This document shows, piece by piece, positions 1 through 64,000 of a DNA stretch of 64,000 nt. A program made the translations under genes and the position numbers. Below the pieces are notes generated by a model. That model worked only from the letters and a program-made list of their open reading frames with translations. It was not told the origin of the DNA and did not search any database. Source of the stretch: Siphonodentalium dalli (lineage: Eukaryota > Mollusca > Scaphopoda > Gadilida > Siphonodentaliidae); the NCBI GenBank assembly GCA_032622095.1, contig CP136066.1, forward strand, positions 118,007,319 to 118,071,318, in the 5' to 3' direction. The first letter of the stretch is position 1. Each line of letters starts with the position of its first letter.

Positions 1-837
1 GTTATTTGTGCATACAAGAGTGTTTTACACAAATAAGTGGCAATTGTAGCTGCTGTTTTATTTTTTAACAAGAGAGGTGGGGTGTTTCAATGTACCCCAT
101 GTTCCAACATGCCCCGGTCTCCCCTACTCTTTGCATCACTAAATACGTTGACACACCCTACAAACCACCAGGGACCAGCCTACACCTGATTTTCAGGGGG
201 AAGTGACTTCTCCCTGTTACAAAAATAGGGCGAAGTGGGCGTTTTCCAGGGCGAAATACGTAGGCAAAATTGAAATCGGCCCGCACTGTAGTCGCCTAGA
301 TATAACAACAATAGGAGATATATACGTAATATTTAAATTAAAATGATGAAACAATGGTTCAAATGTGGAAACTTTATGTTCAAATCATCACTCTAATTAA
401 ACTATGAATAATGTCAAAACATAATTGTGAGAGAATGGTAGCATTTTACATAATAATTTTGGACGAACGGCATTTTTACAACCGCTTATGAATACAAAAA
501 GAAATAAAAATTACACAATGCTTATGAATATGAAAAAAAATGCTAAAAACTAAACAAAATCTTGAACATTCTCACTCATTAAAGGTCCCTAAAATGGGTA
601 CAGATATTACTAGGCCTATGTTGCAAAAATGAATTTGTTTTCAAAGTTATTTTATGGTGTTAGCTACTAGGTTCAATCAATGTTGGCAGTAAAATTAGGG
701 TGAATATTTAGCCGATTTTCGTTGGTCAACTCTGGAAATTTTAGGGTGACTTAAACTTCCCCGGGCTGCAAAATTAGGGCGAAGTGAGCAAGAATAGAGA
801 GACTTCTTCACCCACGTCGCCCTCTCGTCTTGTCCCT
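1..837. other. Unclassified non-coding DNA with decayed repeat traces
   Basis: No gene is visible. Two stretches near 190-250 and 735-815 share wording (an 'agggcgaagtg' core next to 'gacttc'), which suggests fragments of one old dispersed repeat. The rest is AT-rich with many stops in all frames. Confidence 0.4.
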
Positions 838-1380
838 GCATACCACATCGCTGATCTGATAATCACCAAACTTCATATGGATCATTGGGGTGACCTCTTG
901 ATGGGAACGAGTCATTTTGGGGTCATTCGGCCAAAAAATATGGCCACCAATGACTTTGTATGACTAAATATTTCTACAAAATCCATTAGCATGGGTTACA
1001 GACCGATCTGTTTGTTTGATCTCCATGAAATTTGTCATGGATGTTGACATTGACATGTAGATGGGAACGAGTCATTTTGGGGTCATTCGGCAAAAAAACA
1101 TGGTCACCGGAGGCCAATTTAGAATTTACTCTAAAAGTTGCATCACTAAATTCTTTGGCACACCCTACAGACCACAAACCTGATCCGATCATTATGAAAC
1201 TTGTCATGAATATTGATATTGACATGTAGATGGGAACGTGTCATTTTGGGGGTCATTCAGCCAAAAAAATCTTGTCTTACTTAGACATTTCAATTAGCAC
1301 CTTTCCTAATTCCTCCATTTACAGTCAACCATTAAATTATTCCCCTACCTAAGTTGAGCTACAGTGTGATTGACACTTTC
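838..1380 (+). repeat. F1 tandem-core repeat, short array with tail
   Basis: Three degenerate copies of the F1 unit can be seen. Each has 'gatgggaacgagtcatttt', then 'ggggtcattcggc', then an 'aaaaacatggccacc' block, and 'tttgtcatggatgttgacat' before the next copy. The array ends in a tail around 1345-1380 containing 'aagttgagctacagtgt' and 'attgacac', the same tail that follows the F1 copy near 9070. That tail therefore looks like the true 3' end of the family. Short open frames on the minus strand here are by-products of the repeat. Confidence 0.75.
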
Positions 1381-1892
1381 ATTCTTGAAAGTACAGACAC
1401 TATGCAATTTGCTCTGTGTGCTATTACACATCAACGACTTTGGTGGGTGGGGAATGCACATGCCAATATGATGTCACTTTGGATGTGACAATGACATCTG
1501 ACATCACATAACAGTGGACATGCTTTTACTAATTTAATAAACTGAAATAAAGTTTATTTACGGTAGTAATTTAAAGACATTTATGACAGTAATTATGTTC
1601 TTTTGGCAATGTGGCTAAAAAAAATTTGTAGGTTTACATAATTTCAGAATGGCATAGTAACATTTCCGGTCGTTTCAGATTCTAATGCACTTATGCGAAT
1701 ATACCCCCTGAAACATCACATATTTGCGGGGGATTAATTATCGATAAACTGTCTCAATGTATAGTCCGGTTCACTGCTTCAATGTTATATATTCCTACGC
1801 GCCAATATTGCCTTCAGCTGAATTCCTAATCATGTCCATGCCCAATCCAACTCCGCTCACTGTTCCGTTTCTCTCCATGATGTTACCCTTAT
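1381..1892. other. Non-coding spacer
   Basis: No gene or clear repeat seen. It lies between the F1 tail and the first base of the fold-back element. Confidence 0.4.
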
Positions 1893-3407
1893 TAGTTAGG
1901 GAGCCCGCATATGTTCCATTTACACTTTTGCGTACAAAAGGTTTGACCCCCTAAAGTTGGTACCAATAATGGAACATTCTGAAAAACCGATTTCTTAAGT
2001 TGCGCATTCCTGGGGTTTAGGGGCCGCTGAACCCCAAAAAGTGCCAAAAATCACTTCTATTTACACTTCCGCGTACATCGATGAATTTTGGTTTGACGAT
2101 ACTCCTAGTGTACTGATTAAGAAAACACAACTTAAGAAAGGGATTTTCCTGGGGTTTTCAGATAAGAAAGGGGGTCCCATGCTGAACCCCAAAACGTGAT
2201 TTTTCCCTTTTTTTTACACTTTCGCGTACATCCATAATTTTTGGTCTCAAAGTACTTTGATATATACTAATTATAAAAACACAACTTAAGAAGCAACTTT
2301 TCCTGGGGTTTTAAGATAAGAAGGGGGTCATCGGGTCACCCCTCAAAACGTAAAAAATCACTTTTATTTACATGATTGCATTCGTCCAACGTGTGTGTAT
2401 GTGCGTACACCCCTGGAACGTTGCACTATTACAACCAATACATCCCTAAATCGATACGAGACTTGTTACCCCCCCTGATCATTGGAGCAATTAAATATGC
2501 ATTTATTGGGGTCCTAACCCCTTCCAATCCCTAAAAAATTCGATTTTACAGAACGCAGTACAAACTTTTACAAAAAATCACAATTGGGATTCTAGTCATA
2601 TTTCAACAAGAAATGAAAAGAACATTGTAATGTAAGTGAGGCATATCATTACCTATGAATATTCCAAATCTCTGGAACCATAAATCTTACCTTGGCTCAA
2701 AATGGCTGCGAAAATGGCCGCTAAAATATGGAAAATGGTAAATATTGCCCCAGGGTGTCCTGCAATCGCTTACAAGTTGTGGTTGATGTACACAATTGGC
2801 TAATCTCTTTTCTATACATTGCATACTAACATGTCTGATGCACCATGGATCATTTTTACTATTGTCACCACTGACAATTACCAGAAATATTGGACACAAA
2901 TATCGGCAAGAATTCACTTTTCAGGGTTCGACCATTTGTTCAAGTAAAATGTAACTATCTTTGGATTGAAAGGTGTTTATTGTTTTGGTCTATCTTAAAT
3001 GTGTCACACTACGGTGTTTATAGACTAAATTGCTCAAGATGGCTTCCAAAATGGCAACCAAATTTGTAAAAAGTTAAAAGTTAACATATCCCGAATATTA
3101 TTCTCTGCGTTATCCGAAAAAAGTGGCAAATTGTGACTCACTTGGTTATTGTACGTGTTAGTTACAATGTAATTAACTGACAACTACGTTCTATTATGTT
3201 TGTCCCAGTTCCGTATGGGGCATGACCAATTCATTTTAAAGTTGCAGTATGGAATTTTGCGGAGAACCATATCATTGAAAGGAAATGGGCAGAACTTTGA
3301 GACTGAACTGAGATGAACCATGATATGTGGGTATTCTGGCCCATTATGATAACAATTTATCAACTGGATACAGGGTGGAAGCCAAGATGGTAGCCAGGGA
3401 GTTATGA
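1893..3407 (+). repeat. Left arm of fold-back element
   Basis: Complementary to 5754-7608. The outer part (about 1918-2380) is a tandem set of four diverged units of about 145 bp. Each begins with 'tttacac' plus a 'gcgtaca' block and contains 'cttaag', 'cctggggttt' and a 'gaaccccaaaa' block. Inner landmarks shared with the other arm are 'aagatggcttccaaaatggc' near 3039 and 'aaccaagtgagtcac' (in reverse) near 3140. Minor indels between the arms show that they are not freshly copied. Confidence 0.85.
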
Positions 3408-4020
3408 TCATAGATGAGGATAATAGGTATACAGGGAGTTATTCTATGGTCATGAATGATGTGTTGGTATATAGGGAGTTCCCTGTTGGTAACGGTGGGA
3501 CGTATATTTATATATGTTGTGGATGTGTTATCATTGGTGGTGTATGGAGAGTAGGTTTAGTATCATGGATGGTGTGTATGAGTATGGCAAGTATGGAACT
3601 TATGAGTGGTCGTATGTGCGGATATTGGTATATCTGGAAGGGCTCACCATTGGTGATGTGCATATGTATACCTGGATTGACTCCATGGTCATGGGTTTGG
3701 CGAATAGGTATACATGTAGTGGCTGTATGGTCCACGTTGATGTGAATATGTATACAATGAGTGACTGTATGATCGTGAATGTAGTGAATATGTATACATA
3801 GAGTGACTATATGGTCGGGTGTAGGTGTATACCTGGTGTTCATGACTCGTGGCTGTATCGTCATTTGTGGTATGTACGGGTATAACCAAGTATGGCTGTA
3901 TGATCAGGTGTACTAGTACATGTACGTGTATAAAGTGGGTGACTATGTTGTCATTTGTGTGGTGTTTATGTACATATGGAGTGACTGTGGTAATGGGTGG
4001 GTTGTACATGTGTACCTTGG
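3404..4020 (-). repeat. 42-bp minisatellite, left block
   Basis: Degenerate repeats of about 42 bp built on 'gtgactatatggtcat' and 'gggtatacatg' blocks. Because 42 is divisible by 3, long frames stay open. On the minus strand, frames at 3508-3864 and 3689-4009 read as 14-residue units of the type I-H-I-H-x-x-H-D-H-x-x-T-x-C. The orientation is opposite to that of the larger block at 4100-5760. Confidence 0.8.
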
Positions 4021-4100
4021 GTGGCTATCGCTTTCCACAATAACTCAAGGATATGTTAATCAACAGAGAGGTCATGTCATATCGTGGAAAGCGATAGCCA
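4019..4100. repeat. Central hairpin of the fold-back element
   Basis: 'ggctatcgctttccac' at about 4022-4037 is the exact reverse complement of 'gtggaaagcgatagcc' at about 4083-4098, with a loop of about 45 bases. The minisatellite switches orientation here, so this is the symmetry centre of the whole element. Confidence 0.8.
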
Positions 4101-5760
4101 ACCATTATCACACAGTCATTACATATATACATAAACACCACAGACATAACAATATAGTTACTCACTGTATACATGTACACCTGGCCCATGACCACTGATG
4201 ACCATACAGCCACGCGTCACAATGTAGGCACACTGGGTATACTCCTAAACATGACCCATAACCATATAGTCACTCCATGTATACCCATTCATCTCACCAT
4301 TGGCCATAAGGTCATCCCATGTATACCTATTCTCCAAACGCATGGTCAAATGGACAATCAATATATACATCAACACCACAACAATGACCATAAAGTCATT
4401 CCGGTATACATATGCACATCACCAATGGCCATATAGCCACTCGCTTCATACGCATACCCTCACACATGTTACCTGGTATATTCCTTCACCTGACCTATGG
4501 CCATATAGTCACCCTGTGTGTACCTATTCAAAACATTCATACACGATCGTGGTCAATCCTTGTATTCATATTCACCCCAACATTGGCCATGGCAATCCCT
4601 GTATCCCTATTTGTCACACCATATCCGAATAGCCACTCAATATATACTAATACACCCAGCCATGTCAGTATAGTCACTCCATGTATGCATATGCACCTCA
4701 TCCATGACCATATAGCCACTCGCTATATACACATATCCCTCGCCCATGACAATAAAGCAACACGTGTGTGTACTGGTATACACATGGCGATACCGACACG
4801 AGTCACAAACAGGAACACCAGGTACATGTATACTCATACGCCTGTCACCCCCTGTATAGATTTTCATTACATTTATGATCATACAGTCACTACTTGTATA
4901 CCTACATGTACTCATCTCACCATTAACCATACATTCACTACCTGTATACCTATTCGACACACATAGTCATATAACCACTCGATATACATATGCAGCCCAC
5001 CCTAGACCATAGATTCACTCCAGGTACACATGTAACCCTCACTAATGGCCATTCAGCCCTTCCAGATATACAAAAAAACCCGCACATACGACCACTCAAA
5101 CAACCCATCCTTGCATATACACCTCACACATGACAATTCAGCAATTCACTGTATAATCATACACGCCATCCATGATAATACAGCTAAGTCCTATACACCC
5201 ACCAATGGTAATACATCCACGATATATATAAATATACATCCCACCCGTTACCACAAGGACACTTCCTATGTACCCACACGATCGATAATGTCCACCCAGC
5301 TTACTCCAGGTATTCATATTCAATCATGACCGTACAGTCATTCCATGTATACCTATACACATTACCCGTAACCATAAAATCACTACCTATTTATCCACAC
5401 AACCCATCCATGATCATACAGACAACACATGTACATCCCACCCATGACCTTACATTCACTCCATATATACATAATCAACACATATATGACCATGTAGCTA
5501 TATCCATACACCACACCAATGACCATACAGGCACACCGGATGCACCCGTACTGGATATACACAATCGTACACCATACAGTCACCCCATGCATACCGATTC
5601 ACCTCACACCTGACCATGACCTCTCCCTGTATACATAGATGCATCTTACCATGGACAACCCACTTATAACCATATAGTCACTCATTGTATACCTACTCAC
5701 ATCAGTCATGACATACAATAACTCCCTGCAGACCTATTCACCTCACATATGATCACAGAG
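4100..5760 (+). repeat. 42-bp minisatellite, right block
   Basis: About 40 degenerate units built on 'ccatgaccatatagtcactc' and 'tgtatac' plus 'cattcacctcac' blocks, on the + strand. The longest open frame is 4412-4966 (184 residues), with shorter ones at 4300-4632, 5045-5329 and 5326-5613. All show the same histidine-, threonine- and tyrosine-rich 14-residue periodicity. No promoter, signal peptide or independent evidence of expression was seen. The repeat period explains the openness. Confidence 0.8.
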
Positions 5761-7608
5761 TAACTCTCTGGCTACGATCTTGGCATCCACACTGTATCCT
5801 GTAGACATTTTTTTTATCATAATGGACCAGAATAGCCAAAGATTATGGTCCATCTCAGTTCTGTCTCAAAGTTTGCCCATTTCCTTTCAATAAATATGGC
5901 CAAAATCACAAAAGAGGTTCTCGGCAAAATTACATACATTAAAATGAATTTGTCATGCCCCACACGGAGCTGGGACAACTGGGAATAGAACATGTAGTTG
6001 TCAGTTAATTAACTAACACGTATAATAACCAAGTGAGTCACAATTTGCTACATTTTCGGATAATGCAGAGAATGTTCGGGATATATGTAAAAAATTAGCA
6101 TTTTACAAATTTGGTTGCCATTTTGGAAGCCATCTTGAGCAATTTGGTCTATAAACACCGTAGTGTGATACATTTAAGATAGACCAAAACAATAAACACC
6201 TTTCAATCCAAAGATAGTTATATTTTACCTGAAAAAATGGTCCAAACCTGAAAACTGAATTTTTGCCAATATTTATGTCAAGTTTTTTTAGAGAAAAGTC
6301 CAATATTTTTGACGATGTCAGTGGTGAAAATAGTAACAATTAACCATGGTGCATCAGACATGTTAGTATTCAATGTATAGAATGCAGAATGGCCAATTTT
6401 ATACATCAACACAACTTGTAAGCGATTGCAGGACACGCTGGTGTAATATTTACCATTTTCCATATTTTGGCGGCCATATTGGCAGCCATTTTCAGCCAAA
6501 GTAAGAATTTTGGTTCCAGTGATTTGGAATATGCATAGGCAATGATATGTTGAAATATGACTAGAATCCCAATTGTGATTTTTGTGTGTGAAATTTTATA
6601 TCGCATTCTGTACAATCAAATTTTTGAGGGATCGGAAGGGGTTAGGACCCCAATAAATGCATATTTAATTGCTCCAATGATCAGTTTAATATACAAAATA
6701 CAAAATAAAGTTGCATTACTCAACCAGTTCCAAGCAGCATGAATTGGTCTAGAAGATATTTGTGAAAAAATGTCATATTTTCAACTTCCGGCGGCCATTT
6801 TGGCGGCCATCTTGGATGGTGAGTTTCAATTTTGGCCCAAAAAAGTGTCATTATGTCTTAGCTTCACGAAAATATATCCATTTGTATACATTTTACTAGA
6901 TTTTCGCGCTATAATTTTCATAAAACTGGCTCACTTATAGTTCTAGAAAATGGATCGTGTTGTGTGGGAGGGGGGGGGGGGGGGGTAACAAGTCTCGTTC
7001 TTATCAGAAAACGACATGAATATATATTTCTTAAGTTGATCGTATCGATTTAGGGATGTATTGGTTGTAATAGTGCAACGTTCCAGGGGTGTACGCACAT
7101 ACACACACGTTGGACGAATGCAATCATGTAAATAAAAGAGATTTTTTACGTTTTGAGGGGTGACCCGATGACCCCCTTCTTATCTTAAAACCCCAGGAAA
7201 AGTTGCTTCTTAAGTTGTGTTTTTATAATTAGTATATATCTAAGTACGTTGAGACCAAAAATTATGGATGTACGCGAAAGTGTAAAAAAAAAGGGAAAAA
7301 TCACGTTTTGGGGTTCAGCATGGGACCCCCTTTCTTATCTGAAAACCCCAGGAAAATCCCTTTCTTAAGTTGTGTTTTCTTAATCAGTACACTTAGGAGT
7401 ATCATCAAACCAAAATTCATCGATGTACGCGGAAGTGTAAATAGAAGTGATTTTTGGCACTTTTTGGGGTTCAGCAGCCCCTAAACCCCAGGAATGCGCA
7501 ACTTAAGAAATCGGTTTTTCAGAATGTTCCATTATTGGTACCAACTTTAGGGGGTCAAACCTTTTGTACGCAAAAGTGTAAATGGAACATATACGGGCTC
7601 CCTAACTA
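5754..7608 (-). repeat. Right arm of fold-back element
   Basis: Reverse complement of 1893-3407, including the four 145-bp sub-units (about 7120-7590). It contains a G homopolymer run at about 6969-6986 that has no counterpart of equal length in the left arm. Confidence 0.85.
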
Positions 7609-8231
7609 TATGCAGTACATGCCAACGACGTTACAGAGTAGATGTATAGAGTGTGCGCCCGGTCTACTGACTTCGTCGCTATATAAACAAACCAGCGGCA
7701 TCACATTTCTCGAAATTTGACAGTCAGTACATTTGCCTGTATACATGTACTTTCAGAAAACACAAAACACACCGTTATATCCCATCAATATATCCCATCA
7801 ATATCATTGTCACGATATCATTTGACCAAATTTCTTGACATGACACCGCGACAGACACGGCGTGAAATACATCTCATTGAGGAAACAATTTTCCATTGTT
7901 TCAATTCAATGTTCCAAATTCAAGTTTGCGGTAAAATCAAAACCGCAATTTGTAAGTGGTAAACATCTCAAAAAGACATCAGGTACATGCAGAAACTAAT
8001 TGTTGTGCATATTTATATCTATTTAAGGTGGCAATTTTTCATCTTTATCAGCATTTTTAACGATGAGAGCGATGCTAATTGAGGGACTACCGGTATATAT
8101 TATCCAGCGCATTAAAATTAAAACAAAATGTCGTGAATTGGCTGAGTGTTTTCTATGCATGCACATTTCATCGATAATTACAAGGCATGTATGTGTCAAA
8201 ATAACGTTTTAAGTTTGAAGCGAATTAGAAT
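7609..8231. other. Non-coding, with a partial copy of the neighbouring hairpin arm
   Basis: No gene seen. Around 7750-7790 'cagaaaacacaaaacacacc' followed by 'gttatatccc' resembles the right arm of the hairpin at 8344-8399. The hairpin may therefore be part of a slightly larger inverted-repeat element. Confidence 0.35.
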
Positions 8232-8399
8232 GGGGATAACAGTGTGGTGTTTTGTGATTTCGGAAAGGTACATGGCGAATATACTGTTGCAAATACCCGT
8301 TAATGGGCTCCGGCTCCGCCGTCGCTCATTAACTAAATTTTCCACAGTATATTCGCCCTGTACTTTTCCGAAATCACAAAACACCACACGGTTATACCC
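8232..8399. repeat. 168-base hairpin with near-perfect 56-base arms
   Basis: The left arm (8232-8287) contains 'tgtggtgttttgtgatttcg' and ends 'gcgaatatactgt'. The right arm (8344-8399) starts 'acagtatattcgcc' and contains the complement 'gaaatcacaaaacaccaca'. The loop holds a second small stem (GTTAATG ... CATTAAC) around a GC-rich patch 'gggctccggctccgccgtcg'. This could be a hairpin MITE. A folded RNA is possible but unsupported. Confidence 0.8.
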
Positions 8400-8604
8400 T
8401 AAATGGGATAGCCATTTTCGAACCCAAACACTTCCGATCGTCCACATTTACGATTTAACTAATGACTAATATTGTTTAAATTATAAACCTTGCAACGCCT
8501 TCAGACAATGAACGATGTTATGTTGCCTATATGAAAAGATAAATTTTGCTGTTTAAATTTAAATTTACAATGACGTTTCCAAGATGACACCGATTCTAAT
8601 TCAA

Positions 8605-9100
8605 GATATCGGCGCTTCAAATTCAAGATGGCGGCGCCCATGCTGAAAAGCGAAATTAGTTTAAGGACGATCAGCGAATGTGCGGCTGGGATGTGCCAGC
8701 TGGTCGTCCCTAAAAAAACATGGTCGCCAGCAGCCATCTTGGAGTTTACTCTTTGCATGACTAACTCCTTTGGTACACCCTACAGACCACATCCCTCATC
8801 CGATCATCACCAAACTTTAAATGGATCTTCAGGGTGACCTCTAGATGGGAGCTTCCTATGTTGACCAAAATTCGTTGAAAAACATGGCTGCCGGTGGCTC
8901 TCTTGAAATTTACTCTTTGTATGACTAAATTCTTTGGCACACCCTACAAACCACATCCCTCATCCACTCAGCACCAAACTTTATATGGATGTTTGGGGTG
9001 ACCTCTAGTTCACTTTCCTTCTTCCTTATCATTCTATTCATTGCTCAGAAAAAAAATAACTCCTTCTCAAGTTGAGCTACAGTGTCATTGACACTTTTAT
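8605..9100 (+). repeat. F1 tandem-core repeat copy with tail
   Basis: Two degenerate F1 units: 'gccagcagccatcttggag' near 8716, 'catccctcatccgatcatca' near 8794 and a second near 8952. They are followed at about 9073 by the F1 tail 'aagttgagctacagtgtcat' plus 'tgacac'. The unit is an older subtype with 'ggtgacctctagatgggagc' instead of the 'gatgggaacgag' block. Confidence 0.65.
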
Positions 9101-10565
9101 TTTATCCACCAGTCTGTAATATTATACATGTATTGCAATTACTTACCACCATACAAACTTACCCCGTATTGGACATACCCAAGGATATTAATCACCAATA
9201 TCAAACCACAATCGATCATTATAATATAGAAATCATATGTATGCATGGCATTAATAAGATAATAGTAGTAAAGGTGGAAAATAAATAGCTAGTATGAGAT
9301 TTTAGTATTGAATTATCATCAGAAGTCAGGTTTTCTGTATTGCTCGTCTCACGCCAATTTAGGGGAGCTACTAGCCACACGCCTTACAGGGGAGCTCCTA
9401 CATGTACCTGTATGCACTCCCCTGCAATTATTTTATGTAGAGGCCTGATATGCCCAGGCCTGGTTATTTTCCCCACCCTGCAGCCTACATAGATGACAAA
9501 TTATCTTTTGAATTTATCACCAAATTTTCTTTTAATATATAGACATGAAACGGCGAGAAATGAACTTTTTCCCGAGAAATGAACTATTATTTGGCAGATG
9601 AGAACAAGCACTTTGAATATCTATTATTATTAGAGGAGCCACACAGCCTCCCTGTAACTCTTGTATGTTTGTATGTACATTATTCCCACATATGGGTTTA
9701 TTGGACATTGTTTACTTTACAACTACTAGTATCATCATATGAAATAATCAATTACACTGTCATAGACATTGTCCCATTTAATGTCCTAAATCTTCACCTA
9801 TCTATTAAAGTACTATCAATGGTCATTGTGTAAATTAGATGAGGAACGCTATGCTATTTTTGATCTATTATGTCTCACTTAATTTCTTTGATATTTATTG
9901 ATTGTATCTTAGATTTTCATTTGTCTCTGTCGGCTTTTCTTCCTCATATATTTGCTAAATACCATTACTTGTCAGACTGCTGCAGATCTGCAAATCTGGA
10001 TTCTGGTATGGCCTTTATTGAGTATTATTTATTCTGTGGTGTACTTTACTAAATGGGATCTATTTGCACTTTTCGTTTTGGTATTTTACACAGCATCTGA
10101 CTGGATTAATACTTCCCAGTGCTTGAGCAGAGGATTTATATTTTTAACACCCATTCTTTGTCAGTCTGGTAGGAGGTCATAAACTGTGAGTATCCATATC
10201 TGAGATGGAGATAGTTGGATGCCTCATACTTTTAATACTTTAAATTATTAATCTCATCCTCATTTGACCTAGTGACTAAATTTGTTCTGAATTTATATAT
10301 GCTCAGGTACATGTATTTGAACATTTGCAGCTATATTAGTTTTTCCAGGTGTATGGTAGCCACCCATCCTAGGCAATGTATAAGAGGCTCAAGCCCATAT
10401 AGTAAATGTACCTATATTTGTATATTAGAAGCTGCACTACATTGTTGATGTGTAGGAGGGCCTTTCCTTAGATATTGATGTATGTAGGAAATAGTAATAT
10501 TACCAGTATGTCATGATGTCTTCCTCAAATAGTAGTGAGGTGGTTACATTATTTGATGGTTCTCC
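9101..10565. other. Unique-looking non-coding DNA
   Basis: No gene, terminal repeat or tandem repeat recognised. Open frames here are short, leucine/isoleucine-rich and typical of AT-rich non-coding sequence. Confidence 0.4.
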
Positions 10566-10570
10566 CATTA

Positions 10571-12063
10571 TTATCCCCCGCAAATGAAATTTGCGGGGGA
10601 TATAGGAATGGGTTCCGTCCATCCGTCTCAAATTTGTAAGAGTCATAATTTGAACAAATGTCAACAGATTTAAAAGATTTTTGGAATATGAGTTTACCTG
10701 ACCATTACCTAGAATGAGTTCACAAGCCAGGTCCGGCGGGATATTTTTACTGGAGTTATTGGACTTTGTTTATTATTTTTGTCGAATTTACCAAATAGCA
10801 AATAGACGACGTCACATGGCTCATTTCCACAAATGTCAACGGATTTTACAGATTTTTAGTCGAGTTTTTTTCCAAAACTCGACTTATAGTTTGATGAGGG
10901 ATGGTGGGCGGGCGGGCGGGCGGCGTGTTTTGCTTATAACTCAACCGTTTATTGACGGATTAAATTTTTGGTGTGTGAGTGCATATCCATGCACGTAAGC
11001 TGCAGACAAAAAATCGGGTTCGTCCGCACATTTATTACAGAGTTATGGCCCTTTGCCATTTTTCACTGATTTTAGGCTCGTTAGCGCAACAACTTCAACA
11101 AACGTTATCTGATTCGATTGAAATTTGGGATATAGGTGTCTCCCAAGAATATCTCGGACGAGTTCGAAAACCGGCCTGGTCCGATAAAATTTGATAGAGT
11201 TATGGCCCTTAATTAGTCATTTTTCACGAATTTTCAGCTCGTTAGCGCGATAACTTCAACAAACGTTATCCGATTTGATTGAAATTTGGTATATAGGTGT
11301 CTCCCAAGAATATCTCGGTCAATTCGAAAACCGGCCAGGTCCGATAAAATTTGATAGAGTTATGGCCATTAATTAGTCATTTTTTCACAAATTTTCAGCT
11401 CGTTAGCGCGATAATTTAACAAACATCATCCTATTTGATTGAAATTTTGATATATAGGTGTCTCCCAAGAATACCTCGGACGAGTTAGAAAACCGGCCCG
11501 GTCCGATAAAATTTGATAGAGTTATGGTCCTTAAGTAGTCATTTTGTTCGAATTTTGAGCTCGTTAGCGCGATAACTTCAACAAACGTCCTCCGATTCAA
11601 CTAAAATTTGGAATAGACATACTTGCCAAGAATATTTCGGACGAGTTCGAAAACCAGCCTGGCCCGATAAAATTTGATAGAGTTATGGCCCTTAATTAGT
11701 CATTTTTCGATTTTACCTATTAATTAGTCTACCGATACTAATGCACACCAATTGGCGGTATATGAGTTCACATGACCAGTATCTAGAACGATTTCGCAAA
11801 GCAGGTCCGGCCGGATATTTTCAGCAGAGTTATTGGACTTTGTTTATTAATTTTGGTGCAAATGGACGACGTCACATGGCTAATTTCCACAAATGTCAAC
11901 AGATTTGACAGATTTTTGGTATATGAGTTCACATGACCAGTACCTAAAATGAGTTTGCAAGCCAGGATTTTTGACAAAATCCCACCTCTTGTTTAGCACA
12001 TACTGAGAACGCAAACATTGAGAATGCACTTCCCCAACTGCACAATTCGGCGGGCGATACCGC
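10571..12063 (+). repeat. F2 tandem-core element, copy 1 (interrupted by F3)
   Basis: Begins with a perfect palindromic head (TCCCCCGCAAAT-GAA-ATTTGCGGGGGA, 10574-10600), followed by 'tataggaatgggttccgtcc' and a CCGTC tract. Core units contain 'gtcataatttgaacaaatgt', 'gagttcacatgaccagtacc' and 'ggacgacgtcacatggc' type blocks. It ends with 'aaaatcccacctcttgttta' (near 11976) plus a shared downstream stretch ending 'gggcgatacc'. The second F2 copy at 12575-13032 has the same head and the same tail, which fixes the family's limits. Confidence 0.75.
10858..11756 (+). repeat. F3 tandem-core element nested in F2
   Basis: Starts with its own palindrome (AGTCGAGTTTT-TTTCC-AAAACTCGACT, 10858-10884), then a 'ggtgggcgggcgggcgggcg' tract. 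Four to five units of about 165 bp follow, each with 'gttagcgcgataacttcaac', 'gaaatttggtatataggtgt' and 'gataaaatttgatagagtta' blocks. The F2 sequence is broken exactly between 'acagattttt' (before) and 'ggtatatgagttcacatgac' (after), two pieces that adjoin in the other F2 units. F3 therefore inserted after F2. Confidence 0.7.
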
Positions 12064-12450
12064 CGTCTGCGACTGCTTGTTTCTGTCTATAACACACTTC
12101 ATTTATACCTTTTATTATGTGTACCCATACCATCGATGTCCGGATTGACCACATGTCGTTTGTCCGTCTGTCCATAGACAATTTACGCATAATGCGATAA
12201 CTCAAACATTTTCTAACCGATCGGAACCAAATTTTGTATATGTGGGTTTCTCAACCCAAAATACAGTTATGGCCCTTTATCAACTTACAATTCACGCATG
12301 CTGCCATAACTCAAACAATTTGTATCTGATTTTAACCAAATTTGGTATGGGAGTTTCTGAGCCCAAAATACAGATTGAGTTCGAATATGGGTTTGATCCG
12401 ATTTATTTTAAAGGAGTTATGACCATTTTTCAAGATTGAACTCCTTGCTC
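12064..12450 (+). repeat. F4 short tandem-core repeat
   Basis: Two to three units of about 110-120 bp with 'cataactcaaacaatttgta' and 'accaaatttggtatgggagt' blocks, preceded by a 'gtttgtccgtctgtcc' tract near 12158. Same general plan as F1-F3 but a different sequence. Confidence 0.55.
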
Positions 12451-12574
12451 AATTTAACAACAAAAAATTATTAAAACATAATAATAAACAAATTTGATTT
12501 AAAAAAAAATTGTCATTGACGCTTCCATTTGTTTCAGTTAGTTAGGTGTGAAATATGAAGATTTTATTATCCAC

Positions 12575-13032
12575 CGCCAAATTGAAAATTTGCGGGGGGT
12601 ATAGGAATGGATTCCATCCGTCTGTCCGTCTGTCTGTCCATTCGTCCCGAATTTGTAAGAGTCATAACTTAAACAAATGTCAACGGATTACAAAGATTTT
12701 TGGTATATGAGTTCACGGTTCACCTGACCATTACCTAGAATGAGTTCGCAAGTCATGTCTGGCCGGATATTTTTATTGGATTTTTTGGACTTTGTTTATT
12801 ATTTTTGTCGAATCACCAAATAGCAAATAGACGACATCACAGGGCTCATTTCCACAAATCTCAACGGATTTCAAAGATATTTGGTATATGAGTTCACTTG
12901 ACCATTACCTAGAATGAGTTCGCAAACCAGGCTTTTTGACAAAATCCCACCTCTTGTTTAGCACATACTGAGAATGCAAACATTATTGAGAATGCACTTC
13001 CCCAACTGCACAATTCGGAGGGCGATACCCCG
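12575..13032 (+). repeat. F2 tandem-core element, copy 2 (short)
   Basis: The head 'ccgccaaattgaaaatttgc' plus 'ggggggtataggaatgg', then 'ccgtctgtccgtctgtctgt', two core units, and the tail 'aaaatcccacctcttgttta' with the shared 'gggcgatacc' ending. The palindromic head is degraded compared with copy 1. Confidence 0.7.
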
Positions 13033-13347
13033 TCTCATGTGGAGCTATAGTCATCACTCCTCGTCTCCCCCCCCCCCCAGAATCGCAATACTAAACATAT
13101 GGTGACTTGGATTTATATTTGTTCAAATGGGGTTGTCAGGTAAAATAAGGGTGGACCCAGGGACATAATTCTTATCTTTTATAGTAATTCTTAAAACGAT
13201 TTTAGTCTCAAAAACCATCAGTTCTACCTTACTCGTATTTAAATTCGCACCCATCGGTGCACGATTTAAAACTGAGCGAAAAATAGTACGACACCTGAGT
13301 TTATACCAAACCACGGGGAAACAATAAGGCTATTATTATGTTGATGA
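13033..13347. other. Non-coding spacer with a C homopolymer run
   Basis: A run of C at about 13065-13078; nothing else recognised. Confidence 0.4.
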
Positions 13348-16300
13348 GTTACGTAATACATGTATAGTTTGTATTAGTAGAGTAGCTTATGTCCGATTTT
13401 GGGCTCCCGTGGGAAATTCATGAACAAATATAGAGACCATGTTCATGAGCCAGTATATGGTCTCTACTTCAGAAAAAAAATTGTTAGACCCCCTGGAGTC
13501 GCGACTGGGTGGTCTGAGGACGTCACAAAGATGGACGCCATGCTCATTTTCTTAAGTTCGCCATTGTTAGATTTCATATATGACAATCCTTTTGTACTGT
13601 GTATGGTGTGACGCCATGTTATATAAAAAATTTGTCCTCCCGATCAAAGATGGCCACCAAAATGGCGACCGGAAGTGGGAAAATTGATGATTTTCCATAC
13701 ATGTCGCCTACATCATTTCCGATTGTTTCGAACTGGTGACGATTAGGGAATATACTTCTCTTCAATCTTGATAACAACTCACTTAGGCATCACATTAGTT
13801 GATTTCTTTAATCACAACCTTGATTGTCTTCTCCAAATGCGATGATTTAAAGGAAGTGGTATGAATTTCGCCAAAATATACTTTTATATTTTCTAACTAT
13901 TTGTTTATAGAAATTTAGAATTAATCGATGATAGAAATGAGTGTGATCATTACATAAGGTATTTACATCTAACTGGATCCAGAAACTGTCTACTTAATTC
14001 AAGATGGCTTCCAAGATGGCGGCCAAAATACGATAATACGCAAATTTTACCCTCTTTCATCCAATTACGTTTCTGTCATGTAGAAGGTGAATGTAGTAAA
14101 CTAATTTGCTTCTTCCAAATAAATATTCGCCATGTTATGGTACATTCATAGCAGTTGTCTTACCGCAATGATTCAAAATGCGAGTTCATATGACAATTAT
14201 TGTCCAAATAAGCATCGTGAAAATTCGCCAAACATTTTTATTTGTACACGTCAAATAACATGTCCACCACAGGAGAACGATATCTCGGTTAGATATATGA
14301 ATGAATGTACTCCGATTTAGATTATCCGGAGTTATTAATATCTCATTTAATCGAGATGGCCGCCAATGTGGCGGAAATGGCGAAATTTGACATTAAAATA
14401 CATATATTTCCGAAATGTATCACAGCGTGTAAGAAAGGTACATACGCATATCATTATCATACATGGACTTTCGGTGAGAAATATATAAAAATGAAATATA
14501 TGTTCAAGCATGTTAAGTATATGGACTTATGCCAAACTCGATTCTAATATTATATAGATATTTTAATAGAGACCAACGTGTGTGGATATAATAGTGAGGT
14601 TGCCAACTTCAGGCGATGTCAGCTACCAATGCTCAAACCATGCATGTGATCGCCATACGTTCTTGCATATCGATAACGATTGAGTTTATCTACTCGTACA
14701 CTAAAAGGTCTGGCGACGACTCAATCAGATTACTGTATATATCTAACAGTAGCTGTCTTTTGAAGCCTGAAATTGAAAATATAAACCAGGAGATCGCCTG
14801 GGGCCTTGTTCAGATATTCTAGCTATACTTTATTTTTTTCCATTTCACCATGATACATGTATACCGCCGGTATAGGCTTGGTAGATGAACGAGGTTGGAT
14901 AGTCTGTCGAAGTTACACGGATGTTTTTCTGACATAATATCCATACAAGTCTTCGTAAAATAAATCCTTGTATGGGTACTCTTGGTGATTGGAATGGAAA
15001 ATTGACACAAAATGATCAGAAACCCCCTTCTACCATTCTGGCAAACATATGTGCAGGAAGAAATGTTTATGATTACCTCATGCTTAAACTGCTTCTTGTC
15101 ACCAGTTCATACTAAGTACAGGTACATTTCCACATGTGCATTACAATGACGACCAAGATGGGATCTTGACAAATTTGAACTAGAACTCCAGCATAAAATT
15201 TAATTGTATTACAGCGATATTAGGATAATTATGTATCACTACATGTATGTATAAATGTATATAATTAGTTTGTCTCATATACAAGTAGCGCTAATGTGTA
15301 TATGGACCATAACACTCTCGTTAGGTGGGGTGAATATAAAATGATTCCTGGAAATTACTCACATAAGCCTGCACAGTTGATGTCGAATCCGGTCCACGAT
15401 TAAACATATACTTATAGTTTTTGTATTCTTCGTGGAATAAATACTGTTTAAACTAAAGTCTATCTGACCAAACTGGGTTGATTTTAACATGAACATGTAT
15501 GAAGCTCTGCGTACAATAACCTCACAATGACCGTGTTCTGTTGAAGTTAATCTATATATGCCACTTGGTTGGGGGGATTATCAAGATGCATGAATGCAGC
15601 ATGATATATTCAATTTATGGGATATAGCCAGACTGATCTGATAACTCCTAGTCGAATAGAATTAGAACAGTTTGGGTAATTAGGATATATATGGATCGGC
15701 CTATATACATGTATATGATTTGAAAGATGCTATTATTATTATAGTGAACCATGGCCACCATAACTTCCTTCATTTCCACATTTCCTTTGGTTCATGATAA
15801 CGTTATAACCAGAATCAACATGGCACGTCATGAGCTGTTATTAACTCCAATTATTACTTCACATTATGTTGTAAGAAGTTAGTGTACTGCGTTGCCCCAT
15901 AATCTCATTCAGTATTAACTCTTTCGTTGCCGAGCTAATTTTACACCTAAATTGCCGGAGAATTTATGAGAAAACTGATTTTATTGTGGAAAAGTATGAT
16001 ACCATAATAGTCTTCTTCTTATGAAATAATGTTTCAAATATCAAGGACATGTATGTAGGTGATTAGCCAAAGAATTGCAGGTGAATATTTTGCCGAAGAA
16101 TATTCACGACAATTAAGGGGCATAACTCCTTATCACCCAAGGGAAATAACTCCAAATAAGGATTTTTTTGCAATAATCCAATTGAAAAATGGCCCACAAC
16201 CTGCTATATTCAATATTGGTTTTCTGAGACAGTATTCCAACGATGATGATCTGATAAATCTTTCTACTGTCTTTCTCATTTAAAAAGTTGTAAGAATAAA

Positions 16301-19232
16301 TTAGGGTCTAGTTCTGGTATAGCTGGACCATATGTGAGGAGCTACACAATGCAGGAGCCGATTTAGACTTTAGTTGCGACAGTTTACTACGAAAATAGCT
16401 AGGTTTTTTAATTGAGGAAAATGGCAATTTTGACTGTCAAAAAACAAAACAAAAATTGTGATATATAATTAAATCTCTAACTACAAGCTTATCATCATTG
16501 TGCTATAAATAAAATAACAAAAATGACACATATGCATGTGGTCTAAACTGTCACTGAGGCACGCTGGGGCCTGTGTGAGTTTATAATCACGCCGTTTGTT
16601 TTTAGTGAATTACGTTTTTACCTTGAAAAATAGGTGATTCATTCAGCAAAAACGGCAATTTTGACTATTAAAAAAAACTAATAAAACAATCTAAAGTACA
16701 CATAATCTTTATTTTAATGTCAGGTTGTCATACTATCATGTTTAAATTAATTAATGCATTGGTAAAATGCAGATCTTTCATTTTAATAATTGTCTAAAAA
16801 TATTTTTCTGAAATTGTCGGCCATTTTGGATTTCCGACTGCGGATCTTACATTTTGTTTACAAACTTATTTTATTATTTTAATTTTCAAACGTCTTAAAA
16901 AGGATTAAAAATCAGATATATACTGCAGAATTTAATTAGAAACAATTAAAACAATAATTTTATGAAACTTGAAAAACTTTTTTATTATTGTCATACAGTT
17001 GTGATCAAAATAATTACGGTTACAATTATGGCCGATAATATCGGCCCTGGCAATTTACCAACCAGACATTTGGCCCCCTGGCAATCAAAGAGTTAAGAAC
17101 CTGGATTCCAGAGCTTATTGGACATAATAAATCAAACTAATGACATGACACCGGAAGACCCATCACTACCAATGGATGCTTCACCCGTTTCCCACCGTGT
17201 GGTCGTACAGTTTTTCAAAACGCGGGAATTAGAATCATAATAAGTATCGCCTGTCTATTTTTGGCTCGTATATGTTGCGCTTACAATTCACATTCTTTCG
17301 TCATCTAAGCTGCATGGTTGGATATGCAAAGCAGTTGCTCAGCCCTTGTTGATTCCGATAAACTTCAAAATAATCACTATTAGATCAAGTGCGACCGGCA
17401 GCACAGTCATAACCCTTGCCCAGAACCACTTTCCTATTAAACTGATGTACAAACGTAATGTATTGTCTCACTAAACTTTTCACATGCCTAAATCATAGAA
17501 ATCAATATGGGATATAAGTTTCAATAGTTTGATGTATACTGTCAATGGTCCATACCAGCCTACCGTGTTCATGCCAAGCCACCTTTCGTATAATGGGCAA
17601 ATCACTTTGTGTGGCTACCACCAATTAACTGAACACGAGGAAAGCCAAGAACCATGCACACCACTTCGCCCGTTCATGGCGATCTAGCCTGGTGTATGGC
17701 AATGTTCATTTCAACTGAACAACATGTCCTGTGGGGTCACTAACTTATATTAACTTTTCAAAACTCCACATATGCAATGAAAGTGGTTGGACTACTTTGT
17801 TGAAAACAATCATCCAGATTTCAGAACCTGGTATTCACAATATATCACTTTAAGCTTGATTCGGGATGCTACCCCTTATACTGATATATTATATTATGCT
17901 AAGTTCAGCTAAACGAGGTTCAAATTGTGTAACCATGAAAATTTAATTAAAGGTTACAGCGCAACTAACAGTGAGACAAGCAGGCGAAATGACAGCCATA
18001 TAATTAATTCTACTATTGTTTGTGTTTTATAAACAAGGATGAGTTGTTTCTTGCTTGCCAAGTTTCATTGTATAGCTGAGAAGTACAATCTCATTTCATA
18101 GCTATCACAATAAACAATTGGATATTGCTACCTTCTATGATACACTATATGCATTTTCTACCGATATGTCACGACAAGAAATAACACTAAACGATTAACT
18201 GCATCATCAATTACCATTTGATATGCTAACCACCAATACTTCTCAATTAGTTCTCTGGCCTAGAGTATAGCACAGAAGTCTAGACATTTGGATAGTAACA
18301 CTTGCCCACCCCAAGCTAAGATGGCGGTCTAAGATACTTTCTAATTTCACATAGTGAGTTGGATTTTCTCTTCAAGACCCTCCTCACTTAATATTAGGAA
18401 ATTTTATGAAATGACGCGTATGCCGTATAGGACATCACTAATGTGTATAAGAAATTAAAGCTATGCGCATTTACTTAAAAGTAGCCGATTAACCTAATTC
18501 CCCATGATGGAATGCCAGGGCGACATTTGGTGATGTACCGTAACGAACACTGACTTTTGTATTTTGACTGCCATTTTTGTAGCCATCTTGGATGAAATTG
18601 AATAGTTTTGTTGAAGTGTGTGAATAATTCCGTATGTGGCACGAATACTTATTTCCTATCACTGAATGCCTCTTATTTTTTTGCTACAATATTGGAATTG
18701 ATTTTTGACAAGATGCTATAATTCGGTTGTCTAAAGTGGATTTTTGACAGATCGAACATGTTTTGTACAATACAATTGGTCACCACATTGCTGAATCAAC
18801 AATTAAACACACATAATTGTCAAAATTCGCAGTCGCTACCAAACGGAAGGTCATTTGCATGAGATTCTTGAAAATCGCAAAAATGTTGATTTTCTTTTGC
18901 CATTTTGGCAGCCATCTTTGACTGGAATAACATTTTCCCGTGAAATTGGGTACTGTACTTTGAGAACTACATTGATGAATTGCCCTAACTGAAAAAAATG
19001 TATAACAATTAAGAAATATGCGCTGAATTCGTTAGTTCTTAGGACAACCCTACATCTGAACTGAACTGACAATGACGTCATCTTTGTGACGTCATAATTA
19101 TCTCCAGTTATGGACCCATGAAGTCTAACAAACTTTTTCCGACAAAGTAAGTGATACCCTATCATAATATCATAGTCTCTACATTTGTTAAAAAAATTCC
19201 CACGAAAGTACATAAGCGACTCTACAATATAC
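13348..19232. mobile_element. Diverged long inverted-repeat element (about 5.9 kb)
   Basis: The left side 13348-13690 and the right side about 18880-19232 are complementary in order though diverged. Both have 'cgtaat' plus a 'tata' block, 'gtagagt' with 'gcttatg', 'cgtgggaa' with 'aacaaat' and 'tagagac', 'ttgttagac', 'gacgtcacaaagatg', and 'caaagatggc' with 'ccaaaatggc'. Further 'aagatggc' pairs occur near 14005 and 18590. No terminal duplication could be fixed, so the ends are approximate. No transposase is seen. The interior holds a piggyBac-like MITE and otherwise AT-rich DNA with no recognisable gene. Confidence 0.55.
15919..17092. mobile_element. piggyBac-like non-autonomous element (TTAA target)
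   Basis: The left end CTCTTTCGTTGCC matches the inverted right end GGCAATCAAAGAG with two mismatches. Both are flanked by TTAA (15915-15918 and 17093-17096). TTAA target sites and TIRs of this kind are characteristic of the piggyBac superfamily. The 1.17 kb interior has a 74-residue frame (16059-16283) that shows no transposase motif. It is classed as a MITE-like derivative. Confidence 0.7.
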
Positions 19233-19299
19233 ATTACGGAAGGTTGGACCAAATATTAGGCTACAAGCCTACTATGACTAGAATTTACATGCGGGCAAC

Positions 19300-19420
19300 C
19301 AACATCAAAACCATTACTGATATGATTGATTGATTGATTTGGGTTTATTGTCGCTTTAGCAACTAAGGCCATATCACGACATTGCCAGTTTTAGTGGTGG
19401 AGGAAATCTGCACACTTGCA
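19300..19420 (+). repeat. Fragment of a GATT-tailed dispersed repeat
   Basis: (GATT)4 followed by 'gggtttattgtcgctttagc', 'gccatatcacgac' and 'gtggtggaggaaat'. This wording resembles a repeat seen widely in molluscan DNA, recognised from memory without a database check. Confidence 0.5.
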
Positions 19421-20439
19421 ACTAATTACTGACATGTATAATGACATAATTATATAGCAACAAATCATGGCAACATCATTGATGTTGAAATACTTGTAAG
19501 AAATACATATTGCAGACTGAAGATGCACGACAATCTGAAACAGGGGTGATAGAACAGGGAGGTTTACAGGGGCCCTGCAAATATTTGAGATTAGATTTGA
19601 TGCTGAAATTGCTGGGGTGAATTCGGTGTCAATACCAAATAGGATCCTTTATTATTTCTAATTATCCAGTGTGTCCAAATTGTTGGAAATTTTGGATAGG
19701 GTGGTGGTGATAAAGGTGTGATACATACATTTTATAGTGGAGCGACCAAATGCTATAAGTGGTGAGATACCCCTACCCTTGGTAGAACAAGTTCATACAA
19801 ACTTTTACTGGAAAGTAAATCTCTTATCATTTATGAAAATGATTCTTGGCCTTGCCGGATTTGGTGGCAGATATGTATGGTATTTGTACAATCATGGTCC
19901 AATCATTATAAAATACCTTAAATGGAGGGAAATGTTTTAAATCTTACTTTGGTATACGCATTTCTGTTTCAGAAATCGTCAGTTTACTGCCGGGTAAGCT
20001 TGTATTAAACTCTAGACATCATATAATATAATATTATATCAGCTCCTGCGATTAGCCAGTCAGCGTCGATAAATAGTGACGGTATATGAACCCATATTAG
20101 GTCAGTGACTCCATATGAAAACAATATTAGGTGCTTAATCCACCATCTTGTTTTTCAGAAATAAAAAACTCGCCTCGGGGATATGTTTGGTGTATTTTGA
20201 CGCCAAGAAAGGGGGTATCTGTCGGAAATCATTTTCTGCGAATTTAAAGACAGTACCATGTACCAAAGCCAGCATGCGATATATTTGAGAAATTCTAAAG
20301 AATTGTCCTACTTATGGTGATCAGCCATTGAATCATTGCATTGACTTCAACATCCATGGCGTGTCGCTGTGACTTTACATAAGTTAATGGCCATAGACGA
20401 CACATTTAACTTAGAAAATTGTCAGCAATTTCCTTTAGC
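19421..20439. other. Non-coding DNA
   Basis: No supportable gene. A small AT palindrome ('atataatataatattatat') lies near 20019-20037. Confidence 0.4.
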
Positions 20440-21460
20440 ACGGGCTGCAGGTCATACCTTTGGTCGGATCATTTTGAAATTTGTCATGGGTGTTGACATT
20501 GAAATGTAGATGGGAACGAGTCATTTTGGGGTCAATCGGCAAAAAAACATGGCCACCAGTGGCCATCTTGGGTTTCAAAATTCAATCCATTAGCACGGGC
20601 TACAGGTCAAGAGTGTTCGTCTGATCATCATGAAATTTGGTCGGATCATTATGAAATTTGTCATGGGCATTGACATGTAGATGGGAAACGAGTAATTTTG
20701 GGGTCGTTCGGCCAAAAAACATGACCACCAGCTGCCATCTTGGATTTTACTCTTTGCATGACTAAATACTTTGGCACGGCTACAGGTCGTACCTTTGGTC
20801 GGATCATCATGAAATTTGTCATGGATGTTAACAATGACATGTAGATGGGAACGAGTCAATTTGGGGTCATATGGCAAAAAAACATGGCCACCAGCGGCCA
20901 TCATGGGTTTCAAAATTCAATCCATTAGCACGGGCTACAGGCCAGAGTGTTCGTCTGATCATCATGAAATTTGTCGTGGAAGTTAATATTGACATGTAGA
21001 TGGGAACGAGTAATTTTGGGGTCATTCGGCCAAAAAACATGGCCACCAGCAGCCATCTTGGATTTTACTCTTTGCATGACTAAATACTTTGGCACGGGCT
21101 ACAGGTCGTACCTTTGGTTGGATCATCATGTAATTTGTCATGGATGTTAACAATGACACGTAGATGGGAACGAGTCAATTTGGGGTCATATGGCTAAAAA
21201 ACATGGCCACCAGCAGCCATCTTGGATTTTACTCTTTGCATGACTAAATACTTTGGCACGGGCTACAGGTCGTACCTTTGGTTGGATCATCATGTAATTT
21301 GTCATGGATGTTAACAATGACACATAGATGGGAACGAGTCAATTTGGGGTCATATGGCTAAAAAACATGGCCACCAGCAGCCATCTTGGATTTTACTCTT
21401 TGCATGACTAAATCCTTTGGCATGGGCTACAGGTCGTACCTTTAGGCCAAAAAAAACAAA
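20440..21460 (+). repeat. F1 array, six units
   Basis: The 'gatgggaacgag' block occurs at about 20509, 20680, 20844, 20999, 21163 and 21327, a spacing of 155-171 bp. Each unit also carries 'aaaaacatggccaccag', 'gccatcttgg', 'tttactctttgcatgactaa' and 'cacgggctacaggtcgtacc'. The last two units are almost identical to each other, indicating recent local duplication. The array ends abruptly in T-rich sequence. Confidence 0.85.
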
Positions 21461-22949
21461 ACTTATTTGTTTCCTATTACGGTGCCAAAAATTCCAGGAA
21501 GGCAGACCTGTAGGGGTTTTTTTTTTTGGTCTTTTTTTTCTTTTTTTTCCCCGAACAGTTAAGAAGTACATTAATGCTTACTCTTTATACTTGTGTTAAG
21601 GCTGTCCGTGTATATTGCAAGTAAACAGTTAATGCAGCACAATAATATGATAAGTATTGTCAATGTGGACAAAAAATGCCTCCCAGGCACTCAACTACAT
21701 GTATGCAGCTCTCTTTTAATTATTCTCTCAGTTTAGATTGTGGTGGCACATCTTCCTCAGAGCACAATATTGACATATCAACAGACCCAAGACGAACACC
21801 ATAATAGGGCTTTTCTATGACTTTATAATAACACTAGCAGGGTTACCCAGGTTAATGCGATGAGAAACCCTCTGTATGTTGTGGATATTTGTTGGCGATA
21901 GAGAATGCTCTTGCTTAAAAGTGTTATACGTTTTCTCATAAATTGTATATTCAAATGGCATCATAAAACATGATTATTACAGTCATGGGATATAAGTAGT
22001 GGCTCACCTTGTCAATTGTCATTCTGTTTGTTGCGATTAATCTGTTCCAACAATAATGAAGTATGTATTTATTTACAACTGCGTATACATTAGACGTTAT
22101 AATATGATACATGAACATCACAAACACATTAGTTCGATAAAAGATGATAATTGGGTTTTAAATATTGAGATGTATCAATCTTTAGTGGGTTGGACTAAGT
22201 TCTTGAGGACACCTGGCTATCTCCATGAAGATACAGATGTTTCAAAGAAATTTCCAGGTGCTCCTCTGTTCATGGTGCCATATATTGGCAAAATATTCTC
22301 TGTTTAAACGAAATGTTGATGCGCATAAATATTAGCTATACATGTGCCAGGCACAGGGTGAGATTTTGAGTTGTTTATGTCAGTCGAGGAGTCTGTTATA
22401 AAACCCTTGCCAGACGTGCAGTATTGGGAGGATCCTGAAAAGTCTTATGCTACTAACTGCATTTTCTTGTATATCAGAAGAAACTATATTTGACTGCACA
22501 CTGTGACCACTATTTTTGAACAGGCCTTCCATATCTCTTGACAAATTGTAACTTTTTTGTGGAAACTGTATTGAATGGAACAGACTCAATTTTGTTATAA
22601 TATATATGCAATCCTCTGACGGTTCGGGGTCTCTCAGTTTGCACGAATATATGTATCTCTTCAATAGAATGATAAATATACGTTTAATGCTTCTTCTATG
22701 TATCTCTTTTCGCTAGCTCATTGTGTGAATGCCTTGATTGCCATTCCCATATAAATATGACAGTTAAGAAGATGTAATTGTTCAAGTGACTTAAGTGGGT
22801 CACCATATGTCGGGATTGTGAAATGTGAACGTCCAAAACTACTTAAAATGATATGGAGATGGCCTGGGTGACTGTATATAACTTATATGTGGATAAAGGC
22901 GAATAGCAATCTTATCAATGAAAGTGCATATCCGCTCGTCATCCGCGAC
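21461..22949. other. Non-coding DNA with one unrecognised short ORF
   Basis: The only frame of note is the + strand ORF 22056-22307 (83 residues). Its second half has balanced composition (Y-L-H-E-D-T-D, F-P-G-A-P-L-F-M-V-P-Y-I-G motifs), unlike the surrounding shadow frames. No family is recognised. It could be a degraded coding fragment or chance. Confidence 0.3.
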
Positions 22950-24960
22950 GCAAACGACACCAAATGTGATTTAATTCATGGTATATCATTAGAGAAAAAC
23001 GTGTATGAATTCAGTGGAAATTGGTGCCAAATAAATTTGTACTAGCGTTTGCCTCTTTTGACATATTTAAACCACTCCCATTAGACTCATGGGTGCATGA
23101 TATACTGGCTATTATTATATATATGTTTGGTGGTAATCAGCAACTAAACAAATTCTGAGAATAGTTATGACCCATATCTCTCACCCAACCGACAGCAATT
23201 TGACCTCTTTAAATCACACGATGATATTCCTCGTACCATAGAGAAGAATAATATATCAATTTTGTGGAAATTTGGCCTAAAAATAGTTTATTAAATCAAT
23301 TGTTGATGCAACGCTGACTCGAACAACGCCATATTGCGAAGGTGATTATGTATTCGTTTGGTGGAAAACTGGAAATCGGCGACAAAACTATTTCACGATA
23401 TATTTTTAATTTTGCCGACCTTCCCCTTTTCTTCCCCTGACACCAACAGCGTCATTTTAGAAACATTTTACCCGCACCGTTATCTTCCTTGTAAACAGTT
23501 ACCCCTCTTAGAACGCCTTGGTGCCATCTCGATTGTACCGTGTGAAGTTATATATAGAACGCACACAGACAGACGGAAAGACAGACAGACAGCACGATTT
23601 GATTTCTTGTATCATTTGAGAAGAACGTGTCTGAATTTGATGGTAATTAGTACTAAACATATTTTGTATCAGTCTTGGTGACCCTCCCGTCCCTATTTCA
23701 GTCTCAAGCTGCACACACTAAGACTCATTAGAGATTAGAGATGCATCTATAAGAAATTGGTGAAAATTGGCGAGTATACAAATCCGTATCAAATTTAAGG
23801 TCCCAATATCTCTCACCCATAGGGCACAAATTTGGTGTATCACAGAGAAGAATATGTATCAATCTGGTGGAAATCGGCACTAAACATATAGATATAATTT
23901 GTTGTGTCCCTCTCATCTCTATACAGCACTGACTCGAATGGCCCAACTTATGTCATCCTTAATCCACACGATTATACTCCTGATATCATGGAGATAATTG
24001 TTTATAAGTTTGGTGATAATCGGCGACTAAACAATTTTTTTATTATCAAATTTGGTACCAATCCACATCCCCCATCTCTCAAACAAACAGCATCACTATG
24101 GCGTCTTTAAATCACACGATTAGATTCCTCGTATCTAAGAACGTGTATCAATTTGGTGGAAATTGGCGCAAAAAAATTGTGCAACAATTTTGCACAATTT
24201 TGGTGCCCCTGTCCCTTTCAATGCAACCCTGACTCGAATGAGGCCACATTTGACAGATATAAGCAACACCATTAGACTCCTCATATCATGGGGATTATTT
24301 TGTATAAGTGTGGTGGCAGTCAGCGACTAAACCAATTATTATCAAATTTAGTGCCCACCCCTCCCAATCTCTCAACCAAAAGACAACAATTTGGCGTTGT
24401 TAAAGCGCACAATTTGATTCCTTGTATAATGAAGAAGAATATATATCAATTTGGTGGAGATCGGCGCTAAAATTAGTTTTTCAATTTTGGTGCCCCTCTC
24501 CCCTTCCGTGCATCCCTGACTCGAACGACGCCACTTTTAAACCACACCGTTGGTTTTGTCATATCATGGGAATGATTATATATAAGTTTGGTGGAAATCG
24601 GCGACAGAAAAACAAATCTGCCCCTCCCCCTTCCGGGCACCCCTGACACGAACAGCGCGACTTTTGTCATATTTTAGCCACACCATTAGATTCCTCATAT
24701 CATGGGGATTATTATATATAAGTTTGGTGGCCATTGGCGACAATTTTTTTTCTGCCCTCCCCCTTTTCTGCCCCCGACAACAACGGCGTCACTTTAGAAA
24801 ATTCTAACCCCGACCATTATCTTTCTCGTAAAAAGCTACTCCTAGTAGACCCCTTTGGCATCATCTAGATGGTCCCCTGTGAATTTCTATAGAACACAGA
24901 CAGACAGACAGACAGACATTCACAAATATAGATATAGATATTAAACTTGTATGATATTAA
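22950..24960 (+). repeat. Degenerate tandem family F8 (units of about 150-300 bp)
   Basis: Repeated alternation of two blocks: 'cctcatatcatggggattat' with 'tataagtttggtgg' and 'aatcggcgac', and 'cctctccc' with 'gactcgaa' and 'ccac' plus 'ttaaatcacacgattagatt'. About a dozen half-units are visible. Two ACAGACAGACAG-type ends occur, near 23563-23591 and 24896-24920, suggesting two head-to-tail copies of an element. Confidence 0.65.
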
Positions 24961-25036
24961 TTCAAACCTCACTTAAATACTTGGTCATACACCTCAGGAC
25001 CTAAGACACACCTCCACTGGCAGGATATCTCACATG

Positions 25037-26089
25037 TAGGGTCCTGCGAATTGGAGATTTTGATCGAATCGAATATCGATTTGAATCATATCTGTATGTT
25101 GTATTCTCAATTGGGCATGTTTTGTCAACGATTAGACGATTTGTAAAACGTTCCATGAACTACATGCACGAAGTTAAATCATAACTTATGTGGCGATGAA
25201 CCGTCATTTGCAATACTATTAACTTCAATTGATAATTGATTAAAACGTCCATGCGGCCGTCACGATGATTAATATATAACCACTAAACGGATTATTGGAA
25301 CTAAAATCACGCAAAATTTGTACAGATTGCATGTGCATGCAAAATTGCAAATCAACATTCGGAATCACCCGTTGTTATAAACTTGAAGATGCAACAACAG
25401 TCGCAGTGTAGCCTGTTTATGTAGTGATGGATGCTTCTTGGACAGATGATTCCATAGATGGGTCGTTGTCCCAGATGCTTGCGATTTATACACCATGTTG
25501 CATTCATCACATGTGTAAGCCTGCAGCTTTATCATGTTTAAAATAAACATGAATAACGGATGACGTTTTGTCAAGACATTAGTGTCTAAGAACGCTCCGA
25601 AATTGAAAGTAAACTTCAAAAGAAAACACCGCCAAAATGCAGTTTACGATGCCGGGAACACGTGTTGTTTAAATTCTGAGCTATATTACATAACGCGGAA
25701 TCTGAGACGGATAGACCGCTAGCGGTTGATCAGTCTCATAGCTATTATAATTTACGCGCGTCGTCGGTCCATCGGCGATCTCCGAGCTTTTGGGGACAAT
25801 GTTCAAAGATAGAAATCAGACGTATTTAGTTGTCCTATAGTGGCTAATTGCTGTTTATACTTATATTTAATATATATAATCGCGATGTACAATGAGAATT
25901 ATAAGGTACATATATACATCATTTTCTGTAATTAAATGGCACAAAACAGCTAAAATTGACGTGTGTACCTGCCCGTAAACAGACTACTTTTCCATCAGTG
26001 TATATTCGAAATTTCGAGTTGGCAATTTCGAATCGAATTCGAATCGAATTTGACTTTCGAATCGAATATCGAATATTCGCAGGACCCTA
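25037..26089 (-). mobile_element. hAT-like DNA transposon, internally decayed (1.05 kb)
   Basis: Perfect 8-bp target duplications CTCACATG lie at 25029-25036 and 26090-26097. The terminal inverted repeats match for 15 bp (TAGGGTCCTGCGAAT) and continue as imperfect 'gaatcgaat' runs. Eight-base duplications with TA/CAGGG ends are typical of hAT. The only coding trace is a BED-type zinc finger on the minus strand. The catalytic domain is absent, so the element is non-autonomous. Confidence 0.9.
25365..25619 (-). pseudogene. BED-type zinc-finger remnant of a hAT transposase
   Basis: An 84-residue frame has Cys37-x2-Cys40, then T-T-T-H-L-W-N-H (His58) and His63 followed by P. This matches the C-x2-C ... 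H-x3-5-H spacing and the 'HL..HP' wording of BED fingers, which bind DNA at hAT ends. There is no RNase-H-like or dimerisation domain. The frame sits inside the hAT element at 25037-26089 and is read toward its left end. It is most likely a relic of the N-terminus of the transposase. The start codon is uncertain. Confidence 0.6.
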
Positions 26090-26097
26090 CTCACATG

Positions 26098-26874
26098 CGC
26101 CTCAGACACATTGCACAGGGTGTAAATGTTCCTCAGACACCCCTCAATTGCATCAAAATATAAAGTCCCACACCACACTGAAAAAGGTACCACAGGCCAC
26201 ACCTTGACTGAGGTACCACACCTCAGTATTCAAATTGCCCCAACTTTGAAGTTCCTTATACACACTGGCATATGCATGCTTGTAAGTTTTATACACCCAA
26301 ACAAACCAGTAGATAATTTCATGTGCTTTTTAGTGCCCATCACAGAAAGGTGTTTGATATGGTAGACATGTAGTCATCTTTATACTGTCTGTATACATAC
26401 ATGCATGGACACAATGAATCCTTGACTGACTGGGGAGAGGAACTTTAAATTCTTATATAGAAAGTCTTCTACATGTATATTGCTCTCTAACAGATAAGAC
26501 TTCTTCCCACAAGGCATGGGAGTTGAACAAACAAGATTACCACAGGCAGGTTTTAAAAACTGCAGATTTATTGGTCAGATTGGGATTCATCTGCAACCAC
26601 AAATGGACATGTATTTTAAATAGAAGTAAATTGTTTTTGAAAATTCCATTTAAAATTATTGCTGCTTATTATAAACAAAATATATAGTATATATTTAGCG
26701 ATATAGATGTGTTTACATGCCAATTACATGCATTAAACAAAATAAAAAAATAATAAAAAATATTTTTCTTTACTTTTTTTTTTGGGGTTGAAATTTAAAA
26801 AAAAAAATTCAGGTCGGCCCAATTTCGGCAGGTCGGTCGGGTAACCGGAAACACAGATGTTTTTTTTTGGCCTT
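26098..26874. other. Non-coding DNA
   Basis: 'cctcagacac'-like and 'accacacc'-like short words recur at 26098-26230 (and just left of the hAT element), probably a small old repeat split by the hAT insertion. The remainder is AT-rich without a gene. Confidence 0.4.
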
Positions 26875-26975
26875 AGTCTGATCGTTATGAAATTTGTCAT
26901 GGCTGTTGACATTGACATGTAGATGGGAACGAGTCATTTTGGGGTCATTCGGCCAAAAAACATGGTCGCCAATAG
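26875..26975 (+). repeat. Single F1 unit
   Basis: Contains 'tgaaatttgtcatggctgtt', 'gatgggaacgagtcatttt' and 'aaaaaacatggtcgcc'. It joins directly to the F5-type tail that follows. Confidence 0.75.
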
Positions 26976-27125
26976 GTTTAAGATTAGGGTTATGGTTGTA
27001 CACCTGCAATGGGAACTGTTATTTTATTATTTTAACTAAATGTTTACTGACATGTGAAACATCTTAGTATTTTAAAAACAGGGGGGTATCCGTAGTCCCA
27101 TTGGGACAGTCACACCTCTAGTTAT
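26975..27125 (+). repeat. F5 tail, detached copy
   Basis: About 150 bp nearly identical to 28034-28188: 'caatgggaactgttatttta', 'tttactgacatgtgaaacat', then 'gggggtatcc', 'agtcccattgggacagtcac' and 'acctctagtt'. It is the 3' end of family F5 without its core. Confidence 0.75.
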
Positions 27126-27407
27126 TAAATGATGCATTTTGAGTCTCATCTTAATGGTCTCAGTCCTCCACTTTCTCAAGTCCTAACTTCTACACAGTCA
27201 ATTGATGTGAACGTGTCCTCCAATCCCACACCACAGTCAATTAAAATATGTCTGAGTGAAATGCTACAGTGGTCTCCTTCTATCAGTCTCAGGCTCGCAG
27301 TTTGTTTGGCTCCACCCTTCTCCTCAGTTGATACTAGTAAGTAACCCCTCATTAGTTTAGAATCACTAAAGGGAAGCAATTAACTTTGTTAACTTCCAAT
27401 CTTTAAT
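27126..27407. other. Spacer between two F5 tails
   Basis: Short opposing open frames overlap here (27129-27344 + and 27176-27379 -), and neither shows a recognisable domain. Confidence 0.35.
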
Positions 27408-28188
27408 TATACCCCCCCCCCCCCCCCCCGCAACGAGGGGGGGTATACTGGAGTCAGCTTGTCTGTCGTTCGTCCGTCTGTCTGTCTAGCTGTGGACACA
27501 AATTTGTCCGGAGTTTTTCTCAGTCGTTTTTTGATAAAATTCCGTGAAACTTGGCACAGGCATCAACCACCATGGAAATCTGTGCACCTGCGATTATGAC
27601 GTCTGTCGGACTTTTTTATTGCCCCTTTTTCGACTTAGAAATCTTTTGCAACATGTATAATTTTGTCCGAGCTTTTATTCCTACATTTTTAGGTCAATTT
27701 TGTTTTAACTTGGCACAGACATTTTATAGTACCATGGGAACCTGTGCACCTGCGATTATGACGTCTGTCTGGCATTGTTTGGTGGAGTTATCCTCCTTTT
27801 TTTACTTAGAAATTTTTTTGCAACATGCCTAATTTTGTCCGAGCTTTTATTTCTACATTTTTGGGTCAATGTTTTTTAATCTTGGCACTGATATTTAGTA
27901 CCATGAGAACCTGTGCACCTGCGATTATGATGTCTGTCTGACTTTTTTTGTGGAGTTATTCCCCTTTTTCGACTTAGAACATTTTTGCAAAATGCATAAT
28001 TTTGTCCGAGATTTTATTCCTACATTTTTTGGTCAATAGGTTTAAGATTGCAGTTAGGTTTGTGCACCTGCAATGGGAACTGTTATTTTATTATTTTAAC
28101 TAAATGTTTACTGACATGTGAAACATCTTAATATTTTAAAATCACGGGGGGTATCCTTAGTCCCATTGGGACAGTCACACCTCTAGTT
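27408..28188 (+). repeat. F5 tandem-core element, complete
   Basis: The head is TATA plus a long C run, 'gcaacgag', a G run and 'gtatactgg' (a loose palindrome). Next come 'cgttcgtccgtctgtctgtc' and three core units of about 165-185 bp ('aattttgtccgag', 'cctgtgcacctgcgattatg', 'ggagttat'). The tail is 'agtcccattgggacagtcac' and 'acctctagtt'. The C run is a likely site of sequencing length error. Confidence 0.75.
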
Positions 28189-28582
28189 TAGTTCTAGTTC
28201 TGGGGATGTCACTCTTCGTAACAAATATGCATGAGAATAATGTGGTCTGCCCTAGTGTAAAAAATAGTGCTGACCTCTGCTTTAAATCTCATGTCATATG
28301 GTGTTCTCTGGATGAAGAATAAATTAAACCTATGGCCATTGAAGAGATGTAGCAATTATTGTGTTCTGTTGATAACTCAATTTCAAGTAGATTATACATT
28401 CCACTTGTGATATCGATGATACCAATATTACATGTCAAGCATTAAACTCAAGCCTTTTAATTTTAACACTACGGTAGTTTAAAATGTAGAAGTCAAATTA
28501 TATGGATAGCTGTATTGCTTCGATTCTAGCATGCTCCTGGTGAGTGAATCATATTTCACTGTTCCAGATTACATGTGCATAT
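28189..28582. other. Non-coding spacer
   Basis: No gene or repeat recognised. Confidence 0.4.
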
Positions 28583-29437
28583 TTATACCCCCTGTTTTGC
28601 ACCTGTCTGCGTGCGTCCATGCGTACGTGCATGCGTGCGTACGTCCGTCCGATGTCTGTTCATGTCATAACTTGAATAGTAGTGCTCGGATCTCAATGAA
28701 ATTAGGTATCACTACTATGAGGACATTCGCATTAAATAGAGGGTTCCATCGTTTTGTTCGGATTTTCCATTCTAGAGTTATTCATCTTTGTTTATCTGGA
28801 AATGTTGGCTTTTTGGTCCGTCTGGTGTCTGTTCATGTTACAACTTCAACAGTTGTGCTGGGATCTCAATGAAATTTGGTATGGATGTTCACAACTATGA
28901 GGACATTAAATAAAGGGTTCCATCATTTTGTTCGGATTTTCCATTCTAGAGTTATTCATCATTGTTTATCTGGAAATGTTGGATTTTTGGTCCGCCTGGT
29001 GTCTTTTCATGTCATAACTTGAACAGTAGTGCTCGGATCTCAAAGAAATTTTGTATGGATGTTCACTACTACGAGGACAATCGATAGAGGGTTTCATTGT
29101 TCTGTTCCGCTTTTCCATTCTAGAGTTATGCATCTTTGTTTATCTGGAAATGTTGGCTGTTTGGTCCATCTGATGTCTGTTCAGGTCATAACTTGAATAG
29201 TAATGCTCGGATCTCAATGAAATTTTGTATGGATGTTCACCACTATGAGGACATTTAATGACACATTCAACTGTTTTGTTTTGGTTTTTTGTTCTATGGT
29301 TATTCATCTTTGTTTATATGAAAATGCTGATTTTTGGGTCCATCTGTCTGTGTATAGCAGTCATAAGTTATAGATATGCCCACACTAGGCGGTATGCCAC
29401 AAGGGGGTATGCACCGGACGACAGTCGATCTCTTGTT
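28583..29437 (+). repeat. F6 tandem-core element
   Basis: The head 'ttataccccctgttttgc' is followed by an alternating 'gcgtgcgtccatgcgtacgt' tract and 'gtccgtccgatgtctgttca'. Four units of about 175 bp follow ('cataacttgaatag', 'gtgctcggatctcaatgaaa', 'tccattctagagttattcat', 'tttatctggaaatgttgg'). The tail is 'aagggggtatgcaccggacg' and 'tctcttgtt'. Downstream sequence to about 29650 is shared with 31440-31735. Confidence 0.75.
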
Positions 29438-29658
29438 ATACATGTTATAATATATGTTTTCCTGTGAGAGCCAATCCTGTTTTACTATAAACATATTGAT
29501 TTAATTCATCTAAAAAATTCCCAAGTGAATGATAACATTGATTACCGGTAACTGTAATATTTCATGAAGGCTTAGCATCAAATGATTGTTTATAGACTAG
29601 TTCTCATCTCCCTCCACATTTATGGGTGAAATGAGCAACAGCAAATACCTCCTCAATC

Positions 29659-30920
29659 AGCTGAGAAATATTTGAAATAAAAAAATAGGTTATTGTAGAA
29701 ATTTCAAAAATATATCTTGCAAGTGCAAATGACAGAATTCAGAGGAGAGAAATCGGGCTATTTTCCTATAACCAAACACAGAGTTGGGCTCCACTCAATA
29801 TGAAAATCATGTTACGTATCCAAATTTGTCATTTTTTTTAAGTTTCCCAGTTTTGTAAAATAATTAAACCTTCAATTAAACCTAAAATGTCACATTTAAC
29901 ACAGGCTACACTGGCTGTTATGCCCCCACAGATACTTATTTTTCTATTTTTCAGAACCCCCCTCCCCCTAGAACCCGATAAATTGTGTACTGCTAACTTT
30001 ATAATAGTGGCCATCTTCCAAAATGGGTCAAAATCAGTTATTTCCCATGAAATCGTTCTTTCGGTATATTATAGAGTTAGATACTTTTAATAGTGGGGTC
30101 CCTTAAGGGTTGAATTGTGACTTTCATGACTAAAGCATGAAACTGTTAATTAGTTATAAGGGAAACTTGTTTGGATATAATCAGGTTTCCATGGCAATGA
30201 TATCATATATTTGAAGAAAAGTTAAAAAATGCCAGTTGGAAACCAATGAGCATTGTATTTGAAGAAATGTTGTTAACTCATAGTGCCATTAATGGTCCAT
30301 CAAACAGACACTAGGACATACAGTGTCAAGGTCAATTGCTATGTTAAAAGTCATTGGAAAAAACCCTGTAATTTTGGCCCATTTTTGTAAAAGTCAGCAA
30401 AGTTTAAAGGTATATATCTCATGACTGGCTTGTCGGTTGCAATAATCCTGACATATGAATAATGAGCCCTCACCTGGGCACCCCCTCCAAAAAGTTTCCA
30501 CTATAATTAAGCAATACGCATATGTGAAGTTTCTTACTTTAGTTACTAAAGTCACAAACTTGTATTTAATTTGTCTGATGGTCTCAAAAGGGTAATGCAT
30601 CTTGACTTTATACATGTATGTACTGGACCACAGATAATATAAAAAGATAGTACTTAGAATGTGATAATATTTGTCCCCCTGACATTTCGTCGGAGGACTA
30701 TAGTATTGACCCTCGTCCATGTGTGTATCCGTGTGGTCATCTGCCTGAAACTTTGTCCAAGCCTGTATATCAACCAGCATTGGAACCTGTGATTTTGAGT
30801 TCGGTTGGACTCATTTTGGCATAGTTATTGCCCTTTTTCGACATAGAATCGTACATCCAGGGACGCATCTTTTGTCCGAGGCTGTATTCTGTCATTTTCC
30901 AGTAAATATTTAGCTCAACT
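29659..30920 (+). repeat. Dispersed 1.26 kb repeat, copy 1
   Basis: Matches 41325-42579 almost base for base. Both copies start 'agctgagaaatatttgaa' and end 'taaatatttagctcaactt'. The ends are weakly inverted with respect to each other (AGCTGAG / CTCAACT). Near 30773-30915 it contains one degenerate F5-like core unit. Matching small frames (29887-30090 +, 30394-30780 -) have no recognisable domain and are probably non-coding. Exact limits are uncertain because an F1-type head abuts the right end of both copies. Confidence 0.75.
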
Positions 30921-31735
30921 TTACAAAGTAACAATAGTGCTCGGATCTCAAAGAAATTTTGTATGGATGTTCACTACTAAGAGGGCATTCAATAGAGGGT
31001 TACATCGTTTTGTTCAGATTTTCCATTCTAGAGTTATTCATCTTTGTTTATCTGGAAATGTTCGCTTTTTGGTCTGTCTGGTGTCTGTTCATATCGTAAC
31101 TTCAGCAGTTGTGCTGGGATCTCAATGAAATTTGGTATGGATGTTCACTACTATGAGGACAATCAATAGAGGGTTTCATTGTTCTGTTCCGCTTTTCCAT
31201 TCTAGAGTTATGCATCTTTGTTTATCTGGAAATGTTGGCTGTTTGGTCCATCTGATGTCTGTTCAGGTCATAACTTGAATAGTAATGCTCGGATCTCAAT
31301 TAAATTTTGTATGGATGTTCACCACTATGAGGACATTTAATGACACATTCAACTGTTTTATTTTGGTTTTTTGTTCTATAGTTGTATTCATCTTTGTTTA
31401 TATGAAAATGCTGATTTTTGGGTCCATCTGTCTGTATATAGCAGTCATAAGTTATAGATATGCCCACACTAGGCGGTATGCCACAAGGGGGTATGCACCG
31501 GACGACAGTCCATCTCTTGTTGTACATGTTATAATATATGTTTTCCTGTGAGAGCCAATTATGTTTTACTATAAACATTGATTTAATTCATCTAAAAAAT
31601 TCCCAAGTGAATGATAGCATTGAATAACTAATATTTCATGAAGGCTTAGCATCAAATGAGTGTTTATAGACTAGTTATCATCTCTCTCCACATTCATGGG
31701 TGAAATTAGCAACAGCAAATACCTCATCAATCAGC
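30921..31735 (+). repeat. F6 array, second partial copy
   Basis: Starts inside an F6 unit ('agtgctcggatctcaaagaa'), carries about three units and the tail 'aagggggtatgcaccggacg', then about 200 bp of the same flank as 29437-29650. It lacks the F6 head. The arrangement F6 / dispersed repeat / headless F6 indicates a duplication with the dispersed repeat between the copies. Confidence 0.75.
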
Positions 31736-33259
31736 GGCATCAGTTTGAATACTTCTTCAATTTTTTGGTCAGACAACCAATAAAGTGTAATAATACCTCA
31801 AAACCTACACTGGCCCTGGGAACCCGAAGCTTTTACAAGAAGGCCTAAGCTATTTGTTGTCAGATTACATGAAGCAATGTAGTATTTCACACCTGTTAAG
31901 GAAACGTCTTTATATTTACATACTGATAGAAGACATAGAAATGTAGGGCTGCACGGTATCCACCTTCACAATACCGACTACGGTATTAAATTCAATACCG
32001 CGGTATGACTAAATACCGTCAAGAATAATGTCCAAACATTTTGCTAGTTAAGATCCTTTGGAACATGCAGTACGCAATTCAATATTCACGTGTGAATGCA
32101 TTGTCACGCGGACACGCGAAAAGAAGACAACGCAATGCATATCGCTTGTGATCTTAACAATATGTGGGGTTCTACTGACGTCGCTTATGCAAAAAAAAAA
32201 CAAACAAACAATTAGTTCACAATTTTTATTTCATAACAAAGCATATTAGGGACCTTGTCCAATTCCGACGGAGTTTCCGTCGGTGATCGGAGCTTTTAAT
32301 CGGAGTTTTAATCGGAGTTTTCTCCCTCATCATCGGAATTTCTTAGATCGGAGTTTTTTCTCCGATCAAGAACTCCGATCAATTCCGGTGAAAATTCCGA
32401 TGAACTCTGAACAAAACTCCGATGAAATCAGAGTTTTTCTCCGATATGAAAACTACGATGTTAAAACTCCGATTTAATCAGATTTCATCGGAGTTTTCTC
32501 CGATATCAAAACGGCGATGTGATTTGAGTTTTGTGTAATAATTTCATTTTTATTTATGCCAAACTTCCTCTGAAAAGTTGAGAAAGTCACCAGAAAAAGT
32601 TGAACAGACGGTTCGTTTATGGGGAAATCCTTGTGATGAAGGGAATACACATCCCATCTCCGATTATAATTTAAACTTTTGCGGAGAAAACTGGAAAAAT
32701 CTAGCTTTAATATCGAGTAAATCATAACATTTTATTACGTGATTGTTGGTTGCGTCATTTTCAGTTTGTCGCTTTCGCAAAACACGTTGTTTATTTATCT
32801 GGCGCGATGGTATTACTCGTCTCTTAAAAATGAATAATCCCTACGATTCCCAATATCAATAAAAAATAAAAATAAATCCAACTTCCTTATTTGGGTGAGG
32901 CTTGATTCTGCCGTCACTGGATTGGTCCGGCTCTTCCATCAATTATACAGGCTCTTCCAATAACCTCCCGATTGATCCACTCTTCCGGTTTGCAACACAA
33001 CACACACACGTGGTTTTCACTCGACCGAAGTTGAATTAAGAATCGCAAAGTTGGTTCAAACGATATAATTATTCAGAAAATGGCAACAAGAAATAGATCT
33101 TTGGTTTGTTCAGGCGGATTTGGAAACATTAGAAGACAATTTCAGTACTGATACCAGTACGTTGTAATACCTGGGTACCGGTATGTCATTGAAAATGGAA
33201 TAATTATTTGCACCCCCAGCCGGGATTGAAATGGATTATTCCATATTAAACTGCACTTA

Positions 33260-36200
33260 GGGGTCATCTCAAAACTACTATCGGGATCCCGATAAATATC
33301 CCGATAGGATCCGATAACTCAAAACTATCTTCTAAATTTCCCGATAGATTCCGATAGAGCGGTCACCATTTCCCGATAATATTCCGATACCGCATCTAAA
33401 TATTCCGATAACACGCTGATTTCCCGAAAAATTTCCGAAAGTAATGTACGTAGCGTATATATATTACCAACTTTCCGATAATTTACCCATTTATTTCAAG
33501 AACAATTAGGCCTATGTCTGTTTTGATAATCGACGAATCGAGCATGTTGTTTATGCTCGACGAATCGAGCATGTTTGTTTATGTTTCCGGTTCTATTTGT
33601 TGTCATTACTTTTGGATTCGTCCACAGCCTCCTTCGTAAGCATATTTTTATTGGGGTGGAAGCTTGTTTAAAAGAATTAAAACTCTACACGTTTCATGTT
33701 TTGATTCCAAGTTATTAAATTGTCCATTGAATTCTTTATGCATATTATTCATACAGCACATATCTCCTAGAAACGCTCTGAAGGAAACGTAAAAAGGAAT
33801 GGTTTCATAAAGGTAGTATCCCTTCAACACAAGCAATAGACTGTTCCAACGTGAACGTGATAAAAAATTGAAATATATATTTGATAAAACTCTTTTGGCC
33901 CTAGAAATGTTCTCAAATAAAACTGTCATTTGATTTGATTTTTTCCCTCATTCATCACAAGATCGAATAATATTTTATTTTAATACACTGAGTGAACAAT
34001 TTTGAGAATTCAATAAAGTTTTGATCGAAAAGTTCAACAACATTTTCGATTTTCTCTTCAGTTACACGTCCCAACGTCACGCCAATTCAGCCCAATATTG
34101 TGGGCACGGGGATTGGCTGGATTAGTACCCAAATAAATTATGTTGTTAAAGCGCATTAACAAATACATAATCTTGAGTATATTCTCCACACTATAATCGA
34201 AAAATACAAAGGAATGGACACATGATTCAATCCAAATTGTTTATTTACAAAACACTCCCGCCAAGAAACCCCCACTGATGACGTGCGCAAAAAATATGTA
34301 CCTACAGCAAACACGTGTTGGAAATTGGGGCGCACAATGGGGACTCATTTATCATGGCTATATCTATTACCCATTCGGTAATTCATAAATGACATTCATT
34401 GCAAATTCAAACAGAATATATCTTAGATTTAGTATTACTATCAATTTACCATTTATCGAATGCTGTCATTGAACTTATTGATCAGCTGATGACGATGAAA
34501 AAATCTAGGAACCTTGTCGACGTCATTGCAGCAATGATAAAATACTGTAGCACAAATTTATGTGCATCGGCCGTTTTGTTCTCTCGTTTGATTAATAAAA
34601 TTATTATTCTGCGCGCATTGACAATTATATAATCTTGAGTATATTCTCCACAATGTAATCTAAAAATACAAAGGAATGGACACACGATTCAATCCAAATG
34701 GTTTATTTAAAAAACACTCCCGCCAAGAAAGATCAAGAAACGCCCACTGATAACGATCGAGCAACAGAAATTTGTACCTGCGAACACGTAGTGTTGGAAT
34801 GTGGGGCGCACAATGGGGACTGTCATCTATCATGGCTATATAACTATTAGCCATTTGGTAATAAATAAATGACATTCATTGCAAATTCAAACATAATATA
34901 TCTTAGCTTTAGTGTTAGTATCAATTGACCATTTATCGAGTGTTTCCATTGAACTTATTGATCAGCTGATGACGATGAAAACACCTCGGACCTTGCCGGC
35001 GTCAGCGCAACAATAATAAAATACTGTATAGCACAAATGTGCATCGATCGGCCGTTTTGTTCTCTCGTTTGATTAATAAAATTATTATTCTCCGCGCATT
35101 AACACTGCCAAATACTCAAGTAAATTGGCCATATCATGATGTGAAAAATCAAAGAAATGACATTGTTTAACATTAGTTACTTTTATTTGAACACAAGAGT
35201 TCACGAGACAAACGCGGCTATTTTTAAATTGAAAGTGCGCATTAATTCCGAATAGTGCTGCATTTACCGCGAATTACTTATCGGCACTGTCTTGTCATTT
35301 TATATTGAATATGATTGCTCAAAATTTCACTAAGAGAAAGCACTTTTCTCGATCATAAGATACAATGTAGACACGAAAGAATTGTTTAATTTATTAATTG
35401 CACAAGATATGTGCGGTACGAATGTATTGACTGCAATGTCAAGGTCAAAAACCGGTGCGTTGTAAATTGAAGTAAACAAAAAAACACGTGCGTTGTAATC
35501 GATGGCACAATGTTGACTAGTTTGGACTAATAATGCAGTCAATTGTAACTGAATTTACACGTAACTATCCAAGAGTTGATAGGCCACTTGATGATTTATT
35601 TTATGTTTCATTTCACCACGTAGCCATGGCTTAAAACATTAATAAATCACTCAATTTCGTGATATGGTTTTCCGACAGAGAAATTGAAACTGAATGTCAC
35701 ATTGATCTGTTGATAAAACAAAACTTACCTTTCGTTTGTTTATTACATTTATTGTTATAAAATATAAATATAAAACCTACTAAATATTCACCATACTATC
35801 ATGCTTGGGGAGGGGGATTCACAACTCTGGATTTGTTTTTTTACTCCCAGTCCCCATCCATACAGATGAACATAATTTCATAAATCAGGAGCCACATAAC
35901 ATTTAGTAATAATACATGTTTTCCCCCAAAAACTTTGACGTCACCAGAAAGTTCTGTTGGCTGGAGGTAATATTACTGTTGGGTAAATGGTTAATATCGA
36001 AAGTAAACTAAATAAAAGTTAGCAAGACATCTTTTTGAAAGATAAAAATGACGAAATATAGGAGCAGGCCTACTACAAATAAATCGCATCGTGTTACCTT
36101 GACCTTGATGATGCAATCGTGAAATTCGACACTGTCAACATAATTAGGCTATGTTCAACTTATCGAAATAATCAATGCAGCATTATAATTAGTAGTAATT

Positions 36201-37743
36201 ACAGAAAACGAAATTAATGTAGAATATGAAAAGCAGCCCATGCACACATTTAATTGTCAGTTAAATGTTATGATTACTTCGCGTATTTATAACCTTTGCA
36301 CTGCAGATTTGTATGGAATTTTCCATTCATATTTCCACACGCTCTTTATTTACCATATTACGATTCATGAAAAAGTATGGAATATTACTGCTAAATGTTG
36401 CTAAAACTTTACATGTACAGCAGGACACCCCCCCCCCCCATATGTCATGTTTCGAATTTCTATAGCCTACTCTTGACTAAAGGGTAGAGAATCGTGTAGA
36501 TATTCATGGCGTGCATGATCGATCTACCCCCCCCCCCGAAACTGCATGACCATGCAGAATGTAGGCATAACAGCAAAATTTCCTGCTTAGGCTAAAGTTA
36601 AACCCACTGTGGATATATATTTTTCTTTCTACGGCTGTCTACTGGCGAGATTTGTTGTTTCCATGCATGTGCCGGTAAACAAAAATGCAATTGCCATGAT
36701 TGCGTTATAAAGCACATCAAATGCTGCATGGACATCGCACATATTCCAATATAAATTTCGCCTAGGCTATGTATATTCGGAATATAGGCCTACGTGTACA
36801 CAGGCCCGATATTTTTTTTAAGCTTGAGTTAAATTGTCCCATGTTTGAAATTGTTTTATAAATCCGTTCACTGTGTGAAATCTTCGAGACGTATTACTCT
36901 GCAATGCCACGTGTGTTGTTCCCAGAAACGTAAATATTGATGACCCCAATTCCTGGAATCGGGCTAAAAATAGAACATATACGACATCTCGTGTTAAGAC
37001 TGCACTCGATTGTGCATGCATTAATTGTGTCGTCGGCGATTCGCGATTAAATACAAATCTTTTACATTTGCCATAATATATGTATTTCTTTATTTTCTCC
37101 ATATTTAAAAGTCGGATGTATTTAAACATATTACAAACACAATTAAGCTTTGAAGATAGTAGCCGCTGCATGCAACGCCGAAATAAATCTTAGAATTTAA
37201 TCAATTGATGGATCTGTTCTATTTTTAGAAAGTGAAAGTAGCCACTTGCATTAAGGCCTATACTATACATATTTGGGTATGCTCCCCGTGAATTTATTTA
37301 TTGATTTTGAAGATTTCCCGATGGGTGGGGTGTATTGTCCAGGTAAAATACCGATATTGTACGTAGCACCCACTGATCACCACAGTATAACATATAATAG
37401 TTCTACGACACGTGCCCCCTGATACTTTAAAACTTTATACTAACGATTTCTCATGTTAGGAAACTATTAAATCAATAATAAAGATAGGCCTATAAAACAT
37501 AAAATCGCGATAAAAGTCCGGAGTAATCCCGATACAGAAACTTTCCAAACAACATGCGTTGTTTTCGGAATATGATACTCCGAAATGAAAGTAAACTCCG
37601 ATAGATCGAATCCCGATAGACTATGTAAATATTCCGATAATTTCCCGAAAAACGTTGCGTCATTTCCCGATAATTTCCCGATAACTGTATATATAACTAT
37701 CGGTATCCTATCGGGATCCCGATAGTAGTTTTGAGATGACCCC
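33260..37743. mobile_element. Harbinger-like element B (TTA target), innermost of the nest
   Basis: The terminal inverted repeats are perfect for 36 bp (starting GGGGTCATCTCAAAACTACT, then ATCGGGATCCCGATA). They are flanked by TTA at 33257-33259 and 37744-37746. Subterminal repeats read 'tcccgata' and 'ttccgata', analogous to but distinct from those of element A. At 4.5 kb it is long enough for genes, but none is recognisable. Minus-strand frames 36818-37171 and 33648-33929 have no known motif. It contains a 0.47 kb tandem duplication. Confidence 0.85.
34151..35093 (+). repeat. Two-copy tandem duplication (462 and 481 bp units)
   Basis: Unit 1 (34151-34612) and unit 2 (34613-35093) share 'taatcttgagtatattctcc', 'acactcccgccaagaaa', 'gcgcacaatggggact', 'cattgatcagctgatgacga'-type blocks and 'ggccgttttgttctctcgtt'. 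A third start ('gcgcattaaca') begins at 35094 and stops at once. Small indels separate the units, so the duplication is not recent. It lies wholly inside element B. Confidence 0.85.
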
Positions 37744-38428
37744 TTAGCGATATAAACTATATTTGCAACATCGTCGGATTCTGAGAATACCGTAAACCCA
37801 GTGTATTTCAAATCTTGTATGCACCCAATAATATACTTACCAGTAGATATCATATTCCACCGGTTCAAATCCTGCACGCATATAATTATACAGTCGACAT
37901 AAATTTCAACTCAGTATATTATTATCATATAAATTCATCTGATATTATAATTATTACGGAGATGTTTACGTCGACTGATAATTATAGGCCTATTTTAGCA
38001 TTGCGCGAATATGGTTTCTATTTATGGGGAGGTTATTTCCTCAGCGAAGCGGAAATGGCCGAGTCGCTGAGAATGGACGTAACATGTTACATGTCTTTCT
38101 CCGTTGTGTCTGGTATATATATAAACAATATACACGAAGAACCGAAACGACGATTTATTAAAAGCTCCTACGAAAATTCACGGGATCGGAGTTTTCCAAA
38201 ACATACCGCACTTGAAGAACGGGAACTCCGATATAAAACTCCGATTGAATCGGATGATTATACCGACGACACAGCGAAAAATCTCCGACGGAATCAGAGT
38301 TTTATACCGATACAAAAACTCCGATTGCCATCGGTATCGGAGATCGGAAATATCCATCGGAAACTCCGATTCCGACGGAAACTCCGTCGGAATTGGACAA
38401 GCTCCCTTATTAAAACAAAAACAGTAAA

Positions 38429-38661
38429 TTACATATTTGCCGCGAGAAACGACAACATATTGACCTTTTCTGTTTTCAGTCATGAATGCTTTGGTGCAAC
38501 AATCTGTCCCGACTTACTGATTAAGCGCTCAGAAGGCACACTTGTGGGCAAGTTGTGGCCCATATACATATACAGAGATATTTTCGCGCGAATTTGGATA
38601 ATGTTGGATACGATTTGCAATTCATTTTCCACCACTCCAATTGTCGTCAAATTGATGTCTC
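38429..38661 (-). pseudogene. hAT transposase C-terminal dimerisation domain, broken
   Basis: Reading the minus strand from 38640 gives L-E-W-W-K, then Y-P-T-L-S-K-F-A-R-K-Y. After a frameshift near 38550-38575 the reading continues T-S-V-P-S-E-R-L-I-S-K-S-G-Q-I-V, then an in-frame stop, L-K-T-E-K-V and L-S-F-L-A-A-N-M with a terminal stop at 38429-38431. This order (WW, PTL...A..YL, TSVPSER, L.PENV...FL..N) is the hallmark of the hAT dimerisation region. Two disabling changes and the missing catalytic core show it is dead. Confidence 0.85.
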
Positions 38662-39254
38662 TTGGTTTGTTTTCTATTTGTATTATACCATGAGGGGACT
38701 TATGTCCAGATTATACTAAAAAGGTCCCCAAGCAATACGTATTTATCCGTGGTGTCTCGATATTGGATAAACATTAGCACGAAAACAATTGTGAGAGTAT
38801 ACGGTAGTTTACATTTCGTAATTGTATGGATGGCGATCTAGTCTAATTATTGCTTTGTGTACACTAATTTGAACTGCATATGAGACGACTATAAACACAC
38901 ATCCATCAGCGTACAACGTGTTGGCACTGCCTTTGTGATAATTGATTTTCGCACTTTGCTGCTGTTACGCTTTGGGCGACTGGCTCGTTACCGTCTCGTC
39001 TCGCTGGTTCTCGTTTCATCTCGCTGGTTCTCGTTTCGTCTCTCTAGTTCTCGTTTTCGTTCATTACTTACAGGCTTTAGTGCCTCGAGTATGTATTTTA
39101 TTGACATTTGCTTTTGTAAAACCGACTAAAAGAAGAAAATATAGTCTGCGGCGGTATACCGACTATTCATGAAATCCAATACCGACTACATGGTATTAAA
39201 AACAAAACCGCTGTACGACTAAATACCGAAAAACCGTGAAGCCCTATAGAAATG

Positions 39255-39445
39255 ATTAGCATGAGGTTTAAAATCAATCGACTTATGAAACTGAAAATAT
39301 GCTCCATCCAGTGAGATTACTATCTTTAAATGTAAAGAAATGAGTCTTAATGACAGACTCACTTTGAAGTTTGATAAAGACATCTAGAAACATGTTTGCT
39401 CTAATTTTCAGGTATGTAAGACACTATACATCATGATTACATGAA
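39255..39445 (+). other. Likely 5' untranslated part of the carrier gene
   Basis: 'tctaattttcag' at 39400-39411 is a possible splice acceptor 34 bases before the start codon, so an upstream untranslated exon is plausible. The next bases 'gtatgtaag' also look like a donor, which leaves the exon border ambiguous. An in-frame TGA at 39434-39436 supports translation starting at 39446. No TATA-like promoter could be assigned. Confidence 0.45.
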
Positions 39446-39604
39446 ATGGGAATTGGTGTCGAAGGGTCAGCAGTGGATTTGATTAAATCCTCAGAGATAC
39501 CATTACATATACGACCGTCCATGGCCCAGAGAGAAGTCACAGAAGATGTCAAGCGTCTTAATAAGGAACATTTCCACAAAGATGAACATGAAACTAATGC
39601 TAAG
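39446..39604 (+). CDS. SLC25A42: Mitochondrial CoA carrier (SLC25A42-like), coding exon 1
   Basis: Encodes the 53-residue N-terminal, matrix/intermembrane-side leader of a mitochondrial inner-membrane carrier. It starts M-G-I-G-V-E-G-S-A-V, which resembles the M-G-N-G-V-K-E-G-P-V start of vertebrate SLC25A42. The ATG is chosen because an in-frame stop lies 12 bases upstream; an ATG at 39441 is in another frame. The exon ends ...GCT AAG followed by the donor GTGGGT (phase 0). It lies about 190 bp to the right of the nested hAT/Harbinger insertion. Assignment of this exon depends on the downstream exons, because the N-terminus of this family is poorly conserved. Confidence 0.75.
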
Positions 39605-39639
39605 GTGGGTCATACTGTTCGAAAATATTAGCTAAATGG

Positions 39640-39870
39640 ACAAAGTCAAGTTTGAGCTGTTGTCATGGGTTGGTGTCCGTTGTCTGTTGTGTGTGTCTAT
39701 GCGTGTGACATTAACAATTTCCTTTGGCACACCCTACATGCCACATCCCTCATCCGATCATCACCAAACTTTATATGGATCCCCAGGGTGACCTCTCGAT
39801 TGGAGCTATCAACTTTATCTGAATTTCGTTAGAAATTCAGCTATGCTCTAATTAATTGACCCTCCTTTAA
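39640..39870 (+). repeat. F1 fragment with head
   Basis: 'caagtttgagctgttgtcat' is an F1 head, followed by 'ggttggtgtccgttgtctgt', 'cacaccctacatgccacatc' and 'cagggtgacctctcgattgg'. It ends within the unit. Confidence 0.65.
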
Positions 39871-39884
39871 TAAGAAGGTTGACA

Positions 39885-40010
39885 TGCAGTACTACCACGG
39901 TCAGGCGGTTTGCCGCGGTACTGAAACTACGAAATACCGCGGTGGCCCGTGATAGCGACCGCGGTGACATGCGGTAGCGCACTTCACGACCGTGGTTGTC
40001 TTATGTGGTA
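39885..40010. repeat. GC-rich CCGCGGT-containing patch
   Basis: Several copies of 'ccgcggt' / 'accgcgg' and 'accacggt' / 'accgtggt' in both orientations within 125 bp, capable of folding on itself. A related near-palindrome (CCACGGCAAT ... ATTGCCATGG) lies at about 40128-40151. It may be the end of an unrecognised element. Confidence 0.45.
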
Positions 40011-41324
40011 ATGAATTTTATGACTAATAACTTCTTGACTGGATGAGCTGGCAATGGAAAACTGCACAGCGTTATGTTTACCTAAACAGTATTTTAATAG
40101 CTATAATAAAACAGACCTCAAAATTAGCCACGGCAATCAGCATTGCCATGGTAATAGATGTGGTAATAACCTTTTGTTGCTATGCCGTGGTATGGTTGTA
40201 TTTGTAAGTAGTATACAGTAATCGTGTAACTAAAGGCACATCGTAATTTCGGTACCAGTTAAGCAACTCTCAAATGTTGTATTCGATAGTGATATCCATT
40301 GCAGAAATGCAAGTAACATCATATATATAATTATATATACATGGTTGGAAACTAAAGCAGGTATATATGCCTAGGTGTTATTAATACATACTAGTAAGTG
40401 AGCTGAATCGATCGGCATTTTCAAAATTCAAAACATGAAATTCATGAATGATTATGTTGTAATTAAATTCTCTAATTATTTTTATATATCACAAACAGTG
40501 AGAGGCATTTACATTTCATATATAGACGTCATGCAATAAACAATCGGAAAATGCAATTGGGGCACACCGTGTAATACAAATGGAAACCCCTTAGACAACT
40601 GTTGCATGGGGGATCCCCTGGAATTCCCTTGAGTCGCGACCTCTCTAAACGTTAACATTTCGATCATATCACAATTGAAAATGTGGTATCATAGTCAGAC
40701 AAACTGAGTCAGTTGTACCCACAGCCGTGCATGGCAGGGTAACTTTCGTAACTTTAAAAGACGTTTTCCTTTGATGTCATGTTTATCCATTTCGAATTTG
40801 AAGAAAATGATATAAAAAGCACAATGTCATTTGAAATTGAATATATCCATGTATACAGGTTCGCGCTATTGATTCATAAATATGAGGACAGGTTGTTGCT
40901 CATTTCCGGGATTTAAAAAACAACATTCCCATGTGACGTCATCCGGTAGAAAGTATAAGTTGCAAACACATGCAGTTAACTATGTCGCAACAATAGATAC
41001 ATCAAAGGGATTATGCAGCAGTCATTGAATGTGGGTCTATCATGCACATGCCCATGCAGTGAGTCAGGTCAAGGACGCGCACTGTTTACAATACATTGTG
41101 ACATACTATCGTTCTTATATGTTGAGTTTTCAAATACTAATAAATAAAAATTTTTAACATCTGGGGTAGAGAATAAAATAAAGACACACTGTGAGGTGGT
41201 GTTTAGTTCTTTCTGTCGGATTTTATTATCGCGTTGCAGTTGCAAGTAGCTTTCAACACAAAACAGACCATGACAGAGCGAATATCAGTAAATATGCTTC
41301 TTCCACCTGATAGAGCTATTTTAG

Positions 41325-42579
41325 AGCTGAGAAATATTTGAAGAAAAAAAAAACGTTTATTGTAGAAATTTAAAAAATATGTCTTGCAAGTGCAAATGAC
41401 AGAATTCAGAGGCGAGAAATCAGGCTATTTTCCTATAACCAAACACAGAGTTGGGCTCCACTCAATATGAAAATCATGTTACGTATCCAAATTTGTCATT
41501 TTTTTCAAGTTTCCCAGTTTTGTAAAATAATTAAACCTTCAAACCTAAAGTGTCACATTTAACACAGGCTACACTGGCTGTTATGCCCCCACAGATACTT
41601 ATTTTTCTATTTTTCAGAACCCCCCTCCCCCTAGAACCCGATAAATTGTGTACTGCTAACTTTATAATAGTGGCCATCTTCCAAAATGGGTCAAAATCAG
41701 TTATTTCCCATGAAATCGTTCCTTCGGTATATTATAGAGTTAGATACTTTTAATAGTGGGGTCCCTTAAGGGTTGAATTGCGACTTTCATGACTAAAGCA
41801 TGAAACTGTTAATTAGTTATAAGGGAAACTTATTTGGATGGGGTGCCCAGGATATAATCAGGTTTCCATGGCAATGATATCATATATTTGAAGAAAAGTT
41901 AAAAAATACCAGTTAGAAACCAATGAGCATTGTATTTGAAGAAATGTTGTTAACTCATAGTGCCATTAATGGTCCATCAAACAGACACTAGGACATACAG
42001 TGTCAAGGTCAATTGCTATGTTAAAAGTCATTGGAAAAAAACCTGTAATTTTGAAGTTTAAAGGTATATATCTCATGACTGGCTTGTCGATTGCAATAAT
42101 CCTGACATATGAATAATGAGCCCTCACCTGGGCACCCCCTCCAAAAAGTTTCCACTATAATTAAGCAATACGCATATGTGAAGTTTCTTACTTTAGTTAC
42201 TAAAGTCACAAACTTGTATTTAATTTGTCTGATGGTCTCAAAAGGGTAATGCATCTTGACTTTATACATGTATGTACTGGACCACAGATAATATAAAAAG
42301 ATAGTACTTAGAATGTGATAATATTTGTCCCCCTGACATTTCGTCGGAGGACTATAGTATTGACCCTCGTCCATGTGTGTAGCCGTGTGGTCATCTGCCT
42401 GATACTTTGTCCAAGCCTTTTAATATATCAACCAGCATTGGAACCTGTGATTTTTAGTTCGGTTGGACTCATTTTGGCATAGTTATTGCCCTTTTTGGAC
42501 ATAGAATCGTACATCCAGGGACGCATCTTTTGTCCGAGGCTGTATTCTGTCATTTTCCAGTAAATATTTAGCTCAACTT
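41325..42579 (+). repeat. Dispersed 1.26 kb repeat, copy 2
   Basis: Near-identical to 29659-30920. Near 41839 it carries an extra 14 bases ('ggggtgcccaggat'-like) absent from copy 1. These are the inverse of 'cctgggcacccc' near 42127, so this copy keeps a pair of inverted 12-mers and copy 1 has lost one. An F1 head begins at its right edge. Confidence 0.75.
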
Positions 42580-45500
42580 GTATTGCTATGGCAGTATGGG
42601 TTGGCATCTGTTGTCTGTCCACTGTCCATCCATCAACAATTTCCTTTGACACACCCTACAGGCTGCATCCCTAATCCGATCTTCACAAAACTTCATATGT
42701 AGCTTCACAGTGACATGTAGATGGGAGCTATCAAATTTTTCTGAATTTCGATGAAAAACTTGGCCGCCAGCAGCCATCTTGCATTTCAAATTTGAATCAT
42801 TCGGCACACCCTACAGCCCGTTTTTTTGGCCAGATAATTATTGGCTCAACTACTTTGTAAAGTTTGAGCTATTGCTGTGGGTTGGCGTCCAATCGTCTGT
42901 GCGTCCATCCGTCTGTTTAGGATAACCTCTAGATGGGAGCTATCAAATTTTAGCCATCGATTATTTCCGAAAATTTGTTAAAAAACATGGCGGCCAGCAA
43001 CCATCTTGGATTTTACTATTTGCATGACTAAATCCTTTGGCACACCCTACAGGCCACATCCCTCATCCGATCATCACCAAACTTCATATGTATCTTCAGG
43101 TGACCTCTAGATGGGAGCCATTGATTATTTCTGAAATTTTTTAAAATCATGATCGCCAGCAGCCATGTAGAATTTCAATTTTGAGTCCATTGGCACAGCA
43201 GCCTGCAGCCCGCATATGTTTAAGTAATGTTTTGTAAGTTTACAGGCTTAATTAGTATTACCTCTAGATAAGAACTATCGAATTTGAACAATTTTCAATT
43301 AAAATATGGCCACCAGCAGCCATCTTGTAGTTTGCTCTTTGCATGACCTCATCCCTAGTCCATTCATCACAAAACTTGATGTGCATCTTCAGGGTTAACT
43401 CTGAATGGGAGCCATCATTTTTTCCGAAATTCGTTAAAAACATGGCCACCAGCAGCCATTTTAGCTCAACTTTACTTGTAAAGTTTGAGCTATTACCATG
43501 TCTTGGTATCCGTCGTCCGTGTGTGCGTGTGTGGAGATTTCCATCAACAATTTCCATTAGCATGGCCTACAGACCGTATTGTTTGTCTGATCATTATGAA
43601 ATTTGTCATGGATGTTAACATTGACATGTTGATGGGAACGAGTCATTTTGGGGTCATTTGGCTAAAAAACATGGCCGCCGACTGCCATCTTGGATTTTAC
43701 TCTTTGCATGACTAAATCCTTAGCTTTGTTTGGATCATCATGAAATTTGTCACGGATGTTGACATTGACATGTAGATGGGAACGAGTTATCTTGGGTTCA
43801 TTTGGCAAGAAAAAATTTCCACGAGCAGCCATCTTGGATTTCAAAATTCAATCCATTAGCACGGTCTATAGGCCAGAGTGTTCGTCTGATCTCATGAAAT
43901 TTGTTGCGCATGTTAATGTTGACATGCAGATGGGAACGAGTCATTTTTGGGTCATTCTGCCATAAAATATGGCCGCCAGCATTTTACTCTTTGGCATGGG
44001 CTACAGGTCGTACCTTTACTCAGATCATTATGAATTTTGTCATGGCTGTTGACATTGACATGTAGATGGGAACGAATCATTTTAGGGTCATTCAGCCATA
44101 AAACATGGCCGCCGACAGCCATCTTGGATTTTATTCTTTGCATGACTAAATCCTATGGCATGGGCTACATGTCTTACCTTTGTCGGATCATCATGAAATT
44201 TGTCATGGATGTTAACATTGACATATAGATGGGAACGAGTAATTTTGGGATCTTTCGGCAAAACATGGACGCCAGCTGCCATCTTGGATTTCAAAATTCA
44301 ATTTATCATTCCATTTTTTGCTCATCATAAAATTTAACTTCTTCATGGACACTTTCATTTATTTCAAATTTTAATTTGAATCCATCATTTATTTCAAATT
44401 TTAATTTGAACCCAGCAGCCCGCATTTATTGGAGTAATGTTTTGGAAATTTACAGGCATGTTTAGGATCACCTACCTGTAGATGGGAGCTAAAATTTCTA
44501 GCGATTTTCGGTGAAAAACATGGCCACTGGCAGCCATCTTGAATTTTACTCTTTGCATGACTAAATCATTTGACACAGCCTCCAGACCACATCCCTCATC
44601 TTTTCGCCACCAAACTTTGGGGTGACCTCTAGATGGGAGCCAATGATTATTTCCGAAATCCATTAAAAAATATGGCCACCAGCATCCATCTTGGATTTTA
44701 CTCTTTGCAACTGGAGCCAAATAAATTTCACACTAGAGCCGTTGGGGGCTTTAATAATGTACCTTATGTTGACCTGTTCAGATTTTTCGTATATGTGTTT
44801 GCATTGTACGAGAAAACTATGGTTTGCCGATTGGAATGTCCCATTTCTGGTCAAAACAAACTTTATTGCCAAAGGTTACGGTAAAATATCGAAAGCGGTG
44901 ATAAACTCCTTATTGTTCAATCAACCGTGAGCACTACAAATCAAATTTTGTAAGAATAATTTGGATTTTTAAGTGCCGCCACCCTATATAATTATAAAAT
45001 TGCAGAGAGGGCAACTTAGCATTTATCGATACGCACTGGATGATTATGCAATTTCAGATGGATTTAGCAGGAGCGGTGCCCATCTCCCAGTGAACCTACA
45101 GGCCACATCGCTCATCCGATCGTCACCAAACTTCATAAGGATCTTCAGGATGACTTCTGAATGGGAGTCAATGATTTTTAGCTCAACTTTATTTTGTAAA
45201 GTTTGAGCTATTGCCATGGCTTTGTCGTCCGTGTGTTTGTGTGTGCATGTGTTCGTGTGTACGTAAGGCGTCAACAATGCAGGCTACAGGTCGTACCTTT
45301 GGTCGGATCATTATGAAATTTGTCATAGCTTAATTTTGGGGTCATTTAGAAAAAAAACATGGCCGCCAGTGGCCATCTTGGATTTCAAAATTCAATCCAT
45401 TAGCACGGGCTACAGGCCGTACTGTTTGTCTGATCATCATGAAATTTGTCATGGATGTTAATATTGACATGTAGATGGGAACGAGTCATTTTGGGGTCAT

Positions 45501-46270
45501 TCGGCCCAAAAACATGGCCACCAGCAGCCATCTTGTATTTTACTCTTTGTATGACTAAATTCTTTAGCACGGGCTACAGGTCGTACCTTTAGTCTGATCA
45601 TCATAAAATTTGTCATGACTGTTGAAATTGGAATGTAGATGGGAACGAGTCATTTTGAGGTCATTCAGACAAAAAACATGGCCACCAGTGGCCATCTTGG
45701 AATTCAAAATTTAATCCATTAGCACTGGCCACAGGTCGTACTGTTCGTCTGATCGTCATGAAATTTGTCATGGATGATAATATTGACATGTAGATGGGAA
45801 CGAGTAATTTTGGGGTCATTCGACCAAAAAACATGGCCGCCAGCAGCCATCTTGGATTTTACTCTTTGTATGACTAAATTCTTTAGCACGGGCTACAGGT
45901 CGTACCTTTAGTCTGATCATCATAACATTTGTCATGGATATTATTAAACAATGACATGTAGATGGGAACGAGTCATTTTGGGGTCATTCGGCCAAAAAAC
46001 ATGGTCGCCAGCAGCCATCTTGGATTTTACTCTTTGTATGACTAAATCCTTTAACATGGGCTACAGGTCCTACTTTTAGTCTGATCATCATAAAATTTGT
46101 CAAGAATTTTAATAATGATATGTAGATGGGAATGAGTCATTTTGGGGTCATTCGGACAAAAAACATGGCCACCAGCAGCCATCTTGGATTTAACTCTTTG
46201 TATGACTAAATCCTTTAGCACGGGCTACAGATCGTACCTTTAGTCTGATCATCATAGGTACATCACACAC
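42570..46270 (+). repeat. Large F1 region: several arrays with heads
   Basis: About 20 F1 units in four or more blocks. New blocks start with the palindromic head (tagctcaactttacttgta / aaagtttgagctatt) near 42835, 43458 and 45178, each followed by a 'gtccgtgtgtgcg'-like tract. Two unit subtypes alternate: 'gacctctagatgggagc' (42600-43450, 44430-44720) and 'gatgggaacgagtcatttt' (43560-44300, 45290-46260). Nearly every unit contains 'gccatcttgg'. At 44300-44440 a short 'tttatttcaaattttaattt' duplication interrupts the pattern. Confidence 0.85.
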
Positions 46271-46992
46271 CAAATAAGGATTTTACTATGGTTGTAGTCT
46301 AAATTTTAGTAAATTTTGCATGCATGTTCTAAATAATGAGATGACACAACATTACTATGAAGAGACAGCTTGTTTACCATTCAATATATGACTTATATCA
46401 TGAAATATTTTATTCTTGTTTATTTATATATTTTGTCGCTACCTCGTAATTGCCTTTTGATAAATTCTGTGAAGGATAAATCGTTTGCTACCGTTTTCTT
46501 CAACAGAACCAACTTTGGGGAGACGTCATGAGTAAATTTAACGTCAACGTCATAGCAATAATTATTAACAAGTTCAGGTCAAAATGGTCCAATAATTCGT
46601 TTTTATTTATGTGCATTTTCTTTTGACATGTGTTATCATAATCGATTGCAATTATACATTTGGGACATTATATTATTCAAAATAACTCCTATACAAATCA
46701 TTTATAAATCAGATGATTCATTAAAGTTATGTCTACATAAAATGACACTTCCTGAAAGGACATATATGTCGTTCCACTCGCAAACTGTACGGTGACATAT
46801 ATATCGTTCTACTAGCCAAAGGGTTAAGCAAATTGTCATTGTATCCTGAGTCCCATTGGGATAGTCACAACTCTAGTTGTAATTGGTTTTCTTATCTTTA
46901 TTTTACACCGATTGTAAAAATAGGATTGAACTATTTTCGTCAATGAAAGCTACTTCCTGACTAAAACTAACATGAATTCACGTTTCATACAG

Positions 46993-47101
46993 GTCTCTAA
47001 TTCAAAAAAGATTGTTACCTCACTGGTGGCCGGAGCAACAGCTGGATCAGTTGCCAAAACCGTCATAGCACCGCTAGACCGAACAAAGATAAACTTCCAG
47101 A
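46993..47101 (+). CDS. SLC25A42: Mitochondrial CoA carrier (SLC25A42-like), coding exon 2
   Basis: Encodes the start of the first carrier repeat: V-S-N-S-K-K-I-V-T-S-L-V-A-G-A-T-A-G, then S-V-A-K-T-V-I-A-P-L-D-R-T-K-I-N-F-Q. The helix-1 glycine motif (AGATAG) and the signature P-x-[DE]-x-x-[RK] (P-L-D-R-T-K) are intact. 'APLDRTKI.FQ' is characteristic of the CoA/nucleotide-type carriers, including SLC25A42. Acceptor 'catacag', donor 'A|gtaagtgt' (phase 1). The protein is expected in the mitochondrial inner membrane, exchanging CoA for adenine nucleotides (family knowledge). Confidence 0.9.
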
Positions 47102-47708
47102 GTAAGTGTAAAATCAATATTTTTATATTTTTTGGTATAACTTGAGTTCCTCAGGAACTGAGTATCTTTATTTATTATATGCTTGTTCCTAGAATTGTTC
47201 TGGCTGTGTTGTATTGACAAATCTGTATGATCCATTGGTCACGTCGTACATGTAAATGACATTCACCTCAACCATGAAACCGGAACTCTTAAATAAAATC
47301 ATAACACATGATAGCCCTGCATAAAGAAACATCTACATATTTGGTGCGGGTTTCAACCAATCGTTTCGCAGCCACAATTGTTTGCGGGTACATGGTCGCA
47401 CATATACATGAATATTTCATGGCACACTTCGTTACCATTGCAGCATTGGAAATGGCAAACAAACTGTCCAATGTTTTTTATATCATTTAGCACCAGGCTC
47501 CTTACAATTGTCTCATAAAGGGGTGTATGAATTGTTGTCATTTGTGTGGTGGCTGATATATAGAAAATAGCTTATAGTCATTAGGCTAGTTTAATGGCAA
47601 CTATGATTCCGCAAAATATATTTTACATGGCTTCACAGCAGATTATCCTCAACAAAAGTACAAATTAACCTGTGAAAATACTGATTATACCACCACAACA
47701 GGGTTTAA

Positions 47709-49286
47709 CACGTTGAGTGCCGGAAATCAATTAGTAATCTCGCCAGTTTGCCAAATCGTGGCAAGATAGATACCCTTAGTAGACCATAATTTGGCTTCAA
47801 TGAAGTAAAAATTGGATGATGTCGCGACTTTAGATGACAGAAACGGCGATTGATAGTACTACGAGATAACTCGTAGCCGGCACTGGCGGAAGGAATTTGG
47901 GTATTCCCACCACCAGTGCCAACTACGAGTTATCTCGTAGACACAATTGGACACGTTTGAGCAACAAATATGAAGTAGAATGTAACCCAAACAAGTTAGT
48001 TTGGTGGTAAGCATATTTATTGAGGTGTGGGAGTCCTTGTGGTGGTTATAGCTCGTTATATAGTTAAATTGTGGCTGATGCACGGCGGAGCAAATTACTT
48101 ATATATATGAGCATGCATGCTACAGACAGCGAATCCGAAGTGGAATCGGGTGAACTTGTTTCCTGTGAGGATGAGTTTATTTCGTCCATACAGTAATGAC
48201 TACGAGCATGCATCTTCTGTTGTTTCGGGTATTGTAAGTTATCTCCCATTTAGCCTGATTTAGGCCTATGCTATAGGGTTCTAAAGTACAACCCAAAATA
48301 ATAGTGTTGGAAGAATTGTCAGCACAAAATTAAAACAACCATGCAGCAGTAGCCAAATAGATCCCTGCACATTCAGGAGTGTGCTACATGTAACAATTCC
48401 ATATAATCCATCCGTCTGGAAGTAAGTCACCCTTTACTGTAAACCTCTATGCTACACAAAATCATTTATCCGTACCTACGTAAGTAGAACAGTTCGGTGA
48501 ACTGCATGACGTCTAAAGTACGGTAATTTCTACGCTTTCCATTGTCCAACACGTTCGGAAGTGGGTAAAATGTAGTTTTGGGGAATAATTGTTCCGCTTT
48601 ACTTGTATTATAAATAATAAAATACCTAGCCCCCAAATGGAGCCGCACAGTGTATACAAAAACAACTGCTGTGTTCCCTAATAATGAGATAATGGTAGCA
48701 TCAATGCGCATATAACGTCATGGATTATCCGCTTATCTTGTGTTGGATGTGTCCACTCGCACTTGAGTGAGAGGGAACAGATTTGGCAGGCCTGTGTGAC
48801 GTGTGTGGGTGGTTGTGCAAAGTTTCAATGTGTTGAAACACAACGATGTAACCATTCCTCGAAACTGCCTTCGCATGTTTGTACATTGTGAATATCCACC
48901 CCCTGACTTTGTTTGCATGCGTGAACATTGTCAGTCTATTGAATACCAAAACCCCAGTCGAATTGCCCACACATGACTGCCTCTGGTGGTCACTCAGTGA
49001 GACAGTGTCAGCTGTATTCACTGTAGCTAGCTCACAACTGGACCATTTTGAGTAGAATATATGTGCTGATGGTGCTCACTTCAGTTGAACGATGTAAGGG
49101 GAGCCACACTATTTATTTGATAAAATCACTGTTCTGATGTTCCGAGGCGGGTTTTCGTGGTGTATCAACCTATTCCACGGCTTCCGTTTGTCAGTTAGAC
49201 AACATGGAAACGACTACGAGATAACTCATAGTGGCAACCTGCGAAGGTTGCGAACTACGAGATAACTCGTAGTGGCACTCAACGTG
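47709..49286. mobile_element. piggyBac-like non-autonomous element (TTAA target)
   Basis: Perfect 13-bp inverted ends CACGTTGAGTGCC lie directly inside TTAA on both sides (47705-47708 and 49287-49290). Subterminal DNA carries four copies of an 18-bp near-palindrome (CTACGAGATAACTCGTAG) at 47858-47875, 47923-47940, 49211-49228 and 49255-49272. The 1.58 kb length and lack of recognisable transposase motifs indicate a non-autonomous copy. A minus-strand frame at 48725-49021 (98 residues) and a serine-rich one at 48064-48249 may be transposase relics, but this is unproven. Confidence 0.8.
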
Positions 49287-49502
49287 TTAATCAACACACC
49301 CATTTACTGTATGAGTAGCCAGTTGGGTTTCCCAGTCCAAAAAAGGGACCCCTAAACACATCCCCTCTGATAAAAAAAACTGTCAGATTGATTTGTTTTT
49401 GCAGATTCTTTGACAATTTGGATTCAGATTTGTTCAAATGGGTCAATGTGGCAGAGATAACAGGATTTTATAGTTTCCTCCAAATATTTCATTTAAACCA
49501 TG

Positions 49503-49667
49503 TTTCACAGAAACTGTTCTGGACTGCTGTGTTATTTCACAGAAACTGTTCTGGACTGCTGTATTATTTCACAGAAACTGTTCTGGACTGCTGTGTTATT
49601 TCACAGAAACTGTTCTGGACTGCTGTGTTATTTCACAGAAACTGTTCTGGACTGCTGTGGAACTGTG
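49503..49667 (+). repeat. 32-bp minisatellite, five units
   Basis: The unit 'ttcacagaaactgttctgga' plus 'ctgctgtgttat' is repeated five times with only a G/A change in unit 2. Near identity implies recent expansion. Since 32 is not a multiple of 3, the same words appear in all three frames of the two overlapping open frames here (49388-49684 and 49500-49763). Confidence 0.9.
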
Positions 49668-50560
49668 TTATTTCTGGAAAATAATACAAAGCTTGCAAAC
49701 TATCATCACCAAGAAGAACTTGAACAAATTGTTGGAATTTGTTCTTATTTTCAGTATCAATAATCCCCCAGTGATGAGATACAGCATGTTAAAATCTTTG
49801 TATGTATGTCTGGCACATCTGTTATAGTTAAATTTTAAATTAGAGTTGAATATGGCTATTCAAATAGGGCTGACATCGTTACAGGATTTTCATGACCGGT
49901 TAACTATTTGGATTAGCCAAGTTTAACCTGTTAACCACGGACATGCAGGCCTTTATTGTACCTTGACATATGTTCGTCTATATCATAATATGATGTCTAT
50001 TATACACAACATATGATTCAACTTAAAGGTATTCATGTTCGACTTGTTTGATCAGTTAGAAATGGAAAGCAAATGGTGTAATTTTCACGCGGAGTTCCGA
50101 ATGAAACTCAGGTGGTTAATTCCATTATCTTCCTTGCATCGTAATATACCATCTATGCATATAAGGGGCATCGATATGTCCCTCTTAAAACTTATTTATA
50201 GCAGTCTCGCACCACATGGTGCTCAATTAGCATACATGTACTTCACTTACCGTAGCTTATTGAAGTTTATTTAAAGTTATCGAGCAATCTTTTTCTGACC
50301 ACTATATAGGCCCATATGTATACATGTATATATGTTTAATAAAGTGATTTATAGTAGGATAGGCTGCGGTGACCGGTTAACCATTTCAGCCCTATATAAA
50401 AAACTCAGATTTCTCTGATTTTGCAAAAGCTATATTGGATGGCCATCTTGTGAATAGCTACTTTGAAGTGTCCACAATAGTGAAGAAATGGACAGGCTCC
50501 ATAATAAAGTTTGTTAAGCTACATATTGCACATGAATATTTAAACTCAAAATGATATAAA
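49668..50560. other. Non-coding DNA
   Basis: No recognisable gene. The 79-residue frame at 50035-50274 has no known motif. Confidence 0.4.
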
Positions 50561-50729
50561 TCTGCCTCTCAAGATGACATTCTTTTTTTGTACTCTACAT
50601 TTCAAATTCAGACATGTAATGGTGAGCAAGCACTACACCATAGGACTGACTACAGCCATGTCAGACCTTACTGCATGTCCTCTCGAGTATTGTGGTATAT
50701 TTGAATACTGTTCATACAGTTCATTTACC

Positions 50730-52640
50730 ATGCTAAACCCCAAAAACTATCAAATTCATACCAAAAATTCACAAAAGACCATCTACTCATATTAATGACC
50801 GGTATTGAATGAAACCCAGGAATCTAAGAAAACAACAAATAAGAAAGTAAAGGAGGAGGAAAAATCCATCTACCCCTGTGGGGTTTGTGAAGAACACGTA
50901 ACCTGGATAGCAAATGTAGGAGTATTATTCATGTGTCAATCTGGATACTTCAGAAGCGAAAGTACTGGAGGAACAGCCCAAGCTAACGTGGAAATGCCTA
51001 AAATGTGTCAGCATAAATATCAACACTTTTACATATCACAGCTACAAAATATCAACAACAATTTACTGGACTCCACCATCCGAAGCATCAACACAACTTT
51101 TGACCCAGTTCACACAAACAGTCTGAAAGCAGAAGAGTCAATAATACTAGAAGTAAGGAACACTATGCTGGGGTCAAGAAACGAAACCATGAAACACCAA
51201 GGTAAGAGAATCTCAGACGGTGAACTGCATAATAGGAACAAAACATAACTGGAAATAGCAACACGCTACATAAAACCGATATCATCATATGAACGAAACC
51301 AGCACAGAACACCCATTAAATCGTATTTCCAGAAGAATACATAGCGTATCAAAATTCAAAATGATTGTGACACCACGAATGGGGGAGTGAGTCTTGATTG
51401 CTGTACACCAGGATGCAGTAGCAGTATAAAAGACAGAACTAATAACCAACCTTGAGATTAAGTGGGTGAAGCTCTCCATACAAGGAGGAAAAGACATCTA
51501 ACTTGGAAGCTTCTACATGGCACATCAGCAGATATGGAGAACCCCCTGAATAAATCAATAAAAGAACTAATGAATCATAGTAACAGCTACATATTAGGAG
51601 ATTTCAACTGCCCAGATATACAGGTAGACTGGCAAAAAGAAACAGACCAATAGCACCAGATGTAGAAGTACAAAAAGCACTCATAAAAACTACAGTTTTT
51701 ACTATGGACTGCATCAAATGCACGACGAACCAACTAGAGAAGGCAACCTCCTAAATTTGATCCTCACCAATGACACACCCATCATCAAAGTCACATCAAC
51801 AGTACCCGGAATCTCAGATCACAATATGATTATAACAGACTGCTCACCTATACCAACCTAACACAAACAACAAAACAGGAAACTATACATGTTCCGAAAA
51901 GCCAACTGGACAGAATTAGCAGCAGACCTGAAGAAAATAGCAGGAGAAATATCACCAAAGCCAGAATTCACAGGCGTCGACATAATATGGCACCAATTCA
52001 GAGAAGGCATACATAAAGTGGTAGTGAACAGGGTTCCAACAGTGTCTCGTGGAAGACGGAAACAGCTGCCATGGATATATAAGAAACTAGTCAATGTTAA
52101 AGAAAAAAATCAAATTACATAAGGAAGCCAAAAAGGAAAATGGGAATTGATACAGAAACCATCAGAGATTTGTAGAGCAGAGGTGAGAAAAGCAGTGAGT
52201 GAACACAAAAAACATAGAAGAAGGCATGGTGAAGAACAACCCGAAACCATTCTGGAGATTCATGAAATCGAAGAAACAAGACAGAATAGGGCTTCCACCA
52301 CTGAAAAAAAGAACGTCACTCACGAATCAAAGCAAGGATATTGATAAACCAATTCCGTTCAGTTTTTACAAAAAACACAATTGACAAGTTTCCAAACCCA
52401 CTAAACACAAAAATCAAGGACATAAAAGACCTGGAAATCAACAAAGAAGGGGTAGAAAATCTACCCGTACTAAAAGATATCAAACCATCCAAAGCACCAG
52501 CTGGGCCAGACAACATCCCGATCATAGTACTGAAGATCTGTGCTACCGAACTAGCGAAGATACTAGCAACCACTAGTCCAGAAATCTCTAGATACTAACT
52601 AACTTCTAGAAGAATATCACACCAATATTTTAAAAAGCTC
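50730..52640 (+). pseudogene. CR1-like non-LTR retrotransposon, 5' two-thirds, broken
   Basis: A single polyprotein-type ORF can be followed across frameshifts and stops. At about 50783-50815 there is a leucine-rich stretch ending G-I-E-(stop)-N-P-G, a decayed 2A-like motif. A PHD-like region follows (Y-P-C-G-V-C-E-E, 50870 on). The AP endonuclease domain shows G-G-V-L-I-A-V near 51385, W-V-K-L-S-I near 51460, G-D-F-N-C-P-D-I near 51600, P-T-R-E-G-N-L-L near 51731 and S-D-H near 51818. The start of the reverse transcriptase shows L-P-W-I near 52067, F-W-R-F-M near 52253, K-A-P-A-G-P-D-N-I-P near 52492 and N-I-T-P-I-F at 52613-52630. Homology then stops and resumes near 59080. It lies in the sense orientation of the carrier gene. 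Confidence 0.85.
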
Positions 52641-52676
52641 TATATGTAATTATTCCAAAGTAGCTCAAACATGCGT

Positions 52677-52873
52677 TACGCTACTTAGTGCAATGAGTAT
52701 TAACACAAAGAGGCGTCAATCAATGAATAGAAATTAATTATGTGCAGTGTGTATAGGGGATCAGTATAAACAGGTATTATGCGGCTTAGTGCAATGAGTA
52801 ACACAAAGGGGCGTCAATAAAATTAATGAATTAATTGTGCGCAGTGTGTATGGGGGATCAGTACAAACAGGCG
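52677..52873 (+). repeat. Two-copy tandem repeat of about 100 bp
   Basis: Both units share 'cttagtgcaatgagta', 'aacacaaag' with 'ggcgtcaat', and 'gcagtgtgtat' with 'ggggatcagta' plus 'aaacagg'. Units are about 52677-52780 and 52781-52873. It sits immediately after the break in the CR1-like element and before the hairpin. Confidence 0.75.
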
Positions 52874-53072
52874 GTGGTTTTGACAAAGAGTCTTTTCAAA
52901 TGACCATGCGCAGATGACCACCAGTCGAGCACCAATAGCCGTGTCCCACATACGCGGCGCACCAATGAGCATTCGCCAACATATACGATAATTTGTGCAC
53001 CACCGATTTGGGACACGCTTATTGGTGCCCGACTGGTGGTCATCTGCACGTGGTCATTTGAAAAGACTCTTT
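52874..53072. repeat. 199-base hairpin with 65-base arms (MITE-like)
   Basis: The left arm begins 'caaagagtcttttcaaatga' and contains 'cagatgaccaccagtcg'. The right arm ends 'tcatttgaaaagactctttg' and contains 'cgactggtggtcatctg'. There are only a few mismatches, around a loop of about 60 bases. No clear target duplication was seen. Confidence 0.8.
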
Positions 53073-56000
53073 GCCTGAAACAACTGAAGATTTTGCAATA
53101 ATATTATTTTATTTAAATAACACTAGATGATTACATGTATATACAGAAGATCCACAAATATTAATATCATGGAAATTAAAGATGTTCTGTCCGCATGGAA
53201 TATGCCTGAGATTTCAAATAATGTTGTCATATGAATTGCTTCAGATATCCTAAAGAGACAATTTGATAACGAAATGAGACGAAAGATACTAGTAACATAT
53301 GGCAATTTGTGCAAATTACAATTATACGCGCTGCTACCTGAGTCAGCCAGATTTGAACATGCAAAGTTTTATGTCAACCGATTGCATTATCGAGTTGGGC
53401 ATATCCAGTGCTCGTTTGGATATGATTTGCACACTTACAAAGCAGCCACCTCTATTATAGAGACATATACATGTATGTTAAAACAGCCACACAGCTAGTG
53501 GAACAGGTCAATAACGATCTTTGGCACATACAAACCCAACTGACGTACATATATGCAAGAGTGAACTACTACTATGGTAAGTATCCGAATCCGATAAAAC
53601 TGTTGACATTGAGAAAGTAAATGCTCATTTTTTTTCTCAATCGACATGCAATGTCAAATTTCCAAAATGGGACCGTGTTTCAACTTGACATCCATTTTGT
53701 GGTATACAAGTCAACGTTCTGCTTGGTGATGAAACTTTTATATTAGTACAATAAGAATTGAAGCTACAATGCCGACTAAATGTACATATTAAATCCTCAA
53801 TAACCAATGTAGGTGTCCATGGTAATGACTCATTAAACCCGCTTACACAAACCATCAAGCGATGACAACCGATTTAGAATCCTGATAAGTGTGGGTATAC
53901 AAAGAATGGCCAACTTAGTTTATATATCTCGTCAATGTTGTCAATGCGTACTGGGGTCATTGGCTTTCACGTTCAGTGGAGTGATGTTCCATTGAAATAA
54001 CCGAAACAAATCTCAAATAAACCTGACATAATACGTATCGGTGTCGTTATATTCTCGCAGCTGCTATGGTCACATCAAACGTGGATTTCTGCTTATTTTC
54101 TTAAGCAGTTCATTTGAGTATTTGCTTAGCAGTACTTAATTCTACGCCGCTTGCTATACGCGGTTGCAGGTGTATTAATAATTTTATTGAATACACATTG
54201 ACGACCAATAGTATAATTATTGCCCTGCTAATGTACTATAGATCATGTATGTGTGAGTAGTGGCTTATGACTTCGGCGAGTTACAGTTGTATATATATGC
54301 CTTCGCTTCCATATTATTTTATATCTTCCCGGCTGTCCAGAATTCACGTTGCTATCACAATATATTTAAACTCATTATATGCAGTCAGTATTTAACTTCA
54401 TACAAGGCATTGGTCGTTTTAAATAATATCAAGTTACTTGGAGCTCACCTCAAGAATGTTGCACAGAACCAACTTTCAGCGTTTGGTTGGAACAGGTTGA
54501 ATATTATCAAAACTGAACCCTGATTTGTAAAATTTTGCTAATGCTTTAAATGATAACGGTAAGTGTGAGGCCTGGGTATTGATTGTGATAAGTCCCATGA
54601 ATTTTGGATGCATGAAAGTTGGTCTCCCACTATCGCAAGACTCTCCGTCACACGTACACAACTATGATAATAACGTACAGTACCCGAATGGGATAAAACT
54701 ATATCATCCAATTTATATATCAGTATGGAGCAATGTAGGCAATTATCCAAAGATGAAAAGTACAAGGATTAGAAAGCCACACAGTTAGAAGACGTGCTCA
54801 AAATTTCATTTACTCAGTTGCTCATGCATTAGAATGATGCTTATCATACTAAAGTTGTCCCTTTCGCTGATGCTGATCCATTTCAACCAACGGGATGACA
54901 ACTCGTTGGTCACATGTTACCAGCCATAGCCGCAGAATTAGTTTTCTGATCAAAATAGAGTATATCCGCTACAGGTGTATTGTAAGACATTCTCGAGAAA
55001 TATACTAGCCGTGGAGTACTTTTAACACAAACAATAAGTAGCAACTCCTTTGCACGATGGCCAATTTTCTACAATGGAACAACCTACATGTGTACTTATC
55101 TGATTCATGATTCTGTTAATTGTCCCCAGGATACATTTTACGATATGCGTGAAACATTTATATGTGTCTGACCGAAAGCATATATGCAAGCATGCAATTA
55201 TCACAAATATCAGATAATGTACATGTACATAGGTGTGGTAGTTATTGTGTGCATTCATCTAAGTAGACGTCCCAGAAAACAATTGATTTTGAATCCTTAT
55301 GTTTAGCTTAATATTGAGGAATTTGTAATGGGTCGGTATATTTTGAGTAAGTTTACCTTGTGAGCACCATACATGTACAATCAAACCAGGTGCCATCGTT
55401 TCATGTGGCGACGGTCCTATATTCGACAATGACACACGTTCTTGTCAATTTATTGTCGTTGGATTGAATGTGTGACATATATAGACAATCGCAGTTGGAC
55501 AATTGATGGCTGTTGGACCTATTTGCTCATGATATAGATTCTACGGCGACAGGTGGCAAGTCATATAGTAAACTTACACATAGTATCTCGCACATATGAA
55601 ACTTCGAAAGTAGCAACACCCTTTGCTTCAAGCATATTAAATTAGTAATCTCTCCACTTTCTTATGTGTACACCTGGTAGGAATTTAGATCGAGATACTT
55701 CATGAGTTGAAATATGGTACGTGTAAAATTACACACAAATAATGCAAACATGTTTTCCCTTTGAAAACCAGTTAAGTGTTACATTAATAAATCGATCTAG
55801 TCTAGACAAAGGTTATGCGATTAAAGTTAATTTGTCTTCAAAATTGTCGATTCTAACTCATCACCTTATTAAATCGAAAAAAGAAATATTTCTTATAATT
55901 TGAATTTGGTCCCAATATTAATAAAATTCATCCAGTTTTCAATTATATATACCCATGCCATTTGTGAATTACTTGTGATAAACAATTACGTGTTGGGAAC

Positions 56001-56189
56001 AATGACGCATCCGGCTGAAGAGTAATTTGATTGCATCATATGATTGGTCATGTCAATTGAATCCAACAATACTGTCACAGTGGACTATTAAACAAGCGTG
56101 CAATTGCAGCCTGCGCATGAATCGCAACTTCTCGGCTGCCCGCGCACATGTGCCAACCAACAGTTTTACAGTGGTCCCCGAGTTGACAG
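53073..56189. other. Non-coding DNA
   Basis: Over 3 kb of AT-rich sequence with short frames only. Short phrases such as 'gccacacagctag' (near 53487) and 'gccacacagttag' (near 54775), each preceded by comparable words, hint at an old duplication. No repeat family or gene could be defined. Confidence 0.4.
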
Positions 56190-56500
56190 TTAATGATTAA
56201 ATTATGTTCATATAACATCCGAATATCAACTTAATCATGTTGGATTCGGCCAACCTAATTGGAGAGATCAGGACACGAAACCTCAGTGGTGGCACGAGGC
56301 GATAAGTTGGAAAAAAAATGGTGTTAAGTCCGGTGTAACAGTCCCGGAACTCAGGACACTTATTAAAGCCGCATATCATCACCATGGACACGAGTTAGTA
56401 CGAGAAACCATTGCATCACCAAAATCGCCGTCACCAGAATCATCTTTATTAACAGAAAACAATTCGGACTTAAAGGAATTAGTCTGTCAAAAAAAATAAA
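56190..56500 (+). pseudogene. Unrecognised coding-like fragment with WW...HHHG motif
   Basis: A + strand frame without a usable ATG (open from about 56193, ending at a TAA near 56498) reads H-V-G-F-G-Q-P-N-W, then K-P-Q-W-W-H-E-A-I-S-W, V-K-S-G-V-T-V-P-E-L-R-T-L-I-K-A-A-Y-H-H-H-G-H-E-L, then a serine/proline-rich tail. The composition (tryptophans, a structured block, then a low-complexity tail) looks protein-like, not random. The spacing of W-W ... L-x-x-L-I-x-x-x-Y-x-x-H-G faintly recalls a segment of NRF1/EWG-type regulators, recalled from memory only. It may be a terminal exon or part of a transposon protein; 'aataaa' overlaps its end. Confidence 0.4.
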
Positions 56501-57439
56501 AAATTATCGTCATAATACTAATAATATATGTCTATTAAACAGACCCATTTCGCCAAGAAAATTCAAAATCGAGCAGATAGTATTTTTATTATTATGATAT
56601 TAAAAAAATCGCGGAAATATCCGAAGTCAGTCACGTGAGTGCGATCACATGACCACAACGCGGTCACATGACCGATCATCTGCATCGACGCTTACCGATG
56701 ACAGCGGTGGGTGGAGCTTGAAATAATTTCGCGTAACGAGTTGATAAATTACGCTGGTTAATTACCGAAGCCTTTACGATAAATAGTGATTACGGAATAA
56801 AACTGTTTGAATGTGCTGAATTATGAACTGGATTTGCTAGAATGTTGGATTATATAACGAATAATGATGGCTAAAATGCACTTTGAGTTGTTTGAAATGA
56901 GATTAATTTATTCAGAAATGCAATGAGCGAGCGTAATTTCGTGCGAAACTAATTTAACTGTTTCTGAAAGAATACAAGTTACGCCATATACCGGTACTTC
57001 ATTCTTCATTGTATGGTACCAATTTCGGAAGCTAGTTTACACACTAGTATCATCCCGTTGTGCGCTATATGCGTACAATTAAATACAAATGGGGTGTGAT
57101 TAAAAAGGTGGTGGTTATTGTACTAGTACATGTATCATGATGGCTTATATTCGTCATAATAATGTTCCTGTCTGTTTTGACTATGAACAGCTTGCTAAAA
57201 TCCTTCCAGTCAAGATCGATAATTGAGTAAACAAAATAATTCACTCGAATACACAACAGACTGTTGAAACTACAATAATTATTAGTTTGGCTGCAGTTTG
57301 GCATAACAACATTTTTTTTAATTGAAGGCTAGCCTGGCATTGTTTTTCAGTTTGTGTTTGTTGTTCGTTTTATTTTACGTTTTGATGGCACATATTGACT
57401 TTCTAGAGAGGAATTTTTTGAATTGTTAGCATAGAAAAA
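56501..57439. other. Non-coding DNA with a CACGTG/TCACATG cluster
   Basis: At 56628-56690 there are 'gtcacgtgagtgcgatcacatgacc' type words (CACGTG once, TCACATGACC twice), E-box-like and possibly regulatory. Nothing else recognised. Confidence 0.35.
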
Positions 57440-57665
57440 ATCCAATGATTGCCTCTAATAAAGAGCGTCCATGTTTTCGTCGCGGTGCAGACAATAAAGA
57501 GCGTTCTCAATTATGAACGTGCTCTATTTCGATATGTCATGGGTGATTTTGTAGGTGGTATTGTGACAATTAAATATAAAGAGCATCCATGCTTCCGTCT
57601 CCCAAAAGCGGTAGACAATAAAGAGCGTTCTAAATTACGCACTGTGTTGTCTTTTTGGAGGTACT
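57440..57665 (+). repeat. Diverged two-copy repeat of about 125 bp
   Basis: Each copy has 'taaagagcgtccatg' (or 'taaagagcatccatg'), 'ttccgtc' or 'tttcgtc', then 'gacaataaagagcgttct'. Open frame 57449-57667 results from the repetition. Confidence 0.6.
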
Positions 57666-58436
57666 AAATAATGGATCGCTAGCCCGCCCACAACTGAACA
57701 CACTACATCTACTAGGCATCTTGGAATATGTGGAGATGACAGATACTCGGGATATTTATATCGAAAGTAAAACAACAAACAAACACAAAACAAAAGCGCC
57801 TAAATAGAGTTAACATTATTCAGCCGTGTTTATATTAATTTGGGCGCTTCTTATATATGTGTGACCAGAGAGATAATGTTCTTTCAATTTTAGAGTGCAA
57901 ACAAGTTCGCGACTAACACTGATGAATAGTCACTGAGTGATTACAAATCACCGAGTGAATATGCGAGACAATCAAAGCACTAATTACTGCCATCTATTCA
58001 CCAAAGCAGACACGTGCCGGCATGTTATTAATGGCTACAAAAACAACAACCATTCTAGGCGCTATTAATTACTTTATTCACATAGTTATTGTCTTCTATT
58101 CCATATAAACGGCCAAGGGTAACGTAATCTACACCACACGCACACATACAACTCCGCATTTTAGTATCGGCTGACTTACGATTACGTCATCGTAGTCAGC
58201 ATAAAAACTCCGGCTCCGAATCTATGTTTTTAATTTGCTCCCCACAAGTACGTCACTCGTAGTTTAGTCACAAAATCTCCGAATACCGGTGGTGGTATTA
58301 TTTATTTATTTTGAGGGTTATTTATTATGCGATCGGAATGGGACTTGGATCATTTTAATCACAACAGGGAGGGCTATCCGATTGCGTTTTGTAGTTTCTA
58401 GACCGAATAAATCCTTTAACAACCAAGTTTGACGTT
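57666..58436. other. Non-coding DNA
   Basis: No gene or defined repeat seen. Confidence 0.4.
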
Positions 58437-58622
58437 ATGACAATCGTGGATCAAGATGGGTCAAGCGAAAGAGTGGAAATGGACAACGCCATTGGACAAT
58501 TCGACATCACAAATGATGCTGACCAAGCAGACGACTGCAACATACATGGGCGCATGGAAGATTTTGCACCCACCACGACCATGCCACCACAACCAAGCAA
58601 TCGTCGCCATCGAAACCAATAA
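58437..58622 (+). other. Short unrecognised ORF, acidic
   Basis: 61 residues starting M-T-I-V-D-Q-D-G-S and ending in a basic P-S-N-R-R-H-R-N-Q, with a D/N-rich middle. It has an acidic-to-basic layout that could be the first exon of a nuclear or transposon protein. No domain is recognised and nothing downstream continues it. It lies in the DNA that separates the two parts of the CR1-like element. Confidence 0.25.
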
Positions 58623-58883
58623 TTCTTTATTCGCCAAACTAATATAATTATAAAATAATTTGTGTATTATCATTAGCCATGCATTATATATAACTATTTC
58701 ATTCATAATTATTTAATAATGTATATAAAGAAAGTGGTTCTCATTCAACAACACATTACCAACATTGGTCCTGGATTGTTTTATTTGTTTTATTATATTA
58801 TTTTGAAAAATAATTTGAAATATTATAATTAAATAACAAAATAATGTTCCCGGACACCTGATCACAGAACTGTCAAGCCTCTA

Positions 58884-59076
58884 GTTTCCTACTGGTACAT
58901 ACAGCCCTGAATTATTGGCTAAACCGCGTTGATCCCATTTGGGCGTTATTTGAACTGGAGCGCGTGAATGGGTAATTGGATACAATTGAGTAAAGTACCG
59001 ACGCCGCTTTGAGTGATTCATTGTACACAAGGCGTGTAATGCTCAATTTGGCGCTTTTGGGAAATTTACATACCTG
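58884..59076. mobile_element. 193-bp insert flanked by 12-bp direct repeats
   Basis: GTCAAGCCTCTA occurs at 58872-58883 and 59077-59088, just where CR1-like homology resumes. The simplest reading is a short retroposed sequence with a 12-bp target duplication. The insert has no clear A/B boxes or poly-A, so its class is unknown. Confidence 0.4.
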
Positions 59077-59079
59077 GTC

Positions 59080-60045
59080 AAGCCTCTAAATATAGAACAG
59101 TCTCTCTGACATCAGTTTGCAGCAAAATCCTCGATTACATCATATGCAGACATATCCAGTCCTTCGATTTCGAGGTTCACAATTAATCAAAAAGTAGCTC
59201 GCCCCAAGATCTGTGTTACGCCTACTCAATCATTTAATAATTTGGTTGTAATGATTGGGAAAACAATGATCGTCAAATAAGTCATAGGATCAAAGGTTAT
59301 ACACTGGAGTGTTTTCTAACCCGTAATGGTCTGTGCGTACTGTTCAATGTGTGTGTGTTGCAGGCAATTTAAATGGTACGAATACCAATTCGCCATCGGC
59401 CAGGGAATATATTCCTTTGAGTCAGCCGTGTACAAAACAATCCCAGGAAGAAACTTTTTGTTGATGTAAACCAACAATGAACATTTTGTTTGAAGATCTA
59501 TTTTATTAACATAGCACAAAGCAATATTATATGAGTGTATTAATCTATTACTAGTATATACATGTTTACATGCAATGCATCGGTTTTAACTTATATTTCC
59601 CATTAGGTGCACTAAAGCAAAATTGTGCGCCTGGATCAAAAATCAGGTGCACAAAAATAAACTGCGCACCAGCGTTTTTCAAAATCAAAGGACCACCTAG
59701 AAACTCACAACATCCTTACAGATAGAAACCCCACTCCTGTGTAACACAATTAGTGAATGCGACACATGATCTACTATCAGCCCAAGACAAAAACACAGAC
59801 AGACTTGGCCGCCATCTTGGACTTCTCGAAAGCCTTCGACAAGGTACCACACAGATGACTAAGTACTGCATAAACTGGTAAACTACACATTACCTGGCCA
59901 ATCATCAAATGGTTGGAAACATTCCTGACTAATAGACATAGCCAAAGAAGAATCTTCTCTAGTCTTCCCATTGGAATCGGGAGTAACACAAGGAACTGTT
60001 CTTGTACATGGGCTTGTACAAGTGTGTCAATCACAACCGTGCTGT
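59080..60045 (+). pseudogene. CR1-like retrotransposon, reverse-transcriptase pieces
   Basis: Piece 1 (59082-59162) reads K-Y-R-T-V-S-L-T-S-V-C-S-K-I-L, D-Y-I-I-C-R-H-I-Q, the RT motif that should directly follow the N-I-T-P-I-F at 52613. About 535 bp of foreign DNA follows. Piece 2 (59697 on) reads L-E-T-H-N-I-L-T-D, then D-L-A-A-I-L-D-F-S-K-A-F-D-K-V-P-H-R (RT palm motif A, catalytic Asp present), then W-L-E-T-F-L-T-N-R and, in another frame, G-V-T-Q-G-T-V-L near 59989. The YxDD region is missing. Stops and frameshifts make it inactive. It is probably the other half of the copy at 50730-52640. Confidence 0.8.
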
Positions 60046-61192
60046 GAATTGCAAAGAACTTAACCGTATTGCCTGTTGGTATACTCGGACACAACAGTGT
60101 TGTTATAATATCAGAACACCCCTCCCAATGGGGAATTTACTATTCCAATGTCTGCTTTTATTCCATTCATTATTGAAAGGGTAAAAATATAACTTGTTTA
60201 TTTCAACACGACTCAGTCTCAGATATCGCTGGCATTTGTCAATATATACACATAACCGGTAGCAGTCTGGGTAAACGTCGACTCTAAATTTGAAATATAG
60301 AGTCTGGAGCTAATGTCGCCAAAACCATTTCTGTTCAGCGAAGAGCTTCCCCAAAATGACGTCACGGATTTTAAAAAATACATCGATGATTGACAGGTGT
60401 CCCCACGTGTTATTTGTTGTGCTTCGCCGACTCATCAACCTACAGAAGGCCTGTGTCGCGAATAAACTTACAGAAGATAATATTTGTGGGGAGATGAACT
60501 CGCCGCATCAACGGGAAAGCTGCATCCGAGAGCAAAAAATAAGGTCGTCATCAAAAATGATGCTTTAGAACTATTTAAAAGCATAAAATTAAGTCATTTC
60601 CTCGGTGTTTGACTTTCAGATGACTTTTTTTACGGCAAATAATTTGATTTGCAAACCATGTTACAATAACACGGACATGAGTAAAGTTCTATTTATATTT
60701 ATGTGAGGCCAAGTTGGTACCATACGCAGGCCTATCGATCAGGTCCAGCACATCCTTCAAATTAATCGGAATCGTACCGGATATATAATTTCGAAGCCAT
60801 TTTTTCCGTCTCTGTTGTATTTGCAAGCCTCGAAATTCCGCTCTGTTACTATATTTAGAGGTGACATTATGGGAGTCTCCGCCCACTAACACTTGTTTAT
60901 TAACCCATACGGTTTCATTGGACGGAAAATAATTTACGCAATCAATCAGATTACGGAATCGCGAGGACTTGGATATGAGATAGCGATGTTATCCGTCAGA
61001 CCTTATATTCAATGTTGTAATGAATATTTAGGTATGAGTTTACTCAGACTGAACCGGTAGAAGAGAATAGAAAATAGTTTGAAATCTTATATCATTACAT
61101 CATTGAATGATTCATGAATATATCGCCCGATGCCAGTGATGATAGCAGTCTGAAGTTGACAGAAGTCCCAATGCAACTTATTATATCCTCAC
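60046..61192. other. Non-coding DNA
   Basis: No gene or defined repeat recognised; the short frames at 60356-60568 (+) and 60689-60892 (-) have no known motif. Confidence 0.4.
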
Positions 61193-61712
61193 TTTCGAAG
61201 AAAATGGGGAGTATACTGGATTGACTGCGTCTGTCCGTCACACTATCTTCCTCGAACAACTACGAACCAATTTCAATTTTTTTTTGTATGCAATCTCCTT
61301 AGGACCGCCTGTTCGCATGATGCTAATGCGGTGCGGTCCAACTTTCTTTTTTTAAGTTACGCCTTACTTTTCGACTTATTTTGACTTGGAAAATTCTGTC
61401 CGACTTAATAACTTTAACAAATATGAACCGATTTCAATAATTTTTGGTATACATGCTTCTCACAACACCCTCTCTACATGATGTTGCTCAGGTATGGCTC
61501 AGACTGTTTTACCTAACATTACACTTCATTTTCGACTTATTTTGACTTATTTTTGAGATTTTTTTCTGTACAAGCTTCTTGCGACACCATATCGATATTA
61601 TTAATCCAAATTTTTCTTAAAGTTAAAAATCTTTTTTGTTGGGTTTACGGATAATGCGGGTTAAATTTGCCACGGTGGGGGTATGCTAGCACGAGAGTGC
61701 ACACCTCTTGTT
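61193..61712 (+). repeat. F7 tandem-core element
   Basis: The head 'cgaagaaaatggggagtata' and 'ctgcgtctgtccgtc' is followed by two to three core units of about 130-150 bp ('aacaactacgaaccaatttc', 'acgccttacttttcgactta'). The tail is 'gggggtatgctagcacgaga' and 'acacctcttgtt'. The tail parallels those of F2 and F6. Confidence 0.65.
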
Positions 61713-61839
61713 CCGATTAGATGGGAAACTGCATAGTACATCCATGCCAGTCCTTCCGTGTATTTTCGACATAAACACTAAAATGAAGGGGGTCCAAAAC
61801 CGCGGATTAGGAACATTTCGGAAAGAAAATACACTGAAT

Positions 61840-61990
61840 GAGGTGAGGTGAGGTGCTATATTTCGTTAGTCACGAACGCCATGGCTGAGCGGTCTTAATT
61901 AGCTAACTAACCAGTCACGAAATCTGTTGAGCAAGCTGTGAAAAACTATTTGTCGTGGCCTCGGGGTCTAGCTCTCAGGAGTGTATCAAC
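61840..61990 (+). repeat. Possible decayed tRNA-derived SINE
   Basis: 'gccatggctgagcggtctta' near 61879 resembles the A box of Leu/Ser-type tRNAs (TGGCNNAGTGG-like). A matching B box is not convincing; 'tcggggtctagctctcagg' near 61960 is the nearest. Weak call. Confidence 0.25.
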
Positions 61991-62149
61991 TGAATCTCAA
62001 TAGAGCAAACACCGACCAATATAAACATTCGTTCTTCATTCGTACAATTGTGGACACATGTGGCGCTATAACATCAGAAACATCATCCCCCCAGGGCAGT
62101 CAAAAGTCTCAGGCGCTGTACAGCACATATACAGATATTCAGATTGGAG

Positions 62150-62330
62150 ATATTGAATTTGAACAAATTTCAATGAAAAACGTGGCCACTGGCAGCCATC
62201 TTGCATTTCACTCTTTGCATTCATAACTAAATCCTTCATAACACCTTACAGGCCACATCCCTCATAACATTGTCCCCAAACTTTATATTGATCATTGTTG
62301 CATCATCAATTCAATCTTTTCATTGTATTA
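62150..62330 (+). repeat. Single F1 unit near exon 3
   Basis: 'ttgaacaaatttcaatgaaa', 'cgtggccactggcagccatc', 'tactctttgcat'-like and 'cttacaggccacatccctca' blocks. It ends about 120 bp before the exon 3 acceptor. Confidence 0.65.
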
Positions 62331-62447
62331 CTTAAACTTTTTCCACTTTCCTTATTCATAATATTCCCATTAATTGCAATGCATAACATTCTCAAAATCA
62401 TTCCCTCTATAAGTTGTGAGTGACACTATCTTTTGTTTTTCTTTCAG

Positions 62448-62634
62448 TTTCCAAGTCAAAATTTTCAGCTAAGAAAGCGTACACATTTATAATAAATTCT
62501 GTAAAAACTAATGGTGTTCTCAGCTTATGGCGAGGAAACTCTGCAACTATGGCCAGGATTATACCATATGCATCCATCCAGTATGCATCTCATGAACAAT
62601 ATAAGCGACTACTCAATAGGGATCGACGGAAAAA
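62448..62634 (+). CDS. SLC25A42: Mitochondrial CoA carrier (SLC25A42-like), coding exon 3
   Basis: Completes the first carrier repeat and enters the loop to the second. After the split codon from exon 2 it reads S-K-S-K-F-S-A-K-K-A-Y-T-F-I, N-G-V-L-S-L-W-R-G-N-S-A-T-M-A-R, I-I-P-Y-A-S-I-Q-Y-A-S-H-E-Q-Y-K-R. F-S-A-K-x-A, S-L-W-R-G-N-S-A-T-M and P-Y-A-x-I-Q match vertebrate SLC25A42 closely and distinguish it from the ADP/ATP carriers. Acceptor 'ttctttcag'; donor 'AA|gtgagt' (phase 2). Confidence 0.92.
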
Positions 62635-63453
62635 GTGAGTCCACCTAATTAATGTCAGATAATGTGAAGTGTGTTGAAGACTGTTGTGACTTTTCCTAAA
62701 GTTAATTGGCTCAAATAAATTTCACAACAAAGCAGCTGATAAAAAAATTTAATATAATATACTGTTAACAATATCTCCCCCCCCCCCCCCCACACAGTGG
62801 TCATTAATCGGACAACAGCCAGTTTGTAGAAATGAATCAAGTTTAAGTTACTCTACATCAAAATATTTGTCCCGTTCCTCTGCCTCAAAGCATTCCAGAG
62901 ATACTCTACAATTGTTGATAAATGTGAGAGGCCGGTTGAAGGGCCATAACTACATAAATCAAGCACAGACAAAATTCTCAATAAAAACACTCCCGTCTCC
63001 TGTGGGAGTTGTGTAAACTCCCGAAAATTCTGCATTGTACATATAGCGGTTCCTGAGATATAAGGGTACGCTTTTACTAGGAAGAAGAAGAATAATAATA
63101 GAGAAAAATGATGAAACAGAAATACAGTATACTTCCATATTAAAATATGGAAGTATAATAATATTCTAATTAACAAAATAATTAATGATATCGACATCAT
63201 TGCACTGAGCTCTTATGTCACTGCATGTGCCGATAATACATGTGTCTTACTAAAATATATGAGGCCGGGTTTAGGGGCAAATTGTGTGATAAATCACATG
63301 TCTGTGCGGTAAAAACATAGACATATTCGCTTATGTGTCAGCAATGCAGCTTTGAGGGTGAACTCTTTATTTTCTACAACTGGCTTTCTCTTTTTGAACT
63401 GCAGTCATCCATATAAAGTCTGTGATGTCAATATTAAAGTTGTTATGTTTCAG
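62635..63453 (+). other. Intron 3 of the carrier gene
   Basis: Donor GTGAGT, acceptor 'gttatgtttcag'. It contains a C homopolymer at about 62776-62790. A minus-strand frame (62853-63200) is hydrophobic and low-complexity and is not considered a gene. Confidence 0.85.
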
Positions 63454-63570
63454 ACATCTCTCACCGGGATTGAGGTTCTTGGCAGGGTCACTTGCTGGTG
63501 TCACATCTGTTAGCTGTACATATCCATTGGACATGGCGCGAGCGAGAATGGCCGTCACAGCTAGAGAAAG
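63454..63570 (+). CDS. SLC25A42: Mitochondrial CoA carrier (SLC25A42-like), coding exon 4
   Basis: Start of the second carrier repeat: [18 protein letters not shown], then [18 protein letters not shown]. The signature P-L-D-x-x-R and '[12 protein letters not shown]' agree with the second repeat of SLC25A42. Donor 'AG|gtacaa' (phase 2). The remaining second half and the third repeat must lie beyond the right edge; no further exon is visible to 64000. About 190 codons of a protein usually near 320 residues are present. Confidence 0.9.
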
Positions 63571-64000
63571 GTACAAATTACAAGTAGAGGAATGATAACT
63601 TAATATATCATACCTGTCATTTAATAATTTCTTCATTTGCCAGTCTGATGATGAAATGAAAATCTTTTTTTAATTCTGGTGGGTGTGTCGGGGAGTTTTT
63701 TCCTTCACTGAAATTAACTCATGTTTGCTCTCTATTAATCATTATACACTGAATATCTCATTTAGAATACATTTATACTCCCTCTCCTCTAGAGGGTCTA
63801 TAGATGGTCTGAGGTTCCAATAGCAGTACAAATGCAGGCATTCTGGCAAACATAACTCGAAGTTGCCAAGTTTGTACTTGCTAAATCACTTGATAAAGTG
63901 TGTTTGCCTACTAGTATACATGTAAAACCAAATACAAAACTCATGAAACAAAAACGACTTTACATTTTTGTGTTACATTATTCCGTTGGGGCACTACAAC
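63571..64000 (+). other. Start of intron 4 (window edge)
   Basis: Donor GTACAAATT. No exon resembling the next carrier segment is found before the window ends. Confidence 0.7.

Follow-up and report, generated by a model that had tools for sequence, protein, structure and literature searches.

A nest of three cut-and-paste DNA transposons, one inside the other, lies in the 64,000-nucleotide stretch of Siphonodentalium dalli DNA that was analysed (hereafter the window); it is well preserved and looks real. With their ends read and aligned, a hAT element (31944-39246) encloses a second element, A (32249-38406), which itself encloses a third element, B (33260-37743). Such a three-level nest with intact target duplications had been put forward in the original prediction, and the aligned ends and flanks agree with it. 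On balance, we judge it probable that, within the nest as described, A and B are non-autonomous elements of Harbinger type that were moved in trans and whose subterminal arrays serve as binding sites of a partner protein. The elements, their duplications and their ends are as follows.

31936-31943 and 39247-39254, no strand: left and right copy of the hAT target duplication TAGAAATG, read and aligned in the flanks
31944-39246, minus strand: hAT element, ends 13/14, transposase remnant on the minus strand
38429-38643, minus strand: remnant of the hAT C-terminal dimerisation region, split over two frames (38566-38643 and 38429-38551) and interrupted by an internal stop
32249-38406, no strand: element A, TTA duplication at 32246-32248 and 38407-38409
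32249-32283, plus strand: left inverted end of A (34/35), with the palindrome CCGACGGA-GTT-TCCGTCGG
38372-38406, minus strand: right inverted end of A; a palindrome with an 11-bp stem, ATTCCGACGGAGTTTCCGTCGGAAT, starts inside it and extends a few bases beyond
33260-37743, no strand: element B, no protein recognised, TTA duplication at 33257-33259 and 37744-37746
33260-33294, plus strand: left inverted end of B (35/35), with the perfect palindrome TATCGGGATCCCGATA
37709-37743, minus strand: right inverted end of B (35/35); an 18-nt perfect palindrome starts inside it
34086-35159, no strand: tandem duplication in B, unit of about 462-481 bp, 85% over 498 columns

With its inserts the hAT element spans 7303 bp and without them 1142 bp; A measures 6158 bp with B and 1671 bp without it, and B is 4484 bp long. 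The hAT ends, TAGGGCTGCACGGT and TAGGGCTTCACGGT, agree at 13 of 14 bp. As the 8-mer TAGAAATG is present six times in the window, its weight as a duplication comes from lying flush with these matching ends; eight bases are the longest symmetric reading of the duplication and the one that goes with matching TAGGGC ends. The two ends of A match at 34 of 35 positions, in an alignment that extends to 45 columns with one gap, and those of B at all 35. Inverted ends of 36 bp had been proposed for both elements. The inverted ends are confirmed, but at a length of 35 bp, one base of the duplication having been counted in because TTA and its complement TAA have the outer base in common.

For the duplications, the boundaries were moved by up to two bases on each side and symmetric readings were recorded. 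Only the 3-bp TTA gives symmetric ends in both A and B; A alone also allows a symmetric 2-bp AT or 4-bp TATT, and B alone a symmetric 5-bp CTTAG. The 20-base junction words expected of empty sites are absent from the window. Searching the window for inverted pairs that are 30 nt or longer, 90% or more identical and within 12 kb recovered A, B and several other inverted structures; 20 windows simulated with a first-order Markov model contained no such pair.

Provided that the ends are real, the nesting gives the insertion order hAT, A, B. The same relative time order had been predicted, and it is supported by the flush ends and the duplications. The hAT element was the first arrival and has since decayed; as the flush ends and duplications show, A then entered a TTA that lies some 20 bp past the stop codon of the hAT transposase, and B entered one within A. 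It may be objected that a TTA is just 3 bp long and that the DNA is A + T-rich, so that the flanks could be coincidental and A, B or both could stem from an assembly join or a rearrangement and not from unit insertion. This appears extremely improbable, as in both elements the TTA is flush with near-perfect inverted ends, as no simulated window (0/20) held a comparable inverted pair, and as A and B both lie between hAT ends that carry an 8-bp duplication. Read as successive unit insertions, the nest puts three families of this genome in a clean relative order, and A and B offer two well-defined end sets usable for locating autonomous relatives. Otherwise it is ordinary transposon layering, an example of a documented kind.

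Coding capacity of the nest

That the outer element is a hAT element, as had been predicted, is borne out by the match to the dimerisation region, the 8-bp duplication and the 13/14 ends. Read through with X at the breaks, the remnant matches the Pfam family Dimer_Tnp_hAT at E 2e-12; taken singly, the upstream piece reaches E 1.2e-7 and the downstream piece E 0.0023, which falls below the curated cut-off. Compared with the Hermes transposase, the remnant yields E 2.4e-6. The single frame 38483-38710 alone has neither a Pfam nor a PDB match. The element is decayed and oriented to the minus strand, its remnant being frameshifted and interrupted by a stop. Its final stop codon (38429-38431, minus strand) lies about 20 bp from the target duplication of A at 38407-38409, in line with the predicted position next to the A target site. 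With the hAT superfamily (Hermes-like C-terminus) it shares the 8-bp duplication, the short inverted ends and the C-terminal dimerisation region, the last of these as a broken remnant only. It differs from that superfamily in that nothing but this C-terminal remnant is recognised and in its length of 1142 bp once A is set aside, from which we infer that internal deletion removed the rest of the element.

The Pfam scan covered every stop-free stretch of 45 amino acids or more in the nest, 63 in total: 36 from B, 10 from A, 11 from the hAT element and 6 that span boundaries. Of the shorter stretches it took in only the pieces of the hAT remnant. None of the 63 stretches has a credible match, the best E-value being 0.0035. 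Twelve weakly matching families (E 0.0035-0.21, one stretch each) were dismissed as chance, given 63 scans. Neither a transposase nor a Myb-like gene was recognised by Pfam in stretches of this length in A or B, and for the 36 stretches of B this agrees with the earlier statement that no protein is recognised there. As no protein was recognised in either element, A and B are read as non-autonomous, and none of the three elements appears able to move by itself. Rfam at gathering thresholds gave no match, and a search for tRNAs (ARAGORN, bacterial code) found none.

A stop-free frame of 302 codons (37785-38690, plus strand) spans the boundary between A and the hAT element and is longer than any frame in 300 simulated windows (maximum 275); the length of its A part, 207 codons, was reached in six of these 300. 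Neither Pfam (at E 0.1) nor PDB (at E 1) gave a match for the frame, and its codon positions are without strong bias. As a gene it was rejected, given the lack of Pfam and PDB matches and its course across an array of A, the end of A and the antisense of the hAT remnant. It is probably non-coding.

Arrays and palindromes in the ends of A and B

The motif CCGAT, or ATCGG in reverse, forms arrays near the ends of both inner elements.

32286-32504, no strand: left subterminal CCGAT/ATCGG array of A, mixed orientation, two more sites at 32660 and 32968
38185-38370, no strand: right subterminal CCGAT/ATCGG array of A, mixed orientation
33289-33479, plus strand: left array of B, nine plus-oriented CCGAT sites (spacings 12, 10, 30, 10, 22, 11, 21, 70), one reverse site at 33280
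37529-37723, plus strand: right array of B, seven CCGAT sites, likewise plus-oriented, two further inward at 37318 and 37351, two reverse at 37699 and 37710

Counted in both orientations and compared with 500 simulations, the left end region of A holds 15 sites (mean 2.7, maximum 9), the right one 11 (mean 3.1, maximum 11, so that the observed count was reached), the left one of B 10 (mean 1.8, maximum 8) and the right one of B 11 (mean 2.0, maximum 6). The middle of B has 5 sites, the simulated mean being 4.6. As a density, the four end regions carry 14.8-22.0 sites per kb; the middle of B has 1.4 per kb, and the remainder of the window 1.25-1.50. The subterminal repeats of A and B had been described as analogous but different, and the counts agree: TCCGAT occurs 23 times in A and 7 times in the B ends, and CCCGATA is absent from A and found 11 times in the B ends and once in the middle of B. 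Together with the surrounding bases the core reads CTCCGAT in A, and CCCGATA and TCCGATA in B. The end regions of B contain 18 forward and 3 reverse motifs and A contains 14 and 12, respectively; the two arrays of B are thus in direct orientation to each other although the ends of B are inverted.

The palindromes in the A and B ends resemble each element's own motif and lie at about equal depth. When the bases of the 36-nt ends were shuffled 20000 times, stems of 8 bp or more with a loop no larger than 4 appeared in 21 shuffles for A and in 29 for B. Folded as single-stranded DNA, the 62-nt ends gave z-scores of -2.98 (A left), -4.81 (A right), -1.84 (B left) and -3.92 (B right), with 1, 0, 11 and 0 of 200 shuffles, respectively, folding equally well; the result for the left end of B is weak. 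Helical spacing was assessed in eight site sets. For the two from the left array of B, 1/2000 and 0/2000 random placements were as good (best period 10.3 bp), and it was not significant in the two sets of the right array of B (0.26 and 0.086) and the four sets of A (0.11-0.71). This is a hint of helical spacing in the left array of B, which local unit duplication could produce.

Kinship between the A and B end sequences was not detectable, as 4727 of 5000 shuffles scored at least as high as observed. The Repbase terminal rule, as worded in an excerpt of PMC4455052, groups elements by equal duplication length and an alignment of positions 1-11 with at most one mismatch. With four mismatches over these positions, counted by eye, A and B fall outside this rule, which does not show that their superfamilies differ. 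The layout of motif and palindrome gives a modest lead on the recognition of such ends.

Classification of A and B

From the TTA duplications and the GGG-starting ends, A and B probably belong to the PIF/Harbinger superfamily. Harbinger elements are characterised, in the part of PMC4423477 available to us, by a TAA/TTA target and ends starting with GG, the consensus in grasses being GG(G/C)CC. Both A and B show the 3-bp TTA/TAA duplication, and the GGG start of their ends fits the consensus; bases 4 and 5 deviate, with one mismatch of five in the left end of A (GGGAC), two in its right end (GGGAG) and two in B (GGGGT), relative to a grass consensus that may not be that of the host. The earlier label of A and B as Harbinger-like therefore holds for the duplication and the GGG ends but not for bases 4 and 5. 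As the consensus is not strictly matched and neither a transposase nor a relative stands behind an assignment, A and B are not assigned as members of PIF/Harbinger.

Plausibly, A and B work like Harbinger elements. Most likely they would have been moved in trans by a transposase of PIF/Harbinger type together with its Myb-like partner, a DNA-binding protein, the genes for both lying elsewhere in the host. The subterminal arrays of the CCGAT type and the palindromes of the motif in the ends would most likely be binding sites of this partner. According to the accessible section of PMC2836001, the Harbinger ORF1 protein, which has a Myb-like domain, binds the ends (shown on zebrafish Harbinger3N_DR) and interacts with the transposase. 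This would give the arrays and palindromes a natural role, as the ends of A and B could, by analogy, bind such a Myb-like partner.

The signals behind this classification are short ones, bases 4 and 5 deviate from GG(G/C)CC, and the A and B ends are not alike above shuffles (4727/5000 score at least as high), all of which would suit a real nest in which A and B belong to another or an undescribed superfamily that also duplicates 3 bp. We regard this as unlikely, since two TTA duplications alongside ends that start with GGG are what is usual for Harbinger elements (PMC4423477) and since no signal specific to another superfamily was noticed among the features of A and B considered here. Compatible with either a Harbinger origin or another superfamily is the idea that A and B represent a single lineage split into two subfamilies, both served by one CCGAT-core binding protein. 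The density of the core at their ends, far above that of the flanks (14.8-22.0 versus 1.25-1.50 per kb), and the presence of a motif palindrome at similar end depth in both speak for it. Yet the 36-nt ends are not similar above shuffles, the surroundings of the core differ (CTCCGAT versus CCCGATA), so does the orientation (18 forward and 3 reverse in B versus 14 and 12 in A), and positions 1-11 show four mismatches, which leaves a common lineage possible but doubtful. Still less probable, and in our estimate a long shot, is that A and B are branches of an unrecognised eukaryotic TTA-duplicating group whose CCGAT-core ends, each made up of a head-to-head palindrome within the inverted end and an array (in B, one with a direction and helical spacing), would be read by a dimeric DNA-binding partner.

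Taken as Harbinger-type elements, A and B share with non-autonomous PIF/Harbinger (Tourist-like) elements the TTA duplication, the GG-starting inverted ends and the lack of recognised coding capacity. Unlike Tourist MITEs, given as 100-500 bp in the accessible section of PMC2836001, they are long (A 1.67 kb, B 4.48 kb); they also start with GGGAC/GGGAG (A) and GGGGT (B) instead of GG(G/C)CC, and no autonomous partner is known here. Ends composed of a palindromic motif and subterminal repeats are likewise described for Muta1 of Aedes aegypti, a MULE, which in the excerpted text (PMC5225508) duplicates 8-9 bp and carries ends of 145 bp and regular repeats of 12 bp, whereas A and B have TTA and irregular arrays. 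A TTA-flanked DNA transposon within another is described for carrot DcSto1 with a Tourist-like MITE inside; in the text seen of PMC3695323 this is one insert in one host element, compared with three levels and longer elements here. Both nests and palindrome-plus-array ends are thus already documented, as far as these parts of PMC3695323 and PMC5225508 go. The coral MITEs with TTAA duplication, piggyBac-like in the portion of PMC2872659 seen, are not relevant to A and B. A word search of the literature recognised no paper as describing the A or B ends, though words cannot match sequence families. The exact B end pattern had no match in viral_contigs and genome_contigs, and the exact A end pattern none in viral_contigs; these collections, viral and prokaryotic, say little on the host.

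Other structures in the window

A foldback-like element with long inverted arms lies at 1893-7608, with outer 569 columns that are 98.6% identical and then about 73-91%; it has a possible 3-bp TAT duplication and His/Tyr/Thr-rich open frames in its interior. Three short near-palindromic stretches (8232-8399, 47859-47940 and 52884-53073) are possibly MITEs, with no clear duplications by eye. At 28838-31735, two copies (92.9% identical) of a repeat of about 820 bp with 174-bp tandem units flank a 1.26-kb segment, which recurs alone at 41325-42579 (94.7%); no target duplication was seen by eye in the flanks. Arrays of a unit of about 144-164 bp that recurs across the window are found at 20431-21445, 43544-44302 and 45331-46256, and they appear to resemble the core tandem repeats known from Helitron-like elements in marine invertebrates.

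In the flanks of the nest, the Pfam scan took in 139 of 160 stretches that are 67 amino acids or longer; the other 21 measure 67-88 amino acids. A BED zinc finger at 25368-25643 (minus strand; Pfam E 3.8e-5, above the curated cut-off) is possibly derived from another transposase. Two ORFs outside 31944-39246 match the mitochondrial carrier family (best E 4.3e-11) and are probably exons of a host gene.
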